From Tetradesmus obliquus (taxonomy: Eukaryota; Chlorophyta; Chlorophyceae; Sphaeropleales; Scenedesmaceae), in NCBI GenBank assembly GCA_030272155.1, contig CP126204.1:1603501-1667500 (forward strand): a stretch of DNA of 64,000 bases, in the 5' to 3' direction. The position numbers and the translations under genes are program-made. The notes below the pieces were generated by a model. The model had not been told where the DNA came from. It was given only the letters and a program-made list of their open reading frames with translations, and did no database searches. How positions within the stretch are numbered: position 1 is the stretch's first letter; each line of letters begins with the position of its first letter. Of the stretch, positions 1 through 64,000 are shown one piece after another.

Positions 1-611
1 TTTCTCCTGCCGTGCGTCAGCTCAATTAAATAGTTGAATAGATTTTATTACAATGCCAAGAGTGCAGCAACATCAAAGCATCCTGCTTGGTAGGGCAACC
101 GTTGAGACAAGTAACGTGTGGTTCAGTAGCTGGAGCTGCATGAAGCACATGTTAGCACGTACAATAATTAATTTTAGCCGTAAAAAGTACAATCATTCAC
201 GCACATCGGCTCAACTCGCCTGCATGTGAACTGCCCATCAACAGCACTGCTGCCCTGGCAGAACTGCCTTGCCACGCGCCCGCGCTTTTCACTCTGGGCC
301 AGTCTATGCACCAATACACCATCTGAAAATTATTATCAGATAACAATCTATCAACTTATCATGCCTGTGGCTGTCCATGCTGGCATACAGTTGAAAACAG
401 AGACATAACCACCCAGCTACAGCATGGCACCAGCACATCGCCGGCGCCGTGCGGTGCGCACACACAGGAGCCCAACCAGCAGAGGAGCTGTCAGAAAGGT
501 GAGCTTGCAGGGAGTGTCAATCAACGACCTGCTGACAGCTGCTAGCTGTCTAGAGTGCAGCCAGCAGCCATATACATTCTAAGCCCTGCAGCAGCAGCAG
601 CAGCAGCGTGC

Positions 612-2830
612 TCAGCGCTGATCATCCCTAGGCCAGTTGCCAGCCGTACCCGTGCGCTGCTTGTTGTCACGGCATACAAACACCCTGTCCAGCCTGCTGC
701 GCACCACATCCCACAAATCTGGCAGCCTCAGTGCATCAGCCATGACAGAGGCAGGTGTGATGTTCATGAATATGTCACGCAGCGTCCGCTGCAGATCACG
801 CGGTGATACATCTGCACCAGTCAGCTGGTAGGTGTTGTACAGATGGTTGCGGAAGCTAGCCTTGAGGCTGCCGAATGCATGCTCAATGGGCTGGTTGAAG
901 TCTGGGGAGTAGGGTGCAATTTGCAGCACCTGCTCTGGGCTGATGCCAACTGCAGCTAGGAGCTCTGCGGCATCCTGCCCGACATGAACACTGGGGTTGT
1001 CGAAGATGTACAGCGGCGTAGTGCCGCGCGCGCGCTGCTGTTGGTTAGCCTTCTCTGCAAGCTCCTTCATGCAGTGGACAAACTCCAGCTGTGTCATGCT
1101 CTTGGCCTTCACGTTCTTCTTCTTCTTCTGCCTCTTCAACTGCAGGTGCAGGTTTTGCCGGGTTGGCAGCGGAAAGCCTTGTTAGCAGCAGCGCAGCTGA
1201 ATGTGGATGTGCAAGTGGATGATAAGGGACGCCCATTCATCAGGCTTGAGGCAGATGGGAAAAGCAGGCCCAGGATCATCAGCTTGGGGATACGCAAGCG
1301 GCCACTGCACTGGGCCATGACGGGTTGCCTGCCAGGTGTGCAGCACTTCAAGTTCTGCGAGCCGCGCGCTGCCGCAACTGAAGCAGCTCTGGAGTGCAAG
1401 CAGTGTGCATGTTTGATGCCTAATGTGGGTGGCACAGGCGCACGCAACATGCCTGCAAGTGAGGAGCAGCTGATGCGCAAGCTGTACAGGTTGGGAATAT
1501 GTGACAGCATGTGCGCGCAAGTGGCAGTAGGGTGGTGGCGAGGCCGGGTCGATTTCTTGCATGCGCAGCGCAGCGTGCTGATTCAAGCAGATGGGACATG
1601 CCATGACACTGGTATGTATGACAACAGCACAGAGAAGCTGTTGCAGCGCAACGTTGCCTTCTGTGCTGCTGCGTATGCCAAGTTCCTGCCAGCAGGCGGC
1701 AGTGTGCTGCGGGTGCGCACATGTGAAAGTGACTGGCAGGATTCCCTGGAGACTGGTTTCCAGCTTGCTGCTGGGGGTGGTGTCATTGTGCTGTCACCAA
1801 GCTACTCTGTTGTTATGGTCAGCGCAGGCCGCGGTGTGCAGCGCGCCTTCCCTGAGGCACTGCGAGATGCACTGCCACGTTGTGTGTACACAGAACGCAA
1901 CAGCTGGCATGTCCTTCAATGGCGCGCATCTAACTAATAGCAGCACACACTCACATAGTATGGTGTGTTGGGGTTGCCAACGTGGTCAATGTTGTCTGTT
2001 GTGCCGGTGGTGAACTTGCAGTAGACAGCGCCGTGCACCGCGTTGACGCACACAAAGTGTAGCTTGACTGGTTTGTTGTCCTGGCCCTTGCGCATCCACT
2101 TGCATGGTAGCACAGCATGTACGTTTGCATCATGTGCATCGCAATACACCTTGATGGCGCCGCCTGCTAGGTTGGACATCCAGAGTTTGCACTCATCAAC
2201 AAAATAAATTCTGCTCAGCAAGTCTGGCTCATCCTGGAACATCTTGTAGAGCCTCTCTGCTGCAGCCTTTCTCCTGTCTTTCTGCTTGTCTGTCAGGTCC
2301 ATCTTTACATCTATTCTTCTGCGCACCAGGTTGGGGTCGACAGCTTTCATGCGCTTCAGCAGTTGCTTGGGCCTGATGTTGTACTTCCTGCATAGGCCAC
2401 CCAGGTACTCATTTTCCTGACAAGCAAGTTTGATTGATGTCCACCATACATGCACGTCGACTTTCTTCTTTGCTTCTGCACTTGGGTAGGCCTTGACTAC
2501 CTTGCCAGCTTTGAATGTTTCACTGGCCTTTAATGCCACGTCATCTGGGACTTTTGGGGGTCTGCCCTTGTGCTTGGGAGTTGCCACCGTGCCATACTGC
2601 TTGAAGTTCTTGTAGTGGGTCATGCAGAAGGAATTCAGGTCCTGTTTGATTTGAGCAGCATGCTTAGGATAGTGTACTCTGTAATAGCCTGCCGCGCCCT
2701 TTGGACTGCCGGCGATGGCTAGCATCGTGAGCACCGCCACCACCGCCGCCACCCGCGCGCCCGTTGACTTGCGGTTGCTCTCCCATCCCAAAGGGTGCTT
2801 GCGCACCATGGACAGCCACCCTGCAGCCAT
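612..2830 (-). CDS. Tc1/mariner-like DDE transposase, two exons (copy 1)
   Basis: Predicted DDE transposase of the IS630/Tc1/mariner superfamily, which would cut and paste its own element. Exon 1 is 2830-1955 (292 codons) and exon 2 is 1139-612 (175 codons plus stop). The 815-nt intron (1954-1140) starts GTGAGT and ends CTGCAG, and both exons are whole codons, so the join is in phase. The catalytic triad is visible: Asp212 in FVDECKLW, Asp339 in IFDNPSVH, and Glu378 in SPDFNQPIEHAFG, giving DD38E spacing. A basic GRPPK motif precedes the catalytic core. The start Met at 2830 is the first ATG of the open frame, but upstream coding sequence cannot be excluded. A TGTAA motif near 52-48 (minus) could be the poly(A) signal. 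The intron carries an ORF on the opposite strand. Confidence 0.8.
984..1937 (+). CDS. Antisense ORF filling the transposase intron; PD-(D/E)XK nuclease-like (copy 1)
   Basis: A 317-codon ORF on the plus strand. It covers almost the whole minus-strand transposase intron and overlaps exon 2 antisense for its first 52 codons, which look like non-coding translation; the convincing protein begins near residue 55. Residues 188-244 resemble the DUF559/Vsr-like arrangement of the PD-(D/E)XK fold: Asp190 in RVDF, then VLIQADG with Gln201 and Asp203, His207, Arg222 and a VLRV strand at 241-244. Gln replaces the usual acidic residue. Cysteines at 138, 141 and 143 might bind metal. The stop falls 17 nt short of the transposase donor. 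The true start may be in an upstream exon. The nuclease assignment is inferred from the motif pattern alone. Confidence 0.55.
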   Translation: MNTGVVEDVQRRSAARALLLVSLLCKLLHAVDKLQLCHALGLHVLLLLLPLQLQVQVLPGWQRKALLAAAQLNVDVQVDDKGRPFIRLEADGKSRPRIISLGIRKRPLHWAMTGCLPGVQHFKFCEPRAAATEAALECKQCACLMPNVGGTGARNMPASEEQLMRKLYRLGICDSMCAQVAVGWWRGRVDFLHAQRSVLIQADGTCHDTGMYDNSTEKLLQRNVAFCAAAYAKFLPAGGSVLRVRTCESDWQDSLETGFQLAAGGGVIVLSPSYSVVMVSAGRGVQRAFPEALRDALPRCVYTERNSWHVLQWRASN

Positions 2831-4921
2831 GGATTCAAAACATATGCAGGCGTCAGCTGTGCTTCTGCTAGCAGTGCAAACAGAAATAACATGTCAGGTC
2901 AACCTAATGTTTGCAGCAACCTGGGGTTTGACCAGCCTTCACTAGGCACTGGTACGAAAGTAGCGCAAAGGCAGCATACTCATTGAATGCAACTTTCAAC
3001 AACGAATCTAAATCAAATTGAGCCACTATATGGGTTGCTGTGTAACTTGAGTAAAGTGCTTGCAAACCACCTGCTGCGCCCCGACTCTTTGAATTTTCGC
3101 GGGTCTGTTATCTGCTGCTTTCTGCTGCTATAGGGCGCTGCTGCCTGCACATATGTATTTATGTAACCGTTTCTACTTCTGGGCAGCACCTGCTGGCTGA
3201 TCGGGCTCTGCAGCTGTGGTGTGCCAAGTGCCCTGCCGCTGTTGTTGCGGTCTGCTGTCTGGCCCTGTACGTTGTGCGCTGCGCTGCTGCTGCTAATCTT
3301 GTTGCGGATCACCGATCGACGTTTCAGCATTACAGGCAGCTGCTGCGCGTGTGCAGCTAGGGTGGTTGAGCACAGTTGGTTGAGTGCTGCCAGTCCACAC
3401 ACTCTCCTGCAGACATTCATCTTGTGTGATCACGCTGAATTCTGGAGCTGAAAAAAACTAGCAGTTTGGAGCGGGCGCTGCAAGCAGGTGAGGTGCCTGC
3501 AGGACAGCTGACATGCAAGCAAACCAAGGCAGCAGGTTCAGCAGCTGTGCCTTGCTGTACCTACCACAAGCAGCAGGTTGCTGTGCCAGCATGGCTTTCT
3601 GTTTGTGTGCTATGTGGCTTTGTCTCATATCTGGGATGCTAGGTTCGTACCCTACCCCACTGAAGGCAAAAATGCACATCTTCCTTTGCTGCAGCAGTTC
3701 TCAGCCTGCATTGCAATCCTGCTGCTGCTGTTTCTGGGCAAAGTTGATGAAATGCCTGCCCACCTTTTTATGTTATAGCAGGCCTGCTGCAACTGCTGCT
3801 GGTGGTGCAGCTGTCCCAAATCCTGCATTACTGTTGTTTGCAATTGCTGGGACCTGCCTGGCCAGCAGCACATTCAGCAGCAGACAGCAGAGTGCAGCTC
3901 AGAGGAGGGTGCTGTCACCTGCTGTAGCCTCTGTTTTTCGAATGCACACTTTGCCAGGCAAGACAGCAGCAGCAGCAGCCTGGTGGTCATGCAGTGCTGC
4001 TGCTAAATTTACAAAAGCACATTCAGAGCACAGCCTTGTCTTGAAAGACGTTTTTAAAGCAATCCGAATTGTCTGCTGTTGCTGCCGCAGCACGATCGAG
4101 CTGGCGTAGCCTGCACAGGTGTCTTGGACTCACTGGCTCCGTGACCAGGCTGGCTGCCCGGCGTCCCACCGGAGAAAATTCTCGGCCCAGTAAGATGTAA
4201 GAACCAGCTGTTATGTATGAGGATAAGTTTGCAGCGTGACAGCTGTCTGCATCGAGAGTGGCTGATTCGGCAGCACTTCCCCGTCACGGATTACCTGACT
4301 CAAACACAGCTTTCTCCTGCCGTGCGTCAGCTCAATTAAATAGTTGAATAGATTTTATTACAATGCCAAGAGTGCAGCAACATCAAAGCATCCTGCTTGG
4401 TAGGGCAACCGTTGAGACAAGTAACGTGTGGTTCAGTAGCTGGAGCTGCATGAAGCACATGTTAGCACGTACAATAATTAATTTTAGCCGTAAAAAGTAC
4501 AATCATTCACGCACATCGGCTCAACTCGCCTGCATGTGAACTGCCCATCAACAGCACTGCTGCCCTGGCAGAACTGCCTTGCCACGCGCCCGCGCTTTTC
4601 ACTCTGGGCCAGTCTATGCACCAATACACCATCTGAAAATTATTATCAGATAACAATCTATCAACTTATCATGCCTGTGGCTGTCCATGCTGGCATACAG
4701 TTGAAAACAGAGACATAACCACCCAGCTACAGCATGGCACCAGCACATCGCCGGCGCCGTGCGGTGCGCACACACAGGAGCCCAACCAGCAGAGGAGCTG
4801 TCAGAAAGGTGAGCTTGCAGGGAGTGTCAATCAACGACCTGCTGACAGCTGCTAGCTGTCTAGAGTGCAGCCAGCAGCCATATACATTCTAAGCCCTGCA
4901 GCAGCAGCAGCAGCAGCGTGC

Positions 4922-7140
4922 TCAGCGCTGATCATCCCTAGGCCAGTTGCCAGCCGTACCCGTGCGCTGCTTGTTGTCACGGCATACAAACACCCTGTCC
5001 AGCCTGCTGCGCACCACATCCCACAAATCTGGCAGCCTCAGTGCATCAGCCATGACAGAGGCAGGTGTGATGTTCATGAATATGTCACGCAGCGTCCGCT
5101 GCAGATCACGCGGTGATACATCTGCACCAGTCAGCTGGTAGGTGTTGTACAGATGGTTGCGGAAGCTAGCCTTGAGGCTGCCGAATGCATGCTCAATGGG
5201 CTGGTTGAAGTCTGGGGAGTAGGGTGCAATTTGCAGCACCTGCTCTGGGCTGATGCCAACTGCAGCTAGGAGCTCTGCGGCATCCTGCCCGACATGAACA
5301 CTGGGGTTGTCGAAGATGTACAGCGGCGTAGTGCCGCGCGCGCGCTGCTGTTGGTTAGCCTTCTCTGCAAGCTCCTTCATGCAGTGGACAAACTCCAGCT
5401 GTGTCATGCTCTTGGCCTTCACGTTCTTCTTCTTCTTCTGCCTCTTCAACTGCAGGTGCAGGTTTTGCCGGGTTGGCAGCGGAAAGCCTTGTTAGCAGCA
5501 GCGCAGCTGAATGTGGATGTGCAAGTGGATGATAAGGGACGCCCATTCATCAGGCTTGAGGCAGATGGGAAAAGCAGGCCCAGGATCATCAGCTTGGGGA
5601 TACGCAAGCGGCCACTGCACTGGGCCATGACGGGTTGCCTGCCAGGTGTGCAGCACTTCAAGTTCTGCGAGCCGCGCGCTGCCGCAACTGAAGCAGCTCT
5701 GGAGTGCAAGCAGTGTGCATGTTTGATGCCTAATGTGGGTGGCACAGGCGCACGCAACATGCCTGCAAGTGAGGAGCAGCTGATGCGCAAGCTGTACAGG
5801 TTGGGAATATGTGACAGCATGTGCGCGCAAGTGGCAGTAGGGTGGTGGCGAGGCCGGGTCGATTTCTTGCATGCGCAGCGCAGCGTGCTGATTCAAGCAG
5901 ATGGGACATGCCATGACACTGGTATGTATGACAACAGCACAGAGAAGCTGTTGCAGCGCAACGTTGCCTTCTGTGCTGCTGCGTATGCCAAGTTCCTGCC
6001 AGCAGGCGGCAGTGTGCTGCGGGTGCGCACATGTGAAAGTGACTGGCAGGATTCCCTGGAGACTGGTTTCCAGCTTGCTGCTGGGGGTGGTGTCATTGTG
6101 CTGTCACCAAGCTACTCTGTTGTTATGGTCAGCGCAGGCCGCGGTGTGCAGCGCGCCTTCCCTGAGGCACTGCGAGATGCACTGCCACGTTGTGTGTACA
6201 CAGAACGCAACAGCTGGCATGTCCTTCAATGGCGCGCATCTAACTAATAGCAGCACACACTCACATAGTATGGTGTGTTGGGGTTGCCAACGTGGTCAAT
6301 GTTGTCTGTTGTGCCGGTGGTGAACTTGCAGTAGACAGCGCCGTGCACCGCGTTGACGCACACAAAGTGTAGCTTGACTGGTTTGTTGTCCTGGCCCTTG
6401 CGCATCCACTTGCATGGTAGCACAGCATGTACGTTTGCATCATGTGCATCGCAATACACCTTGATGGCGCCGCCTGCTAGGTTGGACATCCAGAGTTTGC
6501 ACTCATCAACAAAATAAATTCTGCTCAGCAAGTCTGGCTCATCCTGGAACATCTTGTAGAGCCTCTCTGCTGCAGCCTTTCTCCTGTCTTTCTGCTTGTC
6601 TGTCAGGTCCATCTTTACATCTATTCTTCTGCGCACCAGGTTGGGGTCGACAGCTTTCATGCGCTTCAGCAGTTGCTTGGGCCTGATGTTGTACTTCCTG
6701 CATAGGCCACCCAGGTACTCATTTTCCTGACAAGCAAGTTTGATTGATGTCCACCATACATGCACGTCGACTTTCTTCTTTGCTTCTGCACTTGGGTAGG
6801 CCTTGACTACCTTGCCAGCTTTGAATGTTTCACTGGCCTTTAATGCCACGTCATCTGGGACTTTTGGGGGTCTGCCCTTGTGCTTGGGAGTTGCCACCGT
6901 GCCATACTGCTTGAAGTTCTTGTAGTGGGTCATGCAGAAGGAATTCAGGTCCTGTTTGATTTGAGCAGCATGCTTAGGATAGTGTACTCTGTAATAGCCT
7001 GCCGCGCCCTTTGGACTGCCGGCGATGGCTAGCATCGTGAGCACCGCCACCACCGCCGCCACCCGCGCGCCCGTTGACTTGCGGTTGCTCTCCCATCCCA
7101 AAGGGTGCTTGCGCACCATGGACAGCCACCCTGCAGCCAT
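4922..7140 (-). CDS. Tc1/mariner-like DDE transposase, two exons (copy 2)
   Basis: Second copy of the transposase gene, identical in protein to the one 4,310 bp upstream. Exon 1 is 7140-6265 and exon 2 is 5449-4922, with a GTGAGT...CTGCAG intron between them. The same DD38E triad is present and no lesion is seen. Both copies are therefore potentially functional, or are a single copy duplicated in assembly. Confidence 0.78.
5294..6247 (+). CDS. Antisense PD-(D/E)XK-like ORF in transposase intron (copy 2)
   Basis: Identical second copy of the 317-codon antisense ORF, again spanning the transposase intron (5450-6264) on the opposite strand. The same RVDF...QADG...H...VLRV signature is present, with the same uncertainty over the true start and function. 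Confidence 0.52.
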   Translation: MNTGVVEDVQRRSAARALLLVSLLCKLLHAVDKLQLCHALGLHVLLLLLPLQLQVQVLPGWQRKALLAAAQLNVDVQVDDKGRPFIRLEADGKSRPRIISLGIRKRPLHWAMTGCLPGVQHFKFCEPRAAATEAALECKQCACLMPNVGGTGARNMPASEEQLMRKLYRLGICDSMCAQVAVGWWRGRVDFLHAQRSVLIQADGTCHDTGMYDNSTEKLLQRNVAFCAAAYAKFLPAGGSVLRVRTCESDWQDSLETGFQLAAGGGVIVLSPSYSVVMVSAGRGVQRAFPEALRDALPRCVYTERNSWHVLQWRASN

Positions 7141-7975
7141 GGATTCAAAACATATGCAGGCGTCAGCTGTGCTTCTGCTAGCAGTGCAAACAGAAATAAC
7201 ATGTCAGGTCAACCTAATGTTTGCAGCAACCTGGGGTTTGACCAGCCTTCACTAGGCACTGGTACGAAAGTAGCGCAAAGGCAGCATACTCATTGAATGC
7301 AACTTTCAACAACGAATCTAAATCAAATTGAGCCACTATATGGGTTGCTGTGTAACTTGAGTAAAGTGCTTGCAAACCACCTGCTGCGCCCCGACTCTTT
7401 GAATTTTCGCGGGTCTGTTATCTGCTGCTTTCTGCTGCTATAGGGCGCTGCTGCCTGCACATATGTATTTATGTAACCGTTTCTACTTCTGGGCAGCACC
7501 TGCTGGCTGATCGGGCTCTGCAGCTGTGGTGTGCCAAGTGCCCTGCCGCTGTTGTTGCGGTCTGCTGTCTGGCCCTGTACGTTGTGCGCTGCGCTGCTGC
7601 TGCTAATCTTGTTGCGGATCACCGATCGACGTTTCAGCATTACAGGCAGCTGCTGCGCGTGTGCAGCTAGGGTGGTTGAGCACAGTTGGTTGAGTGCTGC
7701 CAGTCCACACACTCTCCTGCAGACATTCATCTTGTGTGATCACGCTGAATTCTGGAGCTGAAAAAAACTAGCAGTTTGGAGCGGGCGCTGCAAGCAGGTG
7801 AGGTGCCTGCAGGACAGCTGACATGCAAGCAAACCAAGGCAGCAGGTTCAGCAGCTGTGCCTTGCTGTACCTACCACAAGCAGCAGGTTGCTGTGCCAGC
7901 ATGGCTTTCTGTTTGTGTGCTATGTGGCTTTGTCTCATATCTGGGATGCTAGGTTCGTACCCTACCCCACTGTGT

Positions 7976-8110
7976 GCAGCACCGATGACATTACGAGGCT
8001 GCAGCACCGATGACATTACGAGGCTGCAGCACCGATGACATTACGAGGCTGCAGCACCGATGACATTACGAGGCTGCAGCACCGATGACATTACGAGGCT
8101 GCAGCACCGA
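7976..8110. repeat. 25-bp minisatellite at the truncated end of the tandem repeat
   Basis: About 5.4 near-perfect copies of a 25-bp unit beginning GCAGCACCGATGACATTACG. The array starts exactly where the second copy of the 4.3-kb repeat loses similarity to the first, so it marks the breakpoint. Confidence 0.9.
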
Positions 8111-10130
8111 TGGCATGCCAGCGTATGGCGTGCCAGCTGCCGGCAATGTGGCTCGAGCCATCACACGCGCAACCAATGCGCATCTGGATGTTGAGAATAT
8201 GAAGAGCAGCTACAGCTGCTTTATTGCTGTGTGCACAGGCTTGTGGTGGCGGGGTCTGTTGCTCTGTTACTGTGAGGTGTCAGTTTTGAATAATGATACA
8301 TCACATTGTGGCTGCCGGGCCGGAGTTTCTGGGATTAGTTGCGTTGTGGCATTAGGTCAGCAGCTCCTTTGCTTGAGCAGATAAATAGCATGCCACCCTA
8401 CTATCAGCCGACTGTCGCAACTGCTGTCACAGCAGCCTGCTGCAGGCCGGCCTTGCACATGGAGCATCTCCAGAGCATTGCAGTCTGTAACACACAGTAA
8501 GCAAACGGCACTTTTTATGTGTCAAGAGCAACTCTGACTCTGTTTGCACAGTACAGTGCTGCTCCAGCAGCATGCATGCAGCATATGTTACTAGAGCTGC
8601 ATTGGTTTGGTGATTTGTTATTACGGTGCAATGATGAGGTTGCTGGCTCAGATGGTGCATTTGGCCTTACTTTTCTCACTCTTCAGGGTTTCTTCTCAAA
8701 CATGGGCCACCACTGCTCTCGTCATCTTTCTGTTGCTGACATGATCAGATCTGTGCAAAGTGTCTTGCTTTCACAGCGGCTTTGCTGATGCCTGTTGTGG
8801 TGTTGTTGAGACGCCGGTCCTGAGTCCCTTTGGAAGTTTTGACATCACGCAACGTGATAGTTCTGATTGATGATGCTGATGAGTCCTTTTATGCCGTTTC
8901 ATCTGGTTTCTGACAATGCTGACTGGTTCTTCACTCTCGCCTCCTTTGAGCTTCTTGTTGGCTCCTGATTCTCCGCTCTTTTCAGAATGGATATGCGACG
9001 CAGCGCATGCGCAGTGTTATGCAGAGCCTGGCATCCAGTTGCGCGGCTGCACAGCAGTGATCGCGCACGACCTTGCCATGACCTTGTTCTGTCACTATGC
9101 TGCTTTTACACCGGCATGTGTCAGGCACAACAGGGAGCTTCGTTTCACCTGCTGACTGCAGCCGATACGTTCCCTGCTGCCGTTGGCAGCACTCATAATT
9201 ATGGCGTCAAGATGAAAATAACTGCACCTGGGCAACCGCTGTGCTCAGCTGCATAACTAGGCATATCTGGTGTGGTGGTGGGTATGTAGGCATGTCTGGT
9301 GTGGTGGTGGGTCTATCCAGTCAACTATGGTTGTCTGACCGAGGGATATGTTTGGCACTTGCACCCACGTGGTTGGTGCATCTGTCGACGTTGCGTGTTT
9401 CATCGGTGTGTGATTGGATGAATGGTGAGCTAATTGAAGGTCTGCCTGTCAGGTGATTACGCCCATTTGGTCTGCATATCCGTGGCTTTGCGCAGCCGGT
9501 GGCTCGTCTCTGGCGTTGCGTTCTTTCCTGCAGGGCGATAAGAATTTTGTCAGGCAGGTCATCTAGATGTGGTCGCTGCTGCTGCTGGTCAGCAGTGCTG
9601 TTGCTGCTGCTGTTGCCGCACTACTGCGCAGTATGCTGCTACTGCTGCTGCTGCCAGGTTGCAACCTGGCAAGCAATTGCTTGCATTATTGACGCGCTGC
9701 ACTTGCTGGCAAGGCCAGCTGCTGATCAGCTGCATCGGGTCATGTGTAAGAGCAACAACCAACAGTACTACTGCTAGTAGCAGTACTGCTACTAGTGGCA
9801 GCATGCTGCGCAGGTACTGATAGGACGGTCGACCTGTCACCAGCTATATATGTCGGCACATGCTATGTCGCTGTTGTGGTGTTAGCAGCCTTTGTACAGC
9901 TGCTGCGATGCCGTGCGCCTGATGTGGTTCACACTGTGGCAGGCGCCTGGTAGCATGAGCTGTTAACAGCACAACGTTGTGCGAGCTCTGGATGCATGTC
10001 TGGTGAAAGGCTTGTTGTGTGCTTCAGGCCCGTTACCACTCAAGCATTGATGTACGAACGTAAAAAACACCTATTGAGCATCGTTCATGCAAGTTCGCGT
10101 CGCCTGAGCGGCAGGCTTCGATATTCCAGC
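8111..10130. other. Intergenic region without a recognisable gene
   Basis: Only short unconvincing ORFs are seen. A 28-bp segment rich in GGTGTGGTGG is duplicated near 9262-9311, and there is a CTG-rich stretch near 9568-9655. No RNA gene or mobile element was recognised. Confidence 0.5.
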
Positions 10131-10223
10131 GACCTTCTTCTGCTGTACTCTTTTGGTTCAACGTTACTTCAGAGTGACATGCATGTGACGTTGCTCTGAG
10201 CCACGTCATAGTGACACTATAAG
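10131..10223 (+). promoter_or_regulatory. Putative promoter of gene A (block shared with gene B)
   Basis: The block at 10131-10170 (core CTTCTGCTGTACTCTTTTGG) recurs at 19252-19290 upstream of gene B, and a TATAAG box lies at 10218. The 5' leader around 10398-10490 is also shared with gene B. Conservation between paralogues suggests promoter and leader sequence; no factor site is identified. Confidence 0.5.
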
Positions 10224-11054
10224 AACAAAGAAAACATAACAACCCTAGTTCTAACCTGTGCTCACAAACGGTCGTTCAGCTGAAGAGACCAAACCAACCA
10301 GTGCTCAGGTGGCGCACTGTAGGCTGCTGAGGGACTTCAACACATATCAGTGTTACCAGGATCTTTGACCGGCTTATTAGATTTGGTTTTCTTAGCTGCT
10401 CACAGCGTGATCGCGTTGCAGCAGAGTGTCACCTTCAGCGGGTACGAGCGATAGACTCAATAGGCGCTGCTAGTGTTCAAGCAACGCTGCTTTGATATCA
10501 TAGCCATGCTGTGTTGCCGCAACGTGCAGGTAATGGGCGGTCGTACGATGCTTTCGGGCTGTCTGGTTGTGCTGCTGCTCAGCAGCATCAACAGCTCGCA
10601 CGCACGATCAGCAGCGTCCCAGCAGGACGCAGTAGCTGCCAGACATCTACTATTATTGGAAGATGACCTGGTGTCGGCAGCACAAGTGCCTGCTGCATGC
10701 AGCCCTCCTGCCAACAGCAGCACCCTGACAAAGACAGGCTGCAGTGCTGGCTGCCAGTCCTGCAAGAAGCAAGCGTCAGCCTCTGCAACCAGGAACTGTG
10801 TCTGCTGCAAGGCGGGATATGTGCCTTGAACAAACAGCAACGCAACATGTACTGCTTGTCCTGTGGGCAGCACTGCTGCCCGTGCCGGCAGCACCCGCTG
10901 CACCAACTGCACGCGTGGCCTGACCACCAGCAGCAGGGCTGCCACCACATGCAATGGTGAGCCCGACAGCCTAACTGTCTGACTTGCAAGGAATTTAGCG
11001 GCAGCTGTGACCGTGCTAAATTAGGCTGGTGATGCTGTGCTTCGACTGCATGAA

Positions 11055-11088
<34 letters not shown>

Positions 11089-11776
11089 CTTCTGTGACCA
11101 TGCTTGATCCGGCTGATAGTGCTGCGCCCACACAGCAGCCTTGATGTGGTGCCAATACCACATGCTGGATTGGCAGTTGCATGGTGCTGGCATAACATGT
11201 GCAGCAGCTTCGTATGCTTGCGCCAACAAGGCGGCCACCTTTTCTGACCTGTTATGCTGCTGCTTGGTCGACAGCCTACGGCACGTGTGAGCTGCAACCC
11301 GCTGTTTTTTTGGATTTATGTGTCTGCTGCTGCTGCTGCTGCTGCCCAGCCTGCCCTGCTGGTAGGGAGCTTGCATTGGTCGCCAACCAGACTGCCTGCA
11401 GGGTGTGTGCTGCTGGCTCCATCTCTAAGGGAGGCCTGCTGACAGCCAAGCCCACCTGCAGCGCATGCAGCGTCAACAGGACCACTCTGGGTGCCAACAG
11501 GGTCCGCTGCAACGGTGAGCTTCCTGCTCGTGACTGTTTACCATGTGACACCTGGCGGACTGCTGTGATGCAAGACAACATTGGCTGTGCCAGAACGAAA
11601 TGCACGCCGGCTCTCTGCAAAGGTACAACTGTATGCAGACGGCAAGGCATGAATGACACCTCAGCAGGCTACGGTTGCAGCTGCTTTTGGCTTTGATCAG
11701 CAACCCGGTGTGATTGTCAGTGCCGTTCCACATAATATCTTAATGGTGTCTGTTCAGCCATTGTCCACTGCCACAA

Positions 11777-11777
<1 letters not shown>

Positions 11778-11827
<50 letters not shown>
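11778..11827. repeat. (CTG)n tract before gene A exon 3 acceptor
   Basis: About 16 CTG triplets lie 17 nt upstream of the exon 3 acceptor at 11844/11845. Similar tracts precede the acceptors of exon 3 in B and C. Confidence 0.9.
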
Positions 11828-11829
<2 letters not shown>

Positions 11830-12658
11830 TGCTACTTTTTGCAGGCTGCAAGCCTGGCTTTGGGGGCCCCTCCTGCGACATGTGCAAGCTAAATTTCTGG
11901 TCCCGTGGGGGCCAAGCCACCAACGCTACTGCTTGCCGCGCTTGCCCAGACGGCACGTTTACATTGGTTGAAGGGGCAACTGTACGGGCTGCTTGCCTGA
12001 ACACAACAGTTGGTGAGCTCAGGCGCTGTTGAAGGGTTTGACCGGCAATTTGCGCTGTCGTGCCGTTGCTGCCTGTGGATGTGCCTTGCTACTTGCTGCC
12101 TGTCAAGCTTCACAGTGTCACCTCCATTCCAAATGAGTCATGCTGCTGCACACCATTTCAATAGCATAGACTGCCTGTGTCATCGGAGCTTCTGGTGCAC
12201 CTCATAATGGCTACAGCAGGAGAGCAACAGCAGCAGCAGCAAAAGCTGTGTGTGTGACAAGCCGTTAAAACTCTGGACACTCACGCTGCAAAACAAGGTC
12301 ATGTGCCTCTGCTGTTGATGGTGTTGCTACGTCAGCCGGTCTGCTGCTACTGCTGCTGCTGCTGCTACTGCAGCCGTCAACACCACGATTTCAGTCAACC
12401 TGAAGACCGTGTCATCTTTCACACGGGCAACGCCACCTGCAGCAAAGCCCTAGAGGACGCGCTGGTTGCAAAGTACAACGAAGAGAAGCAGAATGCAGCT
12501 GCTGATGATTGCTTTGTGCTAAAGTTCACAACAATAGTCATCAACTGCACAGAGGTGAGCGCTGCAAAGCACCACAATGTCGACCGCTGCAATGGTGCTG
12601 CTGCTGCCTGTTGACGGCTGCATGTGCAGCTGCGCTCTTGCTGGCCCATGGGCTGGGG

Positions 12659-12815
12659 TATATCATCACACAGGTAGAGGGTATGAAGCCCAGGGGCGCC
12701 GCCCCTGGCCACACACACCCTCTCCAGCCCTAACTTACCCAGGAGCTGCAGAGCTGCTTGGGTAGTCACTCACTCACTCACTCGCTCACTGACTCACTCA
12801 CTCACTCACTCACTA
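12659..12815 (+). mobile_element. Two-hairpin short retroposon with (ACTC)n tail, copy 1
   Basis: A SINE-like insertion in intron 4 of gene A. The body has two predicted hairpins. The first has the inner stem CCAGGGGCG/CGCCCCTGG; the second is built from ACCCAGGAGCTGCAGAGCTGC and the following TTGGGT, with a bulge. An (ACTC)n tail follows at about 12764-12815. The 9-bp sequence GGCTGGGGT at 12650-12658 recurs at 12816-12824 as a target-site duplication. A related copy lies in reverse orientation at 25521-25627 with its own duplication. No clear Pol III A/B box is seen, so this may be the 3' tail of a LINE rather than an autonomous SINE promoter unit. Confidence 0.75.
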
Positions 12816-13516
12816 GGCTGGGGTTGCCAGCTGCAAGCTGCTGTGAGCACGCAGCCACACTCCACACCCCGCACTGCGACAGCTGACGCTACTTGCATTT
12901 GCGAGCATTGCGCGCTGCGCAGTATCCTAAATTCGAGGTTGCTGGTTGCATGAGCCACACTCCGCGCTACAACCTGCCCCTCATTCTTGGCTCGTCCGCA
13001 AGCGCTGACTGTGTAGCTGCTGTTGACACTGCCCCTGATACCACGCAGGTGACAGGCAGCAGCAGCGGCCGCAAGCTCAGCCAGTTCAACTTTCTGGGCA
13101 GCAGCCGGCTCTTCATGCACTCCTCCACAAGCAGCGTGACCTACAGCCCATACGGCAACTTCTCTGGAAACTCGTCAACACCTAGGCCACCATTGCCTCC
13201 CTTCTTCACGCCTCCACCACTCAATTTGCCGGACTATTATGGGCTTGGCTGCTGGTCGGGTGGTGCCTCCTGTGGATATGGATATGGCCCGCCGTCCGTG
13301 TATAACATTAGTGTTGATATTCCGCCAGGAGCATACTTAGGGCTTGGCGGCATCCCTGGCGCGTACGGGAGCGACGCGCAATCAGTGCTGTGGGGATCTC
13401 TGGGGCAGGCGTTTGACGTTGCTGCAGTGGCAAACCTAGGACCCCTCGGCGCTATCTTATTAGGGGGCCGCACTGTCAACGTCACCTCTGCAGGTATGCA
13501 CAACTGGTTGGGATGG

Positions 13517-13520
<4 letters not shown>

Positions 13521-13557
<37 letters not shown>
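13521..13557. repeat. (CAG)n tract just after gene A exon 5 donor
   Basis: About 12 CAG triplets begin 28 nt after the exon 5 donor (13493/13494). Gene B has the same arrangement at 22086-22116, preceded in both by GGATGGAAAG. Confidence 0.9.
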
Positions 13558-13558
<1 letters not shown>

Positions 13559-14411
13559 GCATAGTGCTCTGATCGTGCTTGTACTCCTGAGCATGCAGCT
13601 GGCTTCTGCGGTAGCAGCAGCTTGGGCGTGAACATGTGAAAGCATAGGTGTGAGGCTGTGGGATGCTGACTGATCACAACTGGCTCTAAGCTGCTCTGAT
13701 AGTTACACAGCAAAACACGATATGGCCGCTGAACAGTGTGAGCATTGCCATGGCTTTGGCAAGCACGCTGCATGCACCATACACCCTTCGAGTGCTCGAC
13801 ATGAAGTTTGTGGTCGCCCATCAACTTGCAGAATGTGCCATGCTGCTGCGCCACTTGTGCTGATGCAGTTTTGGAGCAAGCTGTATAAGCGTGAACGATG
13901 TGGGAGGCTTCAATGGCTCTTTCTCCCTTGCAAATCTCAGTGAGTCGACTCCTCTGGCTGACGAATGGCCGGGTGACAAGCTTGCTGGTGTACACAACAA
14001 TGTCTGTTCCAGTATGTTGCATGCATGTGGCACAACTTGTTGCTGGTATCCTGTGCAGAGCAGCAGTGCAGCTTAACATGCATGTACACAACATAACATC
14101 ACAGCACAGCTCAGCATAACGAAGCAAGCAGCAGCAATCACTCGGCAGACTTCCTTGCATTGTCAGGTGTACTGGTCCATCAAGTGATGTGGGAGGTTAC
14201 CTGCGGCTGGTTACAGGCGCAGCAAGGTGTGCATGCAGACATGCACAACGCGGCGTTTGTGCTGCAGGATGTGATGTATACGCTTTTGAATGTGCTGCTG
14301 GAGTTTGTAGGTGGTGTGGTGCAGGATGTGGTGTGTGGTGTATGACAATGCACAACAGCGCATGGCATGTGATGCTGCACATCACCAAACTGACGCTTCG
14401 GCTGGTGCTGG

Positions 14412-14422
14412 TGCTGCTGCTG

Positions 14423-14459
<37 letters not shown>
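14412..14459. repeat. (CTG)n tract before gene A exon 7 acceptor
   Basis: An almost pure CTG tract lies 26 nt upstream of the exon 7 acceptor (14485/14486), in the position of a polypyrimidine tract. Confidence 0.85.
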
Positions 14460-14460
<1 letters not shown>

Positions 14461-17177
14461 TATGCTTTGGTGACACAATCTGCAGCTGGCGACTGCTTGA
14501 GTCCTCCGCCGCCCTTGTTTTGGAATCTCCCACAGGGAGTGGATGTTTCATACGGAGCCTGGTACCTTGCATGCGGTTCCACCAAAGTAGGCTCGCAGGG
14601 CCTTGCAGCAGCATGTGAAAGAGGAACTGGTTATCTGGCAGCCAAATGCACAAAGAGTGGATGGGCGGTTGCATTGCACAACTGCAAGCCAGTGACTCCC
14701 TGCAAGCGGACCCCTGCATTCACCACGAACGGCGCAACCTTCAATGCAACCGCTTGGGCGGATGCCTGCGCCAACGTGCCGATGTATGAAACATGTGTGA
14801 CACGTGCTGCGTGCTCATCTGGGCAACCACTGTCCGCGAGGTGCTGGTATGGGTGGGTGAACGATACTCTGTCGGGTGAACGAGACTGGCTTCCTAGCTG
14901 GACAGATCTTAAAGGCAACTGCACAGGTACAGAGCCAGTGCAGTGCAGCTCTGCACCAGTGAATGTTCCTACTCTGGGAAGTTCAGTTTTCCTTTCACAG
15001 CTCTGGATTGGGCAGTGCGGCATGACAAAGGAGAACGCAAAATGCAGCGTGGTGGACGCCGCGTGCTCGTCTGGCGGCACCATCAGCGCAAATTGCAGCA
15101 AGGGTGCTAGTGGTGCTGGCATGTGGACAGACGTTCAGGGTGCTTGCAAGGGAGTAGCGCCGCCTGTTCAGTGCAGCTTTGCACCAGAGAATGGCCGCAC
15201 TCTGGGTAACTCAGTGTTCGTGTCAGCAATTTGGAATGCACAGTGCGGCACGACAAAGGAGAATGCAACGTGCAGCGTGGTGGATGCCGCATGCTCGGCT
15301 GGTGGCACTATCAGTGCTAAGTGCACTAAGGTTGCAAATGGTGCTGGGGTGTGGACAGACGTCCAGGGTGCTTGCAAGGCGCCAGCAGCGCAGCCTGTCC
15401 AGTGCAGCTCTGTACCTGAGAATGTGCCTACTATGGGCGGCTCTATGTTCTATTCAGAGCCCTGGAGTGCAGCGTGCGGCTTGACGAAAGAGAATGCAAC
15501 GTGTACTGTAGTGGACGCTGCTTGCTCGTCTGGCGGCACAATTAGTGCCAAGTGTACTAAGGGTGCGAACGGTGCTGGAGTGTGGACAGAGATTCAAGGG
15601 TCTTGCAAGGCGCCAATAGCACTGCCTGTCCAATGCAGTTCTGCACCAGACAATGTTCCCACTTTGGGAGGTTCACTTTTCTTTCCAGAGCCCTGGATTG
15701 GCCAGTGCGGCATGACACAAGAAGGCGCAATGTGCACTGTGGTGGACGCTGCTTGCTCGTCTGGCGGCACCATCAGCGCAAAGTGCAGCAAGGGTGCCAA
15801 CAGAGCTGGAGTGTGGACAGACATCCAAGGAGCTTGCAAGGCGCCTGCTGGTGAGTGGTGGATTCAAGTTCAACCACGTGCAGCAGAGCGCCGGAGCAGT
15901 GCCCCATAGCTGCTGCTGTCACCGGTCACGCCTGTGCAGCGTGCCTGCATGCGGCAGCAACAGCAGCAGCAGTTGTTTCTGCCGGGTTAATCTGGTGCAC
16001 CAGTGGCGACCGCTGCAATATTTCAGTTTACAAAGCGGCACGACTGTTCTGATTGAGTGTCGAGTGTGAAATGGCACAGTTGTTGTCGCACGCATGCCTG
16101 CATGGCTCATGGTGCCTTCTTCTTCCTTTGTGTGCACTGCTGCTGACTGTGCCGCTACTTACTGTCCTGTGCAGTACTGTGCCGCCTTGAACATCTGCCT
16201 TGCTTTAGCCACATGCCTAGCCAACTGCAAGTCACTGCTCTGCTGTGGCAAATTGATACAGTGTCACAAGCCGTCACTGCCCTGCAAGTGCACATGAAAC
16301 TGGCGAACACATCTCTCCACAGCAACCATCATCTCATCACCTGCCTGCCGCTTCACTCTGCATGCTGCAGGCACCTGCAGCGGCGCACCAGGTTCTGTGC
16401 AAACTGTGGGTGGTGGAGTCTTCAGCGCTGCTGCATGGGCTGCTGCATGCGGCTCCACAACACGCGGCAGCGGCTGTAGCGCCAACAGCGCCTGCTCTGC
16501 TGGCACAGGCGTCATCAGCGCAACATGTGATGCATCAGGCAGCTAGGTTAATGTGCAAGGCAGTTGCACTGCCGCAGTGTCGGGTGAGTGATGCAAGTGT
16601 CACTGCGAATGTGTCGTGATGTGTCAGTCACACCCAAGACACGCGCGGCACGCCTGTCGAGAGTCAAAATTATGCTCATGTTGCACTCATATACGTATAC
16701 ATTGACTTGCCTTTGAATTGTTGTCTGCTGCATGCAGCGCAGCATAAAGGTGCCATTGCAGCAGCAGCAGCAGCAGCAGCAAGTTAGCCGTGCTTTTCTT
16801 CGCCATGTCATGCAATTTCATGGAATAGCACGTGTGCAATCCTTTGGTTCTCCCTTAGCTGCATGCACTGCATCAAACACTGCAGCCACAAACTAATCCT
16901 GTCTTGGACGATCCTTGCCACCCTGCTGTCACTGGTTGCCCTGATGCTGCTTCTGCTGCTGCTGTTGCTGCTGCCTACAGCACCCTGCGCCACCACAACG
17001 GCTGGCATGCAGGCGGTACCCAACATTGACCTGACAAAGTGGCTGAGCCAATGCGGCAACACAACACTGGGCGTTCAATGCCAGGCCAACGACCCATGCC
17101 TTGGAAGCAAGCAGGGGTCTGTCTTTGCAACCTGCACTGCGTACGGCTGGGCCTCTGTGTCAGGTTTCTGCTTGTAG

Positions 17178-19251
17178 TTGTGGGTGTGTCTGGGTGGCCA
17201 ATTCAGCTGGTGTGCCAGGAACCTCTGACAGCCTCTGACAGCGGCATGCAGTGAGTGCGTGCAGTGCAACATGCACTGTTGCATCTGCCCTGACTGAGCA
17301 TTAGGTGTAATTTCCGTTACAATGATGCGTCACACTGCTGCCAGCAGCAGCCTGCTGCAACTGCTGCACTTGCTGCAGTTGCATCTGCTGCTGCTGCAAC
17401 CGGTGAGCCGTAGCAGGGCATGATGACGCCTTTGAAGTGGGCAGGTGATGCTGTCGCACCTGCGTAAGATGCAGCATCATGGCAAGCATATGCTTGCCAG
17501 CTGACGTAAGTGCTGCTCCACTCATCACACACACAGTTCATGCGCATGATGTTCAACATCCTTCAACTTGAAGGCATTTGAGGAGCGGCTGCACATGTGT
17601 ACAGCTGGCAGTTGCTGTATGCACATGTGTGTGCTGCATGGTTTGCACATGTATCACAGCCTGGCATCTGGTTGAACATCTGCAGCAGCATTGCGTAAAG
17701 TATGTTGATTGCATATATATAAGCTCATGTCCGAGACAGGCGTGTGTTGCTGTGTGGCACCTGGCCTGACCCTCACATTTTGGACTTACTTCAGCCCATT
17801 GTTCAGTGTCATCCTGATACTACAAGAAGCGACTGGCCAGAGTATTACTGCCATCTAACTTATCAGTACTGTTCTTCCAAAGGCCTGGTGCAGGCCAGGT
17901 TGAGCTCACGGCCCTTGGGCACCATGTTTTTAGCTTTGGGTGGCGACCATGTGTATTTTATCGCCATCAGCATGCTGACTCAGACAGAGCAAAATGTTTG
18001 TGCATCTGTGCCGCTGCAAAGTAGTGCGCATGTTGTGGTCACTGATGTTCAAGGTTGCTGCCCTGTTTGCCCTGGCCTGTTGCAGGCCCAGCAGGCAACC
18101 CCACTTCACCTGCTACTTATTTGCTGTCGCCGCTGCATCACATGTTGCCGCTGGCAGTAGTCACCATATACACGTGGTGTCACGCGTGCTACTGTCTGAG
18201 CCTATTTCCACCCAGCCCCTTGCCGCACTGCATTCGAAGCTAGAAGAGTACTGCTGAAGTGCAAGCATTCTGGTGTTACTTGCACGGCCACCCAATAATA
18301 CCATGAGCATTGTATTTTGCCAGAGGTCGGCAATTGCCGTTGCGACTTGGGTTCAGTGCCTGCTAGCGTATTTGTGCGTGTTTGTTTTTGAAATCTGTGT
18401 GGCACAAGGGGGTGGCCTCTCCCAGGCTCCATGAGAGCAGGATGCTTCTAGGATGGTGCAAGCTTGCACAACACTCGGGTACAGTGCTCTGCTGCTGCAC
18501 ATGTAGCCGGTACAAAGCTTTGAGAGATGATATTTACATGTGGGTCCGGGCACCATCTTAGATGGTAAAGCTTTGCTTCCAACTTTGCGGGTGAAGGAGC
18601 TGCCAGATGCGCATGCAGTGCCTACTTAAAAGACTTCGACAGTTGTATGTTGCACCATGTAAGCCTGCACACGCACAAGAGTGGCGCCCTAAGCTGCTTG
18701 CAGCCACTCGGCACGAAGGCATGCAGTCAACGTGCAGTACAAGGCCCCTGCAAGCCGCTGGCCAGCGGCTGTACAACACATGTGCCTTGCAAAGTGGCAG
18801 AAGCACATAGCTGGCATGTCTCAGCAGATGCAATAAGGTTGTTCAAGCAGCTTGCCGACATTGGCAGCAGCAGTCAACAAAGCGGCTACTGCTCACTGAG
18901 GCATGTCTAACAGAAATGACAAAAGCAAGAACATGGCTGCGCAAGCAGCATGCCATGCTAGCAAGGTCACTTCCATCTCATGCCTGCACGCGCGCCACCA
19001 AGACAGTCAATGCCGCAGACAACAAACTGAATTGTTTTTAACACACCTGTACATATTTCCGCTTTCAATTAAGCCATCAAAGTGCATGTTGATCATCACC
19101 TGGTTGTGTCAAGATCCTGTGATGACACGCCTTCATCTGTGTGTCAGGAGCTATGCCAGCCAGAGTTTGGTGTACGAACGTGCTTTTTGAATGGTCAGAA
19201 TACTATATTATTGTTACTGTGGTTGTCAGCGTTAGAATCCACTCCTCAGAC
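17178..19251. other. Intergenic region between genes A and B
   Basis: No convincing gene is seen. It contains TGTAA (17306) just past gene A, CTG-rich sequence near 17330-17400, and a block of about 35 bp at 18535-18570 (TTACATGTGGGTCC onward). That block recurs in reverse complement at 43243-43275 and probably belongs to a dispersed repeat. Confidence 0.5.
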
Positions 19252-19328
19252 GACCTTCTTCTGCTGTACTCTTTTGGTCAGCGTTACTTCTGTATGACAA
19301 GCATCTGTGTGGGTGTACGCTATAAATA
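19252..19328 (+). promoter_or_regulatory. Putative promoter of gene B
   Basis: The conserved block at 19252-19290 is shared with gene A (10131-10170) and is followed by a TATAAATA box at 19321. A leader near 19518-19590 (ACGTGATCGCGTTGCAGC) also matches gene A. The presumed initiator ATG is at 19656, just after a TGCAG, which suggests an acceptor of a 5'-UTR intron. Confidence 0.5.
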
Positions 19329-19655
19329 ACTCGTTGTTTATTAGAACTAAAAATGCATGGCTGGTGGCAGTTTTCATAGGGCCGTCCCACACAAGACAGT
19401 TCAACGTAACCAGTCGGTCCTACCCGTGACAGGTGGCACACTGCACATCTGCTGCGGCACTCACCAGCTATCAGCTACAACAGAGTTAGTAACACAGCTC
19501 AAGGCTGAATTGAAGGTGCTTACAACGTGATCGCGTTGCAGCGGAGTGTCACCTGTGGGAGGGTACGAGTGATGAGCTCACAATAGGCGTTGTTGGCGTG
19601 CGGGATACGCTTCATTGTATTTTATTTGACCTTAATGTGCCTAAACCTGCAGGTA

Positions 19656-20695
19656 ATGGGCGGTCGTACGATGATTTGGGGCTCTCTGACCTTGCTGCTG
19701 CTCAGCAGCATCAGCAGCTCGCAGGCACGATCAGCAGCGTCCCAACAGGACGCCGCATCTGCAAGACATCTTCTATCATCAGCTGAAGACCTGGTGTCAG
19801 CAGCGCAGGTGCCTGCTGCTTGCAGCCCTCCTGCCAACAGCAGCACCCTGACCAAGACAGGCTGCAGTGCTGGCTGCCAGTCCTGCAAGAAGCAAGTGTC
19901 AGCCTCTGGCTCAAGGGACTGTGTGTGCTGCAAGGCCGGCTATGTGCCTTCAACGAACAGCATCGCAACATGCACTGCCTGTCCTGTGGGCAGCACTGCT
20001 GCCCGTGCCGGCAGCACCAGATGCACCAACTGCACGCGTGGCCTGACCACCAGCAGCAGGGCTGCGATCACCTGCAATGGTGAGCACAGAACAGTGTTTC
20101 CTTGTGGTATTATTTTGTCTGCTGCTCTTTTAATTTTTGCAATGGGCTGGATGAGGCTGGTGGTGCTGCTCATTGCATGCAATGGAGTGCCACATGGCTG
20201 ACTTGCAGATGCACTGTCAATGACTGTCACCTATGGCATGTGCTGCTGCCGCGTGCACTTGTAGCAGCAAGGCAGCTACGGACTCCAAGCTATCGCTATG
20301 CTGCTCGCCAGCAGAGCTGGCAGCTGCTAGCCTTTATTGAATCCTCATCCAGTGGGGTTGCTGCTGCCGCTGCTGGTGCTGCTGCGCAGCCTGCCCTGCT
20401 GGCAGGGAGCTCACGCCAGGCGCCACCCCACCCGCCTGCAGGGTGTGTGCTGCTGGCTCTGTCTCTGCGGGGGGCCTGCTGACAGCCAAGCCAGCCTGCA
20501 GCGCATGCAATGGCAACAAGACCACTGTGGGGGCCAACAGGATCCGCTGCAACGGTGAGTTGTGTCACACAGTGGTTTGGTCACGTGTTGAGTGTGCAAA
20601 AGCTGCATCACGCAAGCTGGTGATGCAGCATATCGGTAGCCCGGCGTACGCAGCAGCTGAGTTGAGCACTTTTGAGCGTCTGTGTCGCAACTGCT

Positions 20696-20751
<56 letters not shown>

Positions 20752-21290
20752 CACAAACACAGGCTGCAAGCCTGGCTTTGGAGGGCCACTCTGCGGCATG
20801 TGCAAGTCTGGCTTCTGGTCCCGCGGAGGAGCAGCCACCAACGCCACTGTGTGCCGCGCTTGCCCTAACGGCACATTCACCTTGGGCGAAGGGGCAACTG
20901 CACAGGCAGCCTGCTTGAACACCACCATAGGTGAGCCACACGTGGCAATGTAACAGCTGTTGCCACCTGCGTATAGCCAGGCAGTGCTGAGCCAAGCTTG
21001 TATTGCCTGATCTGCCATGCTATGTGCTGTGTGCGAAGCTTCATCATGTGAGGCTCCAGCTGTCTGCTGGCTGGCAATATGTCAACAGCAGCTGTCTCTG
21101 ATGCGGACGCTGCTGCTGCCTTACAACTTGGCACCAGCAGGAGAGCAACAGCAGCAGCAGCAGCAGCAACAGCAGTGCCATCTATGTTGTCAAGCAATCT
21201 CAACATTCAGCACTGCAAACAAAGCCGTTGCAGATAATGTCCGCCTTGTGTTTGGGCAGCTACTATGATTGCAGCTGTTGATGTTGCCGC

Positions 21291-21362
<72 letters not shown>

Positions 21363-22081
21363 ACCTGTAGCCGTCAACACCACCATCCCGATAAACGTGA
21401 CGACATTGTCAACATTTGAACTAGCCAACGCCACCTGCAGCAAAGCATTGGAGGATGCACTGGTCGCAAAGTACAACGAAGAAAAGCAGAAGGCAGCAGC
21501 AGCCGACGGCTTTCTGCTGAGCTTCACAACAAAAGTTGTCAACTGCACAGAAGTGAGAGCTGTGCAGCACTAGTAGAACTGCACTGTGCAATGTTGCTGC
21601 TGCATGCGCAGGACCGCATGATCCGCTTCATATGTGTTTTCTGAGTCAGCTTTGCAGCTTGCGTCGCAGCGCCATCGATCCCTAAATTATGGTGCTGCTG
21701 CCTGCCTGTGCGGTGCAGGTGCCAGGCAGCGGCAGCGGCCGCAAGCTCAGCACGGTCATCTTCAATTCTGCGCAGATCTTCACAATCTCCTTCACAAACA
21801 GTGCTACCTACAGCCCTCTTGGCGGCAGCTCAGGATCCTCACCACTGTATGTGCCCGGCTACTTTGGCTGTCCCTCCGGGTTATGTGGATTTGCCATTTC
21901 AGGCGGCGGAGTTGCCTTTCCAGGCCTGAATGATCCTGGGGCTTCATCGCTGCTGTGGGGATCTGTGGGGCAGTATTTTGACAATGCCGCGCTGCAGGGT
22001 TTGGAGAGCATCGGCAGCCTTTCTGCTGGTGGCGCCTCTTTCAACATCGCTTCAGCAGGTATGCGTCGCTTCCCAGGATGG

Positions 22082-22117
<36 letters not shown>

Positions 22118-25100
22118 GCAGAAGCGGTAGCAGCAGCAGCAATTGCAGCAGCAGCAGTAAGGTGTTCTGGTTTGACTTTACAATAAGGCTGCTGGTTTCA
22201 GGTGCAGCAGCGGCAAGAGCATCAAAAGTCATGCAGCATGTGCATCATGCGCCCCTACAGGCCAGCTTGCCATGCATTGCCATGATGGCAGCTTTTAGCT
22301 TAGCTTGGTTTTGAGCTCTTCACTCAAGTGACCAGCGCTCTGAAGGTCCTGCAGGCATACCTTATGAGGCAGTTGACTAGTGTATGCGGTGCTGTATACG
22401 TCCCAAGCAGCGCCCTGCAATCGGCAGCGAGCTGCTACTTGTGTCAGTCAGCATATCAGGCAGCATACGAGGCAGCATATGAGGCAGCATATGAGGCAGC
22501 ATATGAGGCAGCATATGAGGCAGCATATGAGGCAGAATACGAGGCAGCATATGAGGCAGCATATGAGGCAGCATACGAGGCAGCATACGAGGCAGCATAT
22601 GAGGCAGCATATGAGGCAGCATACGAGGCAGCATACGAGGCAGCATATGAGGCAGTGTGTGTGGCAGCTTGTGTGGCAGCGTGTGTGGCAGCGTGTGTGG
22701 CACACCGTCTGAATGGCTGCCGTTCTGACGACAGGCGCATGTTGCTGCGCTGCTTCTGCGCAGATCTCTCCCAGTTCACTTTGGTCAGTTCTTCTGGCGG
22801 TGCCCCCGTCTTCTTTGACACGCAAGGTGAGCTGCTCTGACTGCTCAACACAAACAGTGACTTTGCTCTGACTGCTTGGTTCTGTTCTGGTGCTGGCGCC
22901 GCACTCTGACCGCACAGCGCACTGCAGTACACCCTAGAAGAGGATACAATTTGCCAAGGTTTGGTTGCCTGTCCAGCACAATTTTGAAGGCTGAGGCAGC
23001 GTGTGAGGCAGCGTGTGAGGCAGCGTGTGAGGCAGTATGTGCAGCAGCATGTGATGCAGCATGTGATGCAGCTTGTGATGCAGCATGCAGGCGCAGCCAG
23101 GTCTGGCATTAAAGCTAGCCCAGGTGCATGCGCAAGAGATTGTTGCAGTGACTACGTTATATAGCGTCACGTTGTAAGTGCACCAAAAGATGTGGTGTGT
23201 GGCGCATGGCAGTGCACCGCTCTCCCTGTCATGTCTGCTGCAAGTGACCAGACAATCAACGCGGTTGCTGCTGCTGCCGCTGCTGCCTGCTGCTGCCTGC
23301 TGCCGCATGTGTCAATGACAAAACCTGCAGGTAACACATGCACGGAACCTCCAACGCCTGACGTGTTCAAACTGCCGGCAGGCTTTGATATCTTGAAAGC
23401 AGCCTGGCAGCTGAATTGTGGCATCACGAAGCCCGGTCAAAGCTGCAGTGCAGCAGCCTGTGAGAATGGCGCTGGCACACTCACAGCAACTTGCAGCGCA
23501 GGTGGCGCATGGACAAATGGCACCGGCAGCTGCACTCCCCTGACATGTGAGAAGGCAGCAGCACCTGCATTCCCCACCAGCGGTGCAACATTTGATGCAG
23601 CAGCGTGGGGAGCTGCCTGTGGCAGCACACAGCTCGGCAAAGAGTGTGTGACAGGTGCTGCATGCTCATCTGGCCAACAGCTGTCAGCTACTTGTGAGTA
23701 TCTGCCAGTAGGCAGTGGCCGGGTTGCCACTTGGACAAAGCTGACAGGCAGCTGCACAGCTGTAGCAGGGCCTGTTCAATGCATGTCTGCACCAGAGAAT
23801 GTGCCTACCACAGGTGGTGCAGTGTTCTTTTCCGAGCTCTGGATTGGCCATGGCCAATCAGAGAATGTGCCACACTGGCCAGTGTGGCATGACAAAAGAG
23901 AATGCAACATGTACTGTTGTGGACGCTGTGTGCTCGTCTGGCGGCACCATCAGCGCAAAGTGCAGCAAGGGTGCAAATGGTGCTGGAGTGTGGACAGACA
24001 TACAGGGCAGTTGCAAGGCAGCAGTGGCACCGCCTATTCAGTGCAGCTCTGCACCACAGAACGTTCCTACTCTGGGAGGTTCAGTGTTCTCCACGGCGCT
24101 TTGGATCGGACAGTGCAACACCACGACCGAGAACTCTACGTGTACTGTGGTGGACGCTGCTTGCTCGTCTGGTGGCACCATCAGCGCAAAGTGCACAAAA
24201 GGTGCAAACGGTGTTGGAGTGTGGGCAGACATTCAAGGGGTGTGCAAGGCGCCTGCAGCACCGCCCGTTCAGTGCCTGTCTGCACCAGATAGTGTGTCCA
24301 CTTTGGGAAGCTCTATGTTCTATCCCGAGGCCTGGATTGGGCAGTGCGGCACGACAAAGGAGAACGCAACATGCACTGTAGTGGACACAGCTTGCTCCAA
24401 TGGCGGCACCATCAGCGCAAAGTGCAGCAAGGGTGCTAGTGGTGCTGGCGTGTGGACAGACTTACAGGGAGCGTGCAAGGCGCCGGCACGTAAGTGGTGG
24501 ACACTGCTGCCTTGTTGTCGCAGCATGCCTGCATGCAGCAGCAGCAGCAGCAGCAGCAGCACCAGCAGCAGCACCAGCTGCGCTTGCCGTCAATAACATG
24601 ATGCTGCAGTGGATTCCATTGGCACACTGTTGATAACGCAGCAGCAGATGTGTTTGGGTGAGTGAGAATGGCCTATGGTTGATGCCACACACATGCCTGC
24701 ACAGCAAACCGTGCCTGCTTCCTCCCAATTGTGCTGCACCCTTGCTGACTGTGACCCCTGCTGTCTCTCTGTGCCTGCTGCTGCCCCATACCCTTGAACC
24801 CTGTGCAGCTGTTTCCTGCGGTACAACACCTATGCCTTCTGCTGCTGCTGGCTGGATCACCAACGGGGCACCCTTGAGCGCCACTGCTTGGGCGGCCGCA
24901 TGCAGCCAGACAGTACAGGGCCAGACCTGCAGTGCTGCTGCTTGTGGTGGTGGATTCACTGGCACCTTGTCAGCTGTATGCCAGGTGGGGCAGCAGTAGC
25001 ACTGCTGTTGGTCACCTACAGCTTGACGTGTGAAGCGTTCGATGTGCAATGACTCGTTGTGCAGCTGTCAAAAGCACTTGACATGTTGCTGTGTGTGCTA

Positions 25101-25331
25101 TGCTAGGCCATGATGGCCCATGCTAGAGTCCGCAGGAAAGTACAGTGCACTTCTTTGCATATGACAGGCGTATTCCTCGCTCAGATGCATCCGCAGCCCG
25201 CTACTGTGCACCTCTAAAACTTGGGTATGCTGTGCATGGTCGCTGTTGTACTGTCCGCCATCACTCTATGCCTGTGCCAAACTCGCAAGCATGGAAGCCA
25301 CCGTTGACGCAGCTGCTGGCGCTGCTGCTAC

Positions 25332-25363
<32 letters not shown>

Positions 25364-26736
25364 CTTGTATGGCTGTCTGATGTGCGTATACACACGTATG
25401 CAGGCGAATGGGCAGTGGGGTCAACTGAGCGGCACCTGCACTGGTGAGCGAGGCATACAGGGCAAGACGCAGCTGCTGCAGCTGCAGCCAACATGTGTCA
25501 TGCTGCAGCAACTAGTTTAGAGTGAGTGAGTGACTACCCAGGCAGCTCTGCAGCTCCTGGGTAAGTTAAGGCTAAGAGGGTGTGTGTGGCCAGGGGCGGC
25601 GCCCCTGGGATCCACACCCTCTACCCGAACTAGTTTAGCAGTTAAAACAATACAATACAATACAATACAATACAATACACTTTCGGGACTGAACCCGACC
25701 CCAGGCACTAGCCCAGCGAGCCGCTGTTCTGCGAAACAAGGTTGACCAGTCATGTGTGTGTGGTGCTGAGGCCGACACGTGCGGCAGCGGACGGTTGGCG
25801 CAGTTGTCATCCGGATGGATCACATGGATCCATGTTGATGCATGCTGGTGCAGACCACACGCAGCAGCAATTGGGTTGAAGTCCCTAGCAGGTAGCCGGG
25901 CCTGACATCCAGCCCCCCTTCCGCCGAGCTGAGTCGCATGCTTAGCCCACTGCAAGCCTCTTCTTTGGTGTTTAAACAACTTTTCAATACGTTGCTATCT
26001 TGCAAGTGCAGCAAACCTGGCATACATCGCGCATGAAAATTACACCTCAGCAGTAGACATGTCACGTGGCCGCTGCACTCTGCATGCTGCAGGCACCTGC
26101 AGCGGCGCACCAGGTTTTGTGCCAACTTCAGGTGGTGGCGCCTTCAGCGCTACAGCATGGCAGGCTGCCTGCAGCTCCACAGCGCGTGGCAGCAGCTGTA
26201 CCGCCAACAACGCCTGCTCTGCTGGCACAGGCAGCATCAGCGCACAGTGTGATGCATCAGGCAGCTGGATCAATGTTCAAGGCGCTTGCAGTTTGGGTGA
26301 GAGGAAGGCTGCAGGCTCAAAGAGCCTGGATTGTCTGGCGGTGTGGCGGCACATTGAGGAATTGGTCAAGGCCCCAGCAGCATACTGCTGTAATCTGCAT
26401 CTGCATCTTGTGTTGGATCAGCCTGCAGCATGTTTGCAGTGCGCAAATTCTCTAAGGCACCAAGAGCTCACTTTTTGCATCTACTGCGCTGCGCTGCTGT
26501 CGCTCTCTGTGCTGCTGCTGTTTGCAGTGCCCTGCGCCTCAACCACCGGCATGCAGGCAGTGCCAAACCTCAATGCCACAAAGTGGATCAGCTTCTGCGG
26601 CACCACAGCAGTCGGCCAGCAATGTGTGAGCAGCGGTGTGTGCAAGGACGACACGTATGGGTTCACATCTGCGACCTGCGCAGCAACTGGCTGGATCGAC
26701 GCCTCTGGCAACTGCGCCCCACCCCCTGCTGGCTGA
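19656..26736 (+). CDS. Gene B: secreted cysteine-rich modular protein, frameshifted in exon 7
   Basis: Eleven exons: 19656-20079, 20390-20554, 20763-20930, 21371-21552, 21719-22058, 22764-22826, 23331-24489, 24809-24984, 25404-25443, 26093-26296 and 26528-26736. All have GT-AG ends and compatible phases. A signal peptide (LTLLLLSSISSS) is followed by three TNFR/ephrin-receptor-like Cys-rich units (exons 1-3), then a Ser/Gly-rich region (exons 4-6, with FAISGGGVAF). Eight six-cysteine modules follow: five in exon 7, one split over exon 8 and the 40-nt exon 9, and one each in exons 10 and 11. N-x-S/T sequons are common, which fits an extracellular or wall glycoprotein (inference). A 31-bp insertion at 23851-23881 breaks the third module; every other exon length fits one frame of 1,033 codons including stop. 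Whether B still makes a full product is unknown. Confidence 0.8.
20698..20751. repeat. (CTG)n tract before gene B exon 3
   Basis: About 18 CTG triplets end 11 nt before the exon 3 acceptor (20762/20763), the orthologous position to the tract in gene A. Confidence 0.9.
21292..21361. repeat. (GCT)n tract before gene B exon 4
   Basis: About 23 uninterrupted GCT triplets, the longest CTG-type tract in the window, end 9 nt before the exon 4 acceptor (21370/21371). Confidence 0.92.
22086..22116. repeat. (CAG)n tract just after gene B exon 5 donor
   Basis: A CAG tract starts 28 nt after the exon 5 donor, as in gene A. Further CAG-rich sequence continues to about 22157. Confidence 0.9.
22450..22700. 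repeat. 12-bp minisatellite in gene B intron 5
   Basis: About 17 copies of a GCATATGAGGCA-type 12-mer are followed by about four GTGTGTGGCA-type variants. The period is a multiple of three, so the frame is open through the array and into exon 6 (22764-22826). An extended exon 6 encoding Ala-Ala-Tyr-Glu repeats is formally possible, but the 63-nt exon shared with gene A argues for intron. Confidence 0.9.
22991..23094. repeat. Related 12-bp minisatellite in gene B intron 6
   Basis: About eight copies of GAGGCAGCGTGT- and GATGCAGCATGT-type 12-mers. They are clearly related to the array in the preceding intron, so the motif has spread between neighbouring introns. Confidence 0.85.
23851..23881 (+). 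other. 31-bp frameshifting insertion in gene B exon 7
   Basis: Compared with the parallel modules, 31 extra bases split the codons for Ile-Gly-Gln-Cys. The insertion creates two perfect 16-bp palindromes, ATTGGCCATGGCCAAT (23843-23858) and CACACTGGCCAGTGTG (23871-23886), and carries a copy of the nearby CAGAGAATGTGCC. Thirty-one is not a multiple of three, so the frame is lost; exon 7 is 1,159 nt with it, against an expected multiple of three. Confidence 0.8.
25521..25627 (-). mobile_element. Two-hairpin short retroposon, copy 2 (reverse orientation)
   Basis: Roughly 90% similar to the element at 12659-12815 but inverted, and inserted in intron 9 of gene B. The 11-bp duplication AACTAGTTTAG flanks it at 25510-25520 and 25628-25638. 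On the minus strand it reads: AGAGGGTGTG stem, nested CCAGGGGCG hairpin, CACACCCTCT, second hairpin, then (ACTC)n tail. Confidence 0.78.
25649..25679. repeat. (AATAC)n microsatellite
   Basis: Five to six copies of a pentanucleotide (ACAAT/AATAC) lie just beyond the target-site duplication of the retroposon. The following GC-rich 300 bp (25680-25980) may belong to another retroelement, but no ORF supports this. Confidence 0.85.
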
Positions 26737-26821
26737 TCAGCAGGGCTCATCATCATCATGTTACCCATCAAGCCATAGCATCAACGCCATCAACGCCAGA
26801 GCAGGGCTGATGTTACTGCCA

Positions 26822-27001
26822 GGGCTTGATTGTTATGATGACTACCAAATACCAGTAATTGCAAAGTGGATCAGCGCATGCGGCTTCAAAGCAGCGAGCA
26901 AGTCGTGCGGCCCGACTCGCGGTGTGTGCAAGGGCGGCACATTCGGGTTTGTCGGTGCAACCTGCGCAGCAAGTGGCTGGATCAACGCAAACAGGCGCTG
27001 A
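26822..27001 (+). pseudogene. Duplicate terminal-module exon downstream of gene B
   Basis: An open stretch ending TGA at 27001 repeats the last exon of gene B: AKWISACGFKA..., then CKGGTFGFVGATCAASGWIN. It lies 86 bp after the gene B stop. The upstream part (residues corresponding to PCASTTGMQ) is not recognisable, and a clean acceptor is not obvious. It is either a decayed duplicate or an alternative last exon. Confidence 0.6.
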
Positions 27002-28336
27002 TTGTCCCAGTTGATTGGACATCCTTGACCTGATAAAGGGTTGACTTGCATCAGACACCCAATAAGTCAAATGAATTTGGACAGACATGCATGGCAAGTC
27101 AGCCTGACGTGCGGCACGATGTTGACCAGACATCACCACCACCAACGAACGCTCAGCCCATGATAGCAGCAGCGGCACGAGGCAGCTGCGGCAGCAGCAG
27201 CAGTCTGCCGCATGCTGCTTTGACTGCTGATGTTGCGTTCAAATCTGCAGCACCATGCCCGCCTCATGCTATGCCAGCTGATGCAAAGCACGGCAGGGCC
27301 CATAAGTGCATGCGCAGCCAATAAGCTGCACTGCCCTATGCACATGCAAATATACTTTTGAGTTGTTTTGGCAGCAACGCCGTATGTTGGTCAGCGCAGT
27401 GAGCACAGTACCTACTATGTATCCGCCCATGCTGCCGGCCACGAAAGCATCAAGGTCGCAGGTTCAGGCAACAACTGATGATGCGCTTACTATTCAAGGA
27501 TGAACGCATACTGGCTGAGATGATGCCCTAAGGGCCTGCACAAAACTTGATCAGTTTCTTGCTGCATCAGGTGGTCAGAGAAGCACGTGTTTTGTGTCTG
27601 TGATGCAGAGCTGGCGTCTTGGTGCTTGATGCATGTTTTCGAGTGATGCATCAGACCCGGGTAGCTGCTGGTGCGGTCAGGCTGGCTCCGTGCATGTGCA
27701 CGTGCCACTGGCAGTGACTGCCAGTTGAACTGCCAGCTGTTACCATGGTAGATGAGGCAGCACTTCCTGCACATGCACGTTGTCACTGCATGCAGGGATG
27801 ATCAGTACGTGGTTTTGGGCCACGTACTAGTATTAGTACGCGTACTAGTACGTAGTACGCGGAAGTGCGTGCCAAAGTACGCTGTGTTGAAAGTTGAAAG
27901 TTGAAAGAGTCTACGCCCTCTTTGCAGGGAGCGGAATTAACGGAGGGCAAAGGACAGGGCCTTAACACCGTGTAACAGTGTCACGGGACTCCCGCCCTTC
28001 CCCTACGACAAGCTCTGCCATCAGCAATCCATCTAAAACCATATGACTTCCTCCTTAAAAAAAAAGCTGCGAGTTCTCTGGGTCTTCAGAGCAGCAGGCG
28101 TCTCCACTGCCCCCTGCTGTGCTGTCGTGGTTCCAGCACGCTCCTCTCGCTGCTTCCGCTAAACACAAGATCAAATGATACCAAATGACCACAATGTAGA
28201 GCCGTCCCAACAATGAGGCCATGCTAGCAGGCATCAACCCATCACCGCTGCTGCTGCTGCTGCCCACCACATCCAGCACCCCTGCCACCCCTTTCCCCAA
28301 AGTCCCCCCAGCCCCAGCCATATGCATTGGAGGTAA

Positions 28337-29719
28337 CTATCCTCCCTTCTTTTTCTTACGTTTTTTGCGCTTGAAGTTGGGTAGTCTGGGCCCTTGCCTC
28401 TTCTGGCCGTTCTTAGCTGCATTGCTGCTGCTGCTGCCGCTGCCGCTGTTTCGCTGTGTTACACAGGTGGCGCGTGCTGCTTGGCTTTGTTGGCGCCATT
28501 GCTTGCCCAGACGAGTGCCCATCTTGATGCGTCTGTATCTTATCACATTGGTGAGTGATCGAATGGCTTGGAGATGCAGGTTGCACAGGAGTGTGTCCAG
28601 GGCTGGGGACGTGACGCCCAGTGCTTCCTTCAAAAGCTTCTTGGCGCTGGTGTACACTGTACCAGCGACTCCCAGGGGGATAACCACCAGTTGTATTTCA
28701 GTGTCGTTCGTAGAGCTGTACTTCCTTATTGCTTGCAGTAGACTGTGGTGCTGCTCCCTGGCATGCATCACTTGGTCTTGCGGCTGCGTGTCCCTGCAGT
28801 ACTTGACCTCCACTAATGTATAGCTGTGCTTGATGCTCGTGTCCTTGCTGGTGCGATATAGCACCATGTCTGGTTTGTGTGCTTTGACTAGTGCCTCTTT
28901 TTCTTCCGCAGGCATGCTCGGCGGCAATATCCTTGCTGGCAGGAACTGGGTCATTGTCTGCAGTCCATCAGCTTTCTGTGCAGCCTTGCTTACGTCCATG
29001 GCCACAACTTGTGCACCATTCTCACCGGTGAGTATGGCTTTTGCTATGAGCAGCACCGCTTCATTATGGCGCTTGGTGACCGCCATGGACAGGTCAGGGC
29101 AGCCGCTCACTGAGTGCATTGTGCCATCTGGCTGGCCGCACAGCACACATTTGTCTGATGTAGCTTTTCCGTACCACCAGGCTCGTTTCTGTGAATAAAA
29201 AGTGCCGGTTCGCACTTTCAGTGCGTTCACCAGCTCGCGATATGTAACTGCAGTGGATGTGAGGAAGGCATGGCTTACTTTTTCTGTATCACGTGCCGTT
29301 TCCTGTGCTGCAGAGAAGCAGATGGCGTTGGTGTTGGAGCCGCCAAACCTGTGGCACTTATGGGCCATGGTGTGGAGCGAGGCAACGTCATGCACTGGCT
29401 GTGGCGGTGTGGGTACCTCCTTTCCTGGCTCCTGCGTTTCTGGGCGGTGTGGCCACGCCATGTTCGGCCTACTGTTGCTGGGTGTGGATATCACCGCATC
29501 TGCCTTTCGCGTCCCTTTTGCGACACTTGTGGCAATCTCATCAGCGTGCTCATTGCCTGGAATGCCTATGTGGGACTTCACTTTGTAGAGGTGAATAGGC
29601 CGACCTCCTGCAGCTATGGAGCTTACTATCTGCTGTAGCAGCGCCGCGTGTCTGTGAAAGCCAAGGCAGATGTCTTGTGGTCTTGTCACCATTCTATGGA
29701 TCTGACGCTGTGTCACCAC
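28337..29719 (-). CDS. LINE ORF C-terminal fragment: RNase H end, CCHC, restriction-like endonuclease
   Basis: A 460-codon open frame that looks like the 3' end of a 5'-truncated non-LTR retrotransposon. Residues 46-62 carry the end of an RNase H domain (VKSHIGIPGNEHADEIA). Residues 191-207 form a C-x2-C-x7-H-x4-C finger. Residues 283-306 show KPD...LVEVK, the PD-(D/E)XK signature of R2-type endonucleases. The C-terminus is Lys/Arg-rich. RNase H together with a C-terminal restriction-like endonuclease recalls the Dualen/RandI LINEs described from Chlamydomonas. No reverse transcriptase is present upstream, and the ORF start is simply the first usable codon after truncation. It is probably not an independent gene. 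Confidence 0.75.
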   Translation of the reverse strand: MVTQRQIHRMVTRPQDICLGFHRHAALLQQIVSSIAAGGRPIHLYKVKSHIGIPGNEHADEIATSVAKGTRKADAVISTPSNSRPNMAWPHRPETQEPGKEVPTPPQPVHDVASLHTMAHKCHRFGGSNTNAICFSAAQETARDTEKVSHAFLTSTAVTYRELVNALKVRTGTFYSQKRAWWYGKATSDKCVLCGQPDGTMHSVSGCPDLSMAVTKRHNEAVLLIAKAILTGENGAQVVAMDVSKAAQKADGLQTMTQFLPARILPPSMPAEEKEALVKAHKPDMVLYRTSKDTSIKHSYTLVEVKYCRDTQPQDQVMHAREQHHSLLQAIRKYSSTNDTEIQLVVIPLGVAGTVYTSAKKLLKEALGVTSPALDTLLCNLHLQAIRSLTNVIRYRRIKMGTRLGKQWRQQSQAARATCVTQRNSGSGSSSSNAAKNGQKRQGPRLPNFKRKKRKKKKGG

Positions 29720-30159
29720 TGAGGACGAACGTACTTACGTTTGAGTGCCCCGAGGCCGACCCCGACTCCGATTTCCCTGCGCGCCTACAACTCCGATTGG
29801 CCTGCTGACATCCATTTCAACCCCAACGCAGCAAAAAGATGAAATACTTCCTCTGTCTCCCTGTGCCTGGAACCCACTTTTACGCTGCTGCTGTTCTGAG
29901 TGAGTGCTGTGGGAAACCATGGACTGGCAGAGATATGATGTTGAAGAGGCTGATGGTGATGACAGTAATGCGGATGATGCTTATGATCCAAAATTTGAAG
30001 GTTTTGGCCGAACTGTTGTGTGTGTCTACTGGACTTGGCTGAGCAGTGGGAGTGCGCGCTGGCGGCGCTGCTCTTCCTGCAAGGGCATGCCAGCTGGCAG
30101 CTCTCCTTCCAAGGGTGCAAATCCATGCCACTGTGGTGTTCTCCCCCTCTCCTCCCCCT

Positions 30160-30633
30160 ATATAAGGAAAGTTGCCGAATTGCATTCATTACAAGCATCA
30201 GCATCATGCAACATAATGCGCACTCACATGGCAAGAAGTGGTCCCCCGAAAGGCCACCGTGGCTGCTGAACCTCAGATTAGCATGTGCAGCTCCTGCTTC
30301 TGCTCCTACGTCGTCTAGTATTACCTGCAACCATAACAACACCTGGTCAGCGCCGTCCCGAAGAGCCACGATGCCCTTCGGGGGCAACGGCACTGACAGT
30401 CTTCCATCCTCTTGTAGTCCTTGGTAGCCTGGGTAGTGACACCTTGTCAGTGACGCCACTTGGTTGACACCGTAGCTCAGATTGAAGGTGAAGTTTTCCT
30501 CGCAAGAAGCAGGAGTGGCAGTAGTGTAAATTGCATGTAATGGGGGAATGTGTATGCCTGCTTTACCGTTTCGTACTACTGTCATTCAAAGTTGACTGTC
30601 CTAGTGGCCATGTATGGCATGTTGTAAATTTTG
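30160..30633. repeat. 474-bp direct repeat, copy 1
   Basis: Apparently identical to 32243-32716. It carries an open minus-strand frame of about 140 codons (FTFNLSYGVNQVASLTRC and so on) with no recognised domain; in copy 1 this frame continues to 29785 (266 codons). Boundaries read ATATAAGGAAAG and GTAAATTTTG, without TG...CA ends. Confidence 0.9.
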
Positions 30634-32242
30634 TCGTCCTTTATCAGACGACGGGCGCTCAGCGCTCCCCATCGTCACGTGCGAGTGATCGTATGGGATG
30701 TGTTATATGCATTGAGGATACCTCCTTGGTGTATGAGCACCTACTCTTCCCTTGACAGTATAGGCATGTGTTAGTTCCTTATTATATAACAGTAACTCCC
30801 AGTTCATGAGTGCGTCAGTACATGCAAAAGGTCAGGTGTAATGTGTAGGTGTGAAATAAATATCGCGTACATTGTATGGGCAGCCTGTGCTGCTCTGGGC
30901 CGCCTGGTATCTGCACCATCTTGCAGGATTCTTTCACGCACTACAAAAATTGTAGTACCTGCTACACCAACAGGTGTGCCAGGTACACCAGACAGCAAAA
31001 TCCACGTAAACCCCCCCCCCCCAACACACAAAAAAAATACCAAAAAACTGCACAGAACCACTTGGTGAAAACCAACACTGCTAGTCTCCAAACCCTTCCT
31101 CCCAAACCCGATGCTGCGACGACATGTAGGCTGTGTATGTGTGCACAAAACATTTATGAAAAAAGCATCGCCCAGCAACGTGTACCTTCGAACGCCCCAC
31201 TTTCCGGTGTTTGCTCCTCTCAGAGCAGGCCACACCACACGCCCAACCTGCCCGTCACCCTCCCCCCGAACAGACGCATACCACGATAACACAACATCAA
31301 AACATAATCCACCACAAACAACATCGCCGCTGCTGTCGCTGCTGTTGCTGTTGTTGTTGCTGTTGCTGCTGCTGCCGCCACTGCATATAGCAGGCAGATG
31401 CTGTTGTTCTGGACAGCCCGCATACTGACTGTGTGGCAGCCGATGTAGGTGCTCCGGCTGCTCTAGTCACTGTAGATGTGAATGGGTGGCCCAACATCCA
31501 GTCCCCATGCCACTAACTGCTAACTGCTGCGTGATGCTGATAGCAAGGTGCGCTGCTGTCTGTGTGGCAGACATGTGGTTTGTCTGCTGCTGCTGGAGCT
31601 GACAGCGGAAAGTGCATGCTGTAACCTGTTTAGGCTGGCAGACAGCTGCTGCTGTATCTGATGCTGTACACGCTGGATGACAGCCCAGCCACGCTGAGCG
31701 TACTGTATTAATGTGTGACTGTAGTATCGTGCATGAAACTGCCGCCAAAACGTTGCTGTGATACGCTGGGTAGTACTTGTAGCTGCTGCTGTGGTGATGG
31801 TAGCTGCCTTCTGGGGTTGGGACTATAAAGCTGGCCAAGGCTGTGGATAATGTGCACCCGTAAAATGAAGGTGTAAGGATCGAACAATTTAAAATAACGT
31901 CGCAGCAAAGCCGAGGCGAGGTGAAGCTATGTGGGGAAGTGCATGTGTGTATGACCCAGGAGGCACCTCATTGCTGTGTCTGTTACTGAAATTATCTGTT
32001 TCGAGCTGCTGTTGATGTTACCTGAAGGGAAGTCGCTGCAATAGTCCGACACCGAGGTAGGCTGCTGGAGGCCTGTGCTACTGCGCGGTCACGGATACGT
32101 GCTACGTGTCGAATGACAAGTACCGGTAACGGCTTCGGAACACACATACAGAAACTGCCCCACAAACAGCCTCAGGCCACAGCAGGGACTGCGAAGCTGC
32201 GGGGCGCCCACCAGAAAACTTACAGGTGTAGCGCTTGGTACC
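30634..32242. other. Spacer between the 474-bp repeats, no recognised gene
   Basis: Holds a poly(C) run near 31010-31022 followed by an A-rich stretch, and a CTG/TTG-rich stretch at 31325-31384. No ORF with a recognisable domain is seen. Confidence 0.5.
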
Positions 32243-32716
32243 ATATAAGGAAAGTTGCCGAATTGCATTCATTACAAGCATCAGCATCATGCAACATAAT
32301 GCGCACTCACATGGCAAGAAGTGGTCCCCCGAAAGGCCACCGTGGCTGCTGAACCTCAGATTAGCATGTGCAGCTCCTGCTTCTGCTCCTACGTCGTCTA
32401 GTATTACCTGCAACCATAACAACACCTGGTCAGCGCCGTCCCGAAGAGCCACGATGCCCTTCGGGGGCAACGGCACTGACAGTCTTCCATCCTCTTGTAG
32501 TCCTTGGTAGCCTGGGTAGTGACACCTTGTCAGTGACGCCACTTGGTTGACACCGTAGCTCAGATTGAAGGTGAAGTTTTCCTCGCAAGAAGCAGGAGTG
32601 GCAGTAGTGTAAATTGCATGTAATGGGGGAATGTGTATGCCTGCTTTACCGTTTCGTACTACTGTCATTCAAAGTTGACTGTCCTAGTGGCCATGTATGG
32701 CATGTTGTAAATTTTG
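32243..32716. repeat. 474-bp direct repeat, copy 2
   Basis: Second copy of the 474-bp segment, 2,083 bp downstream in the same orientation. The minus-strand frame here is 188 codons (32668-32102) and diverges from copy 1 outside the repeat. No element-wide target-site duplication was found. Confidence 0.9.
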
Positions 32717-32991
32717 CATGTCCCCCTCTACTCCGGAATAGGGACAATCTATGTGACAGCATGTTCCAAAAAAACCGCTTCAAGGCTGGCAAGGCAGCTG
32801 CAGCACGCACTGACTGGTGTGTTGTGCAGCACTTCCCTTGTTAACATATTAAAGCCACAGCAGTAGGGACACAGTGCTTTTGCAGTCACGTACTTTCACC
32901 GTACTACACTCACGTGCTTACACTACAGGCCAGCGTACTGGACGTACTACGTACTGCGTCCTACGTACTACGTACTACGTACTGATCATCC

Positions 32992-35900
32992 ATGTTGTCA
33001 CGTGACAGAGAGTGCACTCTTTTATATATGTGTAAACATGATCATGGTCACCAGCAAGTCGACTTGCTCATTCATGAATGAGCACAGCTGGTACACAACT
33101 AGCATGCTGGTCAGCACTGAGCTGCTGCAGGAACTGCTCCTGAGTCAGGTTCTGCAGATCTCCTGCACAATGTAAGACGGATGCGTGCACCGTACATCAA
33201 CACACTTGAATGTGCCGAGTGACTGTGCAGCTACTGACAGGCCCCAAAGTGCTGACCAGTTGCAGCCTGCACAGTTGCAGCACCTGCCTTCCGCGCTGTG
33301 GGGCCCATATGGCATTCCATTGCCCGCGGCATGGCATTACCATGGCATTCCATTACCCGTCACTGTGACAAAGGCTGATCCACAGACAGTCCACTCACTG
33401 TCCAGTGGGGGGTGTTTGGGCCATCCACAGCACCTGCTGTGGATGACTGTGAGGGCGAGTAGCTTGAACGGCTTGCGCTGTCTCATAAATGGTTTTTGTA
33501 GATTACAAACATGATGTGGTGTGGCAGAACCTGCGCTAGGGCATGCTCATGACCCCAAACCAGCAGGTGGTCACCCATGGACACCCTTGACCACCGACAG
33601 TGACATTGGCCTCCTGTTCACCGACCAAACAACAGAAATCAAGTTGCTTTTAATGATAAAGCTACTGCAAGAACGTTGATGATCGCAGAGTGGACTTGAT
33701 TGGAACAAGTGAAGTAGATCGCCTCAGTGCACTGCCGGCAGCGTATAGCTGCTATTACTTGACTTCAAGAAAATACTATGTAAAATTCAAACTTATCTTA
33801 GTAGCTGATCACTCAGTCATCGTTTAACCTCTGCCCTGACAAGTAACAGAACTCAAACTGCCTGTCAACTTCTGTGGGCCAAGCATGGGCGTCTAAAAGT
33901 TGCAATGAGTGTTCCTTAATCACTGGGCGGCAAATCTGTACTTTGTAAAAAGATCGCAGCCCCTTGAGACCCACCACAGGTGCAGTCAGTTCGCAACCAG
34001 CGGCCTGTGTACGTCCAGCTGCTAGTCTGATGTCTCGAAAGTAGTATACGACGTTTTAATGGTCCCTGACGCACATTACATGGGAGCAGCTTGCAGCAGG
34101 AGACGCAAGGAGGCGCTGCCAGGTGCTGCCAGTGGCAGGCCCCCAGCAACCCTGCAACAGAACTGCACGAGCAGCTTCGATGAGGGAATCGTTGATATTC
34201 GTGGAAACATGCGAGCTGCTTTCATAAACGGAATGGTGTGAGCTGGCCACAGGTGAACACCAGGGGCTCCAGCGCAGAGACGCTGCTGCTGCAGCAGCAG
34301 CAGCTGCTGCCAGCGACGCCTGCAGCAAACAGCACCTAGACTGCCAGCAAACCACATTTGGTCGGTATTTGTGGCACTCAATGTGCGTATCTGACCGTCG
34401 CAGCATGCAATGACATGTTGCCAGCAGTCTCGCACGCATCGCCATGCATGCAACTCCTGCCTGTCGACCTATCCAAGTTTGCCGCACTGCAGGTGTATGA
34501 TAAATGCGCGCGCCGGAGAAGGAAGCCAGCCACAGCAACTCAAGTGGTCAGTGCCAGGCCCAATGTAGTGCCGGAGGCAGCGACAACTTCAGCAGGTGCG
34601 CGGCTGGTTGTTGCTGCTGCTGCTCTGCTCGATCTGCATGATAACGTGCTGCAGCAGAATACCAGCAACGGTGGTGCTAGCATGACTGCAACAGCAGCGC
34701 TGCAGGGGCAGCAGTAGAAGCGGTGGCAGGGGTGCTTCAGCTCATGTAGCAGCCTGAAGGCAGTGCACGCAGAAGGTCAAGTACAATGCTGCCGGCAAGC
34801 TGATTGACGGTTGCAGCTAGTGCAGGATCTCATTTGGGGTGATGCAAGCACACTATATGTTGCCAGAAGAGCTTCACTCAACAATACAGCATGGCAGACT
34901 CGCACTGCACACCCATATACGTGTACTCAACTCATACTTCGCTGGCGTGCGTATTGCAGGGTTCAAAGAAGGGGGCATTTTCCAGGACCCAGCCATAGAA
35001 CATGCGTCATCGGCAGGCTGCTGAGGAGGCGCAAGGCTCAACCACAGCGCGTGCGCATGACGACATGGTGAGTTGCAGGCAATGCAACGTGCCAGTCAGG
35101 CAGCAGACGTGTCCAGGGATTAGCTGGTGTCCTACGCTTTTGCAGGCATTGCAGGTCCTGTGCATGACGGCCACAGTGTATTGCATCATTCCTGCAAGCA
35201 CAACAGTGTGTGCCTGGCCTGAGCAGTTGCCTGTTGTCTTCTGCTGGTTTTGCTTATTTCTGCAGGTGTTCAAGGCGTCGTTGGCAGTCAACTGCTGTAT
35301 CCCCGCACTTGCCAATTGGCTCCAGCAAGGCGGTCATCACGCTGCTGGGACAGCGCAACCAAAATGGTCCAGCGGCTTATGAAGAAAGCTTCCAGGCAGC
35401 TCAACTCAGGGGCAGGCGCATGGCAGCAGGTGCAGCAGCAGGTGCAGCATTGCAGAAGGATGCTACGTCCAACCACCACAGTGCGGGCAGTAAGTAGAAG
35501 GTGCTACCAAGCGAGGACAACATGCGCGTCATGCAGGTGTAGATTGCAGCGAGGATTAAGCGCACCCAGCTGGGGCAGCAGCAGTAGCAGGGTATGCTGT
35601 CAATGCAACAGGCGGGCATGGGTGCAGCGTCTGCTCAGCGACTGGTGTGCCGAAGCGCTCGGCCGCTTTTGTACCAGTCATGCAGTAGCTGTGGGCTTGC
35701 CATTATTGTTTGCTGTAGTGTCTTTGATTGCAGATGGCTTTGCAGATGCTGTGTGTGGCACTGTGCTGTTTGTGCAATCTCTGTGTGTACAAGGCCAACA
35801 CACAGCTGGAGGTGTTGGAGTGCTTATGTGGGCCCAGTGCATCCTCTGTGTTGCGCATGTTGATCCCAATGTATGATATTTCATGGTTGCATTCAGTCTG

Positions 35901-36900
35901 GTAGACTGTTTGCACTTGTGCAGTACCTCCACTGTCTGGGGGGTGCAGCCCCGAGCTCGAAGTTCGCCCTGCAGCTCTGCCACTGTGCTCGATGAGCTGT
36001 TGCGCCTCATATGATGTTTATAATGTTATTTTTACAATATAGTATACGTAACTGAACGGTTTGGCACTGTTCTGGGTCATCCACGAGTTCATCCACTGAT
36101 CGCAGCAGCCCATCCACGGGCTCACTGGATACGTGCCCTCTGTGGATGGCCACTGGAACCCATCCACAGGCCCACTGGACGGCCGTCCGTGGACGCTCAG
36201 TGGACGCTGTGTGGATGCGCCTTTGTCACAGTGCGTGGCCCACCCGTGGCCGGGCCATGCATGCCATGCAGTCCGCGGACTGCACCCGGACAGCTGGCCT
36301 GCCTCACGTCATGTGCAGCGTTGTCAGCCGCTTGAAAGGCCGCAAATGCTCTTCGTATCAAGTTGAAGCGCAAGTGTCGGAGGTCCTGAGACCGTTTCTA
36401 GGCGCCAGCCCAAACAGCAGTACTAGTCTGAGACGCATCTCGCCTTTCGGAACGCCCTCACTGAATTGAACCGTCACCGAAAGGCAACCAACTCTGCAAA
36501 GCAGCGAATTTACGCGGAGCAGACGGTTGGTGAAGACCACAGTGAAAATCACCGATACTGTTGTCACTGGTGCCACGTGATTTCCTCCCCACGTCACTGA
36601 ACGGTTCCGTAAGTTCTATATAGCTATAATCGACAATAGTAAAGCACAGCTGCACTTCAGTCAGGAGATCTGTGGTGTGTGAGACTTGCACCTGACCACT
36701 CTGACAATCCGCGCACTAGAGAATATGGCATTTACCCACGTATAGTTAATACCATGTGCAACCCGACAGCTTGAAACTAACTTATGTAGAGGTTGCGTGC
36801 AGGGCCATCGCGTAGCAGTGGAACATCACCTGTGGGACAGCTCGAAGGAAAACACGAGGCTTGTTTGGCGCTCCAATCGACCACGCTGCGCTGACTAATC
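32992..36900. other. Region without a confidently recognised gene
   Basis: Several ORFs of 60-210 codons exist (for example 34358-34717, 34811-35071 and 35250-35876 plus), and some end near GTGAG-like donors, but none shows a known motif or a consistent exon chain. Local duplications of ATGGCATTCCATT (33310-33354) and GTGGAC/GTCCAC-rich sequence (36070-36220) occur. A TATATAG near 36616 could serve gene C. Confidence 0.4.
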
Positions 36901-36936
36901 TACAAAACCGTAAACATACCCCGCAGCCTGCAGGGT

Positions 36937-37799
36937 ATGTGCAGCATCGGACTTCCCAGAACAGGTTGGGGCTGTCTGGCCCTGCTGCTGCTCAGCAGCA
37001 TCTGCAGTTCGCACGCTCGATCAGCAGCCTTGCAGCAGCATGTGACCACTGCAAGGGAGATATTCGCCACAACAGATGACCTGGTGAAGGCATCACAAGT
37101 GCCTGCTGCTTGCAGCCCTCCTGCAAACAGCAGCACTTTGACGACAACAGGCTGCAGCACTGGCTGCCAGTCCTGCAAGAAGCAGCCCTCCTCTACTGGC
37201 ACAAGGGACTGTGTGTGCTGCAAGGCGGGCTATGTGCCTTCTACAGCCGGCAGCGCAACATGCGCTGCCTGTCCTGTGGGCAGCACTGCTGCCGTTGCTG
37301 GCAGCACCCGCTGCATCAGCTGCACGCGCGGCCTGACTACCAGCAGCACGGCCGCACTTACATGCAATGGTAAGCGAGTATGCTTTTAGATTGACAGCAT
37401 GGGCACCACTCTCACAGTGTGGTACACTGCAAGCAAGCAACAGCTGGTTGAGCTGGCTGCTTTTGCTGATGCTCTACGAACACATGCGCATTGAGAGGGA
37501 TGGGAACACAGGCTTATGCAATGCCACACACCATCACAGCTCAGGCCACGGAAGCATTCTGCATCCCAAGCAAGCTATGCAGCTCAGGAGAGTACAGCGG
37601 CTCCGCAGGGCTGCAGAGTGCTGTCATAACCTGTACTGCAGTAGCCTGTGTTTGCTAGCGCAGCTGCTGATGATGCACCTTCGCAGCTACTGGGGCGCTG
37701 GCAGCAAGTAGCCCGCCTGACTTGCGCTGGGTCTGCGATGTGACTGCGCTGGAACTGCATGACATCTGCTGCACCTTGCTGCTGAGCCAACTGTATGCC

Positions 37800-37835
<36 letters not shown>

Positions 37836-38131
37836 CAGCTTGCCCTGCTGGCAGGGAGCTCACGCCGGATGCCACCCCACCCGCCTGCAGGCTGTGTGCT
37901 GCTGGCTCCATCTCTGCGGGAGGCCTGCTGGCAGCCAAGCCCACCTGCAGCGCATGCAGCGGCAACAAGACAACTGTCGGTGCCAATCGGTTCACCTGCA
38001 GCGGTGAGTTGTGTGCTTGAATCTGCTGCACAGGTAGCAGGGATGCTGAACTCTGTGGACTGCTGTAGTATATCACTAGTGGCCGCGGCCAGCAGGGCAC
38101 AGGAAGCTATGCACTGCGGGGCAGCAGTGAA

Positions 38132-38163
<32 letters not shown>

Positions 38164-40847
38164 ATACTGTAGGCTGCAAGCCTGGGTTTGGCGCCCCCTC
38201 CTGCGACGTGTGCAAGCGCGGGTTCTGGTCTCGTGGCGGAGCAGCCACCAATGCTACTGCGTGCCGCGCCTGCCCTGACGGCACGACGACATTGGTTGAA
38301 GGGTCAACTGCGCCGGCTGCTTGTGTTGACGCAACTATGAGTAAGAGACGATGCATTGTACTGCCAGCTTTGTGCAGCCGGGTGCAAGCGCAGCGTCTCA
38401 CTGTGATGCTCGTGATGACGGTGTCTGGTGAACAATGCAGTCGTAAAGCAGCCCTGTGAAAACACTCTACAAGTCGATGGTTGTAGAAAGACAGATCTAA
38501 GCATGGTTCGTGCATATCTGCACACCGTCTGGACCAGAAGCCCCCCTGCCTGACGGCTCCTGCCGTGGTTGTGCAGTGGTGCATGATGCAGCACTGCAGG
38601 ATGCTGCACGATTTACCCCTTTATCCCTTCCTCCCATTTTATCCCTTTATCCCTTCGACCTTTATCCCTTTATCCCTTTATCCCTTATCCCTTTATCCTT
38701 ATCCCTTTGTCCCTTTTATCCCGTCAAGCATTACCTGCTGGGTGGGATTTGCGTGCATCTTTGACCTACTGCCTGTATGCGCAACCTGCAGGTACACCCT
38801 GCGTGGCCCCTCCTGCATCTAGCCTGTGGCAGCTGCCAGCAGGTGTCGGTCTTGCTGTCTCAGCCTGGCAACGCGCATGCAGCCAAACCCCACAGGGGCT
38901 AAGCTGCACTGCAGCGGCATGTGACAAAGGAGCCGGTGAACTCACAGCAACATGCGGGCAGGACGGCAAGTGGACGAATGGCACTGGCAGCTGCAATGCA
39001 CAAACGTGCGAGAAGGCAGCATCACCTGCTTTTCCTACGAATGGCGCAACGTTTGACGCAGCAGCATGGGCAGCTGCGTGCGGCAGTACTCTTCAAGGCA
39101 ACGAGTGCGCAACCAGCGCTGCATGCTCAGCTGGTCAGAAGCTGTCAGCAACCTGCGAATATCTACCTGTCGGCGGGAACATGATTGCCACCTGGACAAA
39201 GCTGACAGGCAGCTGCACAGCAGCAGCAGGGCGTGTGCGGTGCACGTCACCACCAGAGAACGTGCCCTCTTTGAATGGCTCAGTGTTCCTTCCAGAGAAA
39301 TGGAGTGCAATATGCGGCGACATGCAGGAGAACGGGACATGCACTGCTATTGGCGAGGCTGCTTGCTCGAAGGGCGGAAGCATCACTGCCAAGTGTGTCA
39401 AGGGTGCAAACGGCGCTGGAATTTGGACAGACGTGAAGGGAGGGTGCGGCGTGGCAGACAGGTCTGGCCCATGCAGGTTTGCACCGGTGGATGTGCAGAC
39501 GCCGAGGGGATCGATGTTTCTTGCAGGGGTGTGGACCGCGCGGTGCGGCGAGACAGCGGAGAACGCAACGTGCGTTGTGGTGGACGCTGCTTGCTTGGAT
39601 GGAGGCACCATCAGCGCAAAGTGCGTCAAGGGTGCAAACGGCGCTGGAGTGTGGACAGACGTCCAGGGATCCTGCAATGCGCGTGCATGTGAGTGGTGGA
39701 TATTCTTGCCCTAATGTTGCAGCGTGCCTGCATGCAGCAGCAGCAGCAGCAGCTGTTTCTGCCGTAAGAGTCTGGTGCGCCAGTGGCTTTTGCTGTAATG
39801 CTTTCGTATATGCAGCATGTGAGTAGCAGAGGCCGTGTGATGCTTTGTGGTGCGCCAACATCAGGCAGCACAACCAGCAGCAGCTGTTCCTGCTGCATGT
39901 GTTTGTTACCCTGGCGACTTTTGCTACGTGGGGCCTGAATACGCACGTGACATTTACGGCCAACTTCCTGCACATGCAGACACTGCTTGTAGGCACTGCT
40001 CAGTGCTGCCTTTCTTAATGAAATTCACCCCGCTGACTTTGCAGCTGGCTCTTGTGGCACAACACCCATGCCATCCGCTGTTGCTGGCTGGACCACCAAC
40101 GGGGCCCCCTTGGACACGTTGGTTTGGCTTGCTGCCTGCAGCCAAACAGCACAGGGTCAGACCTGCAGTGCTGCTGCTTGTGGTGCAGGCTTCACTGGCA
40201 CACTGTCTGCTGTCTGCCAGGTGCGGCAGCAGCACTGCATGCCAGCTACTGTAGCATATGACAGCGTTAGTAACACTATTTGTAACAGACCTGCACATTT
40301 GGTTGTTCAGCAGCATTGAGAAACACCGTCATAATTGGTTCTGAAGACATAGCCATGTATGGTTTGCTCGGCTGCAGGGCCAGCATGGGTCATAGTGACA
40401 CATGCTTGGTTCTGTAGGAGCGCGGTTCACTAAAATGCATGCAGCTGGGTCGCATGCTGCGCCAAGTGCATTGTGTGCGTGGTGTGTTGATGGCATCGTT
40501 GCACACAGCAAGCTCACACTGCGCTAGGCCAGCAGCTGCGGTCACCACCCATTACTGGCACTGCACTGTGCTGCATGACTCTGCGTGTGCGCCACATGTG
40601 TGCACAGCACATGCGCCACATGTGTGCACAGCACATGCGCCACATGTGTGCACAGCACATGCGCCACATGTGTGCACAGCACATGCGCCACATGTGTGCA
40701 CAGCACATGCGCCACATGTGTGCACAGCACATGCGCCACATGTGTGCACAGCACATGCGCCACATGTGTGCACAGCACATGCGCCACATGTGTGCACAGC
40801 ACATGCGCTACATGGGGACTGTTGCTGCACCACCTGACAGCTTGTGG

Positions 40848-40881
<34 letters not shown>

Positions 40882-41866
40882 ATCTGTGCATGTGCAGGCA
40901 GATGGGCAGTGGGGCCAGCTGAGCGGCACCTGCACTGCTGGGACAAGCGGTGAGCAGCCACAGGGTTAGTGTTTCTTTGTTGCTTTAGGGTTTATGTTTA
41001 GTACAGGACACCACCACTTGTCCCTGCATATCCAAAATACAGCTGGGCAACTGGAATCCCCTGAGCTGCTGCGCTGACAAATTTAACTACAGCTAAGCCA
41101 GCACACAAGCACATGCAAGCTTCTCCATGCCACTGCAGCAGCAGACACGTCAAATTTGGGTGCTACTGGTGCTTGCTGCATGCTGCAGGCACCTGCAGCG
41201 GCGCACCACTCATCATGCCGACTCCTGATGGTGGTGCCTTCAGCGCTACAGCATGGGCCGTTGCCTGCGGCTCCACAGCGCGTGGCAGCAGCTGCACCAC
41301 CGACACGGCCTGCTCTGCTGGCACAGGCAGCATCACTGCAACCTGTGACGCAACAACAGGCATCTGGCGCAATGCGGTTGGCAGCTGCAGTGGAGGTGGG
41401 GGTACAGGTAAGTAGAAAGAGCATCCAGGAAAGAGTGCCCCCTTGCTGCTTTTGAGCCTTGTTGTGCTGCATGTGGCTCTAACTGGAAACACAAACGTTC
41501 TGTCTGCCCTTTTGTTGCTCCAATGGGTTAATAATTGCCCTGCCAGCTGCATGCACTTTCCAGAGCTCACCTGCTTCAACTTGAGCACTCATAAACCTGA
41601 AGTTCCACAACAACTCTGCTGTTACTGCCCTGCTGCTGCTGCTGCTGCTGCTGCTTGCAGGAGCCTGCGCTACAACATCTGGTGTGCAAGGCGTGGCCAA
41701 CATTGACCTCACAAAGTGGTTGGACGCATGCAAAAGCAAGGCAGTGGGCGAAACCTGCTGGTCGTCCAGCACATGCAAGGACAACACAATTGGATTGGTT
41801 TCTGCAACGTGCTCAGCGACGGGTTGGATCAACGCATCTGGCACCTGCACACCCCTTATTAAGTAA
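36937..41866 (+). CDS. Gene C: intact secreted cysteine-rich modular protein, 8 exons
   Basis: Exons 36937-37369, 37839-38003, 38173-38340, 38792-39688, 40045-40220, 40898-40949, 41189-41407 and 41661-41866 total 2,316 nt: 771 codons plus TAA, with GT-AG boundaries and matching phases throughout. A signal peptide (CLALLLLSSICSSHA) is followed by TNFR/ephrin-receptor-like Cys-rich units in exons 1-3 (CCKAGYVPS, ACPAGREL, GCKPGFGAPSC). Seven six-cysteine modules follow: four in exon 4, one split across exons 5 and 6, and one each in exons 7 and 8. It lacks the counterparts of exons 4-6 of gene B. No membrane anchor is seen, so the product is probably secreted or wall-associated (inference). The function is unknown. 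This is the reference member of the family in this window. Confidence 0.85.
38605..38722. repeat. TTTATCCC-type 8-bp repeat in gene C intron 3
   Basis: About 13 imperfect copies of CCCTTTAT lie 70 nt before the exon 4 acceptor, making a strongly pyrimidine-rich intron end. It is not the algal telomere repeat. Confidence 0.85.
40588..40808. repeat. 24-bp minisatellite in gene C intron 5
   Basis: About nine almost identical copies of a 24-bp unit containing CATGTGTGCACAGCACATG, itself partly palindromic. It sits between the two exons that share one module, and is followed by a (CTG)n tract (40850-40880) before the 52-nt exon. Confidence 0.92.
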
Positions 41867-42680
41867 TTGATGCCTTGCGATCTCTAGGTGCATTTGATGC
41901 TGGCATCGTTGAAGCGCAACAGAATTGAGCTGTTTATTGAAGTGATTGCGCGAGGAGTTAGTAGAGTCATTTCTTCCTCCATCAAAGCGGCAGCCCAGTG
42001 GACCTTCATTCGATGTCTTGGCACCGCTGCACGTGGCATAGCGAGTCAGCTGAGGTACAGTCAGCAGCGTCAGATCCCTGTTGCTGCTGCTGTCGCTGCT
42101 TCTGCTGCTGCTGCTGCTGCTGCCGTGCAGCGGATGTGTTGCATGGGTAATGCAAGCTTGATAAGGGGATGCTGGTGCTTCTTGCATGTTGAAGATTCAC
42201 CCATGCCAGGCATATGCATGTCAGATGATGATGCAAAGGCAAGCACGCGTATGGCTTGGAATGTTACGTGCAGAAACTTGTCATGACTATACATGCAGTC
42301 ACATGACTAAAGATTGGTGGTATGTGCAGCAGCTGTACAGCTACTGTATTGCTCGGTGGATTTGCATTGGTGCCAGTATGAACAGATCCACAGCATGATG
42401 TCAGATTTAAAGATCCAGTGGTGTGTCAGTAGGGTGCAAAATCATGTTATATATGTATAGCATGATGCTATAGTTGGGCAGTAAACATATAGACAAACTG
42501 CAAATGTGGCACCAAGTCCGAACTGTTACGGTGTGGAATGAAGCATGCAGGTGATTCATAGTCTGGCATCAAGCATGAGATCAAGCTTGAAGATATCATA
42601 TGTGGTGACCACAGTGTGGCATCATGCAGTTTGTTTTGCAGCGATCAGCCCATGGCAGCACTGCCAGCTGACTGTGCACA

Positions 42681-42947
42681 TTGGAATGCCCTGCATATGA
42701 CCATGTGCGTGCCTCGTGCTCAGAGATTTTCTGCCCAACAGGCACTGGTGATAGATATTCAGCAGCAATGCTGCCCCGTGTGTTCACATGTGAAGATCAG
42801 GAGGGCCTGGCCGTTGTGATTTATCGTATGTGGTTGTACCGGTCTGTTCTGTTGGGGCTGTCCCCGGAACATCCGAGTGTGCCGATTCAGCCTGACAGTT
42901 TTGTGCCAGAAGATGACACGCTATATGCTGTTGAACCTAGCTCATGA
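42681..42947 (+). pseudogene. Possible retroelement zinc-finger fragment
   Basis: An 88-codon frame beginning ECPAYDHVRASCSEIF resembles the region around the C-terminal zinc finger of LINE ORF2 proteins (ECP-x-Y...R). No reverse transcriptase or flanking duplication was found, so this is a weak call. Confidence 0.35.
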
Positions 42948-44004
42948 GCGCGTCACGCGCAGTAGGGTAGTTGTACTGCCCATTTGCTGCCAACTGCTGG
43001 ACCTTGCCTTAGAAGCTGCTGCCCGACCCTTCTAGCTATTGATTTGCGACAACATGCTATCTGTTGGTGTGGTTTGCACTTAGAGCCAGCTGCCGGTGAG
43101 GTGGGGTGCCGTTGCGCACCGCAGTAAGACGTCTCTGGATATAACATGAGAGATTTGGTGCTCAAGGGTGTGCAGTGTGTTTTACGGTGCTCACTCTCCT
43201 TTTCTGGTCTCAGACCTGTGTTCAACCTGTTGTGGCTCATACCATCCAAGATGGTGCCAGGACCCACATGTAACTATCCTCTCTCATTGTTGGGTGATGA
43301 GGTACGCAAGCAGTACATCTAGTGTATGAGCATGCTGCAGGTCATCTGATTGGCGGGCGATTGAGCACGGCCTTGCAGTCATTGTGCAAGTACTACTGTG
43401 CTGGCAGCCAATGAAGACTGCATGTGCAGTCCACTGCTAGCATATTTTGCTGAAAAGGTGTCTGCGTGCGCTGCCAGGCTGCATACAAGTGTGGAAAGTG
43501 CGTGGCATTGGTGTGCTTGCTCTTACATCTGAACACCATGAAGGTTGCAGCAGCCATTGTGGCGGGGGCCCGTTTTGTATATGTGAGTCACTAGTACGGT
43601 ACACGTTTTGTTGCATTGTGCCATTGCCAGGTGTGTTGCCTGCAACTCTTTACATAATGCATCTCCAGGAGCTGGGATCAGCACATGTGCATCAACATGG
43701 CTTGGCTGTCTGCTGATGCTGCAGCTGCGGCCCTATGCATTCGTAGAGCAGCCAACAACCGTGCTTTGGCGCGCATACAGATGCATGCTGAACCCGCATC
43801 AAAGCCATAGCAGCATGGCTTTGGTTCATGAAAAAGATGAGGATGGTGTTGATGGTGACTTTGAGTATTGCCGCAATACCCACTCATGCCAGTGGCACGT
43901 TCAGTAATGCACACGCATAAATCCATTGGTTTACATGTATGCACATATGCGTACAACTCTCTCTGTAGCAGAGCAGTGAAAACTGCTGCACGCTTCAATT
44001 CGAT
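42948..44004. other. No recognised gene; 3' flank of the MYND gene
   Basis: A TGTAA on the minus strand at 43935-43931 lies 70 nt past the stop of the minus-strand MYND gene and may be its poly(A) signal. The segment 43243-43275 is the reverse complement of a block at 18535-18570. Nothing else was recognised. Confidence 0.45.
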
Positions 44005-44838
44005 TCACAAGCATGTTTGGCCAGCAGCAGCCATGCGCTTGCATGCGCCTTTGTGACGCTTCCAGTCGCCCTTTTGGCAAGCCGCACTGCAGTAGCGGCA
44101 GCGGCAGCCAGCACATGCCTTGCAGGACGCTGCTGCCTCACTCACGCCAGCAAAACCCCCACAGCTGGGGTTGTTGCACACCAGTGGCAGCGGCGCTGCT
44201 GCCACAAGGGTTCTGCAGAGCTTGACAGCATCTGCAAACTGCTGCTGGATTGCCGGCACCATCACAGCAGCACCATCCAAGACCGCTGCATACCTCTGCT
44301 CCACCTCTGCCTCCCACAAAATGGGCCATTTATCACGAAAGGCTGCCACAGCTGCTGCCCGATCTGCGCTGCTCTCCTGCAGGTGCAGCAGGTGGCTCCA
44401 CTTGACCTGCTGGCTGCCGCTACTGCTGCTGCTGGCGGCCTCGGTAGAACCTGCTGCTGCCGCAGCTGCTGCTGCTGCTGCTGCTGCTGCTGCTACCAGC
44501 CCTGCTTGCGGCTCAGCATGCACTGGGAGAGCTGCAACGCCCAACTCCCGCAGGCAAAGCAGCACCTGCTGCACCGTAGACAGCACAGCCAGCTGCCACA
44601 GCTGCCACTGCTGCTCCTGCGTGTTCTGTGCTGGGCTGCCAGCAGGGATCATGTGCATTAGCTGCACGCTGCTGTCCGTGCCACCCGGCGCCCATGAGAG
44701 CGCGTAGCCAGACCTCGCCCTCACAGCTCTCAGCAGCAGCTGCGGCCCTGCTGCCTCCATGGCATCTGACAGCTGCACCACGCTGCGCGCAAGCACCACA
44801 GCCAGCAGCGCAATGCTGGCAGCAGCCTGGCTGCCGCC

Positions 44839-44876
<38 letters not shown>

Positions 44877-45785
44877 GGGTCCCGCAGATGGTAATGGCAG
44901 CTAATTGAAGCCGGAATGCTGCGGTGCGCAACAAGCTGCTGAGCAGCACAGGGACTGTTTCGGGGTGGCAGGCAGCAGACAAGCCCCGGTAGTCTGAGGC
45001 GCATGCTGCTGATTGTCCTGGTGACTGCGCTGCTGATCGCGGCATGCCTGCTGCAGCTGTGACAAACTGCACTGAGCGCTTAATCAGGCTGGTCAGAGCA
45101 GACGCCATGCCAGCTGCTGCAACTGAGCTGCCTAGTACCTCCTCACGGTCCAGGACTGCAGCAAGTAGGTTTATCAGCCCGCCCGCCGCTGAAATTACGT
45201 AGAGGGACTCGGTCAGTGGCGAGCGCAGGTAGCAGTCGACCAGCGCTGCATACGCCTCAGGGTGTGCTGCTGCTAGCGTTAACAGCCGACCGCCGGGCGC
45301 GTCAGGAGCTGCAGTACAACAACCAAGACCAGCAACAATGTGGCCGTCAAGTAAGATACAGAGTGATGGGAAAGAGAGCGCGTGACATTTGATATATCGA
45401 GTACGATACAGGATGAGTGGATACAGGAGGGCTGGAAGCAAGACGCACCGTTTAACCAACCACCATGATACTACACCAGCAGCAGCAGCAGCACCCACCT
45501 AAGAATCCATCAAGCAGCGGGTCTATCCCCACAGCAGCAGCCGAGAGGGCCATCAGCTGCTGCCGCAAACAGTCGTCCCAGTCACGCGACATCCCACCAA
45601 GCCAAGAGGCACCCAGCTGCAGCTGCTGCAGCGGTGCCGCCAGCGCCTGCAGCAGCTGCAGCCCAGCCTGCTGCAGCACCTCAGGCGGCAGGCATCTGCT
45701 GCGTGTAACCTGCAGGGCACCCCGGATTTGAACCTGGAGGAGGTTGTTTGTCTGCAGCAGTACAGCCGCCCTGTCACTTCTCTGC

Positions 45786-45827
<42 letters not shown>

Positions 45828-46263
45828 TGCTGCTGGCCTGCTGAGCATTGCTGCTGCAGCTCTGCAGCAGCCAGCAGCTGCAGCTCCAGCACCAGCCGCA
45901 CAGCAGCTGGAGACAGCACTGCCACATCGTCACCAGAAAGTGCCTCTCCAGCAAATTGGGCACCCAACCAAGACCGCAAGCTGCAAACCAGTACAGGCAA
46001 GCACAAGTGTGTCTGCTGCCACACTAGCTGCAGTTTGGCAGCCTCGCTGGCACCACCGCCTGCTGTGTTGCGTTCGGCGTTTTTAACTGCTGCTTCCATG
46101 TACGCCCGGCCGCCTGGCAGCAGCTGCAGCACATCCTGATGCTGGTGGAAGGCAGGGATGGGCAGCAGGTCCGCACGCAGCTGCTGCTTTGTTTCAAGTG
46201 CTGCCCCTGGTTGTTCCTGCACCAGACCGCTGCTGCTGCTGCGTTGCGATGCTGCTGCTGGTG

Positions 46264-46301
<38 letters not shown>

Positions 46302-48060
46302 CTGTGTGCGACATGCGCCGCATGCAGCATGGGGATGTGAGCAGCCAGCAGCTGCAGCAGCAGCTGCGACACAGCTGGATCTCTCAGCAGCTTGCAGATA
46401 GCCTCTAATAGCAACACACTGCCGCCATCGGACCCCTGCCTGTGTAGCAGCCTCTCCAACTCAAACACCACCTGCAGAGCATCAAACTGCACTGCAAAGT
46501 ACACCTCGTGTATGACGTCCCTGCTGCTGCTGCTGCCGCTGCTGCTTGGTGCAGTGCTGCCTGCTGTGCTTGACGCAACAGATGCAGCAGGCAACAGCGG
46601 CCCAGCAGCCTGTAGCTGCTGCAGCAGCAGCAGCGCTGCAGGCAGCAAGGTGCGCGCAGCATTGCGGGGTTGCTTTCCGCCACGTAGTGCCACATGTGGA
46701 TGACTGCACGCAGCAAGTCAAGGATGTCCATAAAGACCCGCCAGTCTCCTGGCTGCTGCTGCTGCTGCTGCTGGCTTTGCTGTGTGGCCAGACCAGCTGC
46801 TGCCTGCAGGATCGCTGGCAGTGAAGGCAGAAGGCCTGCGGCGATCCGCAGCAGAGAAATAGCAGCAGCAGCAGCAACAGCAGCAACAGGGGACCAGGTG
46901 CATGTATTACACCAGCACATCCAAACGGCCTTGAGCTGTGTGCATAGACAACTCCCTTGAGGCAAAACAACGCAAAAGAAATGAAATGCTGCTTCAGCTA
47001 TAACATCTGTCAACTGCCAGGGGCATCATGATCAAGCATATGGCGCTTTCAACGCGTGAAGCTGGGTACACGGAGATGCATCTGGCCGTAGAGGTGTCTC
47101 TCTGCTCAGCCACTGGCAACCTCAGCAGCTTGATGCTTCAACTGCCACCCATCTCACGTGTCTCCACGCTCAGCCATTGCCGACCTCAGCAACTTGATGC
47201 ATCGCCTGCCACCCACCTGACTGCTCCAATTGCTGCATCATGGCTGCTGCAAGCGTCCCCACGCTCGCGCCGCCACTGCCGCTGCTGCCGCCTACACCTG
47301 AGATTGTCACGGCTGTTAGAACCAGGCAACGCTTGCTGAAATGGCACAGCGCTGTCAAGGCGTGCGGGCATCTGCCTGTCGCTGCCAGTTGATCTGCATC
47401 GAGCAGCTCTGGCGGCTGCAGCCCCAAGCCAGCAGGGTGCCTACACTGCACACTGCCTTGCAGCGTAGCACTGCACCCATCACCTGAAGGGCAGTCGAGG
47501 CCATGCAAGGCATCTGTAAGAGTCTGCACAACGTGTCCCGCATTGTTGTGCATGGTCAAGGACCGCACTGCACTTTGCACACAAGCATGCGGCTGCCTGG
47601 CGTGTTTGTTGTTGATGGGCTGCAGCAGGGACAGATGACAGATGATGAAATACAAGCCTCCCATGCTGCATGCATTGACTGGGCGGCTGCAATGCTGAGC
47701 AGCTACAGCAGCTGCTGCGTCACCCCCTGGCAAACAGCTGTTGCAGCAGCTAGCCTGCATCACGACGGCACTTTTGTTGCTAGCTGCTATAAACAATTGC
47801 ACATTCCGTAAGTCTGCAAAAACATTATTTGGGTTGCCACCTTTTACAAGCGCTGCTGCTCATGCCACACCTGGCCAGTTGAGGCACACGGCTCGCTAGC
47901 ACATGGCAGGACTCCTACTAGCTTTTGCAACGCCAGCAAGCATGCCAGCATCATGTTATGCTGCTGTGCTGTTGGGGCAGCTGGTGGTGGTTGCTGCAGC
48001 AGCTGCGCAACGCTGGCGCTGTTGACCAGGGTGGACAACGCGCGCGCTGCATCCTCTGCG

Positions 48061-48114
<54 letters not shown>

Positions 48115-48281
48115 AGCAGCGGTTGCTCAGTGGGTGGCATGGTGAATGTAAGCCCTTTTGCCAATAGCAGCAATGTTGCCAGCCACCTGAGGCGCTGTGA
48201 CGACAACGCGCGGAAGTCTCGACGTCCTGGGCGCTGCTACTGCTGTTTGAGCTGCAGGAACGACTCAGGGATGGGCGCCAT
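44005..48281 (-). CDS. MYND-finger protein with polyglutamine tracts, multi-exon, with two frame lesions
   Basis: Proposed exons: 48281-47871, 47619-47185, 46935-45499 and 45308-44005. The C-terminus carries a MYND zinc finger (CNNPSCGGF...CRCRYCSAACQKGDWKRHKGAC), a protein-interaction domain. The rest is Leu/Ala-rich and helical with polyGln runs encoded by CAG tracts, typical of a large chlorophycean family of unknown function. The last intron (GTGGGT...CTGCAG, 190 nt) is well supported by phase. Lesions: if the ATG at 48281 is the start, TAG at 48239 interrupts a CAG run after 14 codons; within exon 3 the frame changes at a GCGCGC run (46652-46657), and the exon is 1 nt out of the required phase. 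Either the gene is decaying, these are sequence errors, or an intron was missed. The donors at 47871 and 47185 are weak. Confidence 0.65.
48061..48112. repeat. (CTG)n tract, polyGln-coding on the minus strand
   Basis: About 17 triplets in exon 1 of the MYND gene encode a Gln run. Similar tracts at 45783-45835 and 46265-46296 encode Gln in exon 3. Confidence 0.85.
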
Positions 48282-48299
48282 GCTGACTTCGGCTGAGTG

Positions 48300-49220
48300 C
48301 AGAGATGCGATTCATAAGCATTGAACAACAGGCTAGAAGGGAAAGTGCAGTTGCGGGCTGAGTGCTCGGACTTTGCTGCTGCTGCAGCCAACAAATCCGT
48401 GTTGGCTGTGTGCAATGTTCAATGAACAGATTCAATCGTACAGTCGCATTTAGCAAGCTTCCATTACACGAAAATACATGCTGCTCTTAGCAGCCAAGAC
48501 CGGTTTCGCCCTTGCTGAAGGGGGTCAGCATGGTGTGTTGTCACTACAATTCAAGATGCCAGTAACATGTTACAGCTAGACCCACATCATTGACCGCCGC
48601 TGCCGGAACTCCATTTGGCTAAGCTGGACAGTTCATATATTCATCATGGTGGCGACTTCTCGCAGCACCTGCTGTGCTTCCACACATGCCATGTCACATG
48701 GAGTCCATGATGGACACAGGCCGCCCGGCGGCAGTGCGGCGGCCGCAGACATGCCATACCGTTGAGCAGGCCGGCTGCGCACAAGCTGTACCAGTGTTGC
48801 TGTCAGGCAATTTACATGACATGCAGCACAACCCACACCGCACCAAATAAAGTGCCTCCTGCTGCATCACTCAGTCGTCTACATTCTGGTGCCATTGGCG
48901 GTTGGTAGCCCTACAAGGCTGCATAACTTCTGCATCACAGGCTGTGTTTCACCAATCATGATTTAACAACAAGTCACCAGAGCCACTGCTGTGCCGCTGC
49001 TCTGCTCACATAAACAGTTTTGACTCTACTCAGAAGTAGGACTCAATCTTGACATGCCACCCCCTCCCCACCCCCCTGTAGTTGAGAAGAGGGGTAGTAA
49101 TGTTGCAGTACAGTTGAAGCTTCACTTAACCATGTTTTTGCTTGTTGGCTGCCACTGGGTACCACAACCATACATCACAGCTCTCACAGCCGACTGCGGC
49201 CATGGAACCCAGCTGCCAGC
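48300..49220. other. Intergenic region, nothing recognised
   Basis: Upstream of the minus-strand MYND gene and downstream of gene E. No ORF with a recognisable domain, no RNA gene and no mobile element are seen. Confidence 0.4.
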
Positions 49221-49221
49221 C

Positions 49222-49510
49222 TCACCCTCATCGCGCTACAAACGCCTTGTGGTCAATCACTCCTGCGCAACTCAAAATCCTGCCCAGCCATCACCCGAGA
49301 ATCAATCAGCAACAGTAACCCTCACCGCCTAGGCCTCACAGACGCCTTGCCACTACACATCTTGCAAGGCGCAAACTCCAGCCTAGGCATCAACCAAATA
49401 CCACTGGCTTGGCCACAACTGTGGCACAGCCGCCACCCTCACCGCTTCACAAACGCCTTGCCGACAAACATCTTGCGCGGCAAATACGCCAGGCTTGCCA
49501 TCACCCGTTC
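49222..49510 (-). repeat. Three decayed copies of gene E's final coding segment
   Basis: The last ~75 bp of gene E (49602-49679, core ACAAAGGCCTTGTCGTCAAA and CTGCCATCACCCG) recur with increasing divergence at about 49434-49508, 49316-49393 and 49222-49300. Spacing is irregular (roughly 170, 115 and 95 bp). Confidence 0.75.
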
Positions 49511-49606
49511 AAAAATACAGCCTTCACCCTCACCGCTTCACACACACAATCTTGAGTTTCCACAAGAACCCTGGCCCGTCTGGGGAGCCACCTACAGCCG
49601 TCACCC

Positions 49607-50677
49607 TCAACGCTTCACAAAGGCCTTGTCGTCAAACACCTTGCGCGGCGTAAACTCCAGCCCTGCCATCACCCGCCCATTGCGCGGCTGCACCTTCCAC
49701 TCGCCCCGTATGGGGTCGTACACGCCCTGGCTGGCAGGCAGCGGCACGCGCTTGGTGTGGCTGAAGCCAGCGCTGCTGCGGTCAAAGCTGAGGCCGTTGG
49801 GTGCTGCCTCGCGCTGTGCAAAGGCCTGGCTCTTGGGCGGCACGCGCCACTCGTGGCGCAGCACGTCGTACGTGCCCCTGTATTACAAGCAGAAGGATAT
49901 GAGTGCGGGAAGAGGCGAGGGAGCGTTAGCTGCGAGCTCTCGCTGGTCTGGCGAGCCCGCCAGACGCTGTGCAGGGGTACCCTGCTCCAGCTGCAGCAGG
50001 ATCTTGTAGTCATCCTGCGACCTGATCAGCGCCATCATATCACGCTGCTGTGAGTGCCGCTTCTGTAAGCGTGCAAGCAGCGCGGCACTGAACTGCGCGC
50101 CAGGAATGTAGCCCTTTGCTGCCTCCTCCCCTTCACTGCCGAGGCATGCCCATATCTGCTGCAGCACAACATGCGCATCTGAACCAGTCTTGCAGAGATC
50201 TGCCAGCAGGTTAATTAGCATCTCAGGTGTTACATTTTCTGGCCGCAGCTTGCGCTCCAGACCATGCAGCTGTGTTTTAGCTACCTGCTTGTACAGCAAG
50301 TATGGCTCACCCCTGTCACCCGTGTACAAGTCTGCTCCCGCACTGCTGCTGCCCTTGCCTGCTGCAACGTAAGCCATGCTGCTGTGGTAAGCTGCCGCTG
50401 ATACGTGCTGCTTGAACAAGGGATTGCTAAACTCTATATCGCTTGCTGCAACTGCACTGTAGTAGGAGTCTTGTGTCAGGGGCGTGCTGAGCCCTGGACT
50501 GCTGGTGTCACTGCTGACACTGTCCAACTGACCAGACTGTTGCCTGGATGCAAGTGCTAGTTGTGCAGCGTGCTGCTGTATATACTGATATTGATCTTCT
50601 AACGGGCCTGCAACGGCTGGCAGAGCATGTTGCGAACGAGTACCGTACTGGTGCTGACGGTCCAGAGTTACACCCAC
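49607..50677 (-). CDS. Gene E: unidentified conserved-looking protein, 5' end incomplete
   Basis: Two exons are proposed: 50677-50022 and 49877-49607, with a 144-nt intron (GTCGCA...TACAG) that gives whole codons overall (309 including stop). The C-terminal part has two related segments, GTYDVLRHEWRV and GVYDPIRGEWKV, so it contains an internal repeat. The N-terminal part is Ser/Gln-rich, followed by a helical region (MLINLLADLCKTGSDAHVVL). No domain is recognised. The frame opens without an ATG near 50677 (GTG there), so an upstream exon probably holds the start. The donor is non-consensus at +3, so the junction is tentative. Confidence 0.6.
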
Positions 50678-50719
50678 GCGTCGCTGCCTACTGGCACAGC
50701 CACTGAAGGCTGATGCTCA

Positions 50720-51553
50720 GACGGCAACTGAAAAATAAACAGCTGAAACACCGAGCGCTGCAAGTACTTTTAAGCTATGCTTGGCCACGTCGGCCCTGCC
50801 CGCTCGCCTGACCGGTCTGCTCCAAGTCGGCAAGCGAGGAGGAAAGGTGGTCCTTGGTATAAGAAAGCTGATCTAGGCGGCCTATGATGGCTGCTCGGAC
50901 TGCTTGTCTGGGCGCCATGGCCTGTCTAGTAGACAGTGTCTACGCCAGTTCGCTAAGCTTAGCTAGGGCTTGCATCACTTGGTTTCATCTTACTCATTGA
51001 TTGAGCTCCCTGAAACAACAGTGTATCTGTGTTCGTGGGACAAGAGGCGGTAATGTCGAGGCTTGAAATGATTACGACAAGGGCTGCTGTAGCATACTTG
51101 CCGTACCTCTTCCGACTCCTGAGATGATACCAAGGACCCCGGGCTGACCCCGGTGCCCCGGATAAATCCTGCCTTCCGACAGCCTTCCATGCCATTTGGG
51201 CTTAAGCCCTAAGACTCGCTCGCTGCGAACTCGCCATGCCATGCCAATTGACAAGCAAATGCCAATCGATCGTCGACGTCAAATGCATGTAGGCATGCTG
51301 AAATGGCATGAACGCTCGCTATCGTAGGTGAATGCAACATCATTGACCCTGCTCTGGTGACAACCAGCCAGGTGGCCTGGCTACAGTCCCAGGAACAGCA
51401 CAGTACGCTCTGCTGGCAACACTGCTAGTCGAGAGAATTCGCATACGAGGCCAGATCTAGCGTCAGGGACACCTGGCCAGGTAACCATGGTTACGCCAGC
51501 CTTAAACACACACCGTACAAAACAACAACACATTCAACAATGTAGAGGAATTC
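50720..51553. other. Upstream flank of gene E and left flank of the copia insertion
   Basis: No gene recognised. The sequence runs into the AAAAC target-site duplication of the copia element. Confidence 0.4.
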
Positions 51554-51558
51554 AAAAC

Positions 51559-51934
51559 TGTTGAGAATCAGTGTTGTCTTGGCCTGTATTCTCGCTGACA
51601 GCATGTTACCCCCAGCAGTGCTCAACCTGAGCACTGCCCTGTTTGACAGTCTTACATATGACAGCACATACTTGTTCCTACCTGCTTTACATGTTGATAT
51701 GTTCGTATTGTGATATGCTCCCAGTACGATCAAAGGCCCCCGGCAATGACTAATGTGCCGGGGCGACTAATAGAGCGGGAAGCCTCCACGGTCAGCTTCC
51801 TGCATAATCCCGGCTCCAGCCGAGGCATAGACGGACTATATAAGTCCCTAACTCTGTATTCAACTGTAACGTGCCTACTCCTGAGCCTTCGTCTCTACCT
51901 AAGTCTACTCCACACAAGGCCGTATCCTTTAACA
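51559..51934 (+). repeat. 5' LTR of copia element
   Basis: 376 bp, starting TGTTGAGAATCAG and ending CCTTTAACA. A TATA box lies inside the perfect inverted repeat GGACTATATAAGTCC (51834-51848), the likely U3 promoter. Confidence 0.95.
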
Positions 51935-51946
51935 GGTTATGAGCCC
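51935..51946 (+). promoter_or_regulatory. Primer-binding site: half-tRNA (initiator Met) type
   Basis: GGTTATGAGCCC begins directly after the 5' LTR. It is complementary to GGGCTCATAACC, the anticodon stem-loop sequence of a eukaryotic initiator tRNA-Met, not to a tRNA 3' end. This matches the internal half-tRNA priming known for Drosophila copia and proposed for Volvox Osser. Confidence 0.75.
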
Positions 51947-52769
51947 ATATCACGCTCCACTGCGCAACACACTCGACTTCAACACAGTAGACTACACCTC
52001 AGCCCATCGCTTCCCTATCTTTCCAGCTCAGCTTAGCCAACAGGCATCGTTCACAGGCCGAGCCCCTCGTCTACCCTCCAGGCCGGCCCCTCGACCTTCC
52101 AGTCATCGTTCGCTGGACTTCTACATCAACTGCGACCTTATCTGAGTATCTTGAGAATATCAGCAGTCTTATTACTGTGGCAACAGGCCGCCTTCGACCC
52201 TGCAGCACCTTATCAGGCTGCCTTTGTCAGAACAGCACTAGCAGCACCATACCGGGCTGCCTTTGATAAATTGCACGTGGATCTACAGCTCAGCACGGCT
52301 GCAGCCTTTGCCTCAATATCCACCCTCGCAGCTCAGCAGCCCTGCATCGCTGCCTTCGAGAAGTTCAGTGACAGCTTCGCAGCTGCCTTCGACCCGAGCC
52401 AACTTTCAAACCAATTCAAGACTCGGCAGCACAGCAATTCAGCCTCTAGCAACCCTGCTTCTTGAGTACACCTAAGCCTCGGTACCGCTGCTCTGTCCTT
52501 CGTTGCGCCCGCAGGAGACCTACCGGCTACGACTCTCCCGGTTCCGCAACAAGGCGCCCTCCGTGTCTCCCGCACCGGGAACCCAAGCACACGGTCAGGG
52601 TGGACTACCACAGAGCCTACCAGGCCTCGGCTACCAGACCAATTACCCGTACCAGTCAGCTCCCAGTCAGCCCACAGTCAGCTGCAGCTAACGCTGCAGC
52701 GCTGCAGCCCATCGCTGCAGTTCCAGCAACCTGACTGCAGCACCCCAGCTGCAACTCAGCTAGCCCAAC

Positions 52770-55700
52770 ATGAACGAGCTCGGCCTCACCGCAGGCCTGC
52801 GAGTTCAATTTGGCAAAGTGCACCACTCAGAGTGGAAAAGGCACGTAGAGTCCCACGCAGACGCCAAGGGATGGCTCTCAGCCCTCACCACAGCTAACGA
52901 TCCCAACTCTGGCAAAGTGCTGTACCTCATACAGACCTCCCTGGACAGCCAAACCACAGCGCTGACCATCAGCTGCAGGACCGCCAAGGACCTGTACGAC
53001 AAGCTGAACGCGCTGTACCAGTCCAGCAGCATTGCGCAGACCCAGCAGCTGACCAAGGCATTCGTCAACGCTGAGCAGCAGCCCGGCGAGAAGGTGGAGG
53101 GCTGGGGAGCGCGCCTGGGCATGTGCCAGGCAGACCTGGCGGCAGCAGGAGCACCTGTAACAGACGCACAGGTGGCAAAGATCTTCCTGGCCGGCCTGCT
53201 GCCCATGTTCGACATCCCCAAGAGCCACTTCATCAACGAGAGGCAGCTGCCCAGCGTCATTGACATGCTGCCAAAGCTCATGGAGTGGCAGTCCCTCAAG
53301 GAGCGCACTGCAGACGAGCCGCTGCAGGCCCAGGCCTACTTCACACCAAGCAGCAGCGGCAGCTATGCTGCCCGCGGCAGCAGCAGCTCCTTTGGCCATA
53401 CCGCCCGCCGCAGCAGCAGCCCCTTCAGCCACTCTGGCCGCAGCAGCAGCTCCTTCCACCAGCGCAGCAGCAGCTCCTCAAGCAGCAGGCCGCACTCCAA
53501 CAGTGACGGGCAAGCACCACGCCTCTGCCTCTACTGCCACAAGCCCGGCCACGACATCGCTGTTTGCCGTTCACGCATCGCAGCAGAGCAGCGCAAGGGC
53601 AGCTCCAGCAGCTCCAGCAGGCCCAAGCACGTGCACTTCAACAGGCACGCTGACAACACCAGCAGCCGGCCCTCAACACCCAAGGGCGGCAGCCGCAAGA
53701 AGTCACAGGAGCCTGTCCTGTGGATGGCAGCAGCACAGCCAGTGGGCAGCATTGATGAGTGGTTTGTGGACACCGCCTGCACCTGGAGCGTCACCGGCTA
53801 CGAGTTGCTGATCGAGAACCCAACGCCCAGCAGCATGGAGATCACCCTGGGCGACGGCAGCACGGTGAAGGCCCTGTGCAAGGGAGACGTGACCCTCATC
53901 GACACGCCGGGCCACCGCAAGACAGTGCTGCGCAACGTGCACTATGTCCCTGGCTTTACCGCCAACCTGCTGTCCTTCAGCGCCATTGCCAAGGCAGGCG
54001 CCTACATCCAGTCCAGCCCCTACTCCAGCCGGCTGCACATCTTCCAGGACGATGACCTGATCATCACGGCAGAGGAGCACACTGCCACAGGCATTCCGTT
54101 CTTCCACAGCCGCATTGCGGCCAGCAAGAGCATCAGCCTCGCCGCCGCAGCATCCAAGGTGACGGCGGAGACCTGGCACAACCGCTTCGGCCACCTGGGC
54201 TACGACAGCATGGCCAGGCTGGTGGCGGAGGACATGGTCAAGGGCATCAACCTCACACCTGAGGACTTCGCAGCAGCAGACAGCGCCTGCGACGCCTGTG
54301 CTGTCGGCAAGTTCACACGTGGCCCCTTCAGGACATCTGCCAACAAAACCTCCAGCCCGCTGCAGCTGCTGCACTCCGACATCTGCGGCCCCATCCGCAT
54401 CCCAAGTCCGGGCAACGCACGCTTCTTCATCACCCTGGTGGACGACTACACCAGCTACTCCTTCGTGCGGCCCCTCCAGCACAAGTCAGAGGCAGCGCTC
54501 TTCATTGAGAACCACATCACGCTGCTGGAGAACCAGACAGGCCTGCAAGTCAAGGCCTTCCGCAGCGACAACGGGCGCGAGTACGCCAACTCCACCCTGA
54601 AGAGCTACCTCGCAAGCAAGGGCATCATCTACCAGCCATCCATGGCCTACACACCCGAGCAGAACGGTGTGGCGGAGCGCATCAACAGGACGCTGCTGTC
54701 CAAGGCAATCCCCATGCTAGAAGCCTCCGGCCTCGAGCCCAGGTATTGGGCGGAGACCCTCATGGCCAGCAACTACGTGCGAGTCCGCTCACCTGTGGCA
54801 GGCAAGCCCCTCACACCATACGAGGCGCTGTTCAACGTGAAGCCTGATGTGTCACACCTCGCCACCTTCGGCTGCCAGGCCTACTACAGCGTACCCCGCA
54901 TTCTGCGTAACAACAAGTTCTCGCCCCCAGCAGCACGCGCCATCATGGTGGGCTATGCAGCGCAGGGCAAGGGCTACAGGCTACTCACAGGCAACGGCAG
55001 CATCCTGGAGCGTGCGAGCGTGACCTTCAATGAGAAGCACTTCCCTGCCAAGAGCAGCAGCAGCAGCAGCTACCGCAGCCTGCTGCTGCCTAACCTGCGT
55101 GACATCCTCGCTGGAGAGCCCTCCTCAGTGCCCCGCACACCCGCACCGGCAGCAGTTCCTGCACCCGAGCCGGCAGCAGCTGCTGCACCCGAGCCACCAG
55201 GGCCCGCCTACAGCACGCGCTCACGCACCAACACAGCGCTCGCAGCAACAGCACTTGCCCCAGAGCCCCAGAACTACAAGGAGGCAACCAGTCGCCCAGA
55301 TGCCCCGCTCTGGGTCGACGCTATGAACACAGAGATACAGGGCATCCGCTCCAACGGCACCTGGGTGCTGGGCTTCCCACCACCTGGCACCAAGGTGCTC
55401 GACACAAAGTGGACCTTCAAGCTCAAGCGCAACAGCGACGGCAGCACCGAGCGCCGCAAGGCCCGCGTGGTAGCCAAGGGCTTCCAGCAGCAGGAAGGGC
55501 GCGACTACTTCGAGATCTTCGCACCAGTGGGCAAGTACACCAGCATGCGCGCCCTCACCGCCAAGGCAGCAGCAGAGGACCTGATCATCCACAACATTGA
55601 CTTCTCATCCGCCTTCCTGAACGGCACCCTGGAGGAGGAGGTGTGGATCAGGCAGCCCGAGGGCTACGTTGAAGGCAAGCCAGGCATGGCCTGCAAGCTC

Positions 55701-56804
55701 GTCAAGTCCCTATACGGCCTCAAGCAGGCGCCGCGCGTCTGGCACCTGAACCTGGACGACATCATCCAGGAGAAGGGCTTCAAGCCCTCAGAGGCAGACC
55801 CGTGCCTCTACCACTACACCGGCAGCGAGTACCACCCGGAGACATACCTGCTGGTGTACGTGGACGACGTGGCCATCTACACCAAGTCCCAGGAGAGCGC
55901 CGACGCCCTCATCAGCTACTTCAGCAGCAAGTACAAGCTGCGCGACCTCGGAGCAGCAGAGCAGTTCCTGGGCATCAGCATCACGCGCCAGCCCACCGGC
56001 ATCAAACTGGCTCAGGAGCGCATGATCAACGACCTGGCGGCCAAGTACGGCATGGAGAACAGCAACGGGCGCCTCCTGCCCATGAGCCCCGGCACCAAGC
56101 TCACCAAGGATGAAGACAGCGAGCCGCTGGACACCAGCAAGTACCCGTACGCAACACTGGTGGGCGCGCTGCTGTACCTGGCAAACTGCACACGCCCGGA
56201 CATCGCCTACCCAGTCGGTGTCTTGGCGCGCTTCATGGCCAACCCCAGGATGAGCCACTGGCAGGCAGCCAAGGGCGTGCTGCGCTACCTGGCAGGCACC
56301 AGCACCTACGGCCTCAACTACAGCAAGGCCGGCAGCAGCAGCACCCTCATCGGCTACACAGACAGCGACTTCGCTGGCGATGCAGACACTCGCCGCTCCA
56401 CAGCAGGCTTCACCTTCATCAAGGGCAACGCAGCAATCTGCTGGCAGAGCAAGCGCCAGCCAACAGTGGCCACATCCACCACCGAGGCTGAGTACATGGG
56501 AGCAGCCACATCAGTCAAAGAGGCACTGTGGCTGGGCGTGCTGCACCGCGACATCGGCTACAACATCACCACCGTGGAGATCAAGGCAGACAACCAGTCC
56601 GCACTGGCCATCCTGCACAACCCGGTGACCTCAGGCCGCGCCAAGCACATCGACGTGGCCTACCACTTTGCTCGCGAGCGCGTGCAGCGCGGCGACATCA
56701 GCTTCAGCTACATCAGCACCAACGAGATGACAGCAGACATCATGACCAAGGCACTGCCAGCACCCAAGTTTGAGTACTGCAGGCGCCAGATGGGAGTGTT
56801 TTAG
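52770..56804 (+). CDS. Copia Gag-Pol polyprotein (1,344 aa)
   Basis: One open frame encodes all functions for reverse transcription and integration. Gag of the UBN2 type is at residues ~45-180, followed by a Ser-rich linker. A CCHC zinc knuckle C-x2-C-x4-H-x4-C is at 253-266. Aspartic protease is at about 332 (FVDTACTWS; the family usually has D-S/T-G). The integrase zinc-binding residues are H470, H475, C507 and C510, and the integrase triad is D537, D600 (RSDNGREY) and E636. Reverse transcriptase carries YVDDV near 1030, and RNase H carries YTDSDFAG near 1195 and TKAL near the end. The order INT-RT-RH is diagnostic of Ty1/copia. No stops or frameshifts are seen. The codon use is GC-richer than the neighbouring genes. 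Confidence 0.97.
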   Translation: MNELGLTAGLRVQFGKVHHSEWKRHVESHADAKGWLSALTTANDPNSGKVLYLIQTSLDSQTTALTISCRTAKDLYDKLNALYQSSSIAQTQQLTKAFVNAEQQPGEKVEGWGARLGMCQADLAAAGAPVTDAQVAKIFLAGLLPMFDIPKSHFINERQLPSVIDMLPKLMEWQSLKERTADEPLQAQAYFTPSSSGSYAARGSSSSFGHTARRSSSPFSHSGRSSSSFHQRSSSSSSSRPHSNSDGQAPRLCLYCHKPGHDIAVCRSRIAAEQRKGSSSSSSRPKHVHFNRHADNTSSRPSTPKGGSRKKSQEPVLWMAAAQPVGSIDEWFVDTACTWSVTGYELLIENPTPSSMEITLGDGSTVKALCKGDVTLIDTPGHRKTVLRNVHYVPGFTANLLSFSAIAKAGAYIQSSPYSSRLHIFQDDDLIITAEEHTATGIPFFHSRIAASKSISLAAAASKVTAETWHNRFGHLGYDSMARLVAEDMVKGINLTPEDFAAADSACDACAVGKFTRGPFRTSANKTSSPLQLLHSDICGPIRIPSPGNARFFITLVDDYTSYSFVRPLQHKSEAALFIENHITLLENQTGLQVKAFRSDNGREYANSTLKSYLASKGIIYQPSMAYTPEQNGVAERINRTLLSKAIPMLEASGLEPRYWAETLMASNYVRVRSPVAGKPLTPYEALFNVKPDVSHLATFGCQAYYSVPRILRNNKFSPPAARAIMVGYAAQGKGYRLLTGNGSILERASVTFNEKHFPAKSSSSSSYRSLLLPNLRDILAGEPSSVPRTPAPAAVPAPEPAAAAAPEPPGPAYSTRSRTNTALAATALAPEPQNYKEATSRPDAPLWVDAMNTEIQGIRSNGTWVLGFPPPGTKVLDTKWTFKLKRNSDGSTERRKARVVAKGFQQQEGRDYFEIFAPVGKYTSMRALTAKAAAEDLIIHNIDFSSAFLNGTLEEEVWIRQPEGYVEGKPGMACKLVKSLYGLKQAPRVWHLNLDDIIQEKGFKPSEADPCLYHYTGSEYHPETYLLVYVDDVAIYTKSQESADALISYFSSKYKLRDLGAAEQFLGISITRQPTGIKLAQERMINDLAAKYGMENSNGRLLPMSPGTKLTKDEDSEPLDTSKYPYATLVGALLYLANCTRPDIAYPVGVLARFMANPRMSHWQAAKGVLRYLAGTSTYGLNYSKAGSSSTLIGYTDSDFAGDADTRRSTAGFTFIKGNAAICWQSKRQPTVATSTTEAEYMGAATSVKEALWLGVLHRDIGYNITTVEIKADNQSALAILHNPVTSGRAKHIDVAYHFARERVQRGDISFSYISTNEMTADIMTKALPAPKFEYCRRQMGVF

Positions 56805-57028
56805 AGCTCCGAGGGAGCTTAGGTTACGAGGGAGTCCAGAGTCCCTTTTCCTCTGCACCAGCTAGCAGTGCGTGGATGCAATCCGCACGGGCATACGGCG
56901 CACGTGCTCTCACGGCGCTGCTGGTAGCCAGCATGATTAGATTTAGCTTGTATGATTTGTCGAAAGGTCACACAATGCCTACACAGTTTCAATCAGTCAC
57001 TGTACGTGTCACGCTAGAATGTCAGGCC

Positions 57029-57038
57029 AACGAGGGAG
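57029..57038 (+). promoter_or_regulatory. Polypurine tract of copia element
   Basis: The purine-rich AACGAGGGAG abuts the 3' LTR, where plus-strand DNA synthesis would start. A similar ACGAGGGAG occurs at about 56825. Confidence 0.55.
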
Positions 57039-57414
57039 TGTTGAGAATCAGTGTTGTCTTGGCCTGTATTCTCGCTGACAGCATGTTACCCCCAGCAGTG
57101 CTCAACCTGAGCACTGCCCTGTTTGACAGTCTTACATATGACAGCACATACTTGTTCCTACCTGCTTTACATGTTGATATGTTCGTATTGTGATATGCTC
57201 CCAGTACGATCAAAGGCCCCCGGCAATGACTAATGTGCCGGGGCGACTAATAGAGCGGGAAGCTTCCACGGTCAGCTTCCTGCATAATCCCGGCTCCAGC
57301 CGAGGCATAGACGGACTATATAAGTCCCTAACTCTGTATTCAACTGTAACGTGCCTACTCCTGAGCCTTCGTCTCTACCTAAGTCTACTCCACACAAGGC
57401 CGTATCCTTTAACA
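57039..57414 (+). repeat. 3' LTR of copia element
   Basis: 376 bp, one substitution from the 5' LTR (57264), followed directly by the AAAAC target-site duplication. Confidence 0.95.
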
Positions 57415-57419
57415 AAAAC

Positions 57420-58228
57420 CTCACCAAATGGATCATACAACACCCATGATGACTCATGCAGGGCACACCCTACAGCATGTCGAAGGCGGCCATCAGCAAT
57501 ATACATCACCTTTAACATATGTAGACATCGCATGATGTGCATCAAGTGCACGGTGCACAAGGAGGACTCAGAAATCATATTGTTTGACAAACCGTGGTCA
57601 CCGCGAACAAGCCGCCGGTGTGCGGAGCACACTTTCATCGCAAATCGTGGCATGCACCAACACCCTGCTCCACAGTATAACTTGCGCGCGCACACGCCCA
57701 GATTACGGGAAAAGCGTAATCCATGACAAACCCGAGCAAGAGCGCACGACATCATGCACTACTGATATGTATCAAATGCTTGCTACTCAGCCAAGCAATG
57801 AGGTCCCCAATGCAGTTGATCACAAAATCACACTAGCGTCCTCACAGAGACGACGCTGTCAGAGGATGCAGCAAAGCAACCTCCCCTCTGTCAGAGGTTG
57901 CAACACGGATACCTCACATGTGTCTGAACTTCGAGAGACACAACAATGCGCCACGTGCATGAGACATGTGTCGAACTTCACACAACCTCAGCACCCTCCT
58001 CAAATCCCATAATCAGCACGCAGGACAGCACAAGGGCCTCTGCATAACCATCACTGTTCCCAAGCTTTGGGGGGGACCACAGCAAACCACAGCGATGCAT
58101 AGAGGATCATACTCTGCCCTGCAAGCCTCGACTGCAACGAACATATGCATGGTCTGCTTTGTAACTGCGGTGGCGCTATCCACGAGGACAGGATATCATC
58201 AGCATGGTAAGAGCATGCTTGCCACATA
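57420..58228. other. Right flank of copia element, no gene recognised
   Basis: Short ORFs only; nothing in them is recognisable. Confidence 0.4.
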
Positions 58229-58655
58229 TCTCCTGAGCATGGTGGTGACCTGACTCCTCAGCATGGCGGTGACGTTGCTCCTCAGCATGGTGGTGATGTG
58301 GCTCATCAGCATGGTGGTGACGTAACTGCTCAACACAATGGTGATCACGTTACGTCATGATGTGACTCATCAGCATGATGGTGAAACAACTCCTCAGCAT
58401 GGTGGTGACATAACTCCTCACCATGGTGGTGATGTGGCTCATCAGCATGGTGTGGTGATCACCATCATCATGTTACCATTTAAGGCATAGCAACGTCGCC
58501 ATCATGGTGTGGTGATGTGACTCATAAGCATGGTGGTGACATGACATAACTCCTCAGCATGGTGGTGACGCAACTGCTCAGCATGGTGGTGAAGGAACTC
58601 CTCAGCACGGTGGTGACGTAATTCCTCAACATGGTGGTGACATTATTCCTTAGCA
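58229..58655. repeat. Imperfect minisatellite (CTCAGCATGGTGGTGACG type)
   Basis: About 16 diverged copies of a 24-27-bp unit with core CTCCTCAGCATGGTGGTGA. Variants CTCATCAGC and CTGCTCAGC alternate, and ATCACC/GGTGAT inverted motifs occur inside. Confidence 0.85.
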
Positions 58656-59676
58656 TAAGACGCCAAATAAGCATTGGATGCTTGTGTCGCAAGCAATGTT
58701 TCAGGTAACATACAACCCCTTATCAACTCACAAACTCATGCAACAAAACAACAGACTAATTGTCAGCTGACATGCTGGCATGATCACAATTGTAATAGGC
58801 GCGGACACATGATCGATCAAGAATCTGTGCAATCACCCACGCGTAGCATCTGTGCATTTATCACACAAAGCCAACGCCGTCGCATATTGTTGCCCAGCGG
58901 TGCTGCTTATACAACATCAAACAGTGCGCCTTTCACAACACGACTCATACACAGCTACTGCATTGAGCGCACTGGCTGCCACGCGCTCGGTGACAGACAC
59001 CACAACATCCGCAAAACATCCACGATACACCAGGACAGCTACAAAGGCGCGTCATATGTAGCAGTATCATTGGCTGGCGGCTCATCTTCACATGGCCCAA
59101 GAGCTGGCCAGCATCTGTTGAGACGGGCAAATCTTGCCAGCAAGCCTGGCAAACCTGGCAAAAAGGCTAGCGTACGTTCTGGCAGGCAAATCTCGGCAGG
59201 TACGCAACTGCAACTGGGATGCTTGGCTCTTGTTTGCTGTCAGCAAGCACTTACCCTCAAGAGGCTCAGCAACCGTGCATGGCATGCAGCTGGGGCGCCG
59301 CATGCCCTTGTCACCCTGAAAGAACTGCATACAGCCAGGGGAAAAGAGGGAGACAGCACACGTTTACACATGTTGCAACACCTGCATCGTTTGAATGGTC
59401 ACTCAAATGCAGCACATCATGGCCCATGACAAGCAAGGGGCGGCACAGTTTGTAGACCTGCTCACAGTGGCCAGCAACATGTACCAACACACCTGAAAGT
59501 TGCCCTTGTGCTAAGTCATGACTGCGGATGTACCTGAAAACTGCTTATCAAGTGCACATAGTATAGCATAGTATCCAATGCAGATACATGATGTAGTAGC
59601 ACCCAGCTATTGCGGCTGGCAGCTGACCTAGTCAGAATCCTGGAAGCACAATTGTGCTTGCAAGCACACCACTCAC
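58656..59676. other. 3' flank of gene F, last exons not identified
   Basis: A 251-codon plus-strand frame (58674-59429) lacks any recognisable feature. The terminal exon of the minus-strand gene F should lie here, but no module-like sequence was found. Confidence 0.35.
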
Positions 59677-62600
59677 CCTGAGTGCAGCTGCCAGTTGCAA
59701 CATCCCATCGACCCTGCAAGTCACACGTTGCGGTGATGCTGGCTGAGCTGCCATTATCGCAAGCTGTGGACGAGCAGGCGTTGCCGCGCGTTGTGGAGCC
59801 ACAGTCAGTGCCCCATTTGGCGCTGTCCAGGCCTCCCCCCGGGACATCTGGTGCGTCGATGCAGGTGCCCGCACTGCCTGCAACACGCAGTGGCAGCCAC
59901 ACTTGAGATGTGCCACTCATGGAGTGTGCAGTGCGTAATGTGTTTGAGCGGGGTTTGGCGTGTGCAGCTAGACGTAATGCGCGCACACCACGGCCAAGAG
60001 ACGAAGTAACATCTTGTACACACGACTCAGAGCAACACAGCGACAGATGCGGGGTTTGGCAGCATGCAACTGCTTCTGCCAAACAAACTTGCCTCACCAC
60101 CAAACTATTCCATCGCCCCCCACTAACTGCACAGCCAAGGCCACTTGCCGCACAAGCACCTCACTTACTAGGACTGCAAGTGTTGGACGTGACTTGCCAG
60201 ATGCCTGCTGCAAGGCAGGTGGCGGTGATGCTGCCTGCGTTGCCAGCAGAGCAGGAGCTGGTGGAAGTGCAACTGCTGCCACGCGCGGTGGTGCCACAGG
60301 CAGTGTTCCATGCAGAGCTGTCCAAGAGGGGAAATACAACGTCAATGACGCAGGTGTCTGCAGAAGCAGGCGGTGTGCAGTTGTCGCAGCGTGTCAGATG
60401 TGCTACTTGTGAGGTGCAGTGTGCATGCCATGCTTGCGCGGGGTAGCGGCGAAGGCATACGCTGAAGCAAGCGCTGCAGGCCGCACAGGAACAACGTGAC
60501 CTGCCCTCGGCTGTGCATACCATGACTTGCCCTTGGCTGTGCATATGACTGAAGCAAGGCAGAAGTGCGAACTTGAACATCAATGCATAGGCCCACACAC
60601 ATGCGGTGCGGCTGCGCACAGCGCACACGTCCCTGTGCTGAAAAGGCATCAATACCATACCACAGGTAGCTGAGCCTGCATGCTAAATGTGGTGCAGTCA
60701 GCTATGCAAATCATCTCGGTTGTGCACGCGCTGCTGCACCTAGATCATTGTAAGGGTCGAGCACCTCTCGCAATGAGTGCACGCCACGGCACCAGAATCA
60801 GAGGCACATCAAAGTTTGCTTGACTGCTCTTGCTGCCGCCGCCTAGAGTGATTCGTCAATGCTGCGCTGCTGCTGCATCAAGCCCCATGACCACCAGACG
60901 TGTTTACAAGCAAGTCAGAGCAACAAAGCGACAGATGCGGGGTTTGGCAGCATGCAGCTGCTACTGCCATGAAAATTTGCCTCACCACCGAACTACTCAT
61001 TGCCCCCCACTAACTGCACAGCCAAGGCCACTTGCCGCACAAGCGCCTCACTTACTAGGACAAGTGTTGGACGTGACTTGCCAGGTGCCTGCTGCAGTGC
61101 AGGTGGCGGTGACGCTGCCTGTGCTGCCAGTATCGCAGGAGTTGGTGGAAGTGCAGGCGCTGCCACGCGCGGTGGTGCCACAGGCAGTGTTCCATAAAGA
61201 GCTGTCCACGAGGGCAACGTTCAGGGCAGTGGTGCACGTGTCTGCAGCAGCAGGCGGTGTGCAGTTGTCGCAGCGTGTCAGATGTGCTACTTGTGAGGTG
61301 CGGTGTGCATGCCATGCTTGCGCGGGGTAGCTGCAAAGGCATAGGCTTAAACAAGCGCTACATGCCGCACATGAACAACGTGACCTGCCCTCGGCTGTGC
61401 ATACCATGACTTGCCCTTGGCTGTGCATATGACTGAAGCAAGGCAGATACCAAACAGTAACTGTCATGCACGAGCCCAAACCCATGTGATGCGGCTGCGC
61501 ACAGTGCACACGTCCCTGTGCTGCCAAGGCATCAACACCAAACTACTGGTACCTGAGCCTGCGTGCTAAATGTGGTGCATGCAAGCTAGGCGAATCATCT
61601 CGGTTGTGCACGCACTGCTGCACCTAGATCATTGTAAGGGTCGAGCACCTCTCGCAATGAGTGCACGCCACGGCACCAGAATCAGAGGCACATCAAAGTT
61701 TGCTTGACTGCTCTTGCTGCCGCCGCCTAGAGTGATTCGTCAATGCTGAGCTGCTGCTGCATCAAGCCCCATGGCCACCAGACGTGTTTACAAGCAAGTC
61801 AGAGCAACAAAGCGACAGATGCGGGGTTTGGCAGCATGCAGCTGCTACTGCCAAAGAAACTTGCCTCACCACCGAACTACTCACTTCCCCCCACTAACTG
61901 CACAGCCAAGGCCACTTGCCGCACAAGCGCCTCACTTACTAGGACAAGTGTTGGACGTGACTTGCCAGGTGCCTGCTGCAGTGCAGGTGGCGGTGACGCT
62001 GCCTGCAGTGCCAGCAGAGCAGGAGCTGGTGGAAGTGCAGCTGCTGCCACCCGCGGTGGTGCCACAGGCAGTGTTCCATAAAGAGCTGTCCACGAGGGCA
62101 ACGTTCAGGGCAGTGGTGCACCTGTCTGCAGCAGCAGGCGGTGTGCAGTTGTTGCAGCATGTCAGATGTGCTACTTGTGAGGTGCGGTGTGCATGCCATG
62201 CTTGCGCGGGGTAGCTGCAAAGGCACAGGCTTAAACAAGCGCTACATGCCGCACATGAACAACGTGACCTGCCCTTGGCTGGGCATACCATGACTTGCCC
62301 TTGGCTGTGCATATGACTGAAGCAAGACAGAAGTGCGAACTTGAACATCAATGCATAGGCCCACACACATGCGGTGCGGCTGCGCACAGCGCACACGTCC
62401 CTGTGCTGAAAAGGCATCAATACCATACCACAGGTAGCTGAGCCTGCGTGCTAAATGTGGTGCATGCAGCTAGGCGAATCATCTCGGTTGTGCACGCACT
62501 GCTGCACCTAGATCATTGTAAGGGTCGAGCACCTCTCGCAATGAGTGCACGCCACGGCACCAGAATCAGAGGCACATCAAAGTTTGCTTGACTGCTCTTG

Positions 62601-63897
62601 CTGCCGTCGCCTAGAGTGATTCGTCAATGCTGCGCTGCTGCTGCATCAAGCCACATGACCACCAGACGTGTCTACAAGCAAGTCAGAGCAACAAAGCGCC
62701 AGATGCAGACTGTGGCACCATGCAGCTGCTACTGCCAAACAAACTTGCCTCACCACCAAACTATTCCATCGCCCCCCACTAACTGCACAGCCAAGGCCAC
62801 TTGCCGCACAAGCACCTCACTTACTAGGACTGCAAGTGTTGGACGTGACTTGCCAGATGCCTGCTGCAAGGCAGGTGGCGGTGATGCTGCCTGCGTTGCC
62901 AGCAGAGCAGGAGCTGGTGGAAGTGCAACTGCTGCCACGCGCGGTGGTGCCACAGGCAGTGTTCCATGCAGAGCTGTCCAAGAGGGGAAATACAACGTCA
63001 ATGACGCAGGTGTCTGCAGAAGCAGGCGGTGTGCAGTTGTCGCAGCGTGTCAGATGTGCTACTTGTGAGGTGCAGTGTGCATGCCATGCTTGCGCGGGGT
63101 AGCGGCGAAGGCATACGCTGAAGCAAGCGCTGCAGGCCGCACAGGAACAACGTGACCTGCCCTCGGCTGTGCATACCATGACTTGCCCTTGGCTGTGCAT
63201 ATGACTGAAGCAAGGCAGAAGTGCGAACTTGAACATCAACGCATAGGCCCACACACATGCGGTGCGGCTGCGCACAGCGCACACGTCCCTGTGCTGAAAA
63301 GGCATCAATACCATACCACAGGTAGCTGAGCCTGCATGCTAAATGTGGTGCAGTCAGCTATGCAAATCATCTCGGTTGTGCACGCGCTGCTGCACCTAGA
63401 TCATTGTAAGGGTCGAGCACCTCTCGCAATGAGTGCACGCCACGGCACCAGAATCAGAGGCACATCAAAGTTTGCTTGACTGCTCTTGCTGCCGCCGCCT
63501 AGAGTGATTCGTCAATGCTGAGCTGCTGCTGCATCAAGCCCCATGACCACCAGACGTGTTTACAAGCAAGTCAGAGCAACAAAGCGACGGATGCGGGGTT
63601 TGGCAGCATGCAGCTGCTACTGCCAAAGAAACTTGCCTCACCACCGAACTACTCACTTCCCCCCACTAACTGCACAGCCAAGGCCACTTGCCGCACAAGC
63701 GCCTCACTTACTAGGACAAGTGTTGGACGTGACTTGCCAGGTGCCTGCTGCAGTGCAGGTGGCGGTGACGCTGCCTGTGCTGCCAGTATCGCAGGAGTTG
63801 ATGGAAGTGCAGGCGCTGCCACGCGCGGTGGTGCCACAGGCAGTGTTCCATAAAGAGCTGTCCACGAGGGCAACGTTCAGGGCAGTGGTGCACCTGT
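59677..63897 (-). CDS. Gene F: tandem array of six-cysteine module exons (partial)
   Basis: Minus-strand gene entering from beyond the right edge. Six module exons are visible: 63897-63712, 63013-62825, 62125-61940, 61241-61056, 60357-60169 and 59877-59677. Each starts after CTGCAG or TTGCAG, ends before GTAAGT or GTGAGT, and is phase 1-1, so any number can be joined without losing frame. Each codes one module of 62-67 residues, for example N-T-C...SSAWNTACGTTARGSSC...SITATC...GIWQVTSNTC, the same module as in genes A, B and C. Introns between the repeated units are 698-699 nt, and the last intron is 291 nt. The start, signal peptide and terminal exon are not in view. The product is likely secreted (inference from the family). 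Confidence 0.75.
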
Positions 63898-64000
63898 CTG
63901 CAGCAGCAGGCGGTGTGCAGTTGTTGCAGCATGTCAGATGTGCTACTTGTGAGGTGCGGTGTGCATGCCATGCTTGCGCGGGGTAGCTGCAAAGGCACAG
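60040..64000 (-). repeat. ~885-bp tandem exon-intron repeat with 2,656-bp higher-order unit
   Basis: Exon-plus-intron units recur at 882-894-bp spacing. Units 1 and 4 (and units 2 and 5) are exactly 2,656 bp apart. Units 1 and 4 encode identical peptides over 165 codons. The array continues past the window. Confidence 0.9.

Follow-up and report, generated by a model that had tools for sequence, protein, structure and literature searches.

The human kringle-IV type 2 (KIV-2) VNTR of LPA is an intragenic, protein-coding tandem array. Exons and long introns make up its unit, which codes for a cysteine-rich module; each kringle is encoded by two exons. Complement receptor 1 (CR1), which is also built from repeated cysteine-rich modules (CCP/sushi), occurs as length alleles. 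The NBPF genes contain repeat units of about 1.6 kb arranged in higher-order repeats (PMC9584774). In Tetrahymena, LRR genes contain arrays of same-phase 90-bp exons whose numbers vary between inparalogues, and these arrays are attributed to unequal crossing-over, possibly with retrotransposition (PMC6564038). Among the literature matches listed, no green-algal array of exon plus intron of a similar kind was seen, which does not prove that none exists.

We analyzed a window of 64,000 nucleotides of Tetradesmus obliquus (C14:1603501-1667500, contig 14 of a 104.66-Mb genome in 17 contigs), and the flank past the window end was also read. Nine exon-plus-intron units were found on the minus strand at window-coordinates 60027-67857 (C14:1663527-1671357), a count that comes from one assembly. 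The length and identity of these repeats are far beyond chance. We consider it very probable that they form an intragenic tandem array within the gene of a modular extracellular protein of secreted type, and that this array grows and is reshuffled by mis-paired exchange between introns. The features, all on the minus strand, are as follows.

59677..59877, minus strand: diverged last module exon, with a phase-1 acceptor TGTTGCAG/GC and donor AGG/GTGAGT, outside the homogenised array
60027..60168, minus strand: downstream array edge, where 142 bp of repeat intron remain beyond the A4 donor
60169..60357, minus strand: module exon A4, 189 nt, phase 1-1
60358..61055, minus strand: repeat intron B3/A4, 698 bp
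61056..61241, minus strand: module exon B3, 186 nt, phase 1-1
61242..61939, minus strand: repeat intron C/B3, 698 bp, A-/B-type mosaic
61940..62125, minus strand: module exon C, 186 nt, phase 1-1, with B-type ends and a mostly A-type middle
62126..62824, minus strand: repeat intron A3/C, 699 bp, A-type with a B-type block
62825..63013, minus strand: module exon A3, 189 nt, phase 1-1, identical to exon A4
63014..63711, minus strand: repeat intron B2/A3, 698 bp
63712..63897, minus strand: module exon B2, 186 nt, phase 1-1
63898..64000, minus strand: 3' (acceptor-side) part of repeat intron A2/B2, cut by the window end
past the window end, up to window-coordinate 67857, minus strand: exons A2, B1, A1 and C'

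The units are 884, 888 or 890 bp long (range 884-890 bp), with exons of 186 nt (n=5) or 189 nt (n=4) and introns of 698-701 bp that are 90.3-99.7% identical among the eight full units. An earlier note, made from the window sequence, had described units of about 885 bp with near-identical introns. These dimensions agree, but the window cuts the array: it holds five of the nine units, and the array continues 3.9 kb beyond the window end. The exon at 59677-59877, which falls within the stretch given in that note, is a diverged module with 45% identity to unit B3 and no unit of the array. Splice sites and lengths confirmed one exon per module in phase 1-1 in all nine cases, with the CAG/ acceptor and the A/GTAAGTGAGG donor intact. 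Every exon is open (562 codons in sum) and codes for a single six-cysteine module of about 60 residues, although recent copies keep intact frames even without selection, so that nine open exons of nine are weak evidence of function.

As the lengths of all exons are multiples of three and their phases are 1-1, any number of units can be spliced in frame. The array thus resembles LPA KIV-2, with tandem units that include both exon and intron and remain in frame at any number, and by analogy it may be regarded as a further case of the established mechanism of intragenic exon-plus-intron arrays. It differs from LPA in its module, which is a kringle there and sushi/HormR-like here, and copy-number polymorphism is known for LPA, whereas one genome is considered here. 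With the NBPF/Olduvai 3mer the array shares higher-order repeats, but the period is three units there and mainly two here, and the protein domains are unrelated. The Tetrahymena LRR arrays are likewise same-phase exon arrays of a single-celled eukaryote. However, they consist of 90-bp exons with phase-2 introns, encode LRRs and occur in thousands of genes, whereas the exons described here have 186 or 189 nt, are in phase 1 and encode a cysteine-rich module. Finally, CR1 also has repeated cysteine-rich modules, but with four cysteines instead of six, and our structural model places a helix before the strands.

The exon order from 5' to 3' in the gene is C', A1, B1, A2, B2, A3, C, B3 and A4, followed by the diverged last module. 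Exon identity is 98.9-100% within the A type and likewise within the B type, compared with 83.9-86.0% between A and B; C and C' are 97.3% identical to each other, 92.5-94.1% identical to B and 86.6-88.2% to A. Entire units are just as close, with 3 differences in 891 alignment columns between A1 and A2, and 2 in 891 between B1 and B2. When the array was aligned with itself, mean identity was 90.3% at a lag of 888 bp, 95.3% at 1,772 bp, 92.9% at 2,656 bp, 92.9% at 3,544 bp, 94.9% at 4,430 bp, 91.2% at 5,318 bp, 94.4% at 6,204 bp and 91.3% at 7,092 bp. The high values at five and seven units arise because the C unit breaks the A-B phase.

A three-unit superperiod of exactly 2,656 bp had been proposed. 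This lag is indeed exact between 60177-60457 and 62833-63113 (100% identity; A4/A3) and between exons B3 and B2 (98.9%), because the C unit sits between A3 and B3. It is nevertheless a local slip in a mainly dimeric array: exon C pairs with A2 only at a lag of 2,662 bp (86.0%), A2, B2 and A3 find their best match at 1,774 bp (100, 100 and 98.9%), and near the window end and beyond the pattern is A-B, A-B. Since the two-unit lag surpasses the three-unit lag, we rejected the three-unit higher-order repeat; at the higher level the array is built mainly of A-B dimers, whose phase is broken locally.

Exchange between units was examined at 98 sites that differ consistently between A and B, with run tests on four units. 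A3, C and C' proved to be blockwise mosaics (p <= 5e-5, 5e-5 and 7e-4, respectively), while B3 showed no significant blocks (p 0.37). The A3 unit is of A type save for one isolated site and an intronic B-type block, the C unit switches repeatedly between both types, and the C' unit, otherwise of B type, carries an exonic A-type block plus a few single A sites. Between B1 and C', 6 of 698 intron sites and 14 exon sites are different, which indicates that pieces of exon moved between units. Both array edges lie inside introns, where repeat-intron remnants of 142 bp and 412 bp are found, and all ten genome-wide matches of the repeat intron lie within the array. The latter result, from a search that skips very common words, does not support the intron being a transposable element. 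Taken together, the mosaic units, the intronic edges and the confinement of the intron to the array fit mis-paired recombination between introns.

A tree of modules (63 rows with identical rows collapsed, seven tandem copies on contig 4 left out and few columns) united the six distinct modules among the nine of the array in one group (support 98/97). Its closest neighbours are the gene's own last module and module 86402 of the neighbouring gene, joined at a fork with weaker support (89/81). We propose that mis-pairing of the long, near-identical introns would lead to unequal crossing-over and gene conversion, whereby whole modules could be gained, lost and reshuffled without breaking the frame, each exon being flanked by phase-1 introns. 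The A-B dimer of about 1,774 bp would be the clearest recent copy. All nine exons would then be joined into one mRNA, the array protein would be secreted, and the copy number would presumably still be changing. Frame-keeping unequal crossing-over, as suggested previously, is well supported by the anatomy, the mosaic units, the intronic edges and the differing module numbers of the paralogues.

The mosaic structure of A3, C and C' and the disparity between introns and exons in B1 and C' could also be accounted for by an old array of nine units of fixed length, in which gene conversion maintains the similarity of the introns. We regard this as unlikely, given that entire A-B dimers are near-identical at a lag of 1,774 bp and that module numbers vary among the paralogues, which goes beyond what conversion alone can do. 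The symmetry of the exons raises another question. If cells here picked single exons or subsets, as in Dscam-type arrays, the outcome would be isoform diversity instead of one long protein, and all nine exons are of 3n length and phase 1-1, so that every subset is in frame. Nonetheless, with exons that are 98.9-100% identical within each type the isoforms would hardly differ, several family loci have rows of one-exon modules with diverged sequences, and one relative has 31 module motifs within a single open frame; a splicing cassette is therefore distinctly improbable.

The least probable explanation, and in our view a very remote one, is that one or two true units were multiplied during assembly. 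The A1B1 and A2B2 dimers are admittedly hard to count, with 5 differences over two units, but units can be told apart by type and mosaic blocks, their order is no clean repetition, and the assembly comprises 17 contigs, of which three were inspected at their starts and show telomere-like CCCTAAA repeats there. An array that expands and is reshuffled through its introns remains the preferred reading.

With regard to the identity of the module, the resemblance to sushi or to HormR (PF02793) is remote. Searched one by one, the A-type, B-type and last modules gave no Sushi (PF00084) match up to E 10, and neither A nor B reached a Pfam cut-off. In the wider family, 8 of 36 modules matched Sushi at E<=1; when nine picked modules were rescanned, six did so at E<=0.1 and one exceeded the cut-off (26.2 vs 20.7 bits), while most scanned family modules score below current Pfam cut-offs. 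The best match of the family profile among solved structures was CR1 (whole-sequence E 1.1e-4), a score that is the sum of many weak domains, none of which passes individually. Sushi/CCP domains have four cysteines (1-3, 2-4), a tryptophan before the last and an all-beta fold; the predicted structure of the module has a helix ahead of the strands. Modules were collected with a pattern requiring six cysteines and two tryptophans, which modules lacking one of these escape, and the invariance of these residues in the alignment is therefore partly built in. Elsewhere in the genome, three stretches, including C13:4002244-4003449 and C6:3310839-3310973, exceed the Pfam Sushi cut-off, so regular sushi-type domains are probably present in the organism as well.

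Between exons A1 and B1, 25 nonsynonymous and 3 synonymous differences were counted (dN 0.214, dS 0.068), corresponding to 18.6% of nonsynonymous, 6.5% of synonymous and 9.7% of intron sites. The nonsynonymous excess gave one-sided Fisher p values of 0.036 against synonymous and 0.0034 against intron sites, which became 0.089 and 0.28 when the first 12 codons, alternatively readable as two compensating indels, were left out. Six pairs were compared, uncorrected, and only A1/B1 with all codons fell below 0.05 against synonymous sites; the units being recombinant, an assumption of the test is violated. Strong positive selection was consequently rejected, as the significance of A1/B1 hinges on those 12 codons and the other five pairs were non-significant against synonymous sites. 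Diversification of the A and B exons is suggested by these sequences but not proven. Among 19 amino-acid differences, none affected the eight Cys/Trp positions (hypergeometric 0.04), which hints at a kept Cys/Trp core that may be surrounded by a changing surface.

It is conceivable, though doubtful, that the locus is a diversity generator of a free-living alga, driven by recombination, in which the numbers and orders of A, B and C units would vary between strains, diversifying selection would act on exposed module parts while introns are homogenised, and the product would be a secreted wall or recognition protein. This would permit rapid change of both length and surface, which might suit a label for mating or for telling self from non-self, or protection from pathogens or grazers. 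If strains do differ, the gene of this unicellular organism would encode a cysteine-rich extracellular protein of polymorphic length and would offer a locus for directly measuring unequal crossing-over between symmetrical exons.

Upstream of the array, the gene extends in 5' direction, with other domains, to about window-coordinate 75,039. The following pieces were recognised there, all oriented like the array.

68448, minus strand: module with a HAAGTC start
69.7 kb, minus strand: split module
71.2-70.1 kb, minus strand: open frame with four modules
upstream of the array: ephrin-receptor- and EGF-like pieces (Ephrin_rec_like 30.2 and 25.1 bits vs 23.1; EGF_laminin 24.2 vs 21)
75,039: start region with a hydrophobic N-terminus, signal-peptide-like by eye

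The neighbouring gene has a long frame (window-coordinates 86239-85277, beyond the window) with about 15 SPSPVAGSDE-like motif repeats near a related module; by eye, this frame resembles hydroxyproline-rich wall glycoproteins. On the other side, at a distance of about 2.3 kb from the array gene's last module, lies an element of Copia type by eye (51559-57414), whose two 376-bp terminal repeats are 99.7% identical and hence indicate a recent insertion.

Parts of the array gene's architecture recur in paralogues on contigs 6, 10 and 14 as well as within the window. Four of them have a HAAG-type module (at 16361, 26083, 41179 and, in the C14 stretch upstream, 4115) with no extra module between it and the last one (16986, 26533, 41666 and 4847, respectively), a positional comparison that is approximate because the array gene has a last module of a different type. 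The paralogue on contig 10 looks alike, with a partial HAAG match. In five paralogues, a stop follows within a few codons of the last module, and no donor was recognised before it, which favours secretion. The signal-peptide-like N-terminus points in the same direction, and to this extent the surface protein envisaged in the earlier note is plausible; the relative on contig 6, however, continues past its last module. This relative has four HAAG-type modules 747-891 bp apart, with similar exons and largely diverged introns.

Rows of one-exon modules were found on contigs 3, 9, 11 and 4, those on contigs 3, 9 and 11 being diverged. At C4:6667543-6673779, one open frame of 2,079 codons contains 31 module motifs that follow one another in tandem every 195 bp and are about 98% alike where they were compared; it is the intronless counterpart of the array. 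Outside the array and excluding 19 modules of this contig-4 stretch, 47 donors (46 in phase 1, one in phase 2) and 72 acceptors (61 in phase 1, 10 in phase 0, one in phase 2) were recognised among 74 modules, counts that are not independent, given the homology of the modules and the exons that some of them share. Within one protein family, a single genome thus displays module arrays at several stages of growth, namely single modules, diverged one-exon rows, the small array on contig 6, the homogenised exon-plus-intron array and the single frame on contig 4. The 231-bp tandem repeats at 14933-15845 and 23876-24488 belong to the same module family, with several modules per open frame, and lie in paralogues.

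Other repeats are present in the region. In positions 1-7972 and the upstream flank (C14:1589192-1611472), a 4,310-bp unit is repeated head to tail about 5.2 times with 99.9-100% identity. For its first 1,500 bp, 40 genome matches were scored of 270 candidates, mostly in regular rows: contig 13 accounts for 28 (1.05-1.18 Mb), contig 10 for 7 (0.43-0.46 Mb) and the C14 locus for 5. On its minus strand the unit codes for a piece of a DDE_3-type endonuclease (28.9 bits vs a cut-off of 28.6), and judging by these sequence features the repeat would be a DNA transposon that was amplified into a tandem satellite. Two 474-bp direct repeats of identical sequence (30160-30633 and 32243-32716), 2,083 bp apart, are possibly the ends of another young mobile element.
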